From contig CAJUHL010000002.1 in NCBI GenBank assembly GCA_910586425.1, positions 35,175 through 94,073 of the forward strand: a stretch of 58,899 bases of DNA, in the 5' to 3' direction. The translations under genes were made by a program, and so were the position numbers. This stretch comes from an uncultured Bacilli bacterium. Its GTDB lineage: Bacteria; Bacillota_I; Bacilli_A; RF39; UBA660. Shown piece after piece: positions 1 through 58,899 of this stretch; the stretch's first letter is position 1, and each line of letters begins with the position of its first letter. Under the pieces are notes generated by a model. It saw nothing but the letters and a program-made list of their open reading frames with translations, was not told the DNA's origin and did no database searches.

Positions 1-92
1 CCAAAAAATCACCTATATGTTGCCAAAAAATCACCTTATGTTGCCAAAAAATCACCTTATGTTGCCAAAAAATCACCTTATGTTACCAAAAA
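1..92. repeat. Iteron array, probable replication origin
   Basis: Four direct repeats of about 21 bp begin with CCAAAAAATCACC and end with TATGTTG or TATGTTA, at 1-22, 23-43, 44-64 and 65-85; a partial fifth (CCAAAAA) starts at 86. The first has one extra base. The array lies immediately upstream of a Rep_3-type initiator gene, the usual place for iterons that bind such proteins. It may continue left of the window. Confidence 0.85.
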
Positions 93-100
93 GAAATAAG

Positions 101-129
101 TTGTAACAATGTAGAAATCATGCTATGCT
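101..129 (+). promoter_or_regulatory. Promoter of the initiator gene
   Basis: TTGTAA (101-106) and TATGCT (124-129) are separated by 17 bp, and a TGC precedes the -10. It starts 9 bases after the last partial iteron, so initiator bound to the iterons could repress its own gene. A good AAAGGAG site follows. Confidence 0.6.
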
Positions 130-155
130 TTGTCTGCATAAAGGAGATTTAAAAA

Positions 156-1244
156 ATGTTAGACGAAAATTATCAAGTTTCAAAATCGAAGGAACTATTG
201 ATTTTATCTGATTTACATTTAGCCATAGGTGAATTAAAAATATTTGATACTTATTTATCAAAAATAGATACAGAGTCTTTAGGAAAAATTGAAAAGAGTT
301 ATGAAGAAAAATTAACACAGGCAAATACTAGACAGGAAGTAGAAAAAGTTTTGAAAGAAATGAAACATGAATTAGACAAATGTGGAACGGTAATATTTAC
401 GAAAAGTGATTATTGCCGATTATTGGGTATAGAATCTAAAGTATTAAGAAATGAAAAGATGCTGTCGTATATAAAGAATTTACAAAGTGTATTTTATTTG
501 TTTAAAACGGATACTGGATATAAAAAAGTGAATCTTTTTCATTCTTCATCTTATAATGTTAATAATCAGGAAATTACATTGACTTGTAATGTATATGATG
601 ATGAAGTTAAAAAATTATTTTTTGATAAAGAAAATTTTCTATACAATAAGTATCGTTTGAAAAACACACTTCATTTGAAAAGCATATATAGTTTTCATAT
701 GTATAACTATCTTTTGAATAACATTTATTACAAAAAAGGCTGGGAAGTAAGTGTTGATGAACTTAGAAAAAAACTTGATTGTCAAAAAGATACTTATATG
801 GATTTTCGCTATTTCAATAATAAGGTTTTAAAAAAAATCCAAACAGAAATCAATAAAAAAACAAATCTTTGTTTCCAATATACGGCTATAAAAAATTGCA
901 AAAAAAAGGTAGAGAAAATTCATATTGATTGTCAATTTCAAGATACAGAAGGTGTAATAACAACCGAATATGAGGAAACCAAGATCTTGACAAAAGATGA
1001 GGCATTTCAATTATACAGTGGATGCCTTGGTTCATTTATGGCAGAATTAAATAGACCACTGAGCGATAAAGAAATCGAAAATATTGGTGTGTGGTGTCAG
1101 AAATATGATGAAAGGCGTGTCATATGTGCATTGAATGAAGCAGTCGTATATGGCAAAAAAGATTTTGATTATATTGGAGCAATCCTAAAATCGTGGAAAG
1201 AAAAAGGGTTGAGCGTGGAAGATATTGAAAAGGGTAAAAGATAA
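156..1244 (+). CDS. Rep_3-family replication initiator with DnaD-like C-terminal domain
   Basis: This is a plasmid-type initiator of 362 residues. Residues about 10-270 have the pattern of the Rep_3/RepB two-winged-helix proteins that bind iterons and open the origin; the segment YRLKNTLHLKSIYSFHMYNYL is the typical inter-domain stretch. Residues 277-362 differ in kind: they resemble the C-terminal domain of DnaD/DnaB_2 primosome proteins, with the ending YIGAILKSWKEKGLSVEDIE. The fusion suggests the initiator itself helps recruit the helicase loader (inference). The gene starts at ATG 156 after AAAGGAG, directly downstream of four iterons. The next gene encodes a second copy of the DnaD-like part. 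The family call is by motif and context only. Confidence 0.85.
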   Translation: MLDENYQVSKSKELLILSDLHLAIGELKIFDTYLSKIDTESLGKIEKSYEEKLTQANTRQEVEKVLKEMKHELDKCGTVIFTKSDYCRLLGIESKVLRNEKMLSYIKNLQSVFYLFKTDTGYKKVNLFHSSSYNVNNQEITLTCNVYDDEVKKLFFDKENFLYNKYRLKNTLHLKSIYSFHMYNYLLNNIYYKKGWEVSVDELRKKLDCQKDTYMDFRYFNNKVLKKIQTEINKKTNLCFQYTAIKNCKKKVEKIHIDCQFQDTEGVITTEYEETKILTKDEAFQLYSGCLGSFMAELNRPLSDKEIENIGVWCQKYDERRVICALNEAVVYGKKDFDYIGAILKSWKEKGLSVEDIEKGKR

Positions 1245-1254
1245 TGGAGGAAAT

Positions 1255-1542
1255 ATGACTAAAACCGTTTTACATAATGAGGATATTTTCAATAAAAAGA
1301 CACTTAAATTTTTAAAAACATTTCCATTAAATTTAAAATCCGATTCAGTGGAATTGACAGATGCGGAGATTATACAAGTTGGATATTGGTGTAAAAGGTA
1401 TAGTGAAGATAAAGTGTTGCGTTCCTTATACTTGGTAGAAATATTTATAAAGGATGAAGAAAAAAATTTTTCTTGTATAGAAGAGATATTGAAAGTTTGC
1501 TATGATACGGATATAAGAGTCGAAGCTTTTTTCGGTAATTAA
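1255..1542 (+). CDS. Stand-alone DnaD-like domain protein
   Basis: This 95-residue protein aligns by eye with the C-terminal domain of the initiator just upstream. Compare ELTDAEIIQVGYWCKRYSED here with PLSDKEIENIGVWCQKYDER there; both continue into an acidic CIEEIL or YIGAIL helix. It looks like a split or duplicated copy of that domain, perhaps a partner in helicase loading. The start at ATG 1255 was chosen because GGAGG precedes it; an upstream in-frame start at 1225 would overlap the initiator and lacks such a site. Function is inferred from the similarity alone. Confidence 0.65.
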   Translation: MTKTVLHNEDIFNKKTLKFLKTFPLNLKSDSVELTDAEIIQVGYWCKRYSEDKVLRSLYLVEIFIKDEEKNFSCIEEILKVCYDTDIRVEAFFGN

Positions 1543-1569
1543 CTTATTTAAAAAAAGAAGGAGAGAATC

Positions 1570-2196
1570 ATGTTGTTGCAATGTCCCGAATGCGGAAATG
1601 CGATAAGCCAACATTCCGCACAATGTCCAAAATGTGGTTGTCCAAACTATGCGCTCATTGAAAGAAAAAAGGAGTTGACTCGAAAAGAGCAAACGAACTA
1701 TTGGTGTGATGAACAAGAAGAGAAGTTGGATGATAAGATTTCACATCATATTTGGAAAGCATTTGTTCATTCGTTACTTTTGATTGGATTTTTTGTTTGT
1801 GGCTGGATTTTCAAATACAAGTTTGGTTACGACGTAGAAGTAAAAGGGATTTGGATGGAAATAGCAGCTTTCATTGTGACTGGCGAAATGCTGATGTGGT
1901 TGATTTATTGCATTTTGACCGGTGGATTGTTTGGCGGTGTTCTTTTCTTCTTTTTAACCATGCTTCCATTTGCACAATTTGATGGTGCTGATCCGAAAAC
2001 TTGGCAGATCGTATTAGCGGTGATCGTATTTGGTGGAATTGCACTCATTATATTTTTGACACCGATTATGCACATTAAAAAGGTTTTTGAGTATTCCAGG
2101 AAGAAAAAGCGAATCCGTAAACAAACCGTATCATATTCCGAAGAAGAATATGCGGAATTAAGAACCTTGGAAGAAGTTCTTCCAAACAAAAAATAG
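1570..2196 (+). CDS. Zinc-ribbon membrane protein
   Basis: The product has 208 residues. The N-terminus is a short zinc ribbon with two CxxC pairs (C5/C8 and C19/C22). A charged linker is followed by hydrophobic segments near residues 61-80, 98-135 (probably two helices) and 152-175. The tail is basic and then acidic. Proteins of this plan (zinc ribbon plus several membrane helices) are common in Bacillota and mostly uncharacterised. AGGAGAG precedes ATG 1570. It follows the replication genes and may share their transcript. No specific role can be read from the sequence. Confidence 0.7.
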   Translation: MLLQCPECGNAISQHSAQCPKCGCPNYALIERKKELTRKEQTNYWCDEQEEKLDDKISHHIWKAFVHSLLLIGFFVCGWIFKYKFGYDVEVKGIWMEIAAFIVTGEMLMWLIYCILTGGLFGGVLFFFLTMLPFAQFDGADPKTWQIVLAVIVFGGIALIIFLTPIMHIKKVFEYSRKKKRIRKQTVSYSEEEYAELRTLEEVLPNKK

Positions 2197-2215
2197 AAAA
2201 GAAGGTTATTGATGA

Positions 2216-2602
2216 ATGGAAACAATCGAATTTAAAAGCATCCCATCAGATCGAATGGAGAAAATCAAGGAACTTTGCAACATGTTAAGTGCCGAAGATT
2301 TTAAAATTGAAGCAGAGGAAATGTCGGATTTACACGGGATACGTATGGATGTATATGGTAAGAATCCATTGTTTGCTTTTTCACCAACAAGACAATTTTA
2401 TCAGCTTGTTCCCGTACCGATTGCAAGTGTCGCCTTGCATGATGAATCATGTGGAAACGAAGAATTGTTGTTTGAAACATCAATCTACCGTGACTTGGGA
2501 AAGGTTCTCTTTTCGACCGGATGGCAAGCCATACCAGAAGTCGTTGCCATGTTGTATGCGGCATCGGGAAGGGAAAATGAGGAGCAAGAAAACAACGCTT
2601 GA
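2216..2602 (+). CDS. Hypothetical protein, 128 residues
   Basis: This is a soluble, mildly acidic protein with no signal peptide or membrane segment and no family I recognise. The middle part (FAFSPTRQFYQLVPVPIASV) is rich in beta-forming residues, and the end is a Glu/Asn-rich tail. An AGAAGG site precedes ATG 2216 and the gene is 19 bases behind the zinc-ribbon protein gene, so both are probably co-transcribed. It is the last gene before a long non-coding leader. Confidence 0.6.
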   Translation: METIEFKSIPSDRMEKIKELCNMLSAEDFKIEAEEMSDLHGIRMDVYGKNPLFAFSPTRQFYQLVPVPIASVALHDESCGNEELLFETSIYRDLGKVLFSTGWQAIPEVVAMLYAASGRENEEQENNA

Positions 2603-2707
2603 AAAGAGTTGTTTTTGAATCTGTTGCACTTTCATTGCACAACAAAACATGCTAAAATGATAACATGGAATAATTATAATGCAGTAACCAATTATTCTTA
2701 ACAAAAG

Positions 2708-2720
2708 GGAACTCAGTTCC
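2708..2720. repeat. Palindrome copy 1, GGAACTCAGTTCC (terminator)
   Basis: GGAACTCAGTTCC flanked by AAAAG and TTTTT; early terminator in the leader of the gene at 2964. Confidence 0.8.
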
Positions 2721-2850
2721 TTTTTGCAATAAGGGGGGAACAGTAGATAAAGTGTACTAAGAAGCCGTTTTTTCATGTTCATATTCTCCTCAAACATTGA
2801 TTAAGGGGATAGAAAATCGTTTGTTTAAAGAGAAGTTCCCCACATTAAAA

Positions 2851-2880
2851 GATCATTCAGAAATGGATGGTCTTTTTTTT
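2851..2880 (+). terminator. Terminator in the 2.6-2.9 kb leader
   Basis: An 8-bp stem (2851-2858 with 2865-2872, two G-U pairs) and a 6-base loop are followed by a run of eight T. Confidence 0.7.
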
Positions 2881-2963
2881 GTGGTTAAGGAAAAGTTTTT
2901 AAAGTTTACATTGAAGAACCAATTTTAGACAGCAATCATTTGATTAAAGAAAGGGGAATTGTA

Positions 2964-3902
2964 ATGAAATTGGATGCAGTTATTGTTTATGAAGAGGAAT
3001 ATTTGCCGAGTAAAAGGCATCGTATTCCACGGAAACGACAAGTTAAAGAAGTTGTCCAAACAGAATTAAAGGAGAAATCCCGTTCTGATTTTTCTCTAGC
3101 TCTTACGGTGCATGATTATCAATCTCGCTTAGGTGCTGATGGTGAAGGCGAATATGGAATTACTTCGACAGATTATATAACAGACAAAGAAAACCTGTAT
3201 GTTGAAATGTGGGAACGACAAGGTGCTTTGATATTGCGAAAATCGGTTAGAGATGACTTAGAAAAGAAAATCAACCATGAGCTTTACAAGGGAAGCAGTT
3301 TTCATTCAAAAGAAGATGCAATGAAGTTTTTGGAAGAAACGATGAATCAGTATATCATGATTGATGGAGTGATATATGAGCGAGCGTCAGAACCACGATA
3401 TGCGATTGTCACTTTTGGCTTAGGTCATAATCACGGTGGAACAGGTTACTTTATTGAGAATTTCTATAATCCGAATATATCGAAGAATAACTATTTCAAT
3501 GCTTTAGAATTTGACAAGATGAAAGAACGAGCACTTGAAATAGCAAACAGTAGAGGCGATACCAAAGATATTTCACGGATTCAAGAATCAAGAGTAAAAA
3601 TCGAAGTGCATGATCCATCTGTAATAAAGTGCAATCCACAAAAAGAACATGGTTTTGGCGATCCGTTTTTAAATTCGTTGGAAGACGTCATTCAAGGAAG
3701 CCCGGATATTTTAACCGCCGGATTAGGTGTTATGGCTAAGACTGCCGGAATTATAAAAGATGAAAATATGATGGAGATGGCGGACAGCTTAGGTGCAAAT
3801 GAAAGAAAAGTATTAGAAACGTTTGCAGAATCAATGGAAATTTTAAATGATGAAAATTTGCAAAATGGTCTTCAAATAGAAGAGGACTACGAAATGGATT
3901 GA
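2964..3902 (+). CDS. Hypothetical protein with DYEMD C-terminal tail
   Basis: This soluble protein of 312 residues has no recognised family. The N-terminus is basic (SKRHRIPRKRQVK), the middle is mixed, and the gene ends with IEEDYEMD. The same tail ends the two genes that follow and several unrelated proteins elsewhere in the window. A glycine/histidine-rich stretch (FGLGHNHGGTGYF) lies at about residue 155. The start at ATG 2964 is chosen because GAAAGGGG precedes it; a TTG at 2940 in frame has no such site. It is transcribed from a long leader with two terminators. A role in the recipient or in defence evasion is possible but unproven. Confidence 0.65.
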   Translation: MKLDAVIVYEEEYLPSKRHRIPRKRQVKEVVQTELKEKSRSDFSLALTVHDYQSRLGADGEGEYGITSTDYITDKENLYVEMWERQGALILRKSVRDDLEKKINHELYKGSSFHSKEDAMKFLEETMNQYIMIDGVIYERASEPRYAIVTFGLGHNHGGTGYFIENFYNPNISKNNYFNALEFDKMKERALEIANSRGDTKDISRIQESRVKIEVHDPSVIKCNPQKEHGFGDPFLNSLEDVIQGSPDILTAGLGVMAKTAGIIKDENMMEMADSLGANERKVLETFAESMEILNDENLQNGLQIEEDYEMD

Positions 3903-3907
3903 TAAAA

Positions 3908-3920
3908 GGAACTGAGTTCC
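3908..3920. repeat. Palindrome copy 2, GGAACTGAGTTCC (terminator)
   Basis: Lies 5 bases after the stop of the gene ending 3902, with AAAA and TTTT arms. Confidence 0.8.
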
Positions 3921-4001
3921 TTTTATGAGAACATACAAAATGACAGAGGAAGAGATTAAAGCTATTTTAGAACAGATGAATTTTAAAGGAGAAAATAAAG
4001 T

Positions 4002-4478
4002 ATGGATGATTATGAAAATTATTATAATGAAGCAATTAAAGAAATTAGAAGGTTAAGGATAGTAGTTAGGGAATATCAAGAAGATATAAATTTATTAAAT
4101 GCTTTTATAGATAGTAGGTGTAAAATTGATGGCATTTCAGAAACTATTCAAACATTAAAGTCTTTAGGTGCAACTGAACAATTGCTTAGCAGAATAGAAG
4201 AAATAAATAAACAAATTTCTTTTATTGATGATAAGGCAAAGATGTATGATTTTACTAAATTATCTAAATGTGAATTTCTAAAATCCTATTCATATTTAAC
4301 TGAATATGAATATAACGCAACTCAATATGTTTATGACAATATGAATAAAGAAGAAAAAGAAATCATTGACAACATTACATTAGATTCTGGATGTGAAGTT
4401 TGCTGTAAGCAGTTACCTAGTAATGATGAAAGTATTCAAGAAAGTTTGGAAGCGGAAGAGGACTACGAAATGGATTGA
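4002..4478 (+). CDS. Hypothetical coiled-coil protein with DYEMD tail
   Basis: The product has 158 residues, largely helical, with heptad-like leucines and isoleucines in residues 1-80 (predicted coiled coil). Two cysteines lie close together near residue 131. It ends in EAEEDYEMD. The last 24 bases, stop included, are identical in DNA to the end of the preceding gene. AAAGGAG precedes ATG 4002. A 43-codon reading frame at 3925-4056 overlaps the start but has no ribosome binding site and is not called. No family is recognised. Confidence 0.65.
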   Translation: MDDYENYYNEAIKEIRRLRIVVREYQEDINLLNAFIDSRCKIDGISETIQTLKSLGATEQLLSRIEEINKQISFIDDKAKMYDFTKLSKCEFLKSYSYLTEYEYNATQYVYDNMNKEEKEIIDNITLDSGCEVCCKQLPSNDESIQESLEAEEDYEMD

Positions 4479-4505
4479 TTTTTAGAGAAAGAGAGGGTAA
4501 GAGTA

Positions 4506-4799
4506 ATGGCAAAATTATATGGATATATCTTTCTTCAAAATGGGTATCACGATAAACCTGTAGAGTTGGATTCTAAAAATATTCCAGCACTTGCAAAATT
4601 TATCTGTGAGGATCCGAATAGAGATAAGATGATAACTGATACAGCGGACAATGCCGTTATATCTACATTCGGTTGTTTTCTTGATAGAGTTGACAAAGAA
4701 ACAATTGATTTTCCAGCCTTATTAAACGAACTTCAAAAAATTCAATTGGAAGGTTCATTGGGATATGAGGAAGTTGAGGGTGATTACGAAATGGATTAA
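4506..4799 (+). CDS. Small hypothetical protein with DYEMD tail
   Basis: This is a 97-residue soluble protein of unknown family, starting MAKLYGYIF and ending VEGDYEMD. It is the third consecutive gene with this tail; here the codons differ somewhat (GATTACGAAATGGAT and TAA stop). GAGAGGGTAAG precedes the ATG. It lies 27 bases after the previous gene and is followed by a promoter and a non-coding RNA region, so it is probably the last gene of its transcript. Confidence 0.65.
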   Translation: MAKLYGYIFLQNGYHDKPVELDSKNIPALAKFICEDPNRDKMITDTADNAVISTFGCFLDRVDKETIDFPALLNELQKIQLEGSLGYEEVEGDYEMD

Positions 4800-4813
4800 A
4801 TGTGTGCTAGATA

Positions 4814-4842
4814 TTGAAAAAAAGATTAAAATGTGCTATATT
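4814..4842 (+). promoter_or_regulatory. Strong promoter of a probable non-coding RNA
   Basis: TTGAAA (4814-4819), a 17-bp spacer and TATATT (4837-4842), with a TGC before the -10 (extended -10). Transcription would start near 4849, where the first RNA hairpin begins. Confidence 0.7.
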
Positions 4843-4847
4843 ATGGA

Positions 4848-5057
4848 TGCGGAATAAAGTTGTTCTCCGCACGGTGTATGGTGTTTCTCAGCCGGGTCAG
4901 ACATGGAAACATGAAAATGAGATTTGTAATTCAAGGTTAAAGTTCCTTGTCCATCAAAGGTTCTGACAAAATGACGGTGCCAGCTCGTTTAAAAGCGGTG
5001 ATGGAATTGCAAGGCAAAAAAACATGGAGTCATACAGAAATGTGTGGCTCTTTTTTT
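4848..5057 (+). ncRNA. Probable structured non-coding RNA of about 205 nt with pseudoknot
   Basis: No reading frame fits this stretch. Elements seen: hairpin TGCGGA/TCCGCA (4848-4853 with 4866-4871); TCTCA (4886-4890) pairing with TGAGA (4918-4922) around an inner CATG-GAAA-CATG hairpin; hairpin CAAGG/CCTTG (4932-4949). GTCAGA (4896-4901), inside the second helix, is complementary to TCTGAC (4962-4967) outside it, giving a pseudoknot. A terminator follows: 9-bp stem 5027-5035 with 5042-5050, then seven T. A good promoter lies upstream. It could be a free RNA or the leader of the gene at 5078. I do not recognise a known class. Confidence 0.6.
5027..5057 (+). terminator. Terminator at the end of the RNA at 4848
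   Basis: GAGTCATAC pairs with GTGTGGCTC (two G-U pairs) around a 6-base loop, followed by seven T. It lies 20 bases before the next start codon, so it may also control that gene. Confidence 0.75.
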
Positions 5058-5077
5058 GATGTTGAAAGGATTTATTT

Positions 5078-6055
5078 ATGAAGAGAAATAATAAAATTGG
5101 ATTTTATGATGTGAATATTGACTACATAGAGTATTTAAAGCAATTTGATCCGAAAGTGCCAAATATTGTATATGACTCCCACCAGAAATTCTTGTGTGGA
5201 GTCATTTTTAAAATAAATGGAATGAAGTATTATGTGCCTGTTTCATCTTTCAATAGAGAGGTGCAAAGTAACTATTTGATTCAAGTGGGCGGTATTCCTG
5301 TAGGAAGTCTTCGTTTTTCATTTATGTTCCCAGTCCCGGATTCGGAGATCGAATTAAAACGACTATGGAGAGAGCAAGATAATGATTATCGCTTTTTAAT
5401 GAGCAAAGAGCTTAATTTTTGTGTAGAACACAGTGAAGCGATACAAGCGAAAGCTCGTTCCGTTTATTTTACCGTTCAAAGAAATCGTGCAAAACTCGGG
5501 CATTATTTTTGTGATTTTAAAAAGTTGGAGAGAAAGTGTAAAGAATGGATTTATCGTGAGGCGATTAAAAAATTAAATGATGGATTATCCATAGACGCTT
5601 TATCGTTTCAAGAAAAAATGACGCTTGCTCAGGGGACAACAAATCAGGAATATTTAGAGATATTGTCGCAAGATAAAGAGGAAGCAGTAAGAAGAACTGC
5701 TGAAAAGCAGAAACACAAAAAGATAGATATAAGCAAATTTGGAAAAATCATAAAAGACATGTATGAAATTGCTAAAAACAGTGATAACTATACATGGTTT
5801 TTAGAACCGGAACAGTTTGAAGATGGAACATACACGCATCAAGATTATAAAGATTTGATTCGGGATGTTGAAATGCTTCATGATCGCTATGGAGTTTTAG
5901 ACATTGACACGATCATTGAAGTTTCGGATTATGAAAATAATACTTGTGATACAGTCGCTACCTTTTATGGAGCATTTTATTCTTTGTTTGCCGACGACCC
6001 AGAACAAGCATGTATGGAGATTAGGGAAAGGGAAACAGAGTTTGAATATGAATAA
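5078..6055 (+). CDS. Hypothetical protein with type III toxin (ToxN/AbiQ)-like N-terminus
   Basis: The first 150 residues (FYDVNIDYIEYLKQFDPKVP, later FYFK-like core segments and YYVPVSS) resemble the ToxN/AbiQ endoribonuclease family of type III toxin-antitoxin systems. In those systems the toxin is preceded by an RNA antitoxin and a terminator, as is the case here. Full length is 325 residues, longer than ToxN (about 170); residues 180-325 are an extra acidic domain without a known match. It ends in EFEYE, a weak form of the acidic tail seen on other proteins here. The RNA upstream lacks the obvious tandem repeats of classical antitoxins. The toxin reading is a hypothesis. Confidence 0.5.
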   Translation: MKRNNKIGFYDVNIDYIEYLKQFDPKVPNIVYDSHQKFLCGVIFKINGMKYYVPVSSFNREVQSNYLIQVGGIPVGSLRFSFMFPVPDSEIELKRLWREQDNDYRFLMSKELNFCVEHSEAIQAKARSVYFTVQRNRAKLGHYFCDFKKLERKCKEWIYREAIKKLNDGLSIDALSFQEKMTLAQGTTNQEYLEILSQDKEEAVRRTAEKQKHKKIDISKFGKIIKDMYEIAKNSDNYTWFLEPEQFEDGTYTHQDYKDLIRDVEMLHDRYGVLDIDTIIEVSDYENNTCDTVATFYGAFYSLFADDPEQACMEIRERETEFEYE

Positions 6056-6278
6056 AAGTTTGATTCGATTGGTTAAGTGTGCTTTTTTAGGAATTGGTTT
6101 CGGGGCAATCGGTTTGATTATAAATCGAGTGATTTATTTATCTTTGCTTCCATGGACAAGGGCAACGACATGGGATGCGATTCGAGATTTTGTGATTCTT
6201 TTGATTTCTTTTTTTTCTTTTGCTGTCTTTTGTTCTTTAGACAAAAGATTTAAAAGGCTGAAAAGGGAATCGAAATAA
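6048..6278 (+). CDS. Small two-helix membrane protein
   Basis: The ATG at 6048 overlaps the end of the previous gene by 8 bases, suggesting translational coupling. The 76-residue product has two hydrophobic segments (about 10-33 and 44-64) and a strongly basic C-terminus (KRFKRLKRESK). An upstream in-frame ATG at 5904 lies deep inside the previous gene and is not favoured. A palindromic terminator follows at 6283-6295. Function unknown. Confidence 0.55.
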   Translation: MNKSLIRLVKCAFLGIGFGAIGLIINRVIYLSLLPWTRATTWDAIRDFVILLISFFSFAVFCSLDKRFKRLKRESK

Positions 6279-6282
6279 AAAA

Positions 6283-6295
6283 GGAACTCAGTTCC
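6283..6295. repeat. Palindrome copy 3 (terminator)
   Basis: GGAACTCAGTTCC with long A and T arms, just after the small membrane protein gene ending 6278. Confidence 0.85.
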
Positions 6296-6327
6296 TTTTT
6301 TGTAAAATGAATGGAGAGGTGTTATTT

Positions 6328-6720
6328 ATGAACTACTTATTACAACGTAATTTTCAAAGAGCGATAGAATATTTCAAACCGGATTCAGTGGATGAAAATG
6401 ATCCGTATATTCAAAAATATCAAGAACAGCTTTATACTTGTTATTTAATGAGAGCGGATATGATTGATTTTGATTTTTGGACTCGTTACATTGAGCTTTT
6501 AGATGATCCGACAATTGATTTCGATGAATATACTGAATTGGATAGTAGATTTGATGGCAGTATCGAGGAAGTGACAGCAGAAGATACAGAAACGATCGCA
6601 CATTTAAAAGAAATACTTTCGGATTTGAGAAAATATGAAGGAAACGATGTTAAGGAATTGGTACTGATAAAATCAAAGGAAGATGAAAGCCCAGAAATTG
6701 CTGACGATTATGAAATTTAA
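6328..6720 (+). CDS. Hypothetical acidic protein ending DDYEI
   Basis: This 130-residue acidic, helical protein has no family I recognise. It ends with EIADDYEI, another member of the DYE-type tails. The start at ATG 6328 follows GGAGAGGTG at a good distance; the ATG at 6307 lies before that site. The gene stands alone between a palindromic terminator and the promoter region of the surface-protein gene at 6794. Confidence 0.6.
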   Translation: MNYLLQRNFQRAIEYFKPDSVDENDPYIQKYQEQLYTCYLMRADMIDFDFWTRYIELLDDPTIDFDEYTELDSRFDGSIEEVTAEDTETIAHLKEILSDLRKYEGNDVKELVLIKSKEDESPEIADDYEI

Positions 6721-6793
6721 AAAAATGTACAAAATATGTGTAAAAAACTTGCAATCTTATAGTATAATGTGATTAACGAAGGAGTGTATATTT

Positions 6794-7834
6794 ATGGAAC
6801 AGAAAAAGAAGAAAAAGATGATTGCTTTAATCGTCGCAGGCGTTGTTTTAATTGGCGGAGCTGGTATTGGAACTGTTATTTGGGCTAACAATTCCAACAA
6901 AGAAGATAGAACAGTGGAAACGAAAAAAGCAGATTTGCTTGAAGACGTGAAAGGTCTGGAATTGGATAAACTGTACATGGAAGTGAAGACTAAAGGAAAT
7001 GACTTCCTGAAAGGAATCACGTATGACAAAAAAGTTGTCAAAGAAGTTTTGGTTGATACATCGAACGTAAATTATGAAAAAGAAGGTACATATGAAATTG
7101 TCTATACAATCGTTCCGGTTGATTCCAAAATGGATTCGGTAGAAAAGAAAGTACAAATTGAAGTTGTATCTCCTGAAAAAGCTGAGGAATTGAAAAAAGA
7201 GGGACACGATGTTATAACAAACGAAACCGTAAACGAGGATAAGAAACAAGAAGAATCCGAAAAGAAAGAGGAAGAGTCAAAAGGTGAAGAACAAAAACCT
7301 TCGACTGGTAATTCCAATAGTGAAACCACAGGTTCAGTTTCTAGTGGAAATAACAGTACCGGATCGGGCAATAATGCTGGAAACAATGGTTCCTCAACAA
7401 ATACAGGAAGCAATACATCGAAGCCAAGCACAGGTGGTAACAGTAATCAAGGTTCACAAAAACCAAATACACCAAGCCATACGCACAACTGGGTACAGCA
7501 ATATACGACCGTTCACCATCCAGAAAAAGGACACAATGAACAGTATGTTGTAAAGGAAGCATGGACGGAGAGTGTGCCAATTTATGAAGAAGTTGCATTA
7601 ACAATTTGTAATACTTGTGGAGCCGATATTACTGGAAAAGTAAATCCTCATATTGAAGCCCATATGTTAAATGGAGAAAATGGTTCTTATAGAACAGAAT
7701 GGAAGACTATTCAAACTGGAACCAATACCATCAATCATCCAGCCGAATATGGAACTCGTTATGTAGTCGATCAAGCAGCTTATGATGAACAAGTGCCAGC
7801 AGGATTCAAATGTTCTTGTGGAGCAATTAAGTAA
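6794..7834 (+). CDS. Membrane-anchored extracellular protein with Ig-like and His/Cys-rich domains
   Basis: The 346-residue product has a short Lys-rich N-terminus, one membrane helix (about residues 9-31), and an outside part. Residues about 50-125 look like a bacterial Ig-like (DUF5011-type) domain. Then comes an acidic and Ser/Gly/Asn/Thr-rich flexible linker (about 140-225). The C-terminus holds two related units with conserved HP, YVV and C-x-C or CxxC features (CNTCG, CSCGA), which may bind metal. A TATAAT at 6763-6768 probably belongs to its promoter, and GAAGGAG precedes the start. It may act in cell-cell contact during mating (inference). Confidence 0.65.
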   Translation: MEQKKKKKMIALIVAGVVLIGGAGIGTVIWANNSNKEDRTVETKKADLLEDVKGLELDKLYMEVKTKGNDFLKGITYDKKVVKEVLVDTSNVNYEKEGTYEIVYTIVPVDSKMDSVEKKVQIEVVSPEKAEELKKEGHDVITNETVNEDKKQEESEKKEEESKGEEQKPSTGNSNSETTGSVSSGNNSTGSGNNAGNNGSSTNTGSNTSKPSTGGNSNQGSQKPNTPSHTHNWVQQYTTVHHPEKGHNEQYVVKEAWTESVPIYEEVALTICNTCGADITGKVNPHIEAHMLNGENGSYRTEWKTIQTGTNTINHPAEYGTRYVVDQAAYDEQVPAGFKCSCGAIK

Positions 7835-7952
7835 TAAAAATATAAAAAAAAGGAAGTTTTATGAACTTGATCTTGTGGAGATAAAAAATAGATTTGCACA
7901 TTGACTTCACACGAAAACATGCTAAAATGGTATCATGAAATAAATATAGGAA

Positions 7953-7976
7953 AGAGGAGAAGTCCTCTTTTTTTGT
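7953..7976 (+). terminator. First terminator in pilus leader
   Basis: An AAGAGGA/TCCTCTT stem with a short GAAG loop is followed by a T tract; it lies about 25 bases after the predicted promoter. Confidence 0.65.
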
Positions 7977-8049
7977 GTTTTACTGGCATTGCTTGAAAAG
8001 CCCAAAATCAAACATGTAAGTCCAGTAGTATACACTCAGAAACAGATTA

Positions 8050-8082
8050 AAGTGGTGACATTGTTCATCACTTTTTTTTGTT
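8050..8082 (+). terminator. Second terminator in pilus leader
   Basis: AAGTGGTGA pairs with TCATCACTT (one G-U pair) around CATTGT, followed by a run of T. Confidence 0.7.
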
Positions 8083-8107
8083 TCGCAAATAGAAAGGGAG
8101 AGAATAT

Positions 8108-8167
8108 ATGATTATTAGGAAAATCAAACGACGGCGGTTGAAACCGCCAAAAAATAAAGTACAATGA
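8108..8167 (+). CDS. Possible 19-residue basic leader peptide
   Basis: ATG 8108 follows AAAGGGAG at proper distance. The peptide MIIRKIKRRRLKPPKNKVQ is very basic and contains Pro-Pro. A GGCGGTT/AACCGCC hairpin falls inside its codons, and its stop overlaps an ATG at 8164 that is in frame with the adhesin gene. This is the arrangement of a leader peptide controlling a downstream gene by stalling or coupling. Translation is not proven. Confidence 0.4.
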   Translation: MIIRKIKRRRLKPPKNKVQ

Positions 8168-8211
8168 AACTAGAGCGTAATGCTCACTTTTTTATAAAGA
8201 AAGGAGATTTT

Positions 8212-11200
8212 ATGAGAAACTTTAAACGTTTTTCATCGCTATTGTTTACCAGTGCGATGATGTTGGGTTCTATACTTCCAACAGCATCCATCCCGGTTTT
8301 AGCAAATGAAGATGTGCCGCCGGTGGTAAAAGTGAACGTAGTCGGTGAAGGAAATGTATTGGTGACTGATGTGGACGCTGGGAAATCGCAGTTTGCTCTT
8401 GAATCCTCGCCGCTTGAAGATTCTTTCAAGGAAGGAACAAAACTAGAGTTGAAATGTGACGGGCAAAAACAAATCGTATCGGATGTTTCGATTGATGGTG
8501 TGACTCAGGAATATGAGTATGGAAATCAAAAATTGGAACTTGATTATACGACTCCTAGTGAATCATCGGAAATCATTGTAACTTTCAGTGACAAGCAAGC
8601 CGAAGCCAAAGAAGCTGAGTTGCCTGTTGCTGACAAGAAGAATGAGGAAATCGAAAAATTAACGACAATCGAAACAGAAAATCACCCGGAGAAAGAAGCG
8701 GATGAAAAAGAAAGCAATGAAAAAATTCGATTGGTCGTAGAAGGAAATCCTCAGGATCAAGAATCCATCACGTCCCAATACGGAAATCTGTATGTGCTTG
8801 AATATGCTTCTCAACAAGACGCTAATCAAGCGAAAAAGCAACTGGAAAATGCAGGTGCTAAAGTAGATAGTGAATGTTTATTCAGTATGGATGAAGGAGA
8901 AACCACGGCAGATGTAGTAGAAACAGAAAAAGTGGACGAAGCGATTACGAAAGCCAATGAAACATCCGTTAAGGATTATTCAGGGCAAAATGTGATTGCT
9001 TTGATCGACACAGGATCCGATGGTTCTGCGTTGGATGCGATTTCGTTCGTTGATGGTGATGCTTCGGATAACAATGGTCATGCGTCCAGAATGTTGAAAG
9101 CTATCCGTTCGCAGGATAAAGATGCAAAAGTGATTTCTTTGAAAGCATTGGACGACAAAGGAAATGGTACAACAGCTTCTGTCGTATCGGCTTTACAGTA
9201 TGCCATTGATTCTAAAGTAAGCATCATCAACTTATCTTTGAGCAGTCCTGAAAATGAAGATACAACATTGATTACTTCTAAAATTGATGAAGCGATTGCA
9301 CAGGGAATTAAAGTTGTCGTATCGGCAGGAAACAACGGTTCGGATGTTTCTAAGTATGTACCAGCAAATATTGAAAAAGCAATTACTGTTGGTGCGGTTG
9401 ATGAAAAAGGTGTCATTTTGCCAACTTCCAATTATGGAAAATCGGTTGATTGGTTTGTAAATGCTAACGCAACTTCGAGTGCGGCGGCAACCATTACCGG
9501 AATCTTATCGAAAAACGGAGAAATCAAGGAAGATAAAAAGACTGTATTTTCCCCAAAATCTGTTATCAATTCCGACAATAAAGTGGATGAAGACGAAGGA
9601 ACAAACGGTTCAATTTCGGCGGATGACTCTGGTGGAGCCGGTGGCGGTTCTGGTGAAGGTGGCGGTGTCAAAGATGGTGGCGTCAAGTGGGTAATCCATG
9701 ATCATAATGACGATGGATTAGGTTTAGCCGGAACGGAAGGTTCCCCAAATATGGATGCTGTAAAATCTGCTATCAGAAGGATGGGACTCACGATTACCGA
9801 AGAACAGTATCCGGGAACGAATTACGGAACCAATGAAAAAATCCGAACGGCTCTTTCTGATGCAATTGCTCAGTGTCGTGCTAACTACCGTAACATGTAT
9901 GGTAGTGATGCAGGATTTACGCCACGTATCGTTGCAGTTGGTGTCGCATATGCAAAAGGTTCATCAAGTTGGTTCTATAACGGAACAGCAATGAACAATT
10001 ATAACTCTGAGTGGGAATCGGCTTGGAATAGTGCATCGGACAACAGAAACATGCCTTTGTATCACAACAATATGGAATATAAAGTTGACACCAGATTCCA
10101 CAACACCAACACATCTTTGACGGATTTTGCTCTTACGCAATTAGCAAGTGCAAACAATATCCGTATCATCGTCCTGAATGAAAAACAACCTATGCCAGCA
10201 CAAGGCAATTTGCATTTGCGTAAAAAATCAGCAAACACTGCTATTACAAATGGAAATAACTGTTATTCTTTGGAAGGTGCAGAGTATGGACTTTATAGTG
10301 ATGCCCAGTGCACCAAATTAGTACACAAATTCAGTACAGATGCCAAAGGACAGGCTGACAAAGACGGATTTAACGCAGGAACGTATTACTTGAAAGAGTT
10401 GAAAGCTCCGAAAGGCTACGCACTTGATACGAAAGTACATACGATCGTCATTAAAGCGGGTGAAACGACGACCTATGGTAGCAACGGAGAATTGGTTGAT
10501 AAACCTCAGTCTGACCCTGTTGCTATTTTACTCGGAAAGGTTGATAAGCAGACAAACCAGAATAAACCATCTGGAAGTGCCAGCTTGGAAGGTGCAGAAT
10601 TTACGGTAAAATTCTTCGCAGGGGAAAATCCGAATATCAATGGATCACCAACAAGAACTTGGGTGCTAAGAACGAATAAGAATGGATATACGTCGTTAAC
10701 GAACGAATACAAAGTGTCAGGCGATGATTTTTATTACAATGGAAATAGTGATCCTACTTTACCTTTAGGAACTTTAACAATTCAGGAAACCAAAGCTCCA
10801 CAAGGTTATTACATCAATAACGAAGTGTTTGAAAGAAAGATTACATCGTCTGGAATATCTGAATCTGTAACTACCTACAATCAGCCTACAGTACCGGAAC
10901 AAGTCAATGAATTTATCTTGACGAAGGTTCAAATCGGTACAAAAACGCCGATTAAAGGAACAGTTTTCACACACACGTTCCCTAATGGAAAAACCGAAGA
11001 GGTAAGATCGAATGACAGCGGTCAAATCAAGTTTACGGGTCTTGCGACAGGACAGCATAAATTGAAAGAAAAATCAGTTATGCCGGGCTACGAAGTGAAT
11101 CCGAACGAATTTGTATTTACCGTCGATCAAAACGGTATCAAATCCGCAACAAATCTGAACGGGAAAAACATGACTTTCAATGCGGGTAACACAAGTGGAA

Positions 11201-11736
11201 CCGCCGCTACTTTGGAAGTAGTTGACACGGTTTCACCATATGATGCGAAACTTATCAAGATCAATGAACATGATAAGAAATTGTCGGGGGCAGAGTTTAC
11301 GCTTTATTCCGATAAAGCATGTACGAAAGTGGTTGACAAATTGACGACCAATGAGTCGGGCATCTTACAGTTTAAAGACTTGAAAGATCGTACAACGTAT
11401 TATTTCAAGGAAACAAAAGCACCACAAGGTTATCGCATCCCAGTGGATAAAGACGGAAACGTTCATGTTTACGAACTTCGTGCCGAAGCAATCCCAGCGA
11501 AAAAGCAATTTGATTTCTATGTAGATGGCAAGAAATATACGACTGCCAACACATCAGGAAGTGTGCACTTGGAAGGTCAAGACGGTGAGAGAGTTGTTTC
11601 GATTACTGTCGTGAACTATACAACTGGACAACTGCCAGAAACCGGAAGCAACGGAACGATTGCTCTTATTGGCGTTGGTGTAACTGCAATGGTTTTGTGG
11701 TTTGTTTTAGGAAAGAAGAAAAAGAATCAAAAATAG
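8212..11736 (+). CDS. Sortase-anchored adhesin with subtilase domain and SpaA/Cna-B repeats
   Basis: This 1174-residue surface protein starts with a signal peptide (about residues 1-32, ending VLA). Residues about 250-440 form an S8 subtilisin-like domain with D266 (LIDTGSDG), H290 (NNGHAS) and S422 in ATSSAAATITG, so the catalytic triad seems intact. A glycine-rich linker and an unassigned domain (about 500-660) follow. Then come at least four SpaA/Cna-B repeats with the KAPQGY-type motif, which usually form isopeptide bonds. LPETG at 1141-1145, a membrane helix and a Lys tail end the protein. It is probably the pilus tip adhesin. ATG 8212 after AAGGAG is preferred over ATG 8164. Confidence 0.85.
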   Translation: MRNFKRFSSLLFTSAMMLGSILPTASIPVLANEDVPPVVKVNVVGEGNVLVTDVDAGKSQFALESSPLEDSFKEGTKLELKCDGQKQIVSDVSIDGVTQEYEYGNQKLELDYTTPSESSEIIVTFSDKQAEAKEAELPVADKKNEEIEKLTTIETENHPEKEADEKESNEKIRLVVEGNPQDQESITSQYGNLYVLEYASQQDANQAKKQLENAGAKVDSECLFSMDEGETTADVVETEKVDEAITKANETSVKDYSGQNVIALIDTGSDGSALDAISFVDGDASDNNGHASRMLKAIRSQDKDAKVISLKALDDKGNGTTASVVSALQYAIDSKVSIINLSLSSPENEDTTLITSKIDEAIAQGIKVVVSAGNNGSDVSKYVPANIEKAITVGAVDEKGVILPTSNYGKSVDWFVNANATSSAAATITGILSKNGEIKEDKKTVFSPKSVINSDNKVDEDEGTNGSISADDSGGAGGGSGEGGGVKDGGVKWVIHDHNDDGLGLAGTEGSPNMDAVKSAIRRMGLTITEEQYPGTNYGTNEKIRTALSDAIAQCRANYRNMYGSDAGFTPRIVAVGVAYAKGSSSWFYNGTAMNNYNSEWESAWNSASDNRNMPLYHNNMEYKVDTRFHNTNTSLTDFALTQLASANNIRIIVLNEKQPMPAQGNLHLRKKSANTAITNGNNCYSLEGAEYGLYSDAQCTKLVHKFSTDAKGQADKDGFNAGTYYLKELKAPKGYALDTKVHTIVIKAGETTTYGSNGELVDKPQSDPVAILLGKVDKQTNQNKPSGSASLEGAEFTVKFFAGENPNINGSPTRTWVLRTNKNGYTSLTNEYKVSGDDFYYNGNSDPTLPLGTLTIQETKAPQGYYINNEVFERKITSSGISESVTTYNQPTVPEQVNEFILTKVQIGTKTPIKGTVFTHTFPNGKTEEVRSNDSGQIKFTGLATGQHKLKEKSVMPGYEVNPNEFVFTVDQNGIKSATNLNGKNMTFNAGNTSGTAATLEVVDTVSPYDAKLIKINEHDKKLSGAEFTLYSDKACTKVVDKLTTNESGILQFKDLKDRTTYYFKETKAPQGYRIPVDKDGNVHVYELRAEAIPAKKQFDFYVDGKKYTTANTSGSVHLEGQDGERVVSITVVNYTTGQLPETGSNGTIALIGVGVTAMVLWFVLGKKKKNQK

Positions 11737-11750
11737 AAAGGAAATGAAAG

Positions 11751-13592
11751 ATGAGGAATAAAAACATTTTTAAGCTCTTTGCTGTGTCTTCATTGGCACT
11801 TGCTTCAGTGATTGGTGGAATGGTACCGCAATTTTCGCCACTCGTAACTACAGCATACGCTGCCGAACTTAACGCAACTTCCAATACACCAAACGGAAAT
11901 GCAAACTTAGGTGGCGGTAATGCTTCCATTACGATTAACGCTAATCAAGGTCAGTCAATGTTTGGCAAAAAATTCGAGGTGTACAAACTCTTTAACGCCG
12001 AGAATGCGAAGGACGGCGAGTCAATCAACTATACGTGGAACACTCGTTACAAATCTGCATTGCAAAAGGTTGTTGGTGCAAAATTAAATAAAGCACCGGC
12101 ATCCGTAACAGAGTATGATGTAATTGATTACATTCAAACTCTGAATAACCATAAAGTAGAAGGAGCGACAGCGAATCAAGAGCTGGAAGGTCGTTATTCG
12201 GCTTTCCGCTACTTTGTCGAAGAACTTCGGGATGAAATTGTCAACCAGAAGTTAGGCGGATCACTCGTCACGGTCACACAGACGAACGCACAAGGTGGAA
12301 TTACCATTGGCGGTTTGGATTATGGCTACTACATTGTCGATGAAGTCAATGTGCCAAATAACAATGGACATAGTGCCGCATCACTTTGCATGGTAAACAC
12401 AGCAAATCCAACCGCAACGGTAAACATCAAGTCGGATTATCCGCAGGTCACAAAAAAGATTGATGAAGATGATAACGAGATTGGATGGAACGACATCGCC
12501 GATTTTGAAATCGGTCAAACCGCGCCATATAAGTACAATACGACGGTTCCGAATATGAACGGATACCACACGTATTATTTGGCATTCCACGACAAAATGA
12601 GTGAAGCGTTGACTTTCAATCAAGAATCCGTACAAATTAAGATTACGGGCTTGAACAAGACATATACGCTTCAAAATACGGAATTTGTTATCCAAAAAAA
12701 TGTCAATGGAAATACGTTCCAAGTGTCGATTCCTAACTTGAAAGCAATTGTTGACCGTGAGTTCCCGGAAGGTCTTGATAACGACAATCAAAATCAATAC
12801 GGTCAAGCAATCGAATTGAATTACACAGCGACGCTCAATGATAAAGCAGCTTCCCAAACTGGACGTCCCGGTTTTGAAAATACGGTACGTGTCGAGTTCT
12901 CGAATAACCCAGATTCGGATGGAACAGGCGATACCGGATTTACACCATGGGATACAGTGGTGTGCTTTACATACAAAATTGATGGTTTGAAAATCAATAA
13001 CCACGATAAGACTTTAGAAGGCGCTAAATTCCGCTTGTATTCGGACAAAGACTGCAAAAACGAAGTCTATGTAAAAGAGTCCCAAGACGGCTATATTGTG
13101 ATTAACCGTGACTCCCTAGGCGGTGACGATCACACAGGTGGTTCGGTTCCCGGTGATGCTGTCGAAATGGTATCGAATGCCGATGGTATCTTTAAAATTT
13201 TCGGACTCGATCAAGGCACATATTGGCTCAAAGAAACTGATTCCCCAGACGGCTATCGTGAGCTGTTGGATCCAATTGAAATTACAATTACACCAACGTT
13301 CACAACGGATCGTGACAACTACGTCGCAGGCGCAGGAGCAACCGATCAAACTCTCAAAACTTTAACGGCAACCGCACACATGAAAGAATTTTTGAATGGA
13401 GCATTCAACGAAGGCACGTCCAACTTGAAAACAGATGTTGAAACTGGAACAGTCAACATTACAGTGGTAAACCAAGTTGGAACGAAACTTCCAGTTACCG
13501 GATCTTCCGCAACTGTGATTATGCTCGGTGCAGGTGTTGTATTAGCCAGCATTGCAATTGCAAAAAACAAAAGAAAGGATTCTGCTGAATAA
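11751..13592 (+). CDS. Major (backbone) pilin, LPXTG type
   Basis: The 613-residue product has a signal peptide (ending near AYAA, residue 38) and then a SpaH/EbpB-type fimbrial N-terminal domain. SDYPQVTKK at about residue 226 carries the likely pilin lysine for sortase cross-linking. A Cna-B domain with the KETDSPDGY motif follows. LPVTG starts at residue 580, followed by a membrane helix and charged tail. It would be polymerised by the class C sortase encoded next. The gene is 14 bases behind the adhesin, with GAAAGGA before the start. Confidence 0.88.
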   Translation: MRNKNIFKLFAVSSLALASVIGGMVPQFSPLVTTAYAAELNATSNTPNGNANLGGGNASITINANQGQSMFGKKFEVYKLFNAENAKDGESINYTWNTRYKSALQKVVGAKLNKAPASVTEYDVIDYIQTLNNHKVEGATANQELEGRYSAFRYFVEELRDEIVNQKLGGSLVTVTQTNAQGGITIGGLDYGYYIVDEVNVPNNNGHSAASLCMVNTANPTATVNIKSDYPQVTKKIDEDDNEIGWNDIADFEIGQTAPYKYNTTVPNMNGYHTYYLAFHDKMSEALTFNQESVQIKITGLNKTYTLQNTEFVIQKNVNGNTFQVSIPNLKAIVDREFPEGLDNDNQNQYGQAIELNYTATLNDKAASQTGRPGFENTVRVEFSNNPDSDGTGDTGFTPWDTVVCFTYKIDGLKINNHDKTLEGAKFRLYSDKDCKNEVYVKESQDGYIVINRDSLGGDDHTGGSVPGDAVEMVSNADGIFKIFGLDQGTYWLKETDSPDGYRELLDPIEITITPTFTTDRDNYVAGAGATDQTLKTLTATAHMKEFLNGAFNEGTSNLKTDVETGTVNITVVNQVGTKLPVTGSSATVIMLGAGVVLASIAIAKNKRKDSAE

Positions 13593-13610
13593 TAAAACGG
13601 CAGATTCTAA

Positions 13611-14465
13611 ATGAAGAATAAGACAAGAAAAATATTTCTGCGAATATTGTTTGTTGTAGGGATCTTCTGTTGTGCCTATCCATTAGGTGCAAGTATCTAC
13701 GAAGGGTACATTCAGAGAAACGTCATTTCTACATATTCATCGGAAGTCGATCATTCAGATGAAGCCAAACGACAAGAAATCCTCAAGGATGCCAGAGCAT
13801 ATAACGACAAGCTCTGGCAATCCCAAGGGGGATTGGTCGGGGATGTCGATATAGAATTTTATAGCGATGCAAACTATAAAAAACAATTGAAATTCGGCAA
13901 TTCTGATGTGATGGCACAAATCGAAATACCAAAAATCAATGTGGATCTTCCTATCTATCATGGAACAGATGAAGAAACATTGAAAATTGGTGTAGGTCAT
14001 TTGCAAAATTCCAGTTTGCCGGTTGGTGGAGAAAACACAAGGTCGATTTTAACCGGGCATAGAGGTTTGCCGAACAGCAAACTCTTCACAAGGTTAGATG
14101 AACTGAACAAAGGAGATTTGTTCTACATAACAACCGCAGGAGAAAAACTAGCATACAAAATCAATGATATAACTGTGATCGAACCGACGGATGTGGGAAT
14201 GCTGGACACCGTGCCGGGAAAAGATCAAGTATCTCTTGTTACATGCACACCTTATGGACTTAACACCCATAGATTGGTCGTAACAGGCGAAAGAGTACCA
14301 TACAACGAACTTGAACGTGATAGTATAACAAGCGGTGGAATGTCACTACGTGAAATCATCTTCGCATTGTTACCGTTTATTTTCTTGGCTTTAGGACTCG
14401 GACACTATGTCACAGATTTTGTGAAAAAACACAAAAGAAAGGAGAAAGGTGATGCTGGTGAATAA
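13611..14465 (+). CDS. srtC: Class C (pilus) sortase
   Basis: The 284-residue membrane-bound transpeptidase links pilin subunits through LPXTG motifs. There is an N-terminal membrane helix (about 8-28) and a C-terminal one (about 246-268), as is usual for class C. Catalytic residues are H150 (TGHRG), C212 (TCTPYG) and R221 (HRLVV). The lid region before the catalytic core lacks an obvious DPF/DPW anchor. It sits between backbone and basal pilin genes and overlaps the latter by 14 bases. Confidence 0.92.
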   Translation: MKNKTRKIFLRILFVVGIFCCAYPLGASIYEGYIQRNVISTYSSEVDHSDEAKRQEILKDARAYNDKLWQSQGGLVGDVDIEFYSDANYKKQLKFGNSDVMAQIEIPKINVDLPIYHGTDEETLKIGVGHLQNSSLPVGGENTRSILTGHRGLPNSKLFTRLDELNKGDLFYITTAGEKLAYKINDITVIEPTDVGMLDTVPGKDQVSLVTCTPYGLNTHRLVVTGERVPYNELERDSITSGGMSLREIIFALLPFIFLALGLGHYVTDFVKKHKRKEKGDAGE

Positions 14466-15483
14466 ACTAAAAACCTTATTATTGACCGCAGGAATCGCTT
14501 TGACAATTCCCGCATTCTGCACGAATCCGGTTCTAGCAGAAGAATATAAAAGCGATGACGGCGAACGAACTGCCGATGTAACACTTGTTCCTGAAAAGGA
14601 TCTGACCGTCGTTCCCGAAGACGGACTCGGTAGTATTACGATCCAATTGGAAGATTCAGCGGATAAACGCTCCAAAGAACACGTTCAATTTGGCGTTGTT
14701 CAGGTAGCTAAAATTGAAAAGGGAGAATATATTCTCAACGAACCTTTTACAAATACAGGGCTTGACTTGAACGAAATCAAAAATGCGAACGAAATGGAGC
14801 TGTACGCCCGTGAGTTGTCCAAAGAAATCGAAGAAAACTCAGAAGACGTAACCGTACTTGAAACGAATGCCGAAGGAAAAGTTATTTATAACGATGTTCC
14901 GGTTGGCGTATATTTGTTTTACGTAATCGACGTTGCGGAATATGAGTTCATTACACCGTTTTTGATTGCTATTCCTACATGGGATGACATTGACGAATTG
15001 ATGCTCTATGACATTGATGTATTCCCAAAACACAATCAGCTTCCGAAAATCGAAGTGAATAAAGTCGATGAAGCGACCGGAAAGAACATCACGAATAGTC
15101 AATTTGAATTTACATCATATGAAGACAAAGACTGTAAGAAAAAAATTGATACGGTGCAAGGCAATACCGAAACAGGAACAGCGGTATTTATGGTGGATTA
15201 TGGTGTAACTTATATCAAAGAAACCAAAGCACCACAAGGTTATATTCTTAGCCCGGAAGTCGTTAAAATCGAAGTAAATGACGAAGGTATTTTTGTGAAT
15301 GATAAGAAAGCAGAATCAGACGATGAACTGCTTTATTCGATCGTTTATCAAAACTCGTTGTTGCCATTCAACAACGTTCATACCGGTGTGAATACAAACC
15401 TCGGTCTTTACGTTGGTCTTGCTTGTGTTGCAGGTGTGAGCATCATTCTCATTTGTAAAATGAGAAAATCGAAAAAAGATTAG
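14452..15483 (+). CDS. Minor/basal pilin with atypical sorting signal
   Basis: This 343-residue protein has a signal peptide (cleavage near VLA, about residue 27), an N-terminal pilin-like domain, and one Cna-B domain with IKETKAPQGY. It ends in a membrane helix and Lys tail, but where LPXTG is expected the sequence reads NVHTGVNTN. It would be the base subunit that fixes the pilus to the wall, perhaps through the class B sortase at 43954 or another host enzyme (inference). ATG 14452 lies 7 bases after GGAG; the overlapping GTG at 14449 is less likely. Confidence 0.8.
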   Translation: MLVNKLKTLLLTAGIALTIPAFCTNPVLAEEYKSDDGERTADVTLVPEKDLTVVPEDGLGSITIQLEDSADKRSKEHVQFGVVQVAKIEKGEYILNEPFTNTGLDLNEIKNANEMELYARELSKEIEENSEDVTVLETNAEGKVIYNDVPVGVYLFYVIDVAEYEFITPFLIAIPTWDDIDELMLYDIDVFPKHNQLPKIEVNKVDEATGKNITNSQFEFTSYEDKDCKKKIDTVQGNTETGTAVFMVDYGVTYIKETKAPQGYILSPEVVKIEVNDEGIFVNDKKAESDDELLYSIVYQNSLLPFNNVHTGVNTNLGLYVGLACVAGVSIILICKMRKSKKD

Positions 15484-15490
15484 TATGATT

Positions 15491-15514
15491 GAGAGGAGTA
15501 ATCCTCTCTTTCTT
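15491..15514 (+). terminator. Terminator after the pilus operon
   Basis: GAGAGGA and TCCTCTC pair around a GUAA tetraloop (15491-15508), followed by TTTCTT. Confidence 0.7.
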
Positions 15515-15554
15515 GTTTGGGAGATAGAGTTACGGCTATCTTTCAAACAAGAAA
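15509..15554 (+). promoter_or_regulatory. Long 19-bp hairpin upstream of a membrane protein gene
   Basis: TTTCTTGTTTG (15509-15519) pairs with CAAACAAGAAA (15544-15554); two G-U pairs and AGATAG/CTATCT continue the stem to an 8-base loop, 19 pairs in all. It shares its first bases with the T tract of the preceding terminator, and a GGGAGGGATG site follows. It could be an mRNA-stabilising leader or a regulatory switch. Confidence 0.55.
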
Positions 15555-15586
15555 TAACTGACATGAAGGGAGGGATGTAAAAACGT

Positions 15587-16129
15587 ATGAAAGATATTTT
15601 TGTAAGCAGGAATGCTCTATTTCATTTTAAAGCATATTCTGTGTGGCTCATGGTGCTATGGAGTATCACGTTGATCGTTTATACATCGCAAAAGTATCTG
15701 GGAGCAGATAGTAAAGCATTAACGCCAGTTATGGTAATCATTTTAATATTGACTTTTCATTACGGCTCAATAATGTTTAAAAATAGGTACCCACTCGCTT
15801 TAGCTGCTTTTTTCAATTTTTCCTTTTTGTTTAATGGTCTTAGTTTTTGGGGCTATTTGATAGGGGATCCATTCTTATTGATTCTTAGAAATGCATTCAA
15901 ATGGGCATCCACAATAACGTTGATAGGAATGTTTATTGTGGCACTTTTTGTTTTGCCGGGAAAGCTAAGCAAAAAAGAAAGGGGATATGAAGAAAAGGTG
16001 GGTGCTATTGTTCAGGATAGAATAGAAAATGATTCATCAAAAAAGTTTGGTAAAAAGCATCCCATATTATCCTTTGTAGTAGAAGCTATTCTTGAAATTC
16101 TTGAAGGCATATTTTTTTGGTGGATATAG
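15587..16129 (+). CDS. Hypothetical polytopic membrane protein
   Basis: The 180-residue protein has about four membrane helices (near residues 15-32, 44-60, 65-95 and 103-124), a charged central loop, and a hydrophobic C-terminal end (about 158-180). No family is recognised. The start at 15587 is preceded by GAAGGGAGGG at a long distance and by the 19-bp hairpin. It lies between the pilus operon and the primase region, and a small membrane protein gene follows directly. Confidence 0.6.
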   Translation: MKDIFVSRNALFHFKAYSVWLMVLWSITLIVYTSQKYLGADSKALTPVMVIILILTFHYGSIMFKNRYPLALAAFFNFSFLFNGLSFWGYLIGDPFLLILRNAFKWASTITLIGMFIVALFVLPGKLSKKERGYEEKVGAIVQDRIENDSSKKFGKKHPILSFVVEAILEILEGIFFWWI

Positions 16130-16144
16130 AAGGAGTCGAAGAAT

Positions 16145-16321
16145 ATGAAGTTAGAAGATATTGACGCTATCGGCTTGTTTGTGCATGTGCTTTGTGGAAC
16201 TATACTTTTTGTTACCATAGGAGAGTTGGTTTTACCAGTTTCTTTACCAACTCCGTTATTAGCTTTTTTAGGATCGTCACTTGGCGGTTTTGTATATTGC
16301 ATTATATGTGCAGGACTGTAA
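16145..16321 (+). CDS. Small membrane protein, 58 residues
   Basis: MKLEDIDAIG is followed by a long hydrophobic part with two probable helices (LFVHVLCGTILFVTIG and LLAFLGSSLGGFVYCII). AGAAGGAG lies well placed before ATG 16145, and the gene is 15 bases behind the previous membrane protein gene. It is followed by a palindromic terminator at 16361-16373. Function unknown. Confidence 0.6.
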   Translation: MKLEDIDAIGLFVHVLCGTILFVTIGELVLPVSLPTPLLAFLGSSLGGFVYCIICAGL

Positions 16322-16360
16322 AAACAAATGGGGGATTAAGATTTTAAATTTTATGAATGA

Positions 16361-16373
16361 GGAACTCAGTTCC
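16361..16373. repeat. Palindrome copy 4 (terminator)
   Basis: GGAACTCAGTTCC followed by seven T, after the small membrane protein gene ending 16321 and 24 bases before the next start codon. Confidence 0.8.
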
Positions 16374-16397
16374 TTTTTTTAAAAAGGAGTTATTGTT

Positions 16398-16967
16398 ATG
16401 GCAAACATATGTCAAGTTGAGTTGAAAGCACTTGGAAACCGCCAAAATATAATGGAACTGTATCATCGAATCCATAATACATTTGGATCGTATGGTGAAA
16501 TTTTTAAAAATTGTGAAGGAACCGATGCTCTGCTTCTTACCATGAACTTTGATTGTTACCGTTCCGTAAAGGAAGCATTTGAATATAACAATCTGGATTT
16601 AGGCTTGTTTTCTAAAGAACATGATCTGTTGATTCAATATGAATCTATAGAAATAGATTGGGAATTTAGTGAGTTATATTATGTGGATCGGGGCAATGTC
16701 ATGGAAGATGGCAAATATGTGTATTCGGAATTTAATTTATATCAAGATAACGAGAACAACAGTTATGAATCATTCAAAAAATGGGCGGATCATATCGGAT
16801 ATGCAGGCGTCCGCTCTCTTGCGGAATTTGAGCAGTTGCGAAAGAAAACCGATGATAATGTTTTCGTTTATACAAATAAACCAAAAGAATGGGGATTTAT
16901 TCATAATGATTTTATGAAGAATGAAGAAGATGTGGAAGAAGATTATGAGATGGAATCGTTATCATGA
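16398..16967 (+). CDS. Hypothetical protein with EEDYEM tail, possibly Api92/ferredoxin-like fold
   Basis: The 189-residue protein starts MANICQVELKALGNRQNIME, a beginning that recalls phage and plasmid Api92/YubB-type proteins with a ferredoxin-like fold; this similarity is weak. The core is aromatic-rich and acidic. It ends VEEDYEMESLS, so the DYEM tail is present but extended by four residues; its codons (GAAGATTATGAGATGGAA) differ from those at 3.9 and 4.5 kb. The gene stands alone between two palindromic terminators, with AAAGGAG before the start. Confidence 0.6.
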   Translation: MANICQVELKALGNRQNIMELYHRIHNTFGSYGEIFKNCEGTDALLLTMNFDCYRSVKEAFEYNNLDLGLFSKEHDLLIQYESIEIDWEFSELYYVDRGNVMEDGKYVYSEFNLYQDNENNSYESFKKWADHIGYAGVRSLAEFEQLRKKTDDNVFVYTNKPKEWGFIHNDFMKNEEDVEEDYEMESLS

Positions 16968-16978
16968 AGGTGCGAAAA

Positions 16979-16991
16979 GGAACTCAGTTCC
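16979..16991. repeat. Palindrome copy 5 (terminator)
   Basis: GGAACTCAGTTCC with A and T arms, 12 bases after the stop at 16967 and 24 bases before the primase start. Confidence 0.8.
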
Positions 16992-17015
16992 TTTTTTTAG
17001 AAAGGAGAAATTATT

Positions 17016-20000
17016 ATGGCAAAAATGAAACCTAAAACATTGTTTGGAGAAAAGTATCAAGAAATACTTGAACGAGCAAGTGTTCGTTCTGTATTAGAAT
17101 CTTATGGACTTTCCGTTAATAAAAATAAAACCATTTGTCCATTTCATACCGATCACGACCCATCACTTAGCATCACGAAAGATGACAAGATATGGAATTG
17201 CTTTGTCTGCGGTGAAAAAGGAAATGCGATTACATTCGTCCAAAAATATGAAGAAAAGGTGCTTGGGAACACAAAGTTTGAAACCTTGGATGCAATGAAA
17301 AAAGTAAATGAGATTTGCAATTTGAATGTCGATTTATCCATGTTGGAAAAAAAGAAAACCGATAATCAATATGTACATAATTCCCGCACGTATACCGAGA
17401 AAGAAAAATCGCTTTTAGATCTTCTCGAGCGACTAACAAAAATAGGCAGTTATCAATTGCATTCGTCCGTGGAAGCGGATGCACGAAATTATCTTGCTTC
17501 GAGAGGTTTTGATAAAGCTTTAATGTCAGATTTAGATTTTGGCTATATTCCTCAAAAACAGGTCGAGGAATGGATTCGGAAAAAAACCTTTCCTTTAGAA
17601 GATTTATTAGCAATCGGTTTTGTGAGAATGGACGATAAATTGAATTATCATCCATTTTTTGGTGATCGGGTATTGATTCCAATTAAGGATGAACGAGGAA
17701 ATACAGTTGCTTTCAGCGGGCGTGGAATGAAAGGTGAAGAGCCAAAGTATTTACATTCCGCATCGACGGAGCTTTTTAAGAAAAACAATATCTTATACAA
17801 CTATGACAATGCGAAAAAGTATTCTTACGGGAATGCGATCTATGTTGTCGAAGGTTTTATGGACGTCGCAGGCGGAAAGAAAATCGGAATGCAAAACGTC
17901 GTTGCATCCATGGGAACATCACTTAGCGATGAACAACTCTCCATGATTCAAAAGCTGGATTGTGAAATTGTGCTGATGCGGGATAACGACAAAGCCGGAA
18001 AAAACGCAATGATAAAGGAAGTGCCTGAGCTTTTGAAAAAAGGCTTTCAAGTTAGCGTTGTCGATCTATCCAAAGTCAAAGAACGAATGCGCTTGAATGA
18101 TGAAATTGAATCGAAAGACTTATGGGATTTTGCGAATGCTGGTGTAAAAGAAGAAGATATTTCTTCTGTTAAGAAAACTGGAACTGAGTTCCTTTTTGAA
18201 AACAAATATCTAACCGAAGAAATGAGCGTCACAAAAATCAAGCAAGCCTATGATAAAGCGAAGGAAGATGGCGTTCTCAACAATACGTTTGACGAATCCA
18301 TTTTTAAAGAGATCGTCTATGCAAAAAGTGATTTTACGAAAAAAGAATTGGAAGATATTTTACATCCTGCCCCCGTCATGGATAAGAAGGAGATTGATAT
18401 TTTAAAAGAAAATCTACTGAATCGCTATGTGATGGCGAACGTGGAACGTTGTATCAAAAACAATGCCAATCCGACCTATTTAGAATATTTTAGTCTACAC
18501 GAAAATGAAATCAAGAATCGAGCACTTGCGTTATTTGTCGAAGAACCGTCATCCTATATCAATGACAAGATGGATCGGCTCAATGTTTTGGATTTGGTAA
18601 GAGAGTGCATCAGGCGAGATATAGAATGGAAAAAATTTGAGAAAGTACATACTTTCAGTCATGAAAATTTATTTGATAAATGCTATGTCAAAAATGCGAA
18701 CGGGCAACAAGCAAAACTACAGCTCACAGAAGAACAAAAGCGGTTAGTCATCAAGCAATTTGAAGAAACCTACTCTGCCGAAGAACGTTCAAAGTATGAC
18801 AACGTGAATGAAATTTACATCTTGAACAACATCAATGATTACGATGCGATTGTAGGGATTCAAGACAATCCACAGTCACAAGCCTTGGTAGAAGGTTTGA
18901 AGGGACGCTTTTTCATGAAAGAGGAAATGCACTATTTTTCTTACGAAAATGTGTTCCCGAAAGAAATGCTTTTTGCGGTGGATCCAAAATTCAAAAACGC
19001 TGACGGGACAGGGTATAAGGAAATTTTGATTTTCGACAACAAGAACGATATTTTGAAATTAACAAAAGAAAATGTCGTGAAGCCGGAAATCAAAGAAGAA
19101 AAAGAACCTGAAAAACCTATATTGGAAGAACAAAAAAGTGTAGCTAAAAAAACAAAAGATGTACCTGTAGAACACCAAAAGATAAGAGAGTTTACGGTTC
19201 ATAAATCGTTGATTGCAAAAGAAACAGACAATTCATATTTTGTGAGGATCCCGAACACGGGAGCGAAAAAGTATATGTATTTGAGCAAAAAATATACGAA
19301 ATGGTTGGCAGAAAACGACATTTTAAAAACGAGTATAAAGGCAGATGCGACCTATAAAGTGTTTGACAAAAGCGGAAATCAAAAAGAAACTTTAAAAGGC
19401 GATAAGCTGATGAATTATTGGGAAGATAAGACAAAGAAAAAAAAGGAACTCAGTTCCCAAAAACAAGAAACGGCTGAACCGAAAATTGAAAAAAAGGGTG
19501 AAACAAAAGCCTTCACGATTCACCGCAGTTTGCTTTACAAAGAAACCGATCATGCTTATTTTGTAAGAATCCCAAACACAGGGGCGAGAAAATACATGTA
19601 TGTAAGTAAGCAACACACAACGTGGTCGAACTCCGGCGATGTTTTAAAAGCCACCATTGAAACGGGAAAATCTTATCAAATTTATAGTAAGTCGAATGAA
19701 AAAATGGAGAAGATAGACGGCACCCAGTTGATGAATTACTGGGAAGAAAAAAGTAAGGACTTGTTCAGAGAAAAAAAGGAACCGAGTTCCTTAACGCAGG
19801 AAGTCGTAGAACAAGAAATAGAAAAACAAACTTCAAAAGGCAAACGAAAATTACAATTTCCATTTGTAAAAGAGCTAAAAAAACCGGAAGCAGATGCTTA
19901 TACGGTATCCGCAAAACGTGTGACTCAAAAAGATGCAACATATTTGAATTTGAAAAGTGCTGTCGATGGATATGTACTGTATGTTCCGAATGGAAGTTTC

Positions 20001-20492
20001 AATTTCAATGCTTGGAAAAATAAGGTGTCCATTTCTCCGAAAATTGACGGAAGGCATCAAGGACAGATTTTGTCCAATATCATGCTGATGAAACAAGAGG
20101 GCAAGGAATTATCTGTCATAGGGAAATTAAGCTATTCGGATTTAGATAAACATATTCCAGATAAACCGATGGAAAAGAGTGCCTATGTAACGGTTCGGGA
20201 AGATGATCTGGTTGAACTGCAAGATGGTTTTTATGGCATCCCTATTTATAAGAATCGTACCTATGGATATGTTGCGGTTAACAAAAACGATCTGTTCCGT
20301 TTAAATGAAAGCGACATTGTTTTGATGACTACCAAAAACACGGAATATCAAAGCTACAAAAATAATGGGGATTATGTTTCAACGGTTTTAGCAAACATGA
20401 TAAACCCAATGTATCAAGAGTCTTTAAAAGGATCGCTGGATATAGAAAACATTTACAATGATTTTAATGAAAGAGGAGTTGAATACGCATGA
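17016..20492 (+). CDS. DnaG-type primase with duplicated C-terminal domains
   Basis: The 1158-residue protein is about twice the usual DnaG length. A CHC2 zinc site (C41, H44, C62, C65) comes first. A toprim core follows, with E279 in YVVEGFMDV and the D323-N-D325 motif. Two copies of a domain of about 90 residues lie at about 725-815 and 832-915; both contain YFVRIPNTGA-KYMY and end LMNYWE. The tail (about 958-1150) has related segments. The same domain recurs at the C-terminus of the relaxase (43.7 kb). The primase probably makes primers for plasmid or transferred-strand synthesis. Three GGAACTSAGTTCC palindromes lie inside the gene. AAAGGAG precedes ATG 17016. Confidence 0.88.
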   Translation: MAKMKPKTLFGEKYQEILERASVRSVLESYGLSVNKNKTICPFHTDHDPSLSITKDDKIWNCFVCGEKGNAITFVQKYEEKVLGNTKFETLDAMKKVNEICNLNVDLSMLEKKKTDNQYVHNSRTYTEKEKSLLDLLERLTKIGSYQLHSSVEADARNYLASRGFDKALMSDLDFGYIPQKQVEEWIRKKTFPLEDLLAIGFVRMDDKLNYHPFFGDRVLIPIKDERGNTVAFSGRGMKGEEPKYLHSASTELFKKNNILYNYDNAKKYSYGNAIYVVEGFMDVAGGKKIGMQNVVASMGTSLSDEQLSMIQKLDCEIVLMRDNDKAGKNAMIKEVPELLKKGFQVSVVDLSKVKERMRLNDEIESKDLWDFANAGVKEEDISSVKKTGTEFLFENKYLTEEMSVTKIKQAYDKAKEDGVLNNTFDESIFKEIVYAKSDFTKKELEDILHPAPVMDKKEIDILKENLLNRYVMANVERCIKNNANPTYLEYFSLHENEIKNRALALFVEEPSSYINDKMDRLNVLDLVRECIRRDIEWKKFEKVHTFSHENLFDKCYVKNANGQQAKLQLTEEQKRLVIKQFEETYSAEERSKYDNVNEIYILNNINDYDAIVGIQDNPQSQALVEGLKGRFFMKEEMHYFSYENVFPKEMLFAVDPKFKNADGTGYKEILIFDNKNDILKLTKENVVKPEIKEEKEPEKPILEEQKSVAKKTKDVPVEHQKIREFTVHKSLIAKETDNSYFVRIPNTGAKKYMYLSKKYTKWLAENDILKTSIKADATYKVFDKSGNQKETLKGDKLMNYWEDKTKKKKELSSQKQETAEPKIEKKGETKAFTIHRSLLYKETDHAYFVRIPNTGARKYMYVSKQHTTWSNSGDVLKATIETGKSYQIYSKSNEKMEKIDGTQLMNYWEEKSKDLFREKKEPSSLTQEVVEQEIEKQTSKGKRKLQFPFVKELKKPEADAYTVSAKRVTQKDATYLNLKSAVDGYVLYVPNGSFNFNAWKNKVSISPKIDGRHQGQILSNIMLMKQEGKELSVIGKLSYSDLDKHIPDKPMEKSAYVTVREDDLVELQDGFYGIPIYKNRTYGYVAVNKNDLFRLNESDIVLMTTKNTEYQSYKNNGDYVSTVLANMINPMYQESLKGSLDIENIYNDFNERGVEYA
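18180..18192. repeat. Palindrome copy 6, inside the primase gene
   Basis: GGAACTGAGTTCC followed by TTTTT, inside codons for TGTEFLF at about residue 390 of the primase. It could act as an internal terminator or a protein-binding site. Confidence 0.75.
19445..19457. repeat. Palindrome copy 7, inside the primase gene
   Basis: GGAACTCAGTTCC with an A-rich left arm but no T arm, in the linker (KKKELSSQK) after the first C-terminal domain repeat. Confidence 0.75.
19778..19790. repeat. Palindrome copy 8, inside the primase gene
   Basis: GGAACCGAGTTCC, one base changed from the consensus, in the linker (EKKEPSSLTQ) after the second domain repeat, so it was probably copied with the domain. Confidence 0.7.
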
Positions 20493-21751
20493 GCGCAGAT
20501 ACAAAACACGATGTAGAAAATGTACAAAAATCAATTTGGTGGGGGCTACGCATCCTTCAATATATTAACCGGCATGTCGTAAAACCTACAAGAGATTGGA
20601 TTAACAAAAAGATTAAAAACTATAAATACAGACACATGGATCCGATCAAAGCGATCAAGCAGGATGGAATCAATGATTCACTTGTAAAGTCGCCGGAACT
20701 AACAGAGCAAGAATTGAAAGAGGGTATTGCCTTCTGTATGGAAAACGATATTCTTGCGGTCGCCTATGAAGTGGATGAACACGGTGAGCCAATGAGTCGT
20801 GGAATGTCCATTAAAGAGCAGGAAGACCTTGCGAAAGATGAAATCCAGCTTAGAAAATGGGAAAATCGTGCGGAACGCTTTAAAAAAGTCGGAATCGTGA
20901 ATCAAATGTGCAATAGCAAAGTCGAAGAACTCAAAAATAAGATTGCACAGAAAGAAGAACAAAGAAAATCTGATGGAAATGTAAATCGTCGTTATCGACT
21001 TAAGTGCAACGCTAAACATACTGAAACGTTCAACGTATGGTTACAATCTGTCGTGCAGAAAAGAATCGCTGAGCAGGCGAAAGAAAACGGTGGAAATGAA
21101 ATCATCGACGAAAAAGCAAAAGATGATTTTACCGCACAACCTGATAAATTGGAAGTAAACGAATTGAAAGAAGGTCGTGAGTATGGAATCGACCGAGAGA
21201 TAACGAAAGAGAATGTTTGCAAACAAATCGTTTCCAAAGAAACCTTTTGTGAAAAATACTCAGACATTACAGAAAGTCTTCCATGTAGTGCTAAGGTATA
21301 TGATGATGGCAATATGATGCTTTGGTATCGTCAACGCTATCGGGAAGAGGCAAGAAAAATCTTTGGTGAGAAAGAGCAGCGAATCGTTGAATATGGTTCG
21401 AACGGCGGGGAATCATTGGATCAAAAAAAGAATACGGATGATGCGATCGGCACCATTCGTATTACCGATACGAAAGAAATGGAGAAATTCAGAAGTGAGT
21501 ATGATGGGAAAGATTACATCGCAATTCATAATCCAGATGGTTCGGTAACGGTATCCATGGCAATGAGCACAGCCAAAGATGTCGCTAAAAATGTATCCTC
21601 AAAAAACGCACAAGCCCACGAACAGGCTTCGCAAAAAGGTTTAGAGCGAGGGGATAAAGAAAACGGAAAAGCTGATTCGTGGGCGAAGGATGAAAACTTA
21701 GAAAATGATAGTGTATCGTTGAATTTGGAAGATGGTGAGATGGAAAAATGA
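20489..21751 (+). CDS. Conjugation accessory protein, possibly PcfB/DUF3801-like
   Basis: The gene overlaps the primase stop by 4 bases (ATGA) and the coupling-protein start by 4, so all three are translated together. The product has 420 residues, is soluble and charged, with a basic N-terminal part and a long acidic, low-complexity C-terminus. Position just before VirD4 and the segment ELTEQELKEGIAFCMENDIL recall PcfB/DUF3801 proteins, which help the coupling protein pick its substrate in pCF10-type systems. The resemblance is limited; the larger size and the C-terminal half are unlike PcfB. Confidence 0.45.
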   Translation: MSADTKHDVENVQKSIWWGLRILQYINRHVVKPTRDWINKKIKNYKYRHMDPIKAIKQDGINDSLVKSPELTEQELKEGIAFCMENDILAVAYEVDEHGEPMSRGMSIKEQEDLAKDEIQLRKWENRAERFKKVGIVNQMCNSKVEELKNKIAQKEEQRKSDGNVNRRYRLKCNAKHTETFNVWLQSVVQKRIAEQAKENGGNEIIDEKAKDDFTAQPDKLEVNELKEGREYGIDREITKENVCKQIVSKETFCEKYSDITESLPCSAKVYDDGNMMLWYRQRYREEARKIFGEKEQRIVEYGSNGGESLDQKKNTDDAIGTIRITDTKEMEKFRSEYDGKDYIAIHNPDGSVTVSMAMSTAKDVAKNVSSKNAQAHEQASQKGLERGDKENGKADSWAKDENLENDSVSLNLEDGEMEK

Positions 21752-23751
21752 AACCGAGAAGAAACCAGAAAGACTATGTTCTCATATTGATTTTTATTGC
21801 ATTTGCATTTTATATCGGTCTAAGAATCGGAACGTGTGTAGAGGTGAATGACGGTGAATGGTCGATGGAAGCATTGAATCAAGCAAGCGATCAATTATTT
21901 TCATTCGCACCTGTCATTTTAAATCAAAAGACATTTTTTATCGGATTTGCTTTAGCACTTCTGACATGGATGTGTTATGAAACATTCGTTTTACAGAATA
22001 AGAAAAACAGGCAGGATACCGCTTTTGGAAGTGCCAAATGGAATACACCGGATTTTACTAAAAATTTAAGGGAAAAGATATTTACAAAAAATTGGATATT
22101 CACAGAAACAGAGATCTTATCTAAAGATATGAAAGTAACGGGACGAAACCGAAACGTTGCGATCATTGGACGTCCGGGTACCGGAAAAAGTCGTTATTTT
22201 CTGATCCCAAATATATTGAGTGCGAACGATGAAACCATCATTGTAACGGATCCGAAAGAAGAACTTCTTCGAGCAACAGGAAATTCCTTGAAGAAAATCG
22301 GATACGATATAAAAGTTTTAAATGTAAAATCAAAATGGCGAAGCGATCACTACAACCCGTTTCGATACATTCGAAAACTTCCAACAGAAGCCTATTTGAT
22401 TGATTGTGAAAGCGAGGAAGATCGGAAAGAAGTTTTAGAACGGCTGGAAACGACAGGTGGAAATATCGCAGAAGATGACGTAATGTCACTTATTAACACG
22501 ATTATGAACGCTACTAAAAGTGAAACGATTGAAACCAGCTCCGGGGATCCGTTTTGGGAAAAAGCTGAAATGGTACTCCTACAGGCACTTTTTTATTACG
22601 TCATATTTCGTTGTCCCGAAGAGGAACGAAATATGAAAAAGGTTTTGGAGCTGATTCGTTTAGGCGAAATCGACCAAAAGGGACACTCTTTGCTTGGGGA
22701 CAAGTTCAACGAGTGGGAACAAGTTGATCCTGAAAATATCGGAATCAAACAATGGAAGCATTTCATGGTTTCCGCTAAAACTCCGAAGACAATGAGCACG
22801 ATCATCATGACCGCATCCGCTCGTCTTGCGCCATTCAACTTAAGAGAAATTGAAAGAATGACAGTCGATGATACGATGGAATTAGATCGCATTGGAAAGC
22901 CATTAGATTTAACCGATAAAAATGAAAAAAGGAAAGATGGAAAGGTTGCCTATTTTTTCGTTACGAATCCAAATGACAAGGCGTTCAACTTTTTGGCGAA
23001 CCTGATGTACTCTCAAATTTTCAATATTATCGACCAAAATGCGGGTGATAATGGTGGACGTCTTGCGGTTCCTTGTAACCTATACCTTGACGAATTTAGA
23101 CAACTTGGTACAATCCCAAATTTCTTGGAAAACTGGGCTTATGTTCGTGGTTTGGACTGCGGTATAACGGTAATTTTGCAATCCCTGAGTCAGTTTAAGA
23201 AAATTTACAAGGATGAATGGGAAACCGGTCTGGACTGTTGCGATTATTTATTTTTTCTTGGTTCAAGATCGAAAGAAACGCTTGAATATATGAGCACTAT
23301 GCTCGGAAAGGAGAGTCTGTACAAGAAATCCTCAGGACGGTCTTTTGGAAGACAAGGTTCTTCTTCTCAAAATTGGGATATATACGGGCGTGAGCTGGGA
23401 ACGGTTGACGAGCTGGCACAGCTTCCCAAAGGTTATGGAATTTTGTTGATGTCGGGTACCGATCCATTTTATTCGAAATTATATGATTTGAAAAAACATC
23501 CTCGCTATAACGAATTGTGGGAAGCATGGACAGAACAAAAAAGCGATCACAATACCAAAGAATGGTTAGAGAATCATGACAAATTTTACGACCATCTTGT
23601 GCAGATTTCTAAAAAATCAAACGAAGAAATTTTGCGGGAATATATGGAAGCAATCGGTATTAAATGTGAGGTAGGTTTCCAAATGGAAAAGGTAACAACA
23701 GACGAGGAAGCCGAGTTTCAAAAGAAAGGCTATGGACGGTTGATTTTTTGA
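21748..23751 (+). CDS. VirD4/TraG-type coupling ATPase
   Basis: The 667-residue type IV coupling protein links the relaxase-DNA complex to the secretion channel. Two membrane helices (about 11-28 and 56-74) anchor it. Walker A is GRPGTGKS at 141-148 and Walker B is LYLDEF at about 445-450. Motifs typical of the TraG family follow, such as LQSLSQ and LGSRSKET. Length and arrangement fit the Gram-positive VirD4 group. It overlaps the upstream accessory gene by 4 bases. Confidence 0.95.
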   Translation: MKPRRNQKDYVLILIFIAFAFYIGLRIGTCVEVNDGEWSMEALNQASDQLFSFAPVILNQKTFFIGFALALLTWMCYETFVLQNKKNRQDTAFGSAKWNTPDFTKNLREKIFTKNWIFTETEILSKDMKVTGRNRNVAIIGRPGTGKSRYFLIPNILSANDETIIVTDPKEELLRATGNSLKKIGYDIKVLNVKSKWRSDHYNPFRYIRKLPTEAYLIDCESEEDRKEVLERLETTGGNIAEDDVMSLINTIMNATKSETIETSSGDPFWEKAEMVLLQALFYYVIFRCPEEERNMKKVLELIRLGEIDQKGHSLLGDKFNEWEQVDPENIGIKQWKHFMVSAKTPKTMSTIIMTASARLAPFNLREIERMTVDDTMELDRIGKPLDLTDKNEKRKDGKVAYFFVTNPNDKAFNFLANLMYSQIFNIIDQNAGDNGGRLAVPCNLYLDEFRQLGTIPNFLENWAYVRGLDCGITVILQSLSQFKKIYKDEWETGLDCCDYLFFLGSRSKETLEYMSTMLGKESLYKKSSGRSFGRQGSSSQNWDIYGRELGTVDELAQLPKGYGILLMSGTDPFYSKLYDLKKHPRYNELWEAWTEQKSDHNTKEWLENHDKFYDHLVQISKKSNEEILREYMEAIGIKCEVGFQMEKVTTDEEAEFQKKGYGRLIF

Positions 23752-23867
23752 CCGTTTTACTCATATATGAAAGGGGTGATATTTTAAGATCATTGATTAT
23801 AACATGAAGGAAAAAGACAACGTATGTCTTTTTATTTTGGAACAAAAAAGAAAGAAGAGGAAAAAAG

Positions 23868-24233
23868 ATGGAAAAGAAAGTATTAGTAACACAAAATGTT
23901 GAACAGAAAGGATTTATGAAAATGAATCAGAAATGGAGAGGAAAAGTAGCAAAAGGCATGGTCGCCATGCAAGCGTTTGCGGGATCGTATCTGTTGATGA
24001 CAAGCAATGTATATGCCGCCGGAAGTAACACGAGCAGTATTGATTCATTCATTACCTTCATCTGCGATTGGGTGATGAAAATTGGTGGTGTTGTTGCCAT
24101 GATCGGTGGGATAATGTTTGCTCTTGGTTGGCAACGAGAAGATGCGGAAGGTAAATCCCGTGGCTTAATGACGGTAATGGCTGGATTTATGCTCATTGCA
24201 ATTGCGCAGGCACCTAGCATTTTTGGTCTTTAA
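23868..24233 (+). CDS. Maff2/VirB2-like small membrane protein
   Basis: The 121-residue protein has a first hydrophobic segment ending at VYAAG (signal-like, about residues 30-50). Two further helices follow (WVMKIGGVVAMIGGIMFALGW and a C-terminal MAGFMLIAIA). This is the plan of the Maff2 family found between VirD4 and VirB6-like genes in Gram-positive conjugative elements, where it is thought to be a VirB2-like channel component. A later in-frame ATG at 23916 after AAAGGA is also possible. A palindromic terminator follows. Confidence 0.75.
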   Translation: MEKKVLVTQNVEQKGFMKMNQKWRGKVAKGMVAMQAFAGSYLLMTSNVYAAGSNTSSIDSFITFICDWVMKIGGVVAMIGGIMFALGWQREDAEGKSRGLMTVMAGFMLIAIAQAPSIFGL

Positions 24234-24249
24234 AAGCAGTCAAAAAGGT

Positions 24250-24262
24250 GGAACTCAGTTCC
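24250..24262. repeat. Palindrome copy 9 (terminator)
   Basis: GGAACTCAGTTCC in a longer stem with flanks AAAAAGGT and ATCTTTTT that still pair (one G-U), between the Maff2-like and VirB6-like genes. Confidence 0.8.
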
Positions 24263-24302
24263 ATCTTTTTGTTTTTAACCAAAGAAAGGAGAAAAAATAA
24301 AG

Positions 24303-25178
24303 ATGGCGAATTGGTTAGGCAATATTGTTAAGATGCTTTTGGATATTGGATTCAGCTTGTTTGGTTTCCATATCGACTTAAGCAACTTAGCTTCTACCAC
24401 AAAAAGTCTATGCAATTGGAATGACATTCAAACAAGTACACTTGGTACTATTGCAAAGGATTTAAACGAAGTATTTGTTCCCATTGGTCTTTCCTTATTG
24501 ACCGTATTTGTCATGATTGACCTGATAAAAAAGGCGATGGAAATAGATCGCATTTCATGGGAACGAATCGTTATGTCGATGGTTCGCTTTTTAATTTTTA
24601 AAGTACTGATTGAACATTCGTATGAATTTTTGAACATGATTATGAGCGTCGCTGGTGATTTCATAAACAAAACCATTACAGCACTTCACTATTCGACCGC
24701 ATCATCCGCCGATATTGGAACGACGATTGGTGATTTAGTATCAAAAGCAGAAGGAGCAGGCTTTTTACTTTGGGACTTTGCACCGCTTTTGATGTTTCTT
24801 GTATTCTTGGTTATGTACTTCCCAATCATCGGTACTTATGTAATGGTGGTTGCACAAATATTTAAAAGGGTTATCAATATTATTCTTGCGTTTGCTTTCT
24901 CACCGATTCCTTTAGCGATCGGCACATGGGAAGATGGTAGTGCAACCGGAAAAAAGTTTATCATGTCAGTTGTCGCACTGGCATTTGAAGGAATATTGAT
25001 GATTGTATGCGTTCATATTTATGCACTGGGATTAAAGAGTATTCTATCAGGAGTTGTTGGATCAGCATCATTTGGCGTTTCATTCGGTGCGATGGTCGGA
25101 ATCCTTTTGATGAACGGCATTCTTACAACAGCACTCAATGGCATCACACAATTAACTGAGAAATGGACGGGGGCGTAG
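24303..25178 (+). CDS. VirB6/TrbL-like polytopic channel protein
   Basis: The 291-residue integral membrane protein has about six helices, with the largest hydrophobic blocks at about 55-75, 92-110, 152-180, 185-205, 222-245 and 255-275. Position between the Maff2-like and PrgI genes matches VirB6-like proteins of Bacillota conjugative elements, which form the inner channel. AAAGGAG precedes ATG 24303. The short gap of one base to the next gene indicates tight coupling. Confidence 0.8.
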   Translation: MANWLGNIVKMLLDIGFSLFGFHIDLSNLASTTKSLCNWNDIQTSTLGTIAKDLNEVFVPIGLSLLTVFVMIDLIKKAMEIDRISWERIVMSMVRFLIFKVLIEHSYEFLNMIMSVAGDFINKTITALHYSTASSADIGTTIGDLVSKAEGAGFLLWDFAPLLMFLVFLVMYFPIIGTYVMVVAQIFKRVINIILAFAFSPIPLAIGTWEDGSATGKKFIMSVVALAFEGILMIVCVHIYALGLKSILSGVVGSASFGVSFGAMVGILLMNGILTTALNGITQLTEKWTGA

Positions 25179-25179
25179 T

Positions 25180-25929
25180 ATGGACGTTATAAAAATTAGA
25201 ACGCATAAAGAACTTTCCGATGTTGCGGAAAAATATTGGGGATTTACTTTCCGTCAATGGATTTTTCTTGCTCTAACTGCGGTCATTGTCGTTCCGCTTT
25301 ATATTTATACGAAACCAATTATCGGTGATGAATTGGCAAGCTGGATTGTTATTTTGATAGGTGGTCCGTTACTCTCTTGTGGCTTTTTGACTTTACAGGG
25401 ACTCAAAGCAGACCGCCTTTTCTTATATTTAAAAAGACATTACATCTATTTTTACAAACCATTGGAGTATAAAACCGAAAAGGAAATTATAGCGGAAAAA
25501 GAGGCGAAGAAAAATAAATCGAAACAGAAAGAGAAAAAGGAAAAGAAAGTAAAAATTACCAGAGCAGAAAAGAAACTGAAAAAACGTACTGAAAAAGAAG
25601 CCAAGAAGAAAATGCAGATGGAGCGTCGGCAAAAAAGAGAGCTTGCTAAAGCGAAAAAATTGTATGGCGATTTGGATCAGGAAAAAGAAAAATTGAAAGA
25701 AATCGAAGAAAAGCAGGCGGTTCCAGATACGGTATCGTATGCTGATATTCAAAATATCATTGAGCTGGGTAAGCGTTTAGAATCGCAGATGAAGAATGAA
25801 AGAAGGGATGAAAATGTTCTCAAAGAAGGAAGCGAAGGAAAAGAAACCGAAGAAAGAAAAGAAGCAGAAACCAAAGAAGGAGAAGTTGAAAAAGGAGAAG
25901 AAAGAGAAGAAAACAGCAAAGAAGAATAA
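25180..25929 (+). CDS. PrgI-family (VirB3-like) protein with charged tail
   Basis: The first 100 residues fit PrgI: a short N-terminus followed by two close membrane helices (about 26-45 and 50-72) and LKADRLFLYLKRHYIYFYKP. PrgI proteins sit before VirB4 and take the VirB3 place. Unusually, residues about 105-249 are an extremely Lys/Glu-rich tail, making the protein about twice the usual length. Its last 116 bases overlap the start of VirB4 in another frame. Confidence 0.8.
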   Translation: MDVIKIRTHKELSDVAEKYWGFTFRQWIFLALTAVIVVPLYIYTKPIIGDELASWIVILIGGPLLSCGFLTLQGLKADRLFLYLKRHYIYFYKPLEYKTEKEIIAEKEAKKNKSKQKEKKEKKVKITRAEKKLKKRTEKEAKKKMQMERRQKRELAKAKKLYGDLDQEKEKLKEIEEKQAVPDTVSYADIQNIIELGKRLESQMKNERRDENVLKEGSEGKETEERKEAETKEGEVEKGEEREENSKEE

Positions 25930-28372
25930 TCCTGTTATCAAGTCTGTTAAAAAGAAATACAGGAAGAACAAAGTATTTGTTCCAAAAACCAATCAGCAGC
26001 TTATGTCGATGATGTTTGATGAAATTTCTCAAAACATCATGAGAATTGATGACGACACATATTCTATTTGCTTTGAATATACCGACATATCTTTTGCGAA
26101 AGCAGACGCTGAGGATGCAGGAGCTATTTTCTTGAAATGGGTGGATTATCTTAACTCATTTACAAAAAACACGCATATTCAGGTTACGAATGCCAGCACG
26201 CCGATCAATACAGAAAAATATAAAAAAGACTTTGTTTACGATGAGAGTCAATTGTTGGATGAAAACGAAAAAGAAATTGCCAGAGAATTTAACACCTTGA
26301 TCGACCATGCGATCGGAACCAACCGAAATACATTGATAACAAAACGATATATCACCGTGTCACAGCACGCAATGAATTTTGATGATGCAAAGTCTATTTT
26401 CTTCAATATTTACAGGAGAACAGAAGAAAAATTCAAGGATTTAAAAAGTGATATTCGGATTGTTCCGATGGATGAACGTTTGACGTTGCTTCATGATTTT
26501 TGGAACATTCAAACCGCAGATGAAAAAAATATGCACGATATTCTAGGCTATGCGAAGGAAAATGATTTGACGATTTATGATGTTCTTGCACCGAAAGAGT
26601 ACATCAATGTAACCAATACCGATTATTTGGAAATTACACCGCAAGATATTGCGAACTCGGACGCTGAGGAAACGAAGCACAAAAAGAAGTTTATTCGTTG
26701 CCTTTATATTGATCCTGATTTTCCGAATGCGATCACACCTCGCTTTTACAATACACTCACAACGATTCAGGACGTCAATATGATTACGACGATCAATATT
26801 CAGCCGACAGAAACGGTAAAGGCTGTAAAGCGACTGAACAAGTTGCAATCCGGTTTGGAAACAGAACGATTTGGTAAAATCAAAAGTTTGGCAAAACAGC
26901 AATTAAATTATGAATACATGAAGGACAAAAAGTTGGAAGGAAAATTGGAAGATGTGGGACAGATGATCGAAGACATTCAGTATAACGATCAAAAAATGTT
27001 CTATGAGAATATTGTTGTTTGCATTTTAGCAGACAGTTATGAGGAGTTAGAAGACAACACCGTAAAGGTGCAAAACAAGGTAGGCGAAATGCTGATAAAA
27101 TTAGCACCTCTACTTTGGCAACAAATTGAAGGAATCGTTAATACGCTTCCACTGGGTCACAATACGTTGCAATTTCAGCATCAAGAAACAAGTGAAGCGA
27201 CAGGCGTTCATGTTCCTTTCAATTCTAAGGATTTTCAACATCCGCAGTCATTGTATTATGGAATCAACCTTGTGAGTCGTAATCCTATCTTTTTGGAGCG
27301 AAAACGTTTGATGAACGGTAACGGGGCTGTTTTAGCGACTTCCGGTTCTGGAAAGTCTTTTTCGATGAAAACGTTGATCGAGCAGATTTTGATTCGTTAT
27401 CCGAAAGATGAAGTCGTGGTAATTGACTTTCAGAAGGAATATGACAATTTGATTGAATGGTTTCATGGACAGAAAATCGTGATTTCAAGCTCAACGGATA
27501 CCCATATCAATCCGTTGGATTTAGACCAAAACTACAACTTGTCGGAAACGGAAAATGATTCGCCGGTAAAAGCTAAAATCGAATACATTCAAGGCTGGGT
27601 AGAATCCATTGTGGATGAAGGAAACTTGGATCCTGTCGAAAAAACCGTAATTGACCGCTGTGTACGTAACGTTTTTTGGGATTACGAATTATCGCACTTC
27701 AAAGATAAGAGCAAACAACCTTTACTAAAAGATTTCCAAATTGAGCTGGAAAAACAACCAGAAGATGAAGCAAAACGTCTGGCGAAATCTTTGGAACGAT
27801 TCGTAGAAGGTTCACAGGATATTTTCGCTTATCCAACAAATGTTAATATTCACAATCGGGTGATTGGGTTTGATATTTCCGAGCTTCCACAGTCGATGCA
27901 GACCGCTGGATATTTGGTTATATTGGATCATATTATGAACCGTCTTGTTACAAACCGAAACCGTGGAATTGACACATGGATTTTTATTGACGAGTTCCAC
28001 ATTCTTTTGAAAAATGCGTCTGCCGGTGAATATGTCGCAAAGCTCATTAAAATCGGTCGTAAATACAATGCTTTGATGACGGTAATTACACAAAACATTG
28101 AAGACGTTCTCAACAATGAACAGGGCAGGAAAATTTTGAACAATACCGAATTTGCATTGATTTTAAAACAGAAATCCATTGATCGAGCACTTGTTTGTAA
28201 TCAATTTGAAATTTCAGAAAATGAGTCGAGATATATTGCGAATGACGCAAAATCAGGACAAGGAATCATTGTTTATGGACATGATAAAATTCCATTCCAA
28301 AACCTTGTTCCAAAGGAATTTAAAATTTATGAATTGAATAACACTGACAAAATGGCAACAACAAGAGGCTAG
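25814..28372 (+). CDS. VirB4-type conjugation ATPase
   Basis: This is the motor ATPase of the mating channel, 852 residues from ATG 25814. Walker A is SGSGKSF at about 510-516; Walker B is IFIDEFH with D726/E727. The core fits the TraE/VirB4 family. The first 45 residues are nearly all Lys and Glu, encoded in the overlap with the PrgI gene. ATG 25814 is chosen because AGAAGG lies 7 bases upstream; ATG 25796 and 25808 are too close to that site. A palindromic terminator follows the stop. Confidence 0.95.
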   Translation: MFSKKEAKEKKPKKEKKQKPKKEKLKKEKKEKKTAKKNNPVIKSVKKKYRKNKVFVPKTNQQLMSMMFDEISQNIMRIDDDTYSICFEYTDISFAKADAEDAGAIFLKWVDYLNSFTKNTHIQVTNASTPINTEKYKKDFVYDESQLLDENEKEIAREFNTLIDHAIGTNRNTLITKRYITVSQHAMNFDDAKSIFFNIYRRTEEKFKDLKSDIRIVPMDERLTLLHDFWNIQTADEKNMHDILGYAKENDLTIYDVLAPKEYINVTNTDYLEITPQDIANSDAEETKHKKKFIRCLYIDPDFPNAITPRFYNTLTTIQDVNMITTINIQPTETVKAVKRLNKLQSGLETERFGKIKSLAKQQLNYEYMKDKKLEGKLEDVGQMIEDIQYNDQKMFYENIVVCILADSYEELEDNTVKVQNKVGEMLIKLAPLLWQQIEGIVNTLPLGHNTLQFQHQETSEATGVHVPFNSKDFQHPQSLYYGINLVSRNPIFLERKRLMNGNGAVLATSGSGKSFSMKTLIEQILIRYPKDEVVVIDFQKEYDNLIEWFHGQKIVISSSTDTHINPLDLDQNYNLSETENDSPVKAKIEYIQGWVESIVDEGNLDPVEKTVIDRCVRNVFWDYELSHFKDKSKQPLLKDFQIELEKQPEDEAKRLAKSLERFVEGSQDIFAYPTNVNIHNRVIGFDISELPQSMQTAGYLVILDHIMNRLVTNRNRGIDTWIFIDEFHILLKNASAGEYVAKLIKIGRKYNALMTVITQNIEDVLNNEQGRKILNNTEFALILKQKSIDRALVCNQFEISENESRYIANDAKSGQGIIVYGHDKIPFQNLVPKEFKIYELNNTDKMATTRG

Positions 28373-28374
28373 AA

Positions 28375-28387
28375 GGAACTGAGTTCC
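28375..28387. repeat. Palindrome copy 10 (terminator)
   Basis: GGAACTGAGTTCC then six T, starting 2 bases after the VirB4 stop and 30 before the wall hydrolase start. Confidence 0.8.
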
Positions 28388-28417
28388 TTTTTTGTTGTGT
28401 TGTGAAAGGGGAAATGT

Positions 28418-31060
28418 ATGAGTCAAGAAACGAAAAAAGATACACAAACTACAATAGGGAAAACATCAGCAAACACCGGAAAGGGTATTGAAAAAGCCGG
28501 GAGTGTTTTAGATAAAGGTGCGAAATCAATCTCGAGGTGGAATGACCGCAGACACAATCCACCAGAAGAGAAATCCCGTCCATTGAATTTAGAGGAAAAT
28601 GCTTCAAAGACACCTTCATCTGATGTAGGAGCGACATCAACTGGTAGTTCCAATACCGAAAGTTTAAACCTAAAGACTTCGACAGATGCAAAAGAATCAT
28701 CTAGTGTGGTCGGTATCAAAACGAACGTACCGACAAAAAATGAAGAAACAAAAATAGAAGATCGTTCTTCAAAACAAGAAAAATCCGTCAATGAAAATGT
28801 CGCAAAAACGGATATGAAAGCTAAACCTTTAAAAGAAGGAACAAGCGATTCCAAAAACGAAAATTCATCGCTTTTAGGAATCAAAACATTAGCGGATTCC
28901 AAAAACACAAAAACGTCCCATTCACAACAGAACAAAGAATCCGCTTTGCAGGGAATTAAAACACAGCAAACAAGCACCGCTGATGTGGAAGGAGCTACAG
29001 GAGCAGAAGGGGCTTCTCCATCTGCTCCAAAAGAAGATGGGAAATTAAAAGGCACTGTTAAAAAGGTTGGAAGATTTGTAAACAAAAAAACGTTTCAGTT
29101 TGAAAAGAGTCAAGGTAAAATCTCTAAAACCGCAACGGTCATAGGAAAAACGGCTGTCTTATCAGGAAAAGCAATCAAAGGTATTTCTTCTACTTCTGGG
29201 AAGATTTCCAAAATAGAAGATGAAGGTGGTGGCGGTGTTCAATTCGCTCAATCTGAAATGCAAAAAAAGGTCGTCAAGAAGGGCGGAAAAGTTGCTAAAT
29301 TTGTTGGTAAAACCGCAACGAAAACGACTTATAGAACTGGTAAAAAAGTAGGCAAAAGCTCTGTAAAACTGGTAAAATCATCAATTAAGGCAGGTTCAAA
29401 AGCTGGAAAAGCGGTAGGTGGAGCTGTCAAAAAGGTAGTTACTGTTATTATTCAAACAATAGGAAAGGCGGTTAGTGCAGTGGCTTCTTTTCTAGCTCCC
29501 TATATCGTTCCTATTTTGGTTGCTTTAGTTTCATTTTGTTTAGTTATCTTTATATTTGCAGGAATAGGAAATTACAAGAAAATGCAAGATGATTGTGCTG
29601 TATATACCGCAACGAATGGAACGATGGAGCAAAATGCACGTTCCATTTTCAAATATTTGACATCAAAAGGCTTGTCGGATGAAGCCGCTTCGGGTGTTTT
29701 AGGCAATATTGAACGAGAATCATCTTTCGATCCCGGTGCCATTGAATCCAATGGTGAAGGGCATGGAATTATCCAATGGTCGTTTGGAAGAAAGGCGGAC
29801 TTATTTGCCGAAGCTGCTCGTCAAGGAAAGAGCTGGGACGATTTACAATTTCAGTTGGATTATTTATGGAAAGAAGCATTCACGGATGGCTACTATCATA
29901 ATCAGCTAAAGAACGAAGGTTTCTATACTTCAAAAGATCCGGTTCAGACGGCTTTCTTATTCCATAAAATCGTTGAAGTGTCAGCGGATAGCTACGATGC
30001 CATTGTCGCCGGACGAGGTGGAGCGGCTAAAAAGTGGTATGATTTACTAAAAGGAACAGGTGGAACTGGAAATGCCATTACCGGTCGTGTCGTTTGGATT
30101 GGAGATTCAAGAACCGTAGGAATGAAAAATGCGGTATCCGGGGACAATGATGTGTTCATAGCCGAATCAGGACAAGGGTACAACTGGTTTATCAATACGG
30201 GATTAAATCAAGCCAATTCTAAAATAAAAGATGGAGATACGATCGTTTTCAATCTTGGTGTAAATGACATTGGAAATGCGAATCAGTATGTGAACAAACT
30301 CAATGAGCTTGCGAATGGTTCTTGGAAAGGAAAAGACATTATTTTCATGTCGATCAATCCGGTTGATGATGCAAAATCAAGATATGTGAAAAATTCAGAT
30401 ATTGAATCCTTTAATCAAAAAATGAAGGACGGTTTAGATAGCAGTATCAAATATATTGATACTTATAGCGAGATCAAAAAAGACTTGAAAACCGATGGCG
30501 AAGGAATCCATTATGACAATGAAACCTATAACAGAATCTATGATACCATCCGAAACAAGAACGCTTTAAATGCTTGTGACGGATATGGGTATGGTGGTTC
30601 TGTCGATGGAATACCAAATTTCAGCCGCAAAGAGTTGTGGGAAGCTCCACACAATACTTATCCAATCGGGCAATGTACTTGGTACAGTGCCGGAGCACTT
30701 TTGGATTTGTACGGAACAAAGTTGGATTTCAATTATCTTGGAAATGGAGATAATTGGGTAAGTGCTCTTACACAACGTCATCCGCAGTATTTTGTATACG
30801 GATCAATCGGTTCAATGCCTGTTGTTGGTACTGTGTTTTCCGCTACAACACGTAACCATGTTGGGGTTGTACTGGCGGTGGACGGAGATCAAATTACGAT
30901 CTTGGACGGAAACACGAATGGAGTTACGGATAGTTGGGAAGTAGCAACTTCTGGAACGGATTATCAGATCGCGACCTATTCTAAAGCACAATTTGAATCT
31001 ATTTATGCTCCGATCTATGCAAAACCGACGAAAGCATTACATGATTTGAGTAAAAAATAA
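28418..31060 (+). CDS. Membrane-anchored cell-wall hydrolase: lysozyme, SGNH esterase and CHAP domains
   Basis: This VirB1-like protein (880 residues) opens the wall for the mating channel. The N-terminal 330 residues are low-complexity Ser/Lys/Thr-rich and presumably cytoplasmic; a membrane helix lies at about 355-385. Outside lie three enzymes: a phage-tail-lysozyme-like domain (about 400-545, with GVLGNIERESSFDP); an SGNH/GDSL hydrolase (about 556-710; S564 in GDSR, GVND, H698); and a CHAP amidase/endopeptidase (about 730-870; C753 in GQCTWY, H814). An SGNH esterase between two hydrolases could remove acetyl groups that block lysozyme (inference). Confidence 0.88.
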   Translation: MSQETKKDTQTTIGKTSANTGKGIEKAGSVLDKGAKSISRWNDRRHNPPEEKSRPLNLEENASKTPSSDVGATSTGSSNTESLNLKTSTDAKESSSVVGIKTNVPTKNEETKIEDRSSKQEKSVNENVAKTDMKAKPLKEGTSDSKNENSSLLGIKTLADSKNTKTSHSQQNKESALQGIKTQQTSTADVEGATGAEGASPSAPKEDGKLKGTVKKVGRFVNKKTFQFEKSQGKISKTATVIGKTAVLSGKAIKGISSTSGKISKIEDEGGGGVQFAQSEMQKKVVKKGGKVAKFVGKTATKTTYRTGKKVGKSSVKLVKSSIKAGSKAGKAVGGAVKKVVTVIIQTIGKAVSAVASFLAPYIVPILVALVSFCLVIFIFAGIGNYKKMQDDCAVYTATNGTMEQNARSIFKYLTSKGLSDEAASGVLGNIERESSFDPGAIESNGEGHGIIQWSFGRKADLFAEAARQGKSWDDLQFQLDYLWKEAFTDGYYHNQLKNEGFYTSKDPVQTAFLFHKIVEVSADSYDAIVAGRGGAAKKWYDLLKGTGGTGNAITGRVVWIGDSRTVGMKNAVSGDNDVFIAESGQGYNWFINTGLNQANSKIKDGDTIVFNLGVNDIGNANQYVNKLNELANGSWKGKDIIFMSINPVDDAKSRYVKNSDIESFNQKMKDGLDSSIKYIDTYSEIKKDLKTDGEGIHYDNETYNRIYDTIRNKNALNACDGYGYGGSVDGIPNFSRKELWEAPHNTYPIGQCTWYSAGALLDLYGTKLDFNYLGNGDNWVSALTQRHPQYFVYGSIGSMPVVGTVFSATTRNHVGVVLAVDGDQITILDGNTNGVTDSWEVATSGTDYQIATYSKAQFESIYAPIYAKPTKALHDLSKK

Positions 31061-31078
31061 GGAAAGAAGGAAAGAGAT

Positions 31079-31816
31079 ATGCAGAGAAAAACAGTATTTC
31101 GCTTAGGACTTGGAGTTACAGGACTTTTGATTCTCTTGTTTTTTGTTGGGACTTGTTTAAAGCAAAATGAGCATTCCATTGACCTTACAAAAGACATAAA
31201 AATCATTTATTCAGGGCAAAACGGAAGAGGTGTAATTGAAGAAATTCAAAATCCGATTGATACTATGGGAAGTAGAGAATTAGAAAAATTCGTTGAAACT
31301 CTCGATTATACCGCTTTCCCCAGAAAAGCACTTTCAAATGGAGATACAATATCCATAGAAGTTGTCTATGATAACGAAATGGCAAAGAAGTTGAAATTGA
31401 ATTGCAAAAATCCAATTCGAGATTTTAAAGTAAAAGGACTTGTCGATCTTTCCAATGCGACAGACGGCGAAAACAAACAAGGAATGGATGTGATTATCGT
31501 TGATAACGTGGAAATTCCGAAATCTTGGAATCTAAACGATCAGGAAATTGCGGAGTACGTTGAAATGGTAAAAGGTGCAGAAGAAAATGCGAAGCCAAAA
31601 GAAGAAGAACCTTTAGAAGATATTTGGATGAAAGGAACTTCTACAGGTGAAGAAAAGTTGGACGATATGGAGTTTTCCAATTACTCCATGGCATACAATT
31701 ACGGCATCAATTCATCGCAAGAATTTAAAATTCAAAACATTCAGAAGGAAGATGGAAATACCAGATATTTGTGCTATTTCAAAGATAACGTAGGAAAGGG
31801 TAAAAACAATGAGTGA
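31079..31816 (+). CDS. Anchored extracellular protein in the conjugation operon
   Basis: The 245-residue protein has a single N-terminal membrane helix (about 7-26) containing a cysteine (GTCLK), so a lipoprotein is conceivable though the box is poor. The rest is hydrophilic and acidic and should lie outside. It follows the wall hydrolase and precedes further accessory genes with no gap, so it belongs to the mating apparatus operon. No family is recognised. It overlaps the next gene by 8 bases. Confidence 0.6.
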   Translation: MQRKTVFRLGLGVTGLLILLFFVGTCLKQNEHSIDLTKDIKIIYSGQNGRGVIEEIQNPIDTMGSRELEKFVETLDYTAFPRKALSNGDTISIEVVYDNEMAKKLKLNCKNPIRDFKVKGLVDLSNATDGENKQGMDVIIVDNVEIPKSWNLNDQEIAEYVEMVKGAEENAKPKEEEPLEDIWMKGTSTGEEKLDDMEFSNYSMAYNYGINSSQEFKIQNIQKEDGNTRYLCYFKDNVGKGKNNE

Positions 31817-32288
31817 AAAAAACGGAAACTATGAGATTTTACATTCGATCAATTTGAATGGAGAATATGGGATCGTGCTTGGCGAAAACAAAGATGCAAT
31901 CGAGGGGTATCGTTATGTTACTTGGATTAAGAATGATCGAGGCTACGATCAAGGACATTATTTTGGCAATAAAAAACAGGCTTATGTGAGCCTACTTGAA
32001 CGAAGTGCTTCAAGTGTAGAAATTTCCTTAAATAGCTACTATTACAAGCAAGCAGCTTTTGAAGATATTGAAGCAATTATGAATACGATTCCAGATGTTA
32101 CAATGGAACAAGTAAGTGCATTGATGAAGGATAAACGTTTTAAAGCAATTGCTTATAATCAGTTTTTAAAATCCGATGATGCAGAAGATTTAAAATATCG
32201 TTTAGAGGATGAATACCATAAATATACATCAAAAGAGGAAGCACAAAACGAAAACGAAACAGAAGAACAAGAAGAAATCGAACCATAA
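31809..32288 (+). CDS. Hypothetical protein, polyvalent-protein-like domain
   Basis: The 159-residue soluble protein begins with a compact beta-rich part (YGIVLGENKDAIEGYRYVTW and YDQGHYFGNKKQAY). This resembles small modules often found in polyvalent proteins of conjugative elements, but the match is not firm. The C-terminus is helical and ends in a Glu-rich tail. It overlaps the previous gene by 8 bases. A strong terminator (32297-32326) follows, ending this transcript. Confidence 0.55.
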   Translation: MSEKNGNYEILHSINLNGEYGIVLGENKDAIEGYRYVTWIKNDRGYDQGHYFGNKKQAYVSLLERSASSVEISLNSYYYKQAAFEDIEAIMNTIPDVTMEQVSALMKDKRFKAIAYNQFLKSDDAEDLKYRLEDEYHKYTSKEEAQNENETEEQEEIEP

Positions 32289-32296
32289 AAGGTCAA

Positions 32297-32326
32297 AGCA
32301 TCTTATACAAGATAAGGTGCTTTTTA
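32297..32326 (+). terminator. Terminator of the mating apparatus operon
   Basis: AGCATCTTAT pairs with ATAAGGTGCT (one G-U pair) around a 5-base loop, followed by a T run. Confidence 0.75.
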
Positions 32327-32345
32327 TTATGAAAGGAGTATAAAA

Positions 32346-33071
32346 ATGGGTAAAAAAATAGCGATGATCCTAATGGGATTGGTAATCGTTTCGTTTGGTG
32401 GTTTATACGTTTATAAAGAGTTTTTTACAAAACCAGAACCGGTGGTTGAAAAAGTGGATATATTCAAAGATGCAATGAAAAAAGTGGATATTCAATATGT
32501 ACCTTACGGTGATTCAAACAACGAAACACTGCTTCTTATAACAAACGACAATAAGTTTCAGGTAAATTTATCAGGTATCATTGAAAAGAAAGATGAAAAC
32601 GGCGTTCATAACGAAAACTACGATGATGAAATCAACATCAATTTGAATCCCGGACAAACATATGTGCTTGAAACGACCAATCCAAATAACAAAGTTGCTC
32701 GTGAGGGCAAATTGCCGATTGATTTTAAAGCCAATCGTTTAAAAATTGCACCCGTTGAAGGAAGCAACGAAGATGGAAAAAAATCAAGCAAAGTTTTGAT
32801 GCAGGACAATATTGATGTTCAATTTTTCCCGGATCGAAAAAATGATAGCGGACAACCGCTTATTTCAATCGAAAATAAAGCGAAAAGAAAATTGACCGTT
32901 TCTGGATATATTGTTTACTATAAAAGCGACAAGAAAGATGAAATCAAAGAGGTGATTCCTTTTGAATTTACAGAGATTCCAAAAAGCGAAACCTACCGGG
33001 ATTATGTCTACATTGGTTTTGCCGAAAGCGATAACAAAGACTATGACATCTATGTAAACATCTGTGAGTAA
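32346..33071 (+). CDS. Anchored extracellular hypothetical protein
   Basis: The 241-residue protein has an N-terminal membrane helix (about residues 4-22) and a large hydrophilic beta-rich outer part. AAAGGAG precedes ATG 32346. Together with the genes on both sides it makes a series of single-helix surface proteins behind the type IV secretion genes; such proteins may form the outer part of the channel, but no known family (for example TcpC/VirB8) could be recognised. Confidence 0.6.
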   Translation: MGKKIAMILMGLVIVSFGGLYVYKEFFTKPEPVVEKVDIFKDAMKKVDIQYVPYGDSNNETLLLITNDNKFQVNLSGIIEKKDENGVHNENYDDEININLNPGQTYVLETTNPNNKVAREGKLPIDFKANRLKIAPVEGSNEDGKKSSKVLMQDNIDVQFFPDRKNDSGQPLISIENKAKRKLTVSGYIVYYKSDKKDEIKEVIPFEFTEIPKSETYRDYVYIGFAESDNKDYDIYVNICE

Positions 33072-33085
33072 AGGGGGTATGATGA

Positions 33086-33871
33086 ATGGAATTGACGGAA
33101 AAGGAAAGGGAGTTATTGAAGCTATATCGAGTCCACAAAAAGAATAAACGCAAAAAGTTTTTGATAAGCTCCTTTTTGGTTTTGATATTATCAGGAAGTC
33201 TATATGCAGGATATAAGTATATTTACGAACCCAGTAAAAAATCTGTAGCCAAAATGGAAGAACAGGTTGAGAAGGTGGATCGTACAGCTCCTCTGCTTAT
33301 TTTAAGTAAAAAATCCATTGAAATCAAAGAAGGGGATACGATTGATTATTTATCATATGTACGTACAGCCAAAGATGAAAAAGATGGGGATTTACTGGAT
33401 AAGGTTAGATACACGACCATTGATACCACAAAAAGCGGAGATCAAACGATCATTTATCAAGTAACCGATAAGGCTGGAAACACAACAATTGCTACACTGG
33501 ATGTTGTGATTAAGAAGAAAGAAGCGGACAAACCAAAAGAAGAAGCAGAAGAAAAGAAAGAAACTTCCATTGAAGAAAAGCAAGAAGAGATTGCGGGAAC
33601 ACAGCAACCGCCTGCGGAAGAACCAGTTTATGTAGAGCCACAACAACCTGCTCCATCGGTTCCTTCTGCACCGCAACCAGTCGTTCCATCCACACCCGCT
33701 CCTGTAGCTCCACAAAACCCCGGAAACAAGCAATTTTTATTCTCTGAGGGGTATAACATGGAAAACGTATCAGGAGCCTGTATGGCGTATATAACGGGGT
33801 ATACGGGCGGTTGCTATCCGCTTCAGGATGCTAACGGCATCTATTATGGCATGGAAGCACGTTTTGAGTAG
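33086..33871 (+). CDS. Anchored protein with DUF5011/HYR-like domain and proline-rich stalk
   Basis: The 261-residue protein has a cytoplasmic basic N-terminus and a membrane helix (about 27-46). An Ig-like DUF5011-type domain (about 66-148) carries the YQVTDKAGNTT motif. A Glu/Lys-rich and then Pro-rich stalk (PQQPAPSVPSAPQPVVPSTP) follows. The short C-terminal part contains CMAYITGYTGGCYPL with two cysteines that may form a disulfide. A stalked contact protein at the cell surface is the simplest reading. Confidence 0.65.
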   Translation: MELTEKERELLKLYRVHKKNKRKKFLISSFLVLILSGSLYAGYKYIYEPSKKSVAKMEEQVEKVDRTAPLLILSKKSIEIKEGDTIDYLSYVRTAKDEKDGDLLDKVRYTTIDTTKSGDQTIIYQVTDKAGNTTIATLDVVIKKKEADKPKEEAEEKKETSIEEKQEEIAGTQQPPAEEPVYVEPQQPAPSVPSAPQPVVPSTPAPVAPQNPGNKQFLFSEGYNMENVSGACMAYITGYTGGCYPLQDANGIYYGMEARFE

Positions 33872-33891
33872 ATTTAAAGAAGGAGAAGTGT

Positions 33892-34050
33892 ATGAAAACG
33901 AGAGAAACGAAAACATTGGAAGAAAGAGTTAGAGAGAACGACAAGTACATTCCGTGGACGCCGGAATCGTTATACGATCACTGGGACTCGCAGGAAGAAT
34001 TGATTGACGAGTACGAAAATGAACGGAGAGAAGAAGACTATGAAAAGTAA
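33892..34050 (+). CDS. Small acidic protein ending EEDYEK
   Basis: This 52-residue protein starts at ATG 33892 after AAGGAG. Charged residues dominate, and it ends RREEDYEK, so it carries the DYE-type tail at minimal size: little else is present besides the tail and a helical segment (TPESLYDHWDSQEELIDEYE). The gene overlaps the next start by 11 bases. If the tail is a functional tag, this may be the simplest protein to test it with. Confidence 0.6.
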   Translation: MKTRETKTLEERVRENDKYIPWTPESLYDHWDSQEELIDEYENERREEDYEK

Positions 34051-34408
34051 GGTTGTATTTGAGGATTTAGAGTACATCAAAAATAGTTATCTGTTCAAAG
34101 GCTATGACGATTATTATTGCTATCTGGTTGGAAAAAAGAATGATTTGTTATTTTATTTCCATGTGAATAAAGTTGAACTCAGTGAAAAAGGAAAAAATGT
34201 CGTTAGAAAAATGAAAGAGAAAATGAATGATTTCAATTGGTATATTCTAAAATTTCCACGCCATGAAGGTAGGGATAATGAATATTTCGACTTGAAAGAA
34301 TGTATCATTGATGGCATTATTTCCGAAGAAACTTTCGATAAAATCGAAAATTTTGCGGTAAAAGAAGCAATGAAATCGTTTCTGAATACAGAATACAAAG
34401 TTTGTTAG
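34040..34408 (+). CDS. Hypothetical protein, 122 residues
   Basis: This soluble protein has an aromatic-rich N-terminal half (YLFKGYDDYYCYLVG) and a helical C-terminal half. ATG 34040 follows GGAGAGAAG and overlaps the preceding small gene; the in-frame ATG at 34004 has no good site. No family is recognised. A promoter region for the Fic gene follows it. Confidence 0.55.
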   Translation: MKSKVVFEDLEYIKNSYLFKGYDDYYCYLVGKKNDLLFYFHVNKVELSEKGKNVVRKMKEKMNDFNWYILKFPRHEGRDNEYFDLKECIIDGIISEETFDKIENFAVKEAMKSFLNTEYKVC

Positions 34409-34479
34409 GATATAATATATCGCACACAATATGACAAATATTTGGTATAATATAAAAAAAGAAGAGAGGAGTGACGTTT

Positions 34480-35199
34480 ATGATTGATAAATATAAAATG
34501 AAATTAGAAGACAATGTTTTTTGTGCCAAAAGAGTATTAGTGGATTCTGTTTATAAGAGTGCAAATTTGGAAGGAATCGCCGTTACCTTTGCTGAAACGA
34601 ACGATATTTTAAACGATGTAAATGTTGAAAAGTTGAAGCCTTCGGAGATCAGTAAAGTATGTTGTTTGCGTGATGGTTGGCAATATATTTTACAAAATAT
34701 TTCAAAACCGCTTGATTTAGGTTATATGGAAAACCTACATGAATTGATCGCAAAAGGAGATTTGCCTCACTATGATTTAGGTCAAATTAGAGTCGATGGT
34801 GTCCTAATTAGCGGGACATCATGGCGACCAGAAATACCAAATCCAGACCAATTGCATGTTGAACTTCATGAACTTTTGAAGATCCCAAATGATACAGAAA
34901 GAGCTATTACAATCATGCTATGGATGATGCGAAAACAGATATTCAAAGACGGAAATAAACGAATGGCAACTTTAGTTGCTAATAAAATTTTGATTGAACA
35001 TGGACGAGGAATACTATCAATTCCTGTTGAATTGGATGGAAAATTTAAAGAAAAGTTGGTTCATTATTATGAAACGAATGAGATGGCTGAACTAAAAAAT
35101 TGGATATTTGAACATTGTTTGGACGGAACTTCGTATAGTGAAGAATATCAAGAATTACTTGAAAAAGAAGAAACTGACGAGGAAAAAGATGATCGTTAA
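34480..35199 (+). CDS. Fic/Doc-family protein with altered catalytic motif
   Basis: Fic proteins transfer AMP or other phosphate-containing groups to target proteins. The product has 239 residues. The core motif, normally HxFx[D/E]GN[G/K]R, here reads QIFKDGNKR (Q153 to R161): the catalytic histidine is replaced by glutamine. An N-terminal inhibitory motif SxxxEG (S27, E31, G32: SANLEG) is present, as in self-inhibited class II Fic proteins. So the fold is probably kept but activity is altered or lost. A TATAAT at 34446-34451 suggests its own promoter; ATG 34480 is preferred over GTG 34471, which touches the AGAGGA site. Confidence 0.85.
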   Translation: MIDKYKMKLEDNVFCAKRVLVDSVYKSANLEGIAVTFAETNDILNDVNVEKLKPSEISKVCCLRDGWQYILQNISKPLDLGYMENLHELIAKGDLPHYDLGQIRVDGVLISGTSWRPEIPNPDQLHVELHELLKIPNDTERAITIMLWMMRKQIFKDGNKRMATLVANKILIEHGRGILSIPVELDGKFKEKLVHYYETNEMAELKNWIFEHCLDGTSYSEEYQELLEKEETDEEKDDR

Positions 35200-35225
35200 A
35201 AGAAGTGCAACGCTTCTTTTTTTTG
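35198..35225 (+). terminator. Terminator after the Fic gene
   Basis: AAAAGAAG (35198-35205) and CTTCTTTT (35213-35220) pair around a 7-base loop, followed by more T. Confidence 0.7.
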
Positions 35226-35264
35226 TGGAATTATATAAAATAAGATTGAAAGGTGGAACAAAAA

Positions 35265-35495
35265 ATGAATGGTGGAATTAGACAGTTGAACAGCAAAATT
35301 GCAAAACTGGAAAACGATAAAAAGAAGAATGATGATATTATCGAAACAAAACAATTCGAAAACGAGTTGATTATGGAACAATTAAAGGGTCTAAAATCAT
35401 TGAAATCAAGATACGAGAAAGTGATGAAAGATATTGATGAATCACTCAATGAGAATACTGAAAAAGAAAATAATCAAGAAAAAAACGAACAATAA
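35265..35495 (+). CDS. Small coiled-coil protein
   Basis: The 76-residue, almost entirely helical and charged protein has a heptad pattern from about residue 7 to 60 and an Asn/Glu-rich end. AAAGGTGG precedes ATG 35265; the GTG at 35253 lies within that site and is rejected as start. It stands alone between two terminators. Function unknown. Confidence 0.55.
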   Translation: MNGGIRQLNSKIAKLENDKKKNDDIIETKQFENELIMEQLKGLKSLKSRYEKVMKDIDESLNENTEKENNQEKNEQ

Positions 35496-35500
35496 AATGA

Positions 35501-35532
35501 GCATCAGATATATTTATCTGGTGCCTTTTTTT
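35501..35532 (+). terminator. Terminator before the ArdC gene
   Basis: A 10-bp stem (GCATCAGATA with TATCTGGTGC, one G-U pair) with a TATT loop is followed by seven or more T. Confidence 0.8.
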
Positions 35533-35556
35533 AGTTAAATGAACAGGAAAGGACAT

Positions 35557-36705
35557 ATGAAAATGAAGAATAAGACAAGTAAAACACGAGAAATGCTAGT
35601 TGATGAATATATCAAAGCATTGGAGCAAGAACAGTTGCCTTGGCATCAGGATTGGGTAAGCAATCCACCGCATAATGCGATCACGAAAACACCATATCGC
35701 ATGTGCAACAAAGTGTTATTGTGTCATATGCAAAAAACGAAACATTACGAAGACAGCCGTTGGTGTACGGTCAATCAGGCAGAAGCAAATGAATGGTATG
35801 TAAAAAAAGGAGAGAAATCTGTACCCCTTGAATTTTATTATTACTACAATAGACAAACGAAACAGTCGATGAAGATTAAAGAATTTACGGACTGGGCAAA
35901 TAAAATTAAGTATGATCCTTCTTTGAGTTTAGAGGAAAAAAAGCAGCGTATTGAAGCCTTTTCTTTAATGTGTTCATCGTTCAACGTGTTCAATGTCAAT
36001 GCTCAAATGGAGCATAGACACTACATTAAGGATGGATGTGAGTATGTAAAAGCATCCGAATATTATCGCTTAATAAAGGAGATTAAAAAGGATAAGAAGG
36101 CATCTTTCGATGAAAAGAAAGAACGTTTTGCAGAGTTGAAAGAGCGTTACGAGTTGGTATGTGAGAAGATCGAAAAAGAGGAAGTCCCTACCATTGAATA
36201 TAACAGCAATCAGGTCGTAGATAGCATCATAAATAACTTAGGTGTCGATTACGAAGAAATCGGCGATGAAGCATTCTATAATCCTAAGGATGATAAAATC
36301 ACAATGCCACCGATGACGACTTTCCATACTGAATATGGATATTATGCGACTAAGTTACATGAATCTTGTCATGCGACAGGTCATCCGAATCGTTTGAATC
36401 GTGATATGAGCGGCTTGTTTGGTTCTCAAAAATACGCCATGGAAGAGCTGAGAGCGGAAATCGGTTCTTCTTTTTTAATGGCTGAGCTGGGACTTCAAGC
36501 GGATGAAAACCATATCAACAATCATAAAGCCTATATCCAAAGCTGGATTTCCGAACTAAAAAAAGATCCAAAAGTGTTGTTTGATGCTATTAAAGATGCA
36601 GACAAAATCGTTGATTATATCAGGGAAAAAGGCGAATTTGAAATGATGGAAGAGCATTCGGAAGTTCAAGAAGAACAAGAGGATGAAGAAGAAGTGGAAA
36701 TGTAG
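35557..36705 (+). CDS. ardC: ArdC-type antirestriction protein with zinc metallopeptidase domain
   Basis: ArdC proteins protect incoming plasmid DNA from restriction enzymes. The 382-residue product has an N-terminal ssDNA-binding-like domain (PWHQDWVSNPPHNAITKTPYR, about 25-60, typical of DUF1738/ArdC). The C-terminal zincin domain has HESCHATGH (H268, E269, H272). A charged helical insert separates the parts. It ends in an acidic tail (EDEEEVEM) somewhat like the DYEM tails. The start is uncertain: ATG 35557, 35563 and 35539 are all in frame near AGGAAAGGA. Confidence 0.88.
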   Translation: MKMKNKTSKTREMLVDEYIKALEQEQLPWHQDWVSNPPHNAITKTPYRMCNKVLLCHMQKTKHYEDSRWCTVNQAEANEWYVKKGEKSVPLEFYYYYNRQTKQSMKIKEFTDWANKIKYDPSLSLEEKKQRIEAFSLMCSSFNVFNVNAQMEHRHYIKDGCEYVKASEYYRLIKEIKKDKKASFDEKKERFAELKERYELVCEKIEKEEVPTIEYNSNQVVDSIINNLGVDYEEIGDEAFYNPKDDKITMPPMTTFHTEYGYYATKLHESCHATGHPNRLNRDMSGLFGSQKYAMEELRAEIGSSFLMAELGLQADENHINNHKAYIQSWISELKKDPKVLFDAIKDADKIVDYIREKGEFEMMEEHSEVQEEQEDEEEVEM

Positions 36706-36724
36706 AAAGGACGGAGAAAGACAG

Positions 36725-36871
36725 ATGGAAATGACATTACAAGAAAGATTGCTGGAAGAATGGAGCTTAAGTGAAAGTTCCAGCGAAGGCTATGACGAAT
36801 ACCCAAATGATGAACCAGAGCTAATGACTTTGGATATTTCGAAAGAAAATGTAGACAAGAAAGGGGAATAG
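36725..36871 (+). CDS. Small acidic protein between ardC and LPD1 gene
   Basis: The 48-residue, strongly acidic protein (SESSSEGYDEYPNDEPELM in the middle) starts at ATG 36725 after a GGACGGAG-type site. It lies between two antirestriction-type genes, 19 bases after ardC and 4 before the next gene, so it is surely in their operon. It could be a DNA-mimic-like acidic accessory, but it is very short; no family is recognised. Confidence 0.5.
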   Translation: MEMTLQERLLEEWSLSESSSEGYDEYPNDEPELMTLDISKENVDKKGE

Positions 36872-36875
36872 ATTT

Positions 36876-38678
36876 ATGAGATATGAAGCCGTCGGAAAAC
36901 CGTTAGGTGGGGCGAAAAAGTATCGTTGGAAGAGTAGTGGTCTAACATTGGAAGACTTGGACGAACTGAATTTGAAAGAAAAATATCAATTCGTCAAGAA
37001 AAATAACATCTGGAAAAAACCGAATTATGAAGAGTTGGTAGCATCAGGATTACCGATTCGTGTTGCGTATTATATGAAAAAAATTCGAGATTCGTTACCT
37101 GCTCAACCGACTTTTCCTTATAATGCGTCAGCGGATGAAATTGAAAAAATATGTAAAGACTACACCAGCTTTGTGACTTTTTTTAAAGAAGAAACGATGA
37201 AACTTCATAACGATTATGACGCAGAAAGATTTTATCCGGATGTGGTTTCACCAAAGTATATTGAACCTTTAGGTTACTATCACTATGTGAAAGTCAAAGA
37301 TGAAGCAGAGGGATTTTTTCCAAATAAATTGTTGAGAGCTTTACAGATTGGAAGATGGGAAACAATTGATTATGAGATAAAAAAGAAGCAGTTTTGTTAT
37401 TCCGATAAACAAATACTTCTTTCTCAATATGAGGTTCTTCCTTACAGCAAAAAGGATTCCATCTTTGAAAAAATGGAAAATGGAAATCAGTGTATGAAGA
37501 TAAAAAGGTTTGGGGGAACAAGATATTTTTATCCGAAAGGCGACTTTGCGGATGAAAAAAATTGGAAAGATGATACCTTTTTTATCCTACAGGGAAGAAC
37601 GTTTATCGCAAATAATTTTGAACATTATCGGGATTGTGAGCAATATATCATCGACCATGCACCGGATAAACAAGGAACAAAAAGAGCTTCAAAAACATCA
37701 AAGAAAAAGCGATTTGTTCCACCACAATTAGAGCATGTCGTTAGAAATGGCGTTAGTTATCGTCAAGGAAAAAACATTTCGTCGATGGAATTAAAAGATA
37801 CATTTCAGTTTGGCGGTAATGATTATGGTAACTCCGTTCCGCAATATGAACGGAAAGAAGTAACCAACTTAGGGTATGATGCACTTATGGATTTGAGTCG
37901 GGTACTTCAAATAGATCCAACAAATATTGGCTTTGAAGGTGAATTGCAGTTGGGTTTTGCAACATCCGGCAATGGTGGAAAGAATGCGGCGAGTGCTCAT
38001 TACGACGCAATGAACGTAGAAATCAATTTAACAAGAGAAAATGGTGCAGGAAACCTTGCTCATGAATGGGGACATGCACTAGATGATTATATCGGAAAGA
38101 AATTAGGCTTTTTTTTAAAGGGAAGAACCTTTGCATCAGAGTTTAGTTATTCGGAAAAATGTCCAAAATCATTAAAGAATTTGATGGAAAAAATGAAATA
38201 TAAGAAAGTTGAAAAGGATGGAGAAACGTATACGGCTAAGACGGATTTTTTTGAAAATTCTAAAATATTTGATGGCACTTACAGCAAAGATACGTATGGA
38301 TATTGGGCGTCTGACGTTGAAATGTTTGCCCGTTCTTTTGCTTGTTATATCATGGATAAGTTAGAAAATAGAAGCGATTATTTATGCGGTCACGCTAATT
38401 CTGCTGTCGATTATCTGATGGATGATGACGGAAACATGAAACTGATTCATGCTTATCCAGAGGGAGAAGAAAGACAAATAATCAACCAATGTATGGATGA
38501 ATATATTCGTGAATTGAGAGAAAAAAATCTTTTACATGAATTTATTATGGAGCTTCCAAAGGAAGACACATTGCCTTTAAAATCATCCGCTGAGATTGAT
38601 TATCCCGATCTTGAAGAGGATACGAATGGGAACTTAACATTGTTTAACATGGATGAAGAACTTGCGGAGGGAATGTAA
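36876..38678 (+). CDS. LPD1-type polyvalent protein with HEWGH metalloprotease motif
   Basis: The 600-residue protein carries a C-terminal zincin-like domain with HEWGH (H396, E397, H400) in NLAHEWGHALDDYIGKKLG. This fits the large polyvalent protein-associated domain 1 (LPD1) described in phages and conjugative elements. The long N-terminal half is charged and unassigned; a Lys/Arg-rich segment lies near residue 270. Such proteins are thought to enter the recipient with the DNA and to counter host defence. It follows ardC in the same operon. It ends in MDEELAEGM. Confidence 0.8.
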   Translation: MRYEAVGKPLGGAKKYRWKSSGLTLEDLDELNLKEKYQFVKKNNIWKKPNYEELVASGLPIRVAYYMKKIRDSLPAQPTFPYNASADEIEKICKDYTSFVTFFKEETMKLHNDYDAERFYPDVVSPKYIEPLGYYHYVKVKDEAEGFFPNKLLRALQIGRWETIDYEIKKKQFCYSDKQILLSQYEVLPYSKKDSIFEKMENGNQCMKIKRFGGTRYFYPKGDFADEKNWKDDTFFILQGRTFIANNFEHYRDCEQYIIDHAPDKQGTKRASKTSKKKRFVPPQLEHVVRNGVSYRQGKNISSMELKDTFQFGGNDYGNSVPQYERKEVTNLGYDALMDLSRVLQIDPTNIGFEGELQLGFATSGNGGKNAASAHYDAMNVEINLTRENGAGNLAHEWGHALDDYIGKKLGFFLKGRTFASEFSYSEKCPKSLKNLMEKMKYKKVEKDGETYTAKTDFFENSKIFDGTYSKDTYGYWASDVEMFARSFACYIMDKLENRSDYLCGHANSAVDYLMDDDGNMKLIHAYPEGEERQIINQCMDEYIRELREKNLLHEFIMELPKEDTLPLKSSAEIDYPDLEEDTNGNLTLFNMDEELAEGM

Positions 38679-38679
38679 A

Positions 38680-39414
38680 ATGAGTGCGACAAAATTGGAA
38701 AAAGGATTAAATACGATCTTAGAGAAAATGAATTTGAACGAATTATCTTGTGCAATTATCAATCAAAACGGAACGACGATTGGTGTTCTTTTTGATGAAG
38801 ATAAACCAATTTGTAAAGATGGAATGATTCTAAAATTCTTGGAAAATCATTCAATCAATTTGAATGATTTGAACGTTGAAGATGCCGGCTTTTTAAATTA
38901 TTTAAGTCAAAAATGGGGTGCGAAGAACGAAGATGGAAGTTACCTATTTGGCGATTTAGTAGAGGCTATTAAAGCCGAACATAAGAAAGATATACTTGAA
39001 AAAGAACCAATTATGAATCCGCTTCTTATTGATTATATGAGCGATCATGAGGACGAAACAGAGTTTACCTGTGTGGCTTCTGAATACGATTGGAGCATCA
39101 CTTTTGACTATGAATTTGACGAAAATTCGGAATTGGAATTGGGATTACTCATTTACTATCTGTGTACTAACCTTAGAGTTAAAGAGGCGATCACTTCAAA
39201 TAAAGTGGAAGTGGATGTTGAAGAATTTCAACGTAGATTTCCTTTAAACGAAGGTGAGTGGTGGACTTTATTTAATGGAATTGAGGACGCCGTTATCAAT
39301 AAAAATCCGCAAAAGTGTGCAAAGATTTATCAAACTTTTCTCGATTTAGAAGAGAAATATCCAATCGCTTTTTCTCCTTCTACAGATAGAAAGGATACCG
39401 AAAATGAGTCTTGA
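38680..39414 (+). CDS. Hypothetical acidic protein
   Basis: The 244-residue soluble protein is acidic throughout. ATG 38680 is chosen because GGAGGG lies 8 bases upstream; the ATG at 38653 is inside the preceding gene and before this site. It overlaps the next gene (methyltransferase) by 11 bases. Context in an antirestriction operon suggests a role in DNA protection, but nothing in the sequence shows this. Confidence 0.55.
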   Translation: MSATKLEKGLNTILEKMNLNELSCAIINQNGTTIGVLFDEDKPICKDGMILKFLENHSINLNDLNVEDAGFLNYLSQKWGAKNEDGSYLFGDLVEAIKAEHKKDILEKEPIMNPLLIDYMSDHEDETEFTCVASEYDWSITFDYEFDENSELELGLLIYYLCTNLRVKEAITSNKVEVDVEEFQRRFPLNEGEWWTLFNGIEDAVINKNPQKCAKIYQTFLDLEEKYPIAFSPSTDRKDTENES

Positions 39415-40498
39415 TACTATCCAATTTAGTTTGTTTGATTACTTCATGGACGATGAAAAATTCACGTTAAAAGAAGCAACAGAGCTTGTGAAGGTCAATA
39501 AAAACATGCAAGTCAATGACGAATCTATCCGTGCCAGAATCTATGAAGGAATTGACATAGGTATCTTTAGGCGTGTTGCTAGGGGCGTTTATAAAGTTGA
39601 AAAACAATTAGAAGGCAAGCTGACTACTTGCCTTTTAATTAACGGAAATGGGCGTGATCTGTCGTTCATCAAGGACAAATCCATTGATGGAATTGTGACG
39701 GATCATCCTTACGATCTGTCCAAATCATTGACCGGTGGCAATCGAAAGTTTGCTCAATATGAGCTTTTCAAATACACAGAACAAGATTTTAAGGAGAAGA
39801 TGCGAGTGCTAAAAGATGGAGCTTTTTGCATCGAATTTTTACCGGAAGAGAACGAAGTAAACTATCAATATCTATACGAAATTAAGCAGATGGCGGTTAA
39901 AAATGGGTTCAAATATTTTGCCAAAGTGCCATGGGTAAAAGGCAATTTTGTATCGAATACCGGTAGAAAAGCACACAATACAGAAGACGTTATGATCTTT
40001 TCTAAAGGAGAACCGAGGAGTTTAAAACTGGACGCTAAGAAGAATATTCAGCTTGCTACAGAACATGGAATTGACGTGAAAGGCTTGTCTTCCTATCAAG
40101 TGAAAGATGTTCTTTTAGCGAATGGACTGGATGTTTGTTACATGAAAGGAACGTCGGGAATGCTCCCTAAAGCGTTTGATTTTCAACCAAAAAACAGCAA
40201 GGATAAGGTCATGGAAGCCGAAAAACCGGTGGAGTTATTGGAATCCATTATTGAATATATTTCGCTTCCAGATGAACTTTTACTCGATCAATTCGGTGGT
40301 TCCGGGAACTTCGCAATCGCTTGTACCAATACCAAAAGAAACTCCATTGTGATTGAAAAGTCGGAAGAAATGTTTGCTAAAATGAAAGAGAATGTGGAAG
40401 AAAATCTACAGAAAACGGATGGGAAACTGGATGTTGCGTATGAAAATTTTGAGTCGGAAAACACGATAGAGGAAGACGATTATGAATATGATGCTTGA
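39404..40498 (+). CDS. DNA methyltransferase-like protein (DHPY variant) with DYEYD tail
   Basis: The 364-residue protein has a short winged-helix-like N-terminus (about 18-65) and a beta-class N4/N6 methyltransferase core. The catalytic motif is DHPY (D100-Y103) instead of DPPY/NPPY, followed by the GGNRKFA stretch known from a family in Bacillota conjugative elements. The AdoMet-binding motif is FGGSGNF (about 297-303). It could mark the element's DNA against host restriction. It ends IEEDDYEYDA, again the acidic DYE tail. The gene overlaps its neighbours on both sides. Confidence 0.8.
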   Translation: MSLDTIQFSLFDYFMDDEKFTLKEATELVKVNKNMQVNDESIRARIYEGIDIGIFRRVARGVYKVEKQLEGKLTTCLLINGNGRDLSFIKDKSIDGIVTDHPYDLSKSLTGGNRKFAQYELFKYTEQDFKEKMRVLKDGAFCIEFLPEENEVNYQYLYEIKQMAVKNGFKYFAKVPWVKGNFVSNTGRKAHNTEDVMIFSKGEPRSLKLDAKKNIQLATEHGIDVKGLSSYQVKDVLLANGLDVCYMKGTSGMLPKAFDFQPKNSKDKVMEAEKPVELLESIIEYISLPDELLLDQFGGSGNFAIACTNTKRNSIVIEKSEEMFAKMKENVEENLQKTDGKLDVAYENFESENTIEEDDYEYDA

Positions 40499-41030
40499 AA
40501 AAATCTATCATTATTTTACTGTTTTGGATGGAAAATTGATGTGTGAAATCGTCTTCGTGTTTCTCTTTTTGTTCATGACTTTCGTTCTTATTTTTCGCTT
40601 TATCAAAGACAAGAAGATTAGAGATAAGGTTTTATCAAGTCGCTTTATCGAAGCGAATCGCTTTCTAAAAAGCAAGAATCCCATCTATAAAAATGGAGAG
40701 TTTTCAAAATCAGGGTGTTATGTCATCCTGATTTTTTCTTTTCCTGTTTGCGATGAAAATTACAAAAAGTTTGATGATATTTATATTGGGCAATCACTCA
40801 ATTTATCCAAAAGAATGAAGCAGCACTTAACCGGAAGTGGCAATAAAAACGTCTTCCGTGATTATCAAAAAGGGAAGTTTATTTACTTCACGTTCCAACG
40901 ATGCCAGCCATCCTATATGAACCGTATGGAGAAGAATTTGATTCGGGCGTTTCGTTCTACAGACTCATACAACATTCAAAAAGGCGGTGGAAAGCATCGG
41001 AAAAACATTGATAACTGGAAATATCAATGA
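40482..41030 (+). CDS. Membrane-anchored GIY-YIG nuclease
   Basis: The 182-residue protein has a strong N-terminal membrane helix (about 19-42) and a GIY-YIG-like domain (about 78-175): GCYVIL, then DIYIGQSLNLSKRMKQHL, a later E in MNRMEKNLI and N in YNIQKGG. The active domain would face the cytoplasm at the membrane. This place would suit an enzyme acting on DNA during entry, or one processing DNA near the channel (inference). It overlaps the methyltransferase by 17 bases and lies just before the oriT candidate. Confidence 0.8.
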   Translation: MNMMLEKIYHYFTVLDGKLMCEIVFVFLFLFMTFVLIFRFIKDKKIRDKVLSSRFIEANRFLKSKNPIYKNGEFSKSGCYVILIFSFPVCDENYKKFDDIYIGQSLNLSKRMKQHLTGSGNKNVFRDYQKGKFIYFTFQRCQPSYMNRMEKNLIRAFRSTDSYNIQKGGGKHRKNIDNWKYQ

Positions 41031-41169
41031 TGAAGTTTATCAAAAGACACAAGCAAAATGAGAGGAGAAAGCAGGATGCAGGAGAGAAAAAACTTACTTA
41101 TACTTGGTTCATTTCTGAAAAGAAATGAGCCTAAAAATTGGAAATTCAGGAAACTGAATTTCTACGATA

Positions 41170-41260
41170 AAGGGTCTTAGGGGTATCCCCTAACAAGCAA
41201 AAGGTGTGTATCCACACCATGCTTGCTATATATAAAGGCGTCAACGTTGCATACATAGAG
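41170..41260. other. Candidate origin of transfer (oriT)
   Basis: The stretch before the mobilisation genes is non-coding (about 240 bases without a convincing gene; a 34-codon frame at 41076-41180 is weak). It holds two inverted repeats: TTAGGGG-TAT-CCCCTAA (41177-41193), and CAAGCA-AAA-GGTGTG-TATC-CACACC-A-TGCTTG (41194-41225). Position upstream of an HTH protein, MobC and a MOBP relaxase is the usual place of oriT. The nick site would be near the second repeat; the exact base is not known. Confidence 0.65.
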
Positions 41261-41274
41261 AGGGGTGAAAAAAA

Positions 41275-41826
41275 TTGGAATTTCAGAGGATGCGATTTTC
41301 AGATGTTCAAAATCAGTTTGGGCTGTCTGATTGGCAGATGAAATGGATAAAAGAGAAGTGTAATCGGAGTCATCGTGCCGATCGTTGGCTCTGCTACAGA
41401 ACAAATATGGATGGGGAAAAAGAACTTTGGATGTATTTAGAAGGTGTGAAGTGGGTCGAGGAAGTATACTTGAATTTTGACGTGCCTTATAAGACTGCTG
41501 AAATCGAATTTGTGAAAAGGAATATCAAAAGATTGGAGCAGGAATTGAAAATAGGAAAAGAACGGGTTGCTTATCGGAATATGTATACCAAAGAGTTGAT
41601 GCTTTATTTTGGAAAATCATCAAGAAGCATTTATTCGGCAGTTCGTAAATTGAAACGAAGCATTCCCGATGCCGTTTTATTAGTGAAAAAGAAAACCATT
41701 GTATCAGCGGAAGGTGTGAAGTGGATCGAGCAAAATGTTTATAAAGAAAAATACATTGAAAATTTGTATGACTACAAACGGTTATTACAGGAGATAAAAA
41801 GAGGACTATGGCAAGAAGAATATTAG
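41275..41826 (+). CDS. Tandem helix-turn-helix protein, possible oriT accessory
   Basis: The 183-residue protein seems to be an internal duplication: both halves have a helix-turn-helix-like segment followed by a GVKWVEEVY or GVKWIEQNVY motif (ends near residues 65 and 160), with a charged helix between. The gene starts at TTG 41275, 7 bases after AGAGGGGTG; the ATG at 41290 has no site. Lying between the oriT repeats and mobC, it could bind oriT or regulate the mobilisation operon. It overlaps mobC by 19 bases. Confidence 0.6.
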   Translation: MEFQRMRFSDVQNQFGLSDWQMKWIKEKCNRSHRADRWLCYRTNMDGEKELWMYLEGVKWVEEVYLNFDVPYKTAEIEFVKRNIKRLEQELKIGKERVAYRNMYTKELMLYFGKSSRSIYSAVRKLKRSIPDAVLLVKKKTIVSAEGVKWIEQNVYKEKYIENLYDYKRLLQEIKRGLWQEEY

Positions 41827-42233
41827 AGGACAAAAAAAAGAGAGTGAATGTTTTTCTCAATGAGAATGAGCGATTGTTGTTAAAAGAAAAAATGGAGAAA
41901 TACGGATTTCAAAATCTTTCGGATTATTTGAGAGCGGTAGGAATCTATGAAAATATTTATGTAGAAGATTTGCACGGAAAAGTCGAAGTCAATGAATGTG
42001 TGAATCGGCTGGTTGAGAAGATTGAGCGGTTTAGTTTGGAGCAAGAAAAAATCATGATGCGAACCGATTTATCGAATTTGGATAAGGAACAATTAAGAAA
42101 GCAGAATCAAGAAATAGCAGATTTGATTTCCGAATTGATTCGTTTGATAAATCAAGTATTGTGGGTTTCGGCTCGTAAAGTTTATAGCAATCCAGAAGTT
42201 TATGCAAAACAAGAAAAATTGTTTGAAGATTAG
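41808..42233 (+). CDS. mobC: MobC-type relaxosome accessory protein
   Basis: The 141-residue protein starts with a basic segment and a ribbon-helix-helix-like part (VNVFLNENERLLLKEKMEKY, then NLSDYLRAVGIY). It ends with helices including LISELIRLINQVLW, as in MobC proteins, which bind oriT and help the relaxase nick. It precedes the relaxase gene by 14 bases. Confidence 0.82.
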   Translation: MARRILEDKKKRVNVFLNENERLLLKEKMEKYGFQNLSDYLRAVGIYENIYVEDLHGKVEVNECVNRLVEKIERFSLEQEKIMMRTDLSNLDKEQLRKQNQEIADLISELIRLINQVLWVSARKVYSNPEVYAKQEKLFED

Positions 42234-42247
42234 AAAGAGGGGAAATT

Positions 42248-43957
42248 ATGCCGTATACAAAAAGAATTGTCATTCATGCCGGACAAAACGGGAATGGATT
42301 ATCACAATGTTTGAATTATATCGAAAACGAAGAGAAAACCGATCATGGACTTTTGAAAAGTGCTTATAATTGTAATCTTCGTTTTGCGGAACAAGAAATG
42401 GTTGCTGTTCAATCTAAATTTCATAATGAGCAAGATGAAAGGGTGGCTTATCATGTCGTTCAGTCTTTTGACATTCGTGATAACATCACGCCTGAAATGG
42501 CAAACGAAATTGGATTGAAACTTTGTAAAGAAATCTATACAGATTATCAATGTGTCGTATGCACGCACGTCGATCGGGGACACCTTCATAATCACATCAT
42601 AATCAATGCTACAAATTTAAGTGGGAGAAAATTAGAAGATCGTCTTGCAAATAAAAAGGAAGGCTTATATGGATTGCGTGAATCAAGCGACCGCATCGCT
42701 AAATCATATGGATGCCATGTCATGGATGAAGTGAAAGCAATCGGACGCTTTAAAGGAAAAAATTATGAAGGGAAAAATGAATCTAGTTATGAAAAATTGA
42801 CCGTATCTTGGAAGTCGATTATTATTGACAAAATCGAAAAGGTGAAAGCAGAAACGAATAGCTTGGATGAATTGCTTGAAAACTTGGCTCTTGAAGGATA
42901 TGAAATCAAACGTGGAAAGTATATTAAAGTGAAGCCATTTGGAAAAGATCGCTTCACCAGTTTGAAAGAATTAGGTGAAGAATATGGCGAAGATGCACTT
43001 CGGCAGTTTTATCGTGAAAAAACGAGAAACGGTGTTGATTATCAATTTGACTTTGAAAAAATTCCTGAAATTCAAGGTGCATTCGTTTCGATTAAAGAAT
43101 CCGCCACTAACTCCATGATCGCAATTAAAAATTCGACTATGAATTTGGCAGAACGTGATTACTGTCCGAAATTTTATAACAACAGATACAAAGAGAAGAA
43201 ACGATATAACCAGTTGATTAAAGAACTAGATTTTTTAAATGCTGAAGAAATCTATTCGTATGAAGATTTGCAAAATCGGATCAAAGAAACGTTATCCGAA
43301 TTGGAAGAAAGAGAAGCAAGCTATGAAAAACAAAAATCATTGACAACGGAATTTTTAAAAAATGAACCGCTTGCAAAGGATTATCTTGAAACGTACAACG
43401 AATATAAAATCTATGAAGAACAGGTGCAGTTGCATGGCACAGAAAAAGTAGAACCTACGGAAGCAGTTTTAAAGCATTTACAAGTGAGTGAAGAACTTGG
43501 AAATCCTGAATTGAGCGAAGTGAGAGAATTTCTTTCAGCTTGCACAAAAGAAAAACGAGAAGCGAATAAACAGTATGCTTATATCACCTATCTAAAAAGT
43601 CGTATGACTGAATTGGAACGCATTCGTGGGAAGTCTTTGGAGTTGAACGGATATATCAAAGGTATGTCATTTAGTAGCAATATGATTGATGAATCCAGAA
43701 GCACGGATACTCAATATTGCGTCAAACTGCCTTATACAAAACAATATGTTTATCTGAATAAAAAGCTAGTGGCTTGGAGCAATTTTGAAAAACGTGCTGT
43801 CATGTATCTGGTCGATGATAAGTTCTACGATATTTACGATGAAAACGACAAAAAAATAGATAGTGTTTCCGGTGAACAGTTAGAAATAATTTCTAAAGAA
43901 GGAAGAGAACAAGTGAAAGAATATTATTCAACACTGAATACGGAGAGTGAGAAATGA
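42248..43957 (+). CDS. MOBP-type relaxase
   Basis: The 569-residue relaxase nicks and leads the transferred strand. The His triad is HLHNH (H112, H114, H116), followed by IIINATNLSGRKL; the candidate nucleophile is Y24 (CLNYIEN). The middle is charged and helical. Residues about 489-555 (KLPYTKQYVYLNKKLVAWS to DSVSGEQL) match the duplicated C-terminal domain of the element's primase. The GAAAGAGGGGA site precedes ATG 42248. It overlaps the class B sortase gene by 4 bases. Confidence 0.92.
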   Translation: MPYTKRIVIHAGQNGNGLSQCLNYIENEEKTDHGLLKSAYNCNLRFAEQEMVAVQSKFHNEQDERVAYHVVQSFDIRDNITPEMANEIGLKLCKEIYTDYQCVVCTHVDRGHLHNHIIINATNLSGRKLEDRLANKKEGLYGLRESSDRIAKSYGCHVMDEVKAIGRFKGKNYEGKNESSYEKLTVSWKSIIIDKIEKVKAETNSLDELLENLALEGYEIKRGKYIKVKPFGKDRFTSLKELGEEYGEDALRQFYREKTRNGVDYQFDFEKIPEIQGAFVSIKESATNSMIAIKNSTMNLAERDYCPKFYNNRYKEKKRYNQLIKELDFLNAEEIYSYEDLQNRIKETLSELEEREASYEKQKSLTTEFLKNEPLAKDYLETYNEYKIYEEQVQLHGTEKVEPTEAVLKHLQVSEELGNPELSEVREFLSACTKEKREANKQYAYITYLKSRMTELERIRGKSLELNGYIKGMSFSSNMIDESRSTDTQYCVKLPYTKQYVYLNKKLVAWSNFEKRAVMYLVDDKFYDIYDENDKKIDSVSGEQLEIISKEGREQVKEYYSTLNTESEK

Positions 43958-44700
43958 GAAGAAAAATTATAATGTGCATCCTTTATTTAACATTGATCGG
44001 ATCACTGATCCCGCTTATTCTTTTCACTTTAAAATATTTGGAAAGAAACGGAATTGATGACAAGGTGGAAAAGACCGTGGAGACGATCGAGGTTGATGAT
44101 CGTTCTTCGATTCAAAAAGCATTTGAAGAAATATGGGCAATCAATAAGGACGTGGTTGCCTTTCTTTATTTTCCGAATACCGATACATCTTTTCCTGTTT
44201 TGCAAACGTCTGACAACGATTTTTACTTGGATAAGAACTTATACAAAAAATACGATGAGCAAGGTTCGATATTCATGGACTATCGCTCCAATCCAGATTT
44301 TACATCTTACAATACTTTTGTATACGGGCATAACATTTTTGGGGGAAACGGGAAATTCTCGTTTTTAAAAAAATATATGGATGAATCATACTTTTTGAAA
44401 AATCCATCTTTTCAAGTCATCACTCCGAATGCGGTTTATCAAGCGGATATTTTTTCAGCTTATCTGGAAAAAGCCTTTTCGACTTCCAATCAGCCGGATA
44501 TTAAAAGCAGGGATAGCTTGAACATCTATTTTGATGAAGTCAAAGCAAAGAGTTTTTATTCAACCAATCCAGAGATTTCAGAAAATGACAACATGATAAC
44601 TTTATATACATGTGCTGATGTAGGCGGTTCACTTTCTTCTTTTTTGAACAGCACCGATCGTTATTTTGTTCATGCGATTTTAAAGAAAATGGAAAGCTAA
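43954..44700 (+). CDS. srtB: Class B sortase
   Basis: The 248-residue membrane-anchored transpeptidase has an N-terminal helix (about 6-26). Active-site residues are H126 (YGHNIFGG), C220 (TLYTCADV) and R236 (DRYFVHA). FMDYRSNPDF and DNDFYL are typical of class B. It may anchor element-coded surface proteins, for example the basal pilin with its atypical NVHTG signal. Being translationally coupled to the relaxase, it should be made at the time of transfer. Confidence 0.92.
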   Translation: MRRKIIMCILYLTLIGSLIPLILFTLKYLERNGIDDKVEKTVETIEVDDRSSIQKAFEEIWAINKDVVAFLYFPNTDTSFPVLQTSDNDFYLDKNLYKKYDEQGSIFMDYRSNPDFTSYNTFVYGHNIFGGNGKFSFLKKYMDESYFLKNPSFQVITPNAVYQADIFSAYLEKAFSTSNQPDIKSRDSLNIYFDEVKAKSFYSTNPEISENDNMITLYTCADVGGSLSSFLNSTDRYFVHAILKKMES

Positions 44701-44780
44701 AAAATAATAGAGCTGATTGCATTTCTACTAGTTATTTTGTAAGATGAAGTTAAGAAGAAAAATCTTAAGGGAGAAAAAAT

Positions 44781-45167
44781 ATGAACAACGAAAAAACAAA
44801 AAAACAACTTTCTGAAGACGATTTGATTCGCCCATGCACAGAAGATATTTGGTCGTTTCCATATATCGAAGAAGATAATGCTGAGAATAGAGAAGCTGTC
44901 CAGAGTATCCTAAAACGGCAGAAACACGACGAGGTGCAAGCGGAATTGGAACGGCTTGCTGGCGGGTATGAGTTTACGCTCGCCAAGAGGAACTGGTATG
45001 TGGATACGGATGTGGCATTGAGGCGAATTAGAAAATCATGTACCTTAAACTTTAAAGGAAATGATATTTATTTTGCGTCGAAAAACGATCTCGACAAAGC
45101 AATCTCTGAAATCGGTGAAGAAAGAATTTTGAAAGATTATTTCGGAATTGAATTGAACAATGCCTGA
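44781..45167 (+). CDS. Hypothetical protein, 128 residues
   Basis: This acidic soluble protein has no recognised family. A conserved-looking C-terminal part (TLNFKGNDIYFASKNDLDKAI, then GEERILKDYFG) suggests a small compact domain. AAGGGAG precedes ATG 44781. It overlaps the next gene by 8 bases. It opens the accessory region behind the mobilisation operon. Confidence 0.55.
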   Translation: MNNEKTKKQLSEDDLIRPCTEDIWSFPYIEEDNAENREAVQSILKRQKHDEVQAELERLAGGYEFTLAKRNWYVDTDVALRRIRKSCTLNFKGNDIYFASKNDLDKAISEIGEERILKDYFGIELNNA

Positions 45168-45399
45168 GCAAATCGAAGCAAATAAAGAGAGATTGAATCA
45201 TATCATCGACAATCTTTGGTCTTACGAGACATTTTGCTATATCCTGATGGACGAATGCGATCATGAATGCTTCACGTGTCCATTTGATGACAGAAGTGTT
45301 TTTTCTGAATCAAGAAAGGGACTTATTGAATGGCTTCGAGGGAAAAGTTTTAAAGAAGCTAAAGAAATCGCCCAAAAGGCGATAAAAGAAAGCAAGTAA
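45160..45399 (+). CDS. Small cysteine-containing protein
   Basis: The 79-residue helical protein has a cysteine/histidine cluster (CDHECFTCPF, with another C upstream) that may bind zinc or an iron-sulfur site. A similar CEICPFHERD cluster is found in the 119-residue protein at 47428, so the two may be distant relatives. It overlaps the preceding gene by 8 bases and is followed by a strong two-way terminator. Confidence 0.55.
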   Translation: MPEQIEANKERLNHIIDNLWSYETFCYILMDECDHECFTCPFDDRSVFSESRKGLIEWLRGKSFKEAKEIAQKAIKESK

Positions 45400-45423
45400 A
45401 AATTGGATAGCTCTTATGATTAA

Positions 45424-45457
45424 AACACACTCTGTCACAGGACAGGGTGTGTTTTTT
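45424..45457. terminator. Bidirectional terminator
   Basis: A 13-bp stem (AACACACTCTGTC with GACAGGGTGTGTT, one G-U pair) and ACAG loop is flanked by A and T runs. It separates the + strand gene at 45160 from the only - strand protein gene. Confidence 0.85.
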
Positions 45458-45469
45458 CTAATTTGTATA

Positions 45470-45853
45470 TTAGTATGACGTATTTAGTATGACGTAATCT
45501 GTTTTTATGTAGTCGATCTGTTCCAACCATTTTAGAAAAGTCTTTGAACGATCCCATGATTTGGCTGGGCGTTTTCCAGTCAGAACCGTATATTTGTGAT
45601 ATAGGTCTTTGAGAGCTACGTTTCTAAAGTCTACGTTCGTTTCTGTTTCTTTGCCATTTCCGTAACAGACCGGAATAATACTTATGTCTGCTTCGATGCC
45701 GTTCTCATTCATACCAAAAGCAGTCAGTGAAGGACTACTGCCTCTTACAAAAAAGATACCTTCCTGAGTTTCTTCCAGATCTTTTATGATGTCTTCTACT
45801 TCATAGTTTTTTCTTTGTGAAATGTCCACTGTTTTAATTTTTAACGTTTCCAT
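45470..45853 (-). CDS. Lone minus-strand hypothetical protein
   Basis: This is the only convincing protein gene on the - strand. The 127-residue product starts METLKIKTVDISQRK, after AAAGGAG on its own strand. It is soluble, with a compact alpha/beta look (GIFFVRGSSPSLTAFGMNENG) and the ending WDRSKTFLKWLEQIDYIKTD. No family is recognised. Its divergent promoter faces the regulon that starts at 45.99 kb, a common place for a regulator, but no DNA-binding motif is visible. The upstream in-frame extension to 45943 passes through its promoter and is rejected. Confidence 0.65.
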   Translation of the reverse strand: METLKIKTVDISQRKNYEVEDIIKDLEETQEGIFFVRGSSPSLTAFGMNENGIEADISIIPVCYGNGKETETNVDFRNVALKDLYHKYTVLTGKRPAKSWDRSKTFLKWLEQIDYIKTDYVILNTSY

Positions 45854-45872
45854 ATTTTTTCTCCTTTTTTTA

Positions 45873-45902
45873 ACTATACTACAGGATTTACAACATCCGC
45901 AA
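45873..45902 (-). promoter_or_regulatory. Promoter of the minus-strand gene
   Basis: On the - strand TTGCGG (45902-45897) and TATAGT (45878-45873) are 18 bp apart, just upstream of the AAAGGAG site. Confidence 0.5.
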
Positions 45903-45994
45903 TACTCTAGTGTTTTACCTGATTTTGCTATATTGAAAAACAATAAAAACCGTTTTAAATATTGCCAAAATAGGCGACTTTTTTTGAAAAAAAC

Positions 45995-46023
45995 TTGTGT
46001 TACTACACATTATGTAGTACAAT
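45995..46023 (+). promoter_or_regulatory. Regulon promoter 1 with 17-bp operator
   Basis: TTGTGT (45995-46000), a 17-bp spacer and TACAAT (46018-46023). The palindrome ACTACACATTATGTAGT (46002-46018) fills the spacer, so a bound protein would block RNA polymerase. The leader has an AGGAT/ATCCT hairpin directly before AAAGGAGAACAAC. Confidence 0.8.
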
Positions 46024-46069
46024 AAAGACAGATAGAAAAGGATAAAAAATCCTAAAGGAGAACAACAAA

Positions 46070-46327
46070 ATGACAAAATACATCGTGACTGAAACATATC
46101 CGTGGTCACCATCAAAATTCCAAACTAGAATTTCCGGAAATAAGTTGTATGACACAAAAAAAGAAGCATACAATGAAATTCGTCAATTGGTTCGTGAAGA
46201 ATTTGACGAAGAAGAACTTCCAGTTGTTTGTTCCTTTTACTACGAACCGCCCTATAAACGGTTTGTCTATGAACTGGATGGAAAGGTAGAAGTTATATAT
46301 CGCATCTGCCCTGTACAATTTGATTAA
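46070..46327 (+). CDS. Small hypothetical protein, first gene of ribozyme operon 1
   Basis: The 85-residue protein (starting MTKYIVTETYPWSPSKF, aromatic-rich, ending VIYRICPVQFD) has no known family; a DTKKEAYNEI segment looks like a short accessory-gene module. Its mRNA has the common leader, a small hairpin and AAAGGAGAACAAC. A hammerhead ribozyme begins 3 bases after its stop, so its message would be cut off from the next gene and carry ribozyme stems II and III at its 3' end. Confidence 0.65.
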   Translation: MTKYIVTETYPWSPSKFQTRISGNKLYDTKKEAYNEIRQLVREEFDEEELPVVCSFYYEPPYKRFVYELDGKVEVIYRICPVQFD

Positions 46328-46329
46328 AA

Positions 46330-46391
46330 ATCACCCTGATGAGTCTTGGAAGATTAAGACGAAACACAAGCAAACAGCTTGTGTCGGTGAT
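46330..46391 (+). ncRNA. Hammerhead ribozyme 1 (type I)
   Basis: All conserved parts are present. Stem I ATCACC (46330-46335) with GGTGAT (46386-46391); core CTGATGA (46336-46342); stem II GTCTT/AAGAC (46343-46347, 46356-46360) with an 8-base loop; GAAA (46361-46364); stem III CACAAGC/GCTTGTG (46365-46371, 46377-46383), with A64-U84 closing; and the cleavage base C46385 in GTC. After the cut, GGTGAT (46386-46391) can instead pair with ATCATC (46398-46403), a hairpin just before AAGGAG. Confidence 0.92.
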
Positions 46392-46418
46392 AAAAGAATC
46401 ATCAAGGAGAACAACACT

Positions 46419-46778
46419 ATGAAATACTACAGCACACTGAGACCATTATTTATTGGTTGTACGCCTAAACCAGAAGGAAACGACAGGATCATTAACTACG
46501 ATGAACCTAAATTCATTGATTCGATCGGTCGGGTAGCATTTGGTTATTTTGAAACAGATAAAAAAATCGAATACTCAAACTTCGATTTGATCCCTGAAAT
46601 GCAAGTATGGACTGTGACTTATAGAGTTATGAAAAATGGAGAACTCAAATATAAAATTCGTAAAGACAATTTAGATTTTCTTCCTGAACCTAAAACTAGG
46701 GGAGTGAAAGAAATCTCGTTTCTTTCGGAAACGGAAGCAAACAAATTTATCGAACAATTGAAAAAAGAAAATTGCTAA
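46419..46778 (+). CDS. Hypothetical protein downstream of ribozyme 1
   Basis: The 119-residue protein starts at ATG 46419, after AAGGAGAACAACACT. An in-frame extension to 46320 would run through the hammerhead ribozyme and is rejected. The sequence (IGRVAFGYFETDKKIEYSNF, LSETEANKFIEQL at the end) is beta-rich, then helical; no known family. It is the second gene of the operon from promoter 1 and would be translated from a cleaved message with a 5' hairpin. Confidence 0.65.
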   Translation: MKYYSTLRPLFIGCTPKPEGNDRIINYDEPKFIDSIGRVAFGYFETDKKIEYSNFDLIPEMQVWTVTYRVMKNGELKYKIRKDNLDFLPEPKTRGVKEISFLSETEANKFIEQLKKENC

Positions 46779-46793
46779 AAGGAGAATAACATC

Positions 46794-47321
46794 ATGACTA
46801 CTACATTTACTGAAAAAGAAATAGAATCCATCAAATCTACTTATCAATCTGAATTGGAAAAATACAATTCATTAAAAAAAGAAATTTCTAGTTTGCTGGA
46901 AATTCCCAACCTTGAAAAGTGGAATGGAAAAGTTTTGAACAAACGGTTTTGCAGTTTTTTAACAGAAAATTCTGATTGGAACGTTTATAGAGATTCTTGG
47001 GGTATCTATAAAATGACTTCATCGAAGTTTATAGATCGGCACCCATACTCTATTTCTTTTCAAAATCCTACTTATACAATCACCGATGAAGAAAATCGCA
47101 TTGATATTGAAAAATTTAAAAACAAGATTCAAAAACATATTGATTCGATTGATTCACGTATTGACACATTAAAAAGTTTCGATGTGGAGCTTGCATGTCA
47201 ATCAGCAAATGAAATTATTCGCATCCAAACCAAAAACGAAATTCCGTCATTGTATATGGAGACATACGAACAAAATCCATTGGTTGGTCGTTTATTCGCA
47301 GTAATGAAGATACAATATTAG
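46794..47321 (+). CDS. Hypothetical helical protein, 175 residues
   Basis: Coiled-coil-like N-terminal helix (about 5-36) and another near 105-130, with an aromatic middle part (DWNVYRDSWGIYKMTSSKF). AAAGGAGAATAAC before ATG 46794 is the same type of start site as its neighbours. It is the last gene of operon 1; a terminator overlaps its end (47320-47345). No family is recognised. Confidence 0.6.
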   Translation: MTTTFTEKEIESIKSTYQSELEKYNSLKKEISSLLEIPNLEKWNGKVLNKRFCSFLTENSDWNVYRDSWGIYKMTSSKFIDRHPYSISFQNPTYTITDEENRIDIEKFKNKIQKHIDSIDSRIDTLKSFDVELACQSANEIIRIQTKNEIPSLYMETYEQNPLVGRLFAVMKIQY

Positions 47322-47345
47322 TCGCTAAAACAAGCGACTTTTTTC
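47320..47345 (+). terminator. Terminator of operon 1
   Basis: AGTCGCT pairs with AGCGACT (47320-47326, 47333-47339), followed by six T. A related AGTCGC hairpin ends operon 2 at 48819. Confidence 0.8.
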
Positions 47346-47357
47346 TTTACAAAAAGT

Positions 47358-47386
47358 TTGCAGTACTACACATTATGTAGTATAAT
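47358..47386 (+). promoter_or_regulatory. Regulon promoter 2 with 17-bp operator
   Basis: TTGCAG (47358-47363), 17-bp spacer, TATAAT (47381-47386). Operator ACTACACATTATGTAGT at 47365-47381. The leader carries an AAGGT/ACCTT hairpin before GGAGGAGAACA. Confidence 0.85.
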
Positions 47387-47427
47387 AAAGGTAGATAAAA
47401 GGTAAACACCTTGGAGGAGAACAAAAT

Positions 47428-47787
47428 ATGACAACAAAATTTTTAGATTATTTGAAGAGCCTGAGAGATTATCATTCCGATAAAGCCGCAGAAATATGTG
47501 AGAAAAAATTACCAAACGAATACAATTTATGCGATATTGAAGATGTTCAAGCACAAATATTAACGTATCTTATTCGTAAAATAGAAGAAGATAGCATAGA
47601 ATACATTTCAGTAAACAAAGAAAAATTGATAAAAATCATTGATAGCATGTATGCAACAGGTGGAATGTGCAATATCGGATGTTGTTTGGATGAAGATAAA
47701 CCATGTGAGATTTGCCCATTCCATGAAAGAGATTTGGATACATACAAAAAGAACGTGATCACTTTTCTAACGAATGACGAATTTTAG
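47428..47787 (+). CDS. Hypothetical protein with Cys cluster
   Basis: The 119-residue helical protein has a cysteine-rich segment (GMCNIGCCLDEDKPCEICPF, about 88-107) that probably binds metal. The CEICPFHERD part recalls CFTCPFDDRS in the 79-residue protein at 45160. ATG 47428 follows GGAGGAGAACAAAAT, the regulon start site. It is the first gene of operon 2, which has no hammerhead ribozyme. Confidence 0.6.
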   Translation: MTTKFLDYLKSLRDYHSDKAAEICEKKLPNEYNLCDIEDVQAQILTYLIRKIEEDSIEYISVNKEKLIKIIDSMYATGGMCNIGCCLDEDKPCEICPFHERDLDTYKKNVITFLTNDEF

Positions 47788-47805
47788 AAAGAGAGATAGA
47801 CACCT

Positions 47806-48192
47806 ATGAATTTTTGGCAAATCAAGGGAAAATACGGAATAAATAAAACCGATCAGAAAAAAGTGGAAGAAATCAAGAAAAGTATTTTAGAAAAAGGGTG
47901 GATTGGATGCCCGATCCTTATCAATGGTGACGAATTATTAACAGGATCTCATAGACTGGAAGCCTTGAAACAGCTTAACGATTACGAAGGCGACAAAGAA
48001 ATTGAAGATCGGATTTCAGACATTTTAGATAATGACGATATTGCAGAAGACGTGACCGATATTGTAGAGGCAAACTTTCAAAAGTTTTACGAAGAAAATG
48101 GATACTATCCAGACATTGAATACGATCAAATCGGATGGATGCTTGAAGGATCATGGGTCGAAGAATATGAAGAGGAAATAGGTGAATGGTAA
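47806..48192 (+). CDS. Small ParB/Srx-like domain protein
   Basis: The 128-residue protein starts with a piece of the ParB N-terminal fold: VEEIKKSILEKGWIGCPILI, then GDELLTGSHRLEALKQL, where TGSHRLEA takes the place of the GERRYRA motif of ParB. The C-terminal half is acidic. Such stand-alone domains act as nucleases or modification-linked proteins in some elements; here no role is shown. It overlaps the next gene by 7 bases. Confidence 0.65.
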   Translation: MNFWQIKGKYGINKTDQKKVEEIKKSILEKGWIGCPILINGDELLTGSHRLEALKQLNDYEGDKEIEDRISDILDNDDIAEDVTDIVEANFQKFYEENGYYPDIEYDQIGWMLEGSWVEEYEEEIGEW

Positions 48193-48827
48193 AAGCGATT
48201 AGAAAATGTGCGGAGTGTGGGCAAATCTATACTCCTGTTGTCAAAGATCCGTCACTGTCGTATCTTTGCCCAACTTGTGCTAGTAAAAGGCGTGATAATG
48301 CAGTATATCAAGATAAAATTTGCGAAAAATGCGGAAAACCATTTGTAGGCTTTCCAAGCTCTAAGTATTGCGATAAATGTGTTTATTACGCAAAAGCAGA
48401 CGCAAAAAAGCGTTATCAAACGAATAAGGACAATCGGCGACCGCTTGGAACGATAGATACTTGTCAACGTTGCGGGAAAGAGTATGTTGTAAAAGGGGGA
48501 TTGCAAAAGTATTGTCCAGATTGTGCAAAACAAGCCAATCTGGAAAAGCAAAGAGAAAGAAAGAAAAGTCAACGTGAGCGAAAAAAACGTGCCGAAGCGA
48601 AAAAAATCGCTTCTCAAAATCGCATTAAGGTTTGTGTGTATTGCGGAAAAGAATTTAACAACGCTGTTTCGGGCAATCTTTGTAGTGAGGAATGTAGAAA
48701 AAAACAGGCAAATCTTACCCATCTTCGATGCTTGCATAAGAAAGGGAAAGTGTCGAATGAGCGTATGAGTCAAGCAGAAAGAGAACAACAAAAAGAATGG
48801 CAAAAAAACATTTTAAAGAGTCGCTAA
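48186..48827 (+). CDS. Multi zinc-ribbon protein
   Basis: The 213-residue, very basic protein has four or so zinc-ribbon units, each with CxxC pairs: CAECG..CPTC, CEKCG..CDKC, CQRCG..CPDC, CVYCG..C..C. A Lys/Arg-rich helix lies between the third and fourth. It probably binds nucleic acid; tandem ribbons of this kind are frequent in phage and plasmid genes of unknown role. It overlaps its upstream neighbour and ends at the terminator of operon 2. Confidence 0.7.
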   Translation: MVKAIRKCAECGQIYTPVVKDPSLSYLCPTCASKRRDNAVYQDKICEKCGKPFVGFPSSKYCDKCVYYAKADAKKRYQTNKDNRRPLGTIDTCQRCGKEYVVKGGLQKYCPDCAKQANLEKQRERKKSQRERKKRAEAKKIASQNRIKVCVYCGKEFNNAVSGNLCSEECRKKQANLTHLRCLHKKGKVSNERMSQAEREQQKEWQKNILKSR

Positions 48828-48845
48828 AATGGGCGACTTTTTTTG
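48819..48845 (+). terminator. Terminator of operon 2
   Basis: AGTCGC (48819-48824) pairs with GCGACT (48833-48838), then a run of T. The stem starts inside the last codons of the zinc-ribbon gene. Confidence 0.75.
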
Positions 48846-48853
48846 AAAAAAAC

Positions 48854-48882
48854 TTGCAATACTACACAATGTGAAGTACAAT
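48854..48882 (+). promoter_or_regulatory. Regulon promoter 3 with degenerate operator
   Basis: TTGCAA (48854-48859), 17-bp spacer, TACAAT (48877-48882). Operator ACTACACAATGTGAAGT (48861-48877) has an imperfect right half, so binding may be weaker. The leader has an AGGAT/ATCCT hairpin before AAAGGAGAACAAC. Confidence 0.75.
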
Positions 48883-48928
48883 AAAACCAGATAGAAAAGG
48901 ATGCAATATCCTAAAGGAGAACAACAAA

Positions 48929-49228
48929 ATGACATTGAAACAACTTTTGAACACAGGAAAAGAGTTAGATTGTGAATTATTTGGAAATTTTGAAACAAGA
49001 GCAAGTCTTGTATGGGATGATGATATAAGTTTGACGGATGAAGGTTATAAACACTTTCAACCTATTATGGACTGTCCAATCACATGTTTGTCAAATGGGG
49101 ACATTCAAGTTTTAGTGGGTGACGATTTAGACGATCGGTTGTCAGAAATGGTCGATGATTTCGTTTTGTCGGTTGCCGGTTATTGCCCATCATCAAGCTA
49201 TGATAAGTGGTTTAAAATTTCAAATTAA
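48929..49228 (+). CDS. Small hypothetical protein, first gene of ribozyme operon 3
   Basis: The 99-residue acidic protein (MTLKQLLNTGKELDCELFGN at the start) resembles, by length and by the GDIQVLVGDDLDDRLSEMV segment, small modules of mobile elements, but I cannot name a family. It has the regulon leader and start site. Its stop codon is followed after one base by hammerhead ribozyme 2. Confidence 0.62.
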   Translation: MTLKQLLNTGKELDCELFGNFETRASLVWDDDISLTDEGYKHFQPIMDCPITCLSNGDIQVLVGDDLDDRLSEMVDDFVLSVAGYCPSSSYDKWFKISN

Positions 49229-49229
49229 A

Positions 49230-49289
49230 TCGCCCTGATGAGTCTTGGAAGATTAAGACGAAACACAAGCAAACAGCTTGTGTCGGTGA
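49230..49289 (+). ncRNA. Hammerhead ribozyme 2 (type I)
   Basis: Same architecture as copy 1: stem I TCGCC (49230-49234) with GGTGA (49285-49289), now with a G-U pair; core CTGATGA (49235-49241); stem II GTCTT/AAGAC; GAAA; stem III CACAAGC/GCTTGTG; cleavage after C49284. The new 5' end can fold as GGTG (49285-49288) with CACC (49297-49300), directly before AAGGAGAACA. The base change in stem I keeps pairing. Confidence 0.92.
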
Positions 49290-49315
49290 TGGAAAGCACC
49301 AAGGAGAACAGCAAC

Positions 49316-49570
49316 ATGGGAAAAGACGCATTAGAAGAATTGGGCTTCTCTAAAAGCCGTGATAACAAATCAGATGTCTGGAAGAAAGGAAAAAAAAGAA
49401 AGAGAATTATTACAAGAAACCAAAAGAGCGAATGGTTCGTTATGTTAGAAACATATTCAGTCGGAAATTTAGAGTGGTTTTGTGATTCTTTCAAAAACGA
49501 AGAAATCCTTGCCATTGCGTCAATTATCAATCATGAGGAGAACAACTATGAAAAGAGAAGATGCAATTGA
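49316..49570 (+). CDS. Small basic protein downstream of ribozyme 2
   Basis: The 84-residue protein starts at ATG 49316; the in-frame extension to 49238 lies in the ribozyme and is rejected. It has a very basic segment (KKGKKRKRIITRNQKSEW), then EWFVMLETYSVGNLEWFCD. It may bind nucleic acid. It overlaps the DUF2786 gene by 23 bases. Confidence 0.6.
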   Translation: MGKDALEELGFSKSRDNKSDVWKKGKKRKRIITRNQKSEWFVMLETYSVGNLEWFCDSFKNEEILAIASIINHEENNYEKRRCN

Positions 49571-50189
49571 ACGTATTAAAAAATTGATGGCGATTACTCA
49601 TGAATCTGGAGCAACGGATTCAGAAGTTTTTACAGCTATTACAATGGCGGACAAACTAAGAATCAAATACAAGATTGAAAAAAATGAGATCCCGTCAAAT
49701 TCGGATTCGGATGAAATTGAAGAAAGCGAACCACTTGAAGTTAAGTACGGATACTATGTTTATCCAATCTTGACTTTGGCAAAACATTTCCGATGCAATA
49801 CTCTAAGAGTTGGACGTTTGAACGGAAGCGATGTATTGCTTTATGCTTGTGGATTCAAAGAAGATGTTGAACTTTTTATTCCTGTGGCAAAGGCGATGAT
49901 AAAATATCTGGATCAAACCTTATTTGACAAATCTACACAATATCCATCCAAAAAGCAGAAATACAGCTATTTGATAGGATTTGCCGACGGTCTTAGAAGT
50001 GCTTTAGAAGAATCTTTAAAGGAATTGAATTTAGAAAAAAAGTATGAATTAGCGGTCGTTGGAGTACCAGCGGTTGTGGAAGAATTTTCCCTAAAGAATG
50101 CGACTCGTGCATCAATGACAAACTGGGACGACATAGATTATTTCACGTACGCCATGGGTTACACCGAAGGATTAAATTATAAAATTTGA
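49548..50189 (+). CDS. DUF2786-like protein
   Basis: The 213-residue protein begins with EDAIERIKKLMAITHESGAT and EVFTAITMADKLRIKYKIEK, the typical helix pair of DUF2786 proteins (usually KLLALA..AxxxExxxAxxxAxxLM). The C-terminal part fits the domain found beside it (GFADGLRSAL). Such proteins are common in phages and plasmids, function unknown. ATG 49548 follows GAGGAGAACAAC; the ATG at 49482 lies within the previous gene. Confidence 0.7.
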   Translation: MKREDAIERIKKLMAITHESGATDSEVFTAITMADKLRIKYKIEKNEIPSNSDSDEIEESEPLEVKYGYYVYPILTLAKHFRCNTLRVGRLNGSDVLLYACGFKEDVELFIPVAKAMIKYLDQTLFDKSTQYPSKKQKYSYLIGFADGLRSALEESLKELNLEKKYELAVVGVPAVVEEFSLKNATRASMTNWDDIDYFTYAMGYTEGLNYKI

Positions 50190-50202
50190 AAAGGAGAAAA
50201 AA

Positions 50203-50517
50203 GTGAGGATAAACCAGATACGGAACAGGGAAGAGTCGTATTTTATTGGCTCAGGTGCGGAATGTGATTTATATGAAATCCGATTAAAAAACGGATGTTT
50301 GTATTGTGCTGACACAATGGACGAATTGGCACGATCTGGATTCCCGCACATTGCGGAAGAATACGATCACGATGCCTACGAAGCAGCAATTGAAAGGTTT
50401 AATGCTTCCGCCGGGATGGATGATCGCCCGTGTGTTCCATTGCCAGAGCATTTTAGATTAGATAAAGAATCTATTCCCGACGTAGAATGGAAATTTAGAT
50501 TTGGAGGAAGAATATGA
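50203..50517 (+). CDS. Hypothetical protein with GTG start
   Basis: The 104-residue acidic protein starts at GTG 50203, 7 bases after AAGGAG, and overlaps the following gene by 4 bases (ATGA). Segments such as GAECDLYEIRLKNGCLYCADT and FNASAGMDDRPCVPLP are not known to me. It is the fourth gene of operon 3. Confidence 0.58.
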   Translation: MRINQIRNREESYFIGSGAECDLYEIRLKNGCLYCADTMDELARSGFPHIAEEYDHDAYEAAIERFNASAGMDDRPCVPLPEHFRLDKESIPDVEWKFRFGGRI

Positions 50518-50849
50518 AAATTAAATACAGTTTATACTTGAAATTGTATAAGGTTGCTGAAAGATGCAATACTTATGGCGATTTCCAAAAGCACTTTTCA
50601 GATAAGAAGCGAAAAGAGGATGGCATTACAGAAGAAATGCTATCGGAAGTTTGGCAGACAGTTAAATCATCGCCTGCCGATTTCTGTGGTTCAAACAAAA
50701 CTGTTGACCTTGAAAAGTTAGGAAAAAAACTTGGAATCAACGATAGAACCATCAAAAACTGGGTTTGGGATAGAAAGCATATCCCGGATTCTATTCGACT
50801 TTTCTTAGGATATATTTTCTTGATAGATGAAGAAATCAAGAAAAATTAA
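50514..50849 (+). CDS. Helix-turn-helix protein, candidate regulator
   Basis: The 111-residue protein has a good helix-turn-helix-like stretch at about 64-95 (DLEKLGKKLGINDRTIKNWV). The N-terminus is helical and basic. It is the last gene of operon 3, just before regulon promoter 4, so it is one candidate for the repressor that binds ACTACA-N5-TGTAGT (inference only). It could equally be an unrelated phage-type regulator. Confidence 0.6.
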   Translation: MKIKYSLYLKLYKVAERCNTYGDFQKHFSDKKRKEDGITEEMLSEVWQTVKSSPADFCGSNKTVDLEKLGKKLGINDRTIKNWVWDRKHIPDSIRLFLGYIFLIDEEIKKN

Positions 50850-50861
50850 AAGAAAAAAGGT

Positions 50862-50890
50862 TTGCATTACTACACATTGTGTAGTATAAT
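50862..50890 (+). promoter_or_regulatory. Regulon promoter 4 with 17-bp operator
   Basis: TTGCAT (50862-50867), 17-bp spacer, TATAAT (50885-50890). Operator ACTACACATTGTGTAGT at 50869-50885. Leader hairpin AAGGT-AAG-ACCTT before GGGGAGAACAAC. Confidence 0.85.
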
Positions 50891-50930
50891 AGAGACGGAT
50901 AAAAGGTAAGACCTTGGGGAGAACAACAAC

Positions 50931-51290
50931 ATGGAAAAAGCAATTTACAAAGTAGTTTCAATGCGTTATGGAACTGAACACGGCTTTTATAACTTTGTAA
51001 ACAAAAAATACGAAGAAGAATTTAGCAACTTTGAGGATGCCGAGGAAGTTTACAACGACTGTATTGAACAGGCAAAATCGAGCGATAACTATGCTTATCT
51101 GCGGGGGGACTACCCGTATGATTGCATTTCATTATCAAAAGATGGTGAAATCATCAAACAAATTGATTATGAAATCGAAGATTCTCAATATCGGGACATG
51201 CCCGAAATTTCTGAGGATGAAGAAGTGGAATGGACATTAGATGAAATCCGTGATCTTGAACAACAAAGTCTTGAAGAATATGAGGATTGA
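50931..51290 (+). CDS. Acidic hypothetical protein from promoter 4
   Basis: The 119-residue protein is strongly acidic, with the last 35 residues almost all Glu/Asp-rich (ending QQSLEEYED). The N-terminal half (YKVVSMRYGTEHGFYNFVNK) has a small-domain look as in other accessory genes here. It is the only gene of its transcript: a palindromic terminator follows at 51322. No family is recognised; the acidic end could make it a DNA-mimic candidate. Confidence 0.6.
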   Translation: MEKAIYKVVSMRYGTEHGFYNFVNKKYEEEFSNFEDAEEVYNDCIEQAKSSDNYAYLRGDYPYDCISLSKDGEIIKQIDYEIEDSQYRDMPEISEDEEVEWTLDEIRDLEQQSLEEYED

Positions 51291-51321
51291 ATCAACAGCT
51301 TTGAATAAGTGAATAGAAAAA

Positions 51322-51334
51322 GGAACTCAGTTCC
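51322..51334. repeat. Palindrome copy 11 (terminator)
   Basis: GGAACTCAGTTCC with A and T arms, between the acidic gene of promoter 4 and the parB-like gene. Confidence 0.85.
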
Positions 51335-51356
51335 TTTTTCTTATGAACAAGAATGG

Positions 51357-51396
51357 TGCTATAATAATTTAAGTGGTCTACAAAAACAAGCCACTT
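51357..51396 (+). promoter_or_regulatory. Promoter and leader hairpin of the parB-like gene
   Basis: TGC-TATAAT (51357-51365) is an extended -10 with poor -35. The leader forms AAGTGG (51371-51376) with CCACTT (51391-51396), just before GGAGAGGAG. The ACTACA operator is absent, so this gene is outside the regulon. Confidence 0.5.
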
Positions 51397-51414
51397 GATG
51401 GAGAGGAGACACTT

Positions 51415-52314
51415 ATGAGCATGATTGATGAGATTTACGGCGGAACAGTAGGAACACAGATGGCAAGCAACAAGCCTGTTTTTGAACTGATTCATGTAAA
51501 CGATATTCGTCCAAATAAATTGAACTTCTTCCATATTTACGATGAGGAAGTCCAAGCGTTAGCAAACGAAATTGAGCGGGAAAATGTTAATAACGGGCGT
51601 GTCTACTATCAAGAAGACAGCGACGGAAAACACTATACTCTGATCGGTGGTGAAACACGTTATAGAGCTTTGCTTCTTTTGTACAATGAAGGTCGCCATG
51701 ATGGCATGTTCCCGATGTATATTGTACGAAAACCGGAAAGTGAAGTTGAAGAACTCTCGATGATTATGGGTGACAACCATCAACGTTATTTGTCCGAAGA
51801 GGATAAAAGAGTCATTATTCAAAATTACGAGAAGGTTTACGAGCATTACAAACAAAAGGACAAAGAGCTGGATCGTCAAATAAAATCTGCCGAAAATCCG
51901 TTGCAAGCTGAGCTTTTGGAAGAAAAAAGGTGCATCCAAAAAGGTACTTCAAAAAGAGATTGGATCGCCACGAAAACCAATTTTATCAATCGGGATGGAA
52001 CAAACATTTCTGGGCGACAAGTTCAAAAGTATTTGACGGGCGAATTTTCCGGAAAAGAGCAGAAAAAAGAACCCGCAAAGAAGCCAAAAGAAAAAGCTAC
52101 TTCGGAATCGACGAATGCGATCAAAGAAGTGCTAAAAGCCGTAAAACAGCATCTGGTTGATGTGACGGACGCAGGAATCAACATTACTGAAAAAAAGCTC
52201 ACGATCACGTATGCGAATATATACGATCTGGATCGTATCTTGGGAGCTTTGAAAGATGATGAAGAATTGAATCATATTACTTCATCGTTTATTCGAGCGG
52301 AAAGGTCAAAGTGA
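51415..52314 (+). CDS. ParB-like partition protein
   Basis: The 299-residue protein has a ParB/Spo0J N-terminal domain: box with GGETRYRA (G78-A85) in the place of GERRYRA, and DNHQRYL (D120-) in the place of ENxQR. The C-terminal half is a Lys/Glu-rich linker and a small end domain. It is separated from the ParA gene by 3 kb and has its own promoter, unlike usual parAB operons. ATG 51415 follows GGAGAGGAG; the GTG at 51373 lies in the leader hairpin. Confidence 0.8.
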   Translation: MSMIDEIYGGTVGTQMASNKPVFELIHVNDIRPNKLNFFHIYDEEVQALANEIERENVNNGRVYYQEDSDGKHYTLIGGETRYRALLLLYNEGRHDGMFPMYIVRKPESEVEELSMIMGDNHQRYLSEEDKRVIIQNYEKVYEHYKQKDKELDRQIKSAENPLQAELLEEKRCIQKGTSKRDWIATKTNFINRDGTNISGRQVQKYLTGEFSGKEQKKEPAKKPKEKATSESTNAIKEVLKAVKQHLVDVTDAGINITEKKLTITYANIYDLDRILGALKDDEELNHITSSFIRAERSK

Positions 52315-52517
52315 TGGAAAAGATAAAACAATGCCTTTCCCACGCAGTGAAGTTATTGCCCTATGGATTTATGCTTTTGATAGCGATGTTTATCGGCTAT
52401 TGGGCTAAAAACTGGATTGAATTGATTTTGGGAATGCTTTTGTTCGATATGATTATCATTTGCTATGAACTAAAGTTTTCTAAACAACAAAAATATGAAG
52501 AAAGTGAGGAAAAATGA
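52314..52517 (+). CDS. Small membrane protein
   Basis: The 67-residue protein has two hydrophobic segments (about 16-32 and 36-53), then a charged tail. ATG 52314 overlaps the ParB stop (TGATG), and its own end overlaps the next gene by 4 bases. Function unknown. Confidence 0.58.
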   Translation: MEKIKQCLSHAVKLLPYGFMLLIAMFIGYWAKNWIELILGMLLFDMIIICYELKFSKQQKYEESEEK

Positions 52518-52846
52518 CAATCGTTGACACTTTGGATGTAGTTTGTGAAGTAATAAAAGAATCATCCACACATGAAATTAGCAATTGGAAAAAGAACATG
52601 TATTTTGGTTACGATCAAGAAATCATAATTCGTAATCCAAAAAAATATCTTGTATTGGTAATAAGAAGTGCTTTTGAAAGAACTCTTCATGTTGGGTTTG
52701 ATCGAGCGGTGCTTGATGCGAAAGAAAAAACACTGATTTTATCTAAAAACGATGCAAATTGTCGAAAGGTGACTGATCGAATCCATGTTGATCAGTATGA
52801 CAGTCTCTATTTTTTAGAGGTATCTTGTATTGCTGATAAAAATTGA
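52514..52846 (+). CDS. Hypothetical protein, 110 residues
   Basis: This is a soluble protein with alternating strands and helices (IIIRNPKKYLVLVIRSAFER; ending SLYFLEVSCIADKN). It is translationally coupled (ATGA-type overlap) to the small membrane protein. No family is recognised. Confidence 0.55.
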   Translation: MTIVDTLDVVCEVIKESSTHEISNWKKNMYFGYDQEIIIRNPKKYLVLVIRSAFERTLHVGFDRAVLDAKEKTLILSKNDANCRKVTDRIHVDQYDSLYFLEVSCIADKN

Positions 52847-52872
52847 AACCGTAAAATAGGAAGGAAATTAAA

Positions 52873-53214
52873 ATGAGTTTTTCAAAAACTGTACGAAAAA
52901 AGGTGTACGATAAATTCGGTAGACGTTGTGCTTATTGCGGTGAAAAAATTGAATTGAAAGATATGCAAGTCGATCATGTCAAATCTATTCGTCAAGGTGG
53001 AACAGATGATTTTGACAATTTGTTTCCTAGCTGTCGATCATGCAATCATTACAAGAGATCAATGGACTTGGAAGGATTTAGAGAGTATTTAAAAACATTG
53101 CATGAACGAATCGCTAAGAATTACATCGTGAAAGTAGGTATGAATTATGGAATGGTTGATTTAAAACCATTCGATGGAACTTTCTATTTTGAATTTTTCA
53201 ACGCTACAAAGTAG
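52873..53214 (+). CDS. HNH endonuclease family protein
   Basis: The 113-residue protein has CAYCG (two cysteines), then MQVDHVKSIRQGGTDDFDNL with the catalytic DH, and CRSCNHYK: the full C-x2-C / DH / N / C-x2-C pattern of HNH nucleases. It is a stand-alone nuclease, perhaps used in DNA processing or against competing DNA. AGGAAGG precedes ATG 52873. Confidence 0.88.
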   Translation: MSFSKTVRKKVYDKFGRRCAYCGEKIELKDMQVDHVKSIRQGGTDDFDNLFPSCRSCNHYKRSMDLEGFREYLKTLHERIAKNYIVKVGMNYGMVDLKPFDGTFYFEFFNATK

Positions 53215-53313
53215 AAACAAAATTAAAAAATGGGGAATAAAGGATGTAAAAAATAAGGAGAAAAAGGGAGTTTCCTCTCATGATGAATCATGTATATCCG
53301 CTCCGAAAATTGT

Positions 53314-53625
53314 ATGAACAAGGTAATCATGACTGGGCGTATTTCGACGAATTTGGAATTGAAAACTTTTGGGGAATCGAAAGTCGTTAATTTCGATTTA
53401 GCTGTGAAAGAAAAAGAAACATTGTTTGTAGCCTGCACCGCATGGAACAAGACCGCTGAAATGTTGTGCAAATACACTGACAAAGGATCGCATATCTTGG
53501 TGGAAGGAAAGTTAGCTAAAAACGAATATGTCAATAAGAATGGAAACAAAATTCAGAAAATGTTTATTCATGTAGAGAGAATAGAATTTTTGAGTTTTAA
53601 AAACAAGGGAACGCAGGATGAATAA
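53314..53625 (+). CDS. ssb: Single-stranded DNA-binding protein
   Basis: The 103-residue protein has the OB-fold pattern of SSB: MNKVIMTGRISTNLELKTFG at the start, FVACTAWNKTAEMLCKYTDKG in the middle, VEGKLAKNEY later. It is short and lacks the usual acidic C-terminal tip (DDDIPF), so it probably does not recruit host proteins in the usual way. The start is unusual: no ribosome site is seen before ATG 53314 (nor before ATG 53290), but a 36-codon frame (53281-53391) after AGGGAG overlaps it and may couple translation. Confidence 0.8.
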   Translation: MNKVIMTGRISTNLELKTFGESKVVNFDLAVKEKETLFVACTAWNKTAEMLCKYTDKGSHILVEGKLAKNEYVNKNGNKIQKMFIHVERIEFLSFKNKGTQDE

Positions 53626-54640
53626 ACACACCTGTGTTCCTTTGGAACTTGTAAAGCAATATTCTCGAAAATACACGAATTGCTGGGAAAAAATCGACTA
53701 TGAGAAATCTGGTTTCAACGAAGAATATCCAGCAATAAAATCAATCGCTCGTGTAGTCATGAGCAAAAAACGGAAAAATTCGGATAAGATCGCCTATATG
53801 CATGATACAACGATCGACTTGGAAATGCTTTATGCTTTGAGTTTGTGGAGAAAAAATAAGCAAATTTATAGTTTTTTTGGTGAACTGGAAGAACTTTTGT
53901 ACGAACAATCTACGGATGATTTTAGTGTTCCTGTAGATGTTTTACAAAATCTTCCTTTTCCGTGTATTTTCATTGAAACAAAAAAATTGGATATGATGGA
54001 TGTGCTTGGCTTTTTTGCCTTTTATCTGGTAAAAGAAAACAAGAAGCAATTTCGATTGATGCTCGTCACAAAAGATTTTTTACTTCCGGTACCGGTTTAT
54101 TTGGCAAAGAATCAAAACATAAAGAATGTGTTCTCTCAAATATTTGACCGCTATTCGTCTTTTACGCAAAAAAGGCATCCATGTCCTGAACAGGATTACA
54201 AAAGGCAAGCCGATCAATATATTCATGTCGTCAATTCAGCGATGCAGCTTCTTCTTTACATTTGTGCTCAGAATGCGGAGATAAGTGAAAAGATTGAAAG
54301 TAGAAAGGCATATAAGAAAAGCCTTGAAAATATAAAAGATCAGTTTAAAGAAGTAAGACAGTTTGAGTGTGGAAAGAAGACTTCGGAAATTATTAGAAAA
54401 ACATTCAAAACACATTCTTCCGAAATGGCGGACGATGAACCGCAAATCGTTTTCTTGCAAAAGACTGGAAACAAAAAAAGACCACATGTTCGTAAAGGGC
54501 ATTGGCATCATTATTGGATCGGGAGCAAGAAAGGGAAGAATCGTCAGCTAAAATTAAACTGGATCGCTCCGTCGATCATTCACCAAGAGGTGTTCGATGA
54601 AGCGAAAATTCCGACTACAATCAATCAAATTTATGATTAA
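53618..54640 (+). CDS. Candidate AcrVA2-like anti-CRISPR protein
   Basis: The 340-residue protein has the C-terminal signature RPHVRKGHWHHYWIGSKKGK then LKLNWIAPSI. This looks like the end of AcrVA2-family proteins, which are about 320 residues long and spread among mobile elements. AcrVA2 itself blocks Cas12a by acting on its message during translation; homologues in hosts without Cas12a are known, so the target here is open. The N-terminal two-thirds is not distinctive. It overlaps ssb by 8 bases. My assignment rests on the C-terminal motif and length and needs a profile search. Confidence 0.55.
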   Translation: MNKHTCVPLELVKQYSRKYTNCWEKIDYEKSGFNEEYPAIKSIARVVMSKKRKNSDKIAYMHDTTIDLEMLYALSLWRKNKQIYSFFGELEELLYEQSTDDFSVPVDVLQNLPFPCIFIETKKLDMMDVLGFFAFYLVKENKKQFRLMLVTKDFLLPVPVYLAKNQNIKNVFSQIFDRYSSFTQKRHPCPEQDYKRQADQYIHVVNSAMQLLLYICAQNAEISEKIESRKAYKKSLENIKDQFKEVRQFECGKKTSEIIRKTFKTHSSEMADDEPQIVFLQKTGNKKRPHVRKGHWHHYWIGSKKGKNRQLKLNWIAPSIIHQEVFDEAKIPTTINQIYD

Positions 54641-54657
54641 AAAAAGAGAAAAAGAGT

Positions 54658-54686
54658 TTGTATCACTACATATTATGTAGTATAAT
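54658..54686 (+). promoter_or_regulatory. Regulon promoter 5 with 17-bp operator
   Basis: TTGTAT (54658-54663), 17-bp spacer, TATAAT (54681-54686). Operator ACTACATATTATGTAGT (54665-54681) is a perfect palindrome in both 6-base arms. Leader hairpin AAGGT-AAG-ACCTT before GGGGAGAACAAC. Confidence 0.85.
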
Positions 54687-54725
54687 AAAGACAGATAAAA
54701 GGTAAGACCTTGGGGAGAACAACAT

Positions 54726-55175
54726 ATGAAAAAATTCTATATTGTAAATGAAAAACGGTTAGAAATCAGTTATCCACGTGAAGCCAAAAAAATAATTCGT
54801 GGATTAACCATTGAGGAAGCGATTAACGAGCATATGGGCGAAGATGAGGACAACTATGCACTTGTCATCACAACAGATAAGCAGGTTGCTGAAAAAGCAC
54901 TGAAAGAGTATCAAAGTGAATGTCGATATAATCCTTATAATAAAGTTTACTTAATTGAGTATGCGACTTTAGAGGAAATTGAAATCGAACTTGACGATGT
55001 ATGGGATGAAGATGATCGCAAGAGACTTGAATCCTTTAAGGGTACAATCGAAGGCAATGATATGGATATGAAGGTATCGTATGAGCTTTTTAACCTCATT
55101 GAAGAAAATTATAAATACTTGGATTTTTATTATAACAACGATTTTGTCAAACTAAAAATCACGGATTTTGATTAA
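54726..55175 (+). CDS. Acidic hypothetical protein, first gene of the parA ribozyme operon
   Basis: The 149-residue acidic protein (starting MKKFYIVNEKRLEISYPREA) has segments such as GEDEDNYALVITTDKQVAEKA, possibly a small alpha/beta fold. No family is recognised. It has the regulon leader and start site, and ribozyme 3 follows its stop by 11 bases, separating it from parA. Confidence 0.62.
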   Translation: MKKFYIVNEKRLEISYPREAKKIIRGLTIEEAINEHMGEDEDNYALVITTDKQVAEKALKEYQSECRYNPYNKVYLIEYATLEEIEIELDDVWDEDDRKRLESFKGTIEGNDMDMKVSYELFNLIEENYKYLDFYYNNDFVKLKITDFD

Positions 55176-55186
55176 AGAATCGAATA

Positions 55187-55248
55187 ATCACCCTGACGAG
55201 TCTTGGAAGATTAAGACGAAACACAAGCAAACAGCTTGTGTCGGTGAT
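55187..55248 (+). ncRNA. Hammerhead ribozyme 3 (type I), upstream of parA
   Basis: Stem I ATCACC (55187-55192) with GGTGAT (55243-55248); core CTGACGA (55193-55199; the variable seventh base is C); stem II GTCTT/AAGAC; GAAA; stem III CACAAGC/GCTTGTG; cleavage after C55242. The freed 5' end can form GGTG (55243-55246) with CACC (55257-55260), directly before AAGGAGAACAAC of parA. Confidence 0.92.
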
Positions 55249-55276
55249 AGAAAAGACACCAAGGAGAACAACAACT

Positions 55277-56185
55277 ATGGCAATTACTTATAACATTTTG
55301 AACCGCAAAGGTGGCGTAGGCAAAACGGAAACCGCCTTGAACATGGCATACGGGCTTTCGCAAGCTGGTTATAAAACTTTGTTTATTCCGCTTGATCCAC
55401 AGGCAAACGGTCAATCCACCCTGCTAAAAGATGATAACGAAGTCAGTGAACAGGATGCGATCAACATTCGGGAATGGTACGACGAATGCAAAGATGCGAA
55501 CGGCATCTTGAAAAGTTATAAAGCATTGGCATCAAGAGGATTTACGAAAGAACGAAAATATCAGACGGATATTAACGACGTTCTCAAAAAACCTATTTTG
55601 GTAAAGGATGCGATTTACAAGACGAAATATCCAAACTTGGATATTATTCCTGCATCGGATGAATTGTCGATGACCGACGGATTCTTGAAATTGTCGGGTA
55701 AAAATCCATCTGCAAAATTACGTACAGCACTTTCCTATGTTGACAATGATTACGATGTAATCATCATTGACAATAGCCCGTTTGAAAGTTCGCTCACCTA
55801 CAACGGCGTGTGTGCATGTTGTCATGAAGGGGACACAATTATTGTTCCTCTGAATATTTCCGATCGCTCTATCAACGGATTGGGTGCCACGATTGAGATT
55901 TTGATCGAATGGATTAAAGAAGAACGTCTTCCTTATGACGTAAAATTGCTGATTACGTTGAAACAACGGAACAAAATCAATGAGGAGTGGATTAAAACTT
56001 TGCGTCATATCTTTCCAGAAAGAGTGTTCAAACAGGAAATTCGTTTTCAAGGAAAACCAGTCGAATTGGCAGCACTCAACAATCGCATCCTGCTAGAAGA
56101 TCCTTTGACTTCGGGCGTAAAGGAAGACTATCAAAAATTCCTTCATGAGATTATGGAAGACTTACAAAGCAAGTTAGGGCATTAG
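55277..56185 (+). CDS. parA: ParA-type partition ATPase
   Basis: The 302-residue protein has the deviant Walker A motif KGGVGKT (K11-T17), Walker A' LDPQANGQST and IIIDNSP. It lacks an N-terminal DNA-binding domain, so it is of the shorter ParA/Soj-like type. It would work with the ParB-like protein at 51415 or the small proteins that follow to keep the element. ATG 55277 follows AAGGAGAACAACAACT; the in-frame extension to 55238 starts inside the ribozyme and is rejected. Its dose is probably set by the operator and the ribozyme. Confidence 0.92.
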   Translation: MAITYNILNRKGGVGKTETALNMAYGLSQAGYKTLFIPLDPQANGQSTLLKDDNEVSEQDAINIREWYDECKDANGILKSYKALASRGFTKERKYQTDINDVLKKPILVKDAIYKTKYPNLDIIPASDELSMTDGFLKLSGKNPSAKLRTALSYVDNDYDVIIIDNSPFESSLTYNGVCACCHEGDTIIVPLNISDRSINGLGATIEILIEWIKEERLPYDVKLLITLKQRNKINEEWIKTLRHIFPERVFKQEIRFQGKPVELAALNNRILLEDPLTSGVKEDYQKFLHEIMEDLQSKLGH

Positions 56186-56187
56186 CA

Positions 56188-56391
56188 ATGGAAAAGATTG
56201 TAAATTGCAAAAGGCTCATTGGAGCCTTGGAACGTGTTCTTTATGCTGAGGATGTGAAGCAACGCATTCATGTCCTCGCAAAAGAATTGAACTATGACGA
56301 AGAACAATTAGAAACTGATCTTCGTGCGTTAGAAGAAAGCCGTCTTATTTATATTTTGGGGGAGAATGATGACACAACAAATAAAGAATAG
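56188..56391 (+). CDS. Small winged-helix-like protein after parA
   Basis: The 67-residue protein (AEDVKQRIHVLAKELNYDEEQ, then LRALEESRLIYIL) looks like a small winged helix with the final beta hairpin. It begins 2 bases after the parA stop. In this place it may be a partition partner or autoregulator (inference). It overlaps the next gene. Confidence 0.55.
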   Translation: MEKIVNCKRLIGALERVLYAEDVKQRIHVLAKELNYDEEQLETDLRALEESRLIYILGENDDTTNKE

Positions 56392-56644
56392 TAGTATTGA
56401 AGCATGGATGCTTCAATGTTTAGAAATGAACGGAAACTGCCTTATTGGCAATAAAAGGATTAGAAATCATGGCATTGAAAAAATAGAAAAGGATTTTCAA
56501 ATTTGGGGAAAACCCGTATATATCGAAGCAATTCTAAATGGAGGAATTATAGATTCTGCTCCATTTATTCGGGCTGGAAACAAAAAGGCAATCAATCGTG
56601 ATTTGTCTTTCATCGCTTATTTAAAAAAGGAGAAGCATATATGA
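56369..56644 (+). CDS. Hypothetical protein, 91 residues
   Basis: This small soluble protein has no recognised family. GGGGGAGA lies next to two adjacent ATG codons (56366, 56369); the second gives better spacing. It overlaps the previous gene and ends with ATGA overlap to the next. It belongs to the parA operon by position. Confidence 0.5.
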   Translation: MTQQIKNSSIEAWMLQCLEMNGNCLIGNKRIRNHGIEKIEKDFQIWGKPVYIEAILNGGIIDSAPFIRAGNKKAINRDLSFIAYLKKEKHI

Positions 56645-57018
56645 AAAGTAAAGCTCCACTTCTTATTGCGTTGGATTTTCTTGTTTTGTGGGCGATGCCT
56701 ATTGCTGTTAAATCATTTTTTGAAAATGTAAGTCCGTTTATGGGAATGCCGATCTTTATTGTTTTAGTAGGTTTGGTTTATATAGTGAACAAAAGTTTTT
56801 TGATAAATCTTCCTAGGGCTGGTTTAGAACATAAAAGAATGACAAAATATATTATCAGCTTTATGTTTGCTTTTTCTGTGACTTTTAATTTGATGGATAC
56901 CTTGGCGTATGTTCCCGGCTGGTATCTTCCAAATTTATATATACGGTTTTTGTTATCGTTAATGTGGTCGGTAGCTTCCACTATAGCCATGACGAATGAA
57001 GAAAGGAGAAAAAAGTAA
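56641..57018 (+). CDS. Small polytopic membrane protein
   Basis: The 125-residue protein has three or four hydrophobic segments (about 7-24, 29-50, 72-90 and 98-116). ATG 56641 overlaps the preceding stop (ATGA), and its own stop overlaps the next ATG (TAATG), so it sits in a tightly packed operon. AAAGGAG lies upstream. Function unknown. Confidence 0.58.
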   Translation: MKSKAPLLIALDFLVLWAMPIAVKSFFENVSPFMGMPIFIVLVGLVYIVNKSFLINLPRAGLEHKRMTKYIISFMFAFSVTFNLMDTLAYVPGWYLPNLYIRFLLSLMWSVASTIAMTNEERRKK

Positions 57019-57257
57019 TGTCATGTATTTATTTTGAAATCAAACGTCTTGAAAAATTATATGTTGCTGTAACACCGTCAGATGGACAGGGAAGACCTGT
57101 CGAATTTTCGGATGAAGATATTTCGGATGAAGATATAATACATTTGAAAAAATATATTTCAGATGTATTTAAGGTTGAGATTTCTAACATAAAGAAAATT
57201 TCAAAAGAAGATTATGAGCTAATGTCTAGCGATACAAACAAAGTATTTGATGCTTGA
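57018..57257 (+). CDS. Small acidic protein with SDEDI repeat
   Basis: The 79-residue protein has a short tandem duplication SDEDISDEDI (about residues 31-40), encoded by near-identical 15-base units (TCGGATGAAGATATT and TCGGATGAAGATATA). AAAGGAG precedes the ATG. No family is recognised. Confidence 0.55.
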   Translation: MSCIYFEIKRLEKLYVAVTPSDGQGRPVEFSDEDISDEDIIHLKKYISDVFKVEISNIKKISKEDYELMSSDTNKVFDA

Positions 57258-57269
57258 AAGGAAACAAAG

Positions 57270-57503
57270 ATGAAAAAAGAAGTATTAGAAGAGGCAATGA
57301 GTTTAGCAGACAGAATAAATCGGTTAGATCAACTGGTAAAATTACTAGAAAATAGTACACAGGTTTTTTTATCGGAGAAATTTGATCCATCTGGTGGTTA
57401 TATGTATGGTTCATTTCCACTTGATAAAGAGTTAAAAGATAAAATTACCGAGATTGTTAAGGAATATAAGAAAGAATTACAAGAAAGATTAGATAATCTT
57501 TAA
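57270..57503 (+). CDS. Small helical protein
   Basis: The 77-residue, mostly helical and charged protein (LADRINRLDQLVKLLENSTQ) has a coiled-coil-like N-terminus and second helix at the end. GAAAGGA precedes ATG 57270. It is the last gene of the parA operon before a strong terminator. Confidence 0.55.
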   Translation: MKKEVLEEAMSLADRINRLDQLVKLLENSTQVFLSEKFDPSGGYMYGSFPLDKELKDKITEIVKEYKKELQERLDNL

Positions 57504-57517
57504 AATTCATTCAATGT

Positions 57518-57552
57518 AAAAAGGAAGCTCGACTGCAAAACTTCCTTTTTAT
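57518..57552 (+). terminator. Terminator of the parA operon
   Basis: AAAAAGGAAG (57518-57527) pairs with CTTCCTTTTT (57541-57550) around a 13-base loop. The core is similar to the GGAACTCAGTTCC terminators but lacks their palindrome. Confidence 0.75.
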
Positions 57553-57603
57553 TTGTTTCTTGTTGTGCTATTCTGATATATAGATATAGAGAGGGAAGAC
57601 ATT

Positions 57604-58110
57604 ATGATTAAACAGTATGATGAATTTATAAAGATGAAGCTAAAAGAAATGAGCAAAGCCATGAGCGATATGACTTTCACTTACATTGATCCAGAAACAA
57701 AATCGCCGACAAAAGTTCCGGCAGGGCATTATGAAAAGGTATTGAATCAAGTGAAAGAACAAAGTTTGGCAGATATTGTTCAGGTAAATTTGCTTAATAC
57801 AATGTATGTCCAACTAAAAGCAATCCGTGACGAAGATCCAAAATATTTCAGACAGGCAATGGTTTGTTTGGACATGGGATTGAAACCTAGCGATATGAGG
57901 GTCAATGAGCGTATTGCATTATCAGTTACAAACGATATGCTGGACGAAATGACAAAGGAAAAGAAAAAGGATTTTCACCTTCTGGATGCTAATATTATTG
58001 ATTGTTTTGAAAATGCTAAAAATGATCCTCAAATACAAGTTTCCTATATGGAAGGTGATGAAATCAATCAAGATGATTATGAGGAAGATGAAGAATACTC
58101 ATTTTGCTAA
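57604..58110 (+). CDS. Hypothetical protein with DDYEEDEEY end
   Basis: The 168-residue, helical, charged protein has no known family. The end reads NQDDYEEDEEYSFC, a possible relative of the acidic DYE tails, here followed by a few more residues. GAGAGGGAAG precedes ATG 57604. It is the last clear gene of the element; beyond it only remnants and the tRNA gene are seen. Confidence 0.6.
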   Translation: MIKQYDEFIKMKLKEMSKAMSDMTFTYIDPETKSPTKVPAGHYEKVLNQVKEQSLADIVQVNLLNTMYVQLKAIRDEDPKYFRQAMVCLDMGLKPSDMRVNERIALSVTNDMLDEMTKEKKKDFHLLDANIIDCFENAKNDPQIQVSYMEGDEINQDDYEEDEEYSFC

Positions 58111-58253
58111 ACAAAAAACGACTCTATGAAGTCATTTTTTAAAAATTGTCCTGATGACACGAATATGATACGAAACGTTTTCAAAATACAAATAAAATAA
58201 GAATTTTTAGACAAATAAGATATTGTATTCTTTTTAAAACAAGGCTATACTAA

Positions 58254-58405
58254 TTCACAAAGAATACATTAAATAATATAAGAAAACTTGCCCCTGCAGA
58301 TAATTTTATTTTTTCAAGGCTTGCAGAGAGACATTATAGACTAAAAAGACCTTTAAAAGATACATTTCGGGAGATTGAAAATGAGCTAATACAAAATAAT
58401 CGTTA
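58254..58405 (+). pseudogene. Decayed coding remnant without start codon
   Basis: A frame without ATG or GTG start runs from 58254 to a stop at 58403-58405. It reads like a protein end (FIFSRLAERHYRLKRPLKDT, then REIENELIQNNR). It has no ribosome site. It may be the 3' remnant of a gene cut by element insertion or deletion; family not recognised. Confidence 0.35.
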
Positions 58406-58508
58406 ACAAAATAGTATTCTATAATAATATTGTAATAAGTTAAGAAACAGACAAACAAGAATAATTTGACAAACAGTAAATAATACAGCCTCATTAGGGG
58501 ATGTTACC

Positions 58509-58640
58509 ATGAAAATGGATATCACAAATAGAGAGACTAAAATAGTCTATATAAAGTACAATAAAAAGCGTGCCCTTTATAGCACAAACTTTATTAGATG
58601 GTATATGACATCAATTGAACGAATAAGAGACTTTTTGTAA
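58509..58640 (+). pseudogene. Short reading frame, possibly a LysR-type C-terminal remnant
   Basis: The 43-codon frame starts at ATG 58509, 8 bases after AGGGG, and ends inside a terminator. Part of it (KIVYIKYNKKRALYSTNFIR) vaguely resembles the last segment of LysR-type substrate-binding domains. It may be a gene remnant or a chance frame. Confidence 0.3.
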
Positions 58641-58649
58641 GTCTCTTTT
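58625..58649 (+). terminator. Terminator at the end of the short frame
   Basis: AAGAGACTT (58625-58633) and AAGTCTCTT (58639-58647) pair perfectly around TTTGT, followed by a few T. Confidence 0.65.
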
Positions 58650-58777
58650 CCTTATAATAATAGCAACTGAACAAAGGTATTTTTGGTCTTGTTTTATGTC
58701 AATATTATCTCTTTTTTTATTATAAAAGTAGTATCATTTATATAGTGAAAATATTGACATTCTCCTTTAAAATAAAT

Positions 58778-58804
58778 AAAAAGTCTTGAATTACAAGACT
58801 TTTT
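58778..58804 (-). terminator. Terminator of tRNA-Ser
   Basis: An 11-bp stem (AAAAAGTCTTG with CAAGACTTTTT) and 5-base loop, with a T-rich tract on the - strand. It lies 9 bases beyond the tRNA 3' end. Confidence 0.75.
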
Positions 58805-58813
58805 GTTTTTAAA

Positions 58814-58899
58814 TGGCGGAGTAGAGAGGATTTGAACCTCCGCGCCAGTTGCCCGACCTACACCCTTAGCAGGGGCGCCTCTTCAGCCTCTTGAGTACT
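58814..58899 (-). tRNA. tRNA-Ser (anticodon GCT), 5' end cut by the window
   Basis: On the - strand the D-arm (CTCAAGAGGCTGAAGAG), an anticodon loop with GCT, a long variable arm (GGTCGGGCAACTGGC) and the T-arm GGAGG-TTCAAAT-CCTCT are seen. The encoded 3' CCA ends at 58814. The first 5 bases of the acceptor stem (predicted GGAGT) lie outside the window. The tRNA 3' end faces the element. Confidence 0.93.

Follow-up and report, generated by a model that had tools for sequence, protein, structure and literature searches.

The reading that we favor, with somewhat more confidence than doubt, is that three hammerhead ribozymes of a bacterial regulon split their operons into two mRNAs each, and that the downstream mRNA is capped by a hairpin, because the strand of stem I that cleavage releases refolds before the ribosome-binding site. 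The DNA is a stretch of 58,899 nucleotides from an uncultured Bacilli bacterium, called here the window. In cells, the ribozymes (HH1, HH2, and HH3) would cut the message between the first and the second gene, and the freed stem I strand would pair with a downstream complement to form a hairpin at the new 5′-end. The hairpin would help product release and shield the 5′-OH end from 5′-to-3′ decay of the RNase J type. Within an operon, the mRNA lifetimes of the first gene and of the later ones would thereby become independent.

The genes of the window are those of a conjugative plasmid, which may be free or integrated: domain matches show that it encodes Rep3, a primase, a TraG-type coupling protein, a relaxase, and ParA, and on these grounds prophage identity was rejected. 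Phage-type matches were few in the part of the window's genes that was scanned (e.g., Phage_lysozyme2 in 28418-31060). The right edge of the window truncates a tRNA-like match of the Rfam scan, and ARAGORN found no tRNA in the window. Megablast of positions 45900-56200 against plasmid and phage collections returned no match. A part in an oriT or leading region was also considered as a possibility. The initial annotation had called the operons a plasmid maintenance regulon, a name that fits in part: ParA and a weak ParB_N match speak for it, but the members also include an SSB and an HNH protein, as well as a DarA_C domain.

The operons are held together by one operator, TACTACACATTATGTAGTA. 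At up to three mismatches it gave 10 matches, which are five places read on both strands, and it occurs nowhere else in the window; the same search in 100 shuffles gave 0 matches. All five places are promoters of the form TTGNNN, a 17-bp spacer that contains the palindrome, and TAYAAT. By palindrome search and promoter pattern they lie on the plus strand at 45995..46023 (operon 1), 47358..47386 (operon 2), 48854..48882 (operon 3), 50862..50890 (operon 4), and 54658..54686 (operon 5); operons 2 and 4 are without a ribozyme. The palindrome search and the shuffles thus bear out an earlier proposal of one operator common to the promoters at 45995, 47358, 48854, 50862, and 54658. In a sigma-70 scan, which by itself is no evidence, 44 sites looked like promoters, against 32.4 in shuffles. 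A terminator-like hairpin with a T run marks the end of operon 1 (47320..47339, plus strand). The candidate regulator is a small protein encoded at 50514..50849 (plus strand), with a weak match to YdaS (helix-turn-helix type) and 47% identity to its counterpart in the diverged relative L014.

The three hammerheads are of type I and lie on the plus strand: HH1 at 46330..46391, HH2 at 49229..49290, and HH3 at 55187..55248, with predicted cuts after C46385, C49284, and C55242, respectively. These predicted scissile bases are the ones named in the initial annotation, which had also proposed a complete type I hammerhead between the first stop codon and the next gene of three operons; core and stems I-III agree with it. 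Each copy has the core of type I hammerheads (CUGANGA ... GAAA ... UH, H being the base after which they are cut) and complete stems I, II, and III, stem I being 6 bp and open, and stems II and III closed by loops. The 51-base core starts at 46336, 49235, and 55193, and the copies are identical except for the variable base of CUGANGA. A core-only pattern matched the window three times, at HH1-HH3, against 0.23 matches expected, and a chance origin was rejected on that count. The proposed check by Rfam covariance models went the other way, with all three copies under the gathering cut-offs. For the RAGATH-1 hammerhead (RF03152), the sole family listed for HH1 and HH3, the scores were 32.7 (HH1), 30.8 (HH3), and 25.5 (HH2) against a gathering score of 56.3. 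For RF00163, HH2 scored 24.6 against 34, and HH1 and HH3 were not listed. The identification is carried by structure and comparison and not by the thresholds. The RF03152 model has its extra hairpin upstream of stem I, whereas that of the window lies downstream of the cut.

The ribozymes stand between the stop codons of genes 46070, 48929, and 54726 and the starts at 46419, 49316, and 55277, respectively, and HH1-HH3 likely cut the operon messages between first and second genes. All of these genes are on the plus strand. In operon 1, the first gene (46070..46327) encodes 85 aa, with no family found and 41% identity to its L014 counterpart; the second (46419..46778) has a DarA_C domain (defense against restriction; E=1.3e-8), and a third follows at 46794..47321. 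Operon 3 begins with an acidic protein of 99 aa (48929..49228), 66% identical to its L014 homologue, followed by a gene of 84 aa (49316..49570) without a Pfam family. In operon 5, an acidic protein of 149 aa, with no family found (54726..55175), precedes parA (55277..56185; AAA_31, E=1.1e-31; ParA-like partition protein in PHROGs). The first genes of the five operons gave no family in Pfam or PHROGs.

Folding predicts that, after cleavage, the released strand of stem I pairs with a complement just downstream, so that the product begins with a hairpin. On the plus strand, the predicted 5′-terminal hairpins are GGUGAU/AUCAUC in the HH1 product (46386..46403; -3.6 kcal/mol) and GGUG/CACC in the HH2 (49285..49300; -3.4) and HH3 (55243..55260; -2.2) products, each followed by AAGGAG, so that AA separates hairpin from GGAG. 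The predicted probability of the hairpin after cleavage is 0.98-1.0 in all three. The primary transcripts are predicted to carry similar hairpins just before the Shine-Dalgarno (SD) sequence, again on the plus strand: 46039..46053 (operon 1; -3.2 kcal/mol), 47399..47412 (operon 2; -2.7), 48898..48912 (operon 3; -3.5), 50903..50915 (operon 4; -2.1), and 54699..54711 (operon 5; -2.1). Processed and primary leaders have a common format of hairpin, SD, AACAACA-like spacer, and AUG. The 5′-end would therefore be of one kind whether a unit starts at a promoter or at a ribozyme. Of the regulon starts, 8/8 (five promoters, three ribozymes) have a hairpin of -2 or lower no more than 4 nt from the SD, as do six of 47 other genes on the plus strand that have an ATG and an SD; Fisher's test gives 2.5e-6, a generous value because the regulon copies are related. 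The three ribozyme copies and five leaders of the window have common ancestry.

The relative L014 keeps the arrangement in part. The initial annotation had stressed a repeated order of operator, gene, ribozyme, and gene; it stands in the window, and in L014 two of the three ribozymes keep it, HH2 being missing. There, the homologue (66%) of the third gene of operon 1 adjoins the ribozyme directly downstream. The L014 hammerheads differ by paired changes, UA to GC and UA to CG in stem II and one further in stem III. In an alignment of five sequences, 92/92 scored cells of the stems pair, against at most 50% in slid versions. The covariation score of these five sequences was reached by 2/500 shuffles, and their count of three double-changed pairs by 55/500. 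Both L014 products are also predicted to fold a 5′-terminal hairpin, and two of the six L014 leaders fold weakly. The 149-aa first gene before parA has no similarity to the first gene at the same place in L014. Farther off, five ParA relatives (L238-L242, 35-41% identity) had no ribozyme and no operator-like palindrome (5/5, 2.7-3.9 kb each). The stem II of the window was found at up to two mismatches in 2/98 relatives; the match in genome G008 (L135) is not a type I hammerhead by the detector. A degenerate stem II pattern was found in one of 392 genomes of the phylum.

Hammerheads were also collected more widely, mostly from viral contigs; being drawn from among the matches listed, this set is a sample and not a census. 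Rows were excluded when any stem had fewer than 4 pairs, the product was under 60 nt, or the first 45 product bases resembled an earlier one. Among the matches listed, this took the rows from 270 to 238 to 192 and, in a scan for GCC/GGC stem II, from 144 to 131 to 78; two later small sets went from 28 to 27 to 15 and from 40 to 32 to 13. Loci near contig ends were left out (28/192, 19/298 in the placement count, and five edge hits beside the 120 that follow). When the second pair of stem II was replaced by another in the pattern, 0 viral contigs were hit. Again among the matches listed, 90 of 120 distinct stem II pattern hits are full type I hammerheads with a stem I of at least 4 pairs; the mean falls to 10.6 when the upstream strands are swapped and to 0.3 when the downstream sequence is shuffled.

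These data bear on the view that the units are leader cassettes without function in the split, in which duplication and recombination spread the ribozyme together with its leader, and the hairpin arises as a side effect of the shared leader sequence. The near-identity of the three window copies over 51 bases would be expected of cassettes, as would the different first genes before ParA in relatives. The compensated stem changes in L014 and the varied stem I of the 90/120 complete hammerheads, however, point to selection on the ribozyme, and the 5′-terminal hairpin is found with many different sequences. We regard this view as quite improbable.

The 5′-terminal hairpin recurs in the wider set. 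At -3 kcal/mol or lower it is present in 66 of 298 non-redundant hammerheads among the matches listed (shuffles, mean 19.4; largest of 200 sets, 28), and the other 232/298 do not have it. It is thus a minority feature of hammerheads, not a general one. Among the matches listed, the first 192 products gave 54 at this energy against 13.3 when shuffled, with 0/200 sets as high; swapping the freed strands gave 17.5 (largest 25), and reversing them gave 20. An earlier test (22/130 hammerheads at p<=0.05, among the matches listed) was superseded by these sets. The GCC/GGC stem II class is weak (7/78 vs. 3.6 among the matches listed; 12/200 shuffled sets as high), and the later small sets gave 3/15 vs. 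0.7 (6/200 shuffled sets) and 2/13 vs. 0.9 (47/200). Products starting with A/U show the hairpin less (22/187 vs. 8.0, among the matches listed; Wilcoxon on mean energies, p 0.78). Among the carriers of the hairpin are the named phages AB434P2 and cr272_1.

The hairpin prefers the very end. In the first 192 products (among the matches listed), it starts at nt 1 in 39 cases vs. 8.2, at nt 2 in 22 vs. 4.9, at nt 3 in 8 vs. 3.9, at nt 4 in 1 vs. 2.3, and at nt 5 in 2 vs. 2.6; in the 298 (likewise limited), nt 4 has 3 vs. 4.1 and nt 5 has 6 vs. 3.6. There is some excess elsewhere among the matches listed, at starts 12-14 (13 vs. 5.5) and, in the 298, at start 6 (8 vs. 3.5). The flush position is therefore the main peak but not the sole one, which slightly reduces our confidence in the cap reading. 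Beyond the window, the hairpin has no fixed relation to an SD: among the matches listed, an SD-like site lies within 40 nt in 31 of the 54 carriers, at a median gap of 12 nt. Several hammerheads close together and flanking genes are seen in viral contigs as well (e.g., L134, L040, and L082). For 160 of 279 hammerheads among the matches listed, a frame of at least 60 codons has its stop codon no more than 14 nt upstream of the core; for random places the figure is 4.8%.

Another possibility is that the downstream complement is an anti-stem I, and the two exclusive folds make a switch that cleaves only if first-gene translation, a protein, or salt favors stem I. Uncleaved, the 54 carriers among the matches listed favor the hairpin by nearest-neighbor folding (median probability 0.81, vs. 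0.04 for stem I). In the same models, stem I has a probability of 0.17, 0.29, and 0.67 in HH1, HH2, and HH3, and of 0.00 in both L014 copies. These models ignore the tertiary contacts of hammerheads, and non-carriers of the hairpin reach only 0.52 for stem I, but cleavage might be slowed or blocked by the hairpin. Where a stop codon is close (160/279, among the matches listed), it lies a median of 5 nt before the core, and a ribosome terminating there would overlie the 5′ strand of stem I. A hairpin with its start at nt 4-5 would likewise suffice to disrupt a stem I of 5-6 bp, yet starts 4 and 5 are without clear excess and starts 1-2 are enriched (among the matches listed). Stem I, moreover, may form first during transcription. 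A switch seems to us fairly unlikely, and the hairpin-capped split the better account. More tentatively, and with slightly less than even confidence, we extend the latter to bacterial mobile elements: a hammerhead behind a stop codon may act as operon splitter and flush 5′ cap, here within an operator-controlled regulon that puts the same leader on both kinds of mRNA.

The initial annotation had the ribozyme set a different stability or dose for first and later genes, which is possible. The second genes may be translated from a self-made 5′-end, though perhaps not from that alone, as the initial annotation had proposed. Close to it is dosage by decay, in which the exposed 5′-OH lowers downstream output, as in glmS, whose 5′-OH fragment is degraded by RNase J1 according to part of a review (PMC3997798). 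In the window products, however, a hairpin and an SD would come first, and according to the same part of that review, Bacillus subtilis mRNA can be stabilized by a hairpin or a ribosome-binding site close to its 5′-end. Lowered output by decay is, we think, quite improbable. As the cleaved end can fold a hairpin beside the SD, in the format of the primary transcript, the capped split is a more specific version of the stability or dose idea. The likeness to glmS is that self-cleavage upstream of a coding region would leave a 5′-OH mRNA; glmS differs in being metabolite-dependent, destabilizing, and of another ribozyme class (passages of PMC3997798), and the Rfam scan gave no match to its family up to E=5.

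In 2011, bacterial hammerheads were reported by the hundreds, with their function unclear, and those of prophages flank individual genes (sections of Perreault et al., 2011; PMC3088659). Ribozymes between genes are therefore not new as such. As in the prophages of those sections, several lie close together on the transcribed strand, flanking single genes or short blocks, and ardA (anti-restriction) stands behind hammerheads there, as the DarA_C gene does behind HH1. Unlike them, the window has plasmid-type DNA, one operator family, and the ribozyme behind the operator-proximal gene, and a predicted hairpin from the freed stem I strand, of which those sections make no mention. What is new here is that, by folding models, this strand can refold into a 5′-terminal hairpin two bases before GGAG; a layout with a cap derived from stem I was not found in print in open-licence PubMed Central.

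The closest likeness is to RiboJ, a hammerhead with a 23-nt hairpin, which in the portion of Clifton et al. (2018; PMC6206723) used here raised transcript level twofold on average, with a poor correlation between gains in transcript and protein. There its authors suggest that the terminal hairpin may stabilize mRNA (for RiboJ, see also portions of PMC7536230 and PMC8794103). In both, a hammerhead and a hairpin between cut site and ribosome-binding site would make the cleaved mRNA start with a hairpin, as predicted here. As those portions describe it, RiboJ is engineered, placed after a promoter, and given an added 23-nt hairpin, whereas the window elements are natural, lie between genes, and reuse the 3′ strand of stem I.

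In closing, the recurring 5′ hairpin of the freed strand turns the purpose of cleavage into a concrete prediction open to mutation: independent, end-protected mRNAs from one promoter. RiboJ, a synthetic part in wide use that engineers built independently, would have a natural counterpart in this arrangement. If true, one strand serves catalysis first and message protection next. It suggests how a plasmid may give the first and later genes of an operon separate mRNA lifetimes.

The initial annotation described five promoters sharing an operator and three type I hammerheads, each behind the first gene of an operon, and all of these were found. The operator-promoters lie at 45995, 47358, 48854, 50862 and 54658, with one palindromic operator filling the 17-bp spacer, and the hammerheads at 46330-46391 (HH1), 49229-49290 (HH2) and 55187-55248 (HH3), each located after the stop codon that ends the operator-proximal gene and before the following gene begins. 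Stems II and III are the same in all three, and the sole difference within a common 51-base core is the variable base of CUGANGA. A core-only pattern search of the window matched these three alone (0.23 expected). In a covariance-model check the Rfam hammerhead models match them, with scores under the curated cut-offs. The earlier sequence observation is confirmed and its interpretation partly supported; cleavage of the window RNAs, after C46385, C49284 and C55242, is predicted from sequence.

The genes of the window mark it as a conjugative plasmid. It encodes a Rep3 initiator (156-1244), a primase, a TraG-type coupling protein, a TraG-P-loop/AAA_10 ATPase, which we take to be VirB4-like, a lysozyme/CHAP protein, ArdC and a MobA/VirD2-type relaxase. 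Surface pili are suggested by a sortase and by SpaA/pilin-like proteins, one of which has an LPXTG anchor, at 8164-15483 and 43954-44700. A ToxN-type toxin of a type III toxin-antitoxin system is found at 5078-6055 (Pfam E=3.8e-34). A tRNA-like match on the minus strand at 58817-58899 (33.2 bits) is truncated by the window end, and ARAGORN finds no tRNA there. The regulon region encodes a DarA_C domain protein, an HNH protein, SSB, ParA and a weak ParB_N match. The five operator-proximal genes (starts 46070, 47428, 48929, 50931 and 54726) encode short proteins, all five of negative net charge (-3 to -24), and none matched in a family search; DNA-mimic anti-restriction proteins are likewise negatively charged. 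A small protein at 50514-50849 has a weak YdaS match, is 47% identical in the diverged relative L014, and is a candidate repressor.

One contig (L013) is near-identical to the window element. L014 is about 72-80% identical to the window DNA in long blocks, its ParA is 94% identical in the best segment, and it carries the operator six times and two hammerheads. The first hammerhead stands behind a homologue of the 46070 gene (41% identity) and directly ahead of a homologue of 46794 (66%). The second precedes ParA, behind a first gene of no similarity to 54726. Behind the 48929 homologue (66%) comes the next operator-promoter, and no hammerhead. Across the five hammerhead sequences all scored cells pair (92/92), with two compensated pair changes in stem II and one in stem III. 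The covariation score was equalled in 2/500 shuffles and the plain count of double-changed pairs in 55/500, five sequences giving little power. The order of parts and the ribozyme structure have thus persisted through the exchange of a first gene.

Beyond each predicted cut in the window, the 3′ strand of stem I that would be set free has a second complement downstream, by sequence and folding prediction. The product hairpins are GGUGAU-AAAAGA-AUCAUC (HH1), GGUG-AUGGAAAG-CACC (HH2) and GGUG-AUAGAAAAGA-CACC (HH3), each followed directly by AAGGAG; both L014 products are predicted to pair likewise. This predicted refolding of the freed strand into a 5′ hairpin is a new observation here. In the five primary transcripts, too, a predicted hairpin stops no more than 4 nt from the SD. 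Such closeness holds for 8/8 regulon starts vs 6/47 other genes (Fisher 2.5e-6, a generous value because the regulon copies are related). For HH3 the best hairpin in this test draws on bases upstream of the predicted cut, but the hairpin folded from the product alone (-2.2) likewise lies below the -2 limit. The six L014 leaders have hairpins of altered sequence, one weak (-0.9) and another weak (-1.5) and distant from the SD.

The window stem II recurs unchanged in an Agathobaculum phage and on 10 viral contig stretches, and a crAss-like phage has a close variant; both phage copies sit between annotated genes. With up to two mismatches it is present in 2/98 relative genomes. A genome of the same family (G008) has an exact stem II copy, but the type I detector was negative; this is possibly another topology. 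Among the distinct matches listed for a degenerate stem II pattern, 90/120 are full type I hammerheads, against a mean of 10.6 with upstream strands swapped and 0.3 with the downstream part shuffled. A GUCNNUGARAAUUNNGAC-like pattern in which position 2 of stem II is not T and its partner not A matched no viral contigs, and the GUC/GAC form gave at least 120 viral contig matches; base-specific constraint on this pair is suggested. On contigs with enough flank, 102/164 hammerheads are flanked by a stop upstream and a start downstream (13% of random places), and 22/164 fall within a frame of 60 aa or more on their own strand (63%). In 160/279, a frame at least 60 codons long has its stop codon within 14 nt ahead of the core, vs 4.8% at random places. 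Hammerheads flanking prophage genes were published in 2011 (PMC3088659). Four viral contigs (L134, L040, L057 and L082) carry at least 5-6 type I hammerheads per stretch (<15 kb), many shortly ahead of a start codon among the matches listed.

Scoring the best hairpin beginning within the first three product bases, 54/192 non-redundant hammerheads, from samples rather than a census, reach -3 kcal/mol or lower (hereafter carriers), vs a mean of 13.3 and a maximum of at most 25 in 200 shuffled sets. Exchanging freed strands among hammerheads matched for length and first-base class gave 17.5 (largest 25), and reversing the strand 20. The effect appears with an SD-like site (31/99 vs 6.2) and without one (23/93 vs 7.2). 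Such a site lies within 40 nt in 31/54 carriers, at a median gap of 12 nt; closeness of hairpin and SD is true of the window, not general. The GCC/GGC stem II class gave 7/78 vs 3.6 (12/200 shuffled sets as high) and, at -4, 6 vs 1.9 (0/200); two small further sets gave 3/15 vs 0.7 and 2/13 vs 0.9. All scans pooled gave 66/298 vs 19.4 (largest shuffled set 28), with 44/111 vs 10.9 where the first product base is G or C and 22/187 vs 8.0 where it is A or U. The 5′ hairpin is therefore above chance, a minority feature and class-dependent.

What the hairpin does can be read in two ways: it may cap the new 5′ end after cleavage, or, a serious rival, hairpin and stem I would be exclusive folds of a switch. 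In energy models of uncleaved RNA the hairpin competes with stem I, whose median probability is 0.04 in carriers and 0.00 for both L014 copies; these models omit tertiary contacts, however, and even non-carriers reach just 0.52. Start positions bear on the same question. Among the 192, hairpins start at nt 1 in 39 (8.2 shuffled), nt 2 in 22 (4.9), nt 3 in 8 (3.9) and nt 4 in 1 (2.3), and at each of nt 5-9 in 2 to 4 (2.2-2.7). Some excess occurs farther in, at starts 12-14 (13 vs 5.5) and, in the set of 298, at start 6 (8 vs 3.5). Starts at nt 4-5 would break stem I too, yet show no clear excess, which favours the cap over the switch.

Under the cap reading, the operon would be transcribed, stem I would pair and the ribozyme would likely cut. 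The upstream fragment would retain its gene and carry the ribozyme stems at its 3′ end, and the downstream fragment would start with a 5′-OH and fold its own hairpin, favouring product release and shielding the 5′ end. One review reports that B. subtilis mRNA can be stabilised when a hairpin or ribosome-binding site lies close to its 5′ end, and that RNase J1 attacks the 5′-OH end of cleaved glmS (PMC3997798). The engineered part RiboJ has a hammerhead and then a hairpin, the order predicted in the window; it is reported to double transcript level on average and to raise protein two- to tenfold, two gains that correlate poorly, and its authors suggest that the terminal hairpin may account for them (PMC6206723). 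Hammerheads flanking genes were already known; the 5′ hairpin gives this puzzling class of ribozymes a testable purpose.
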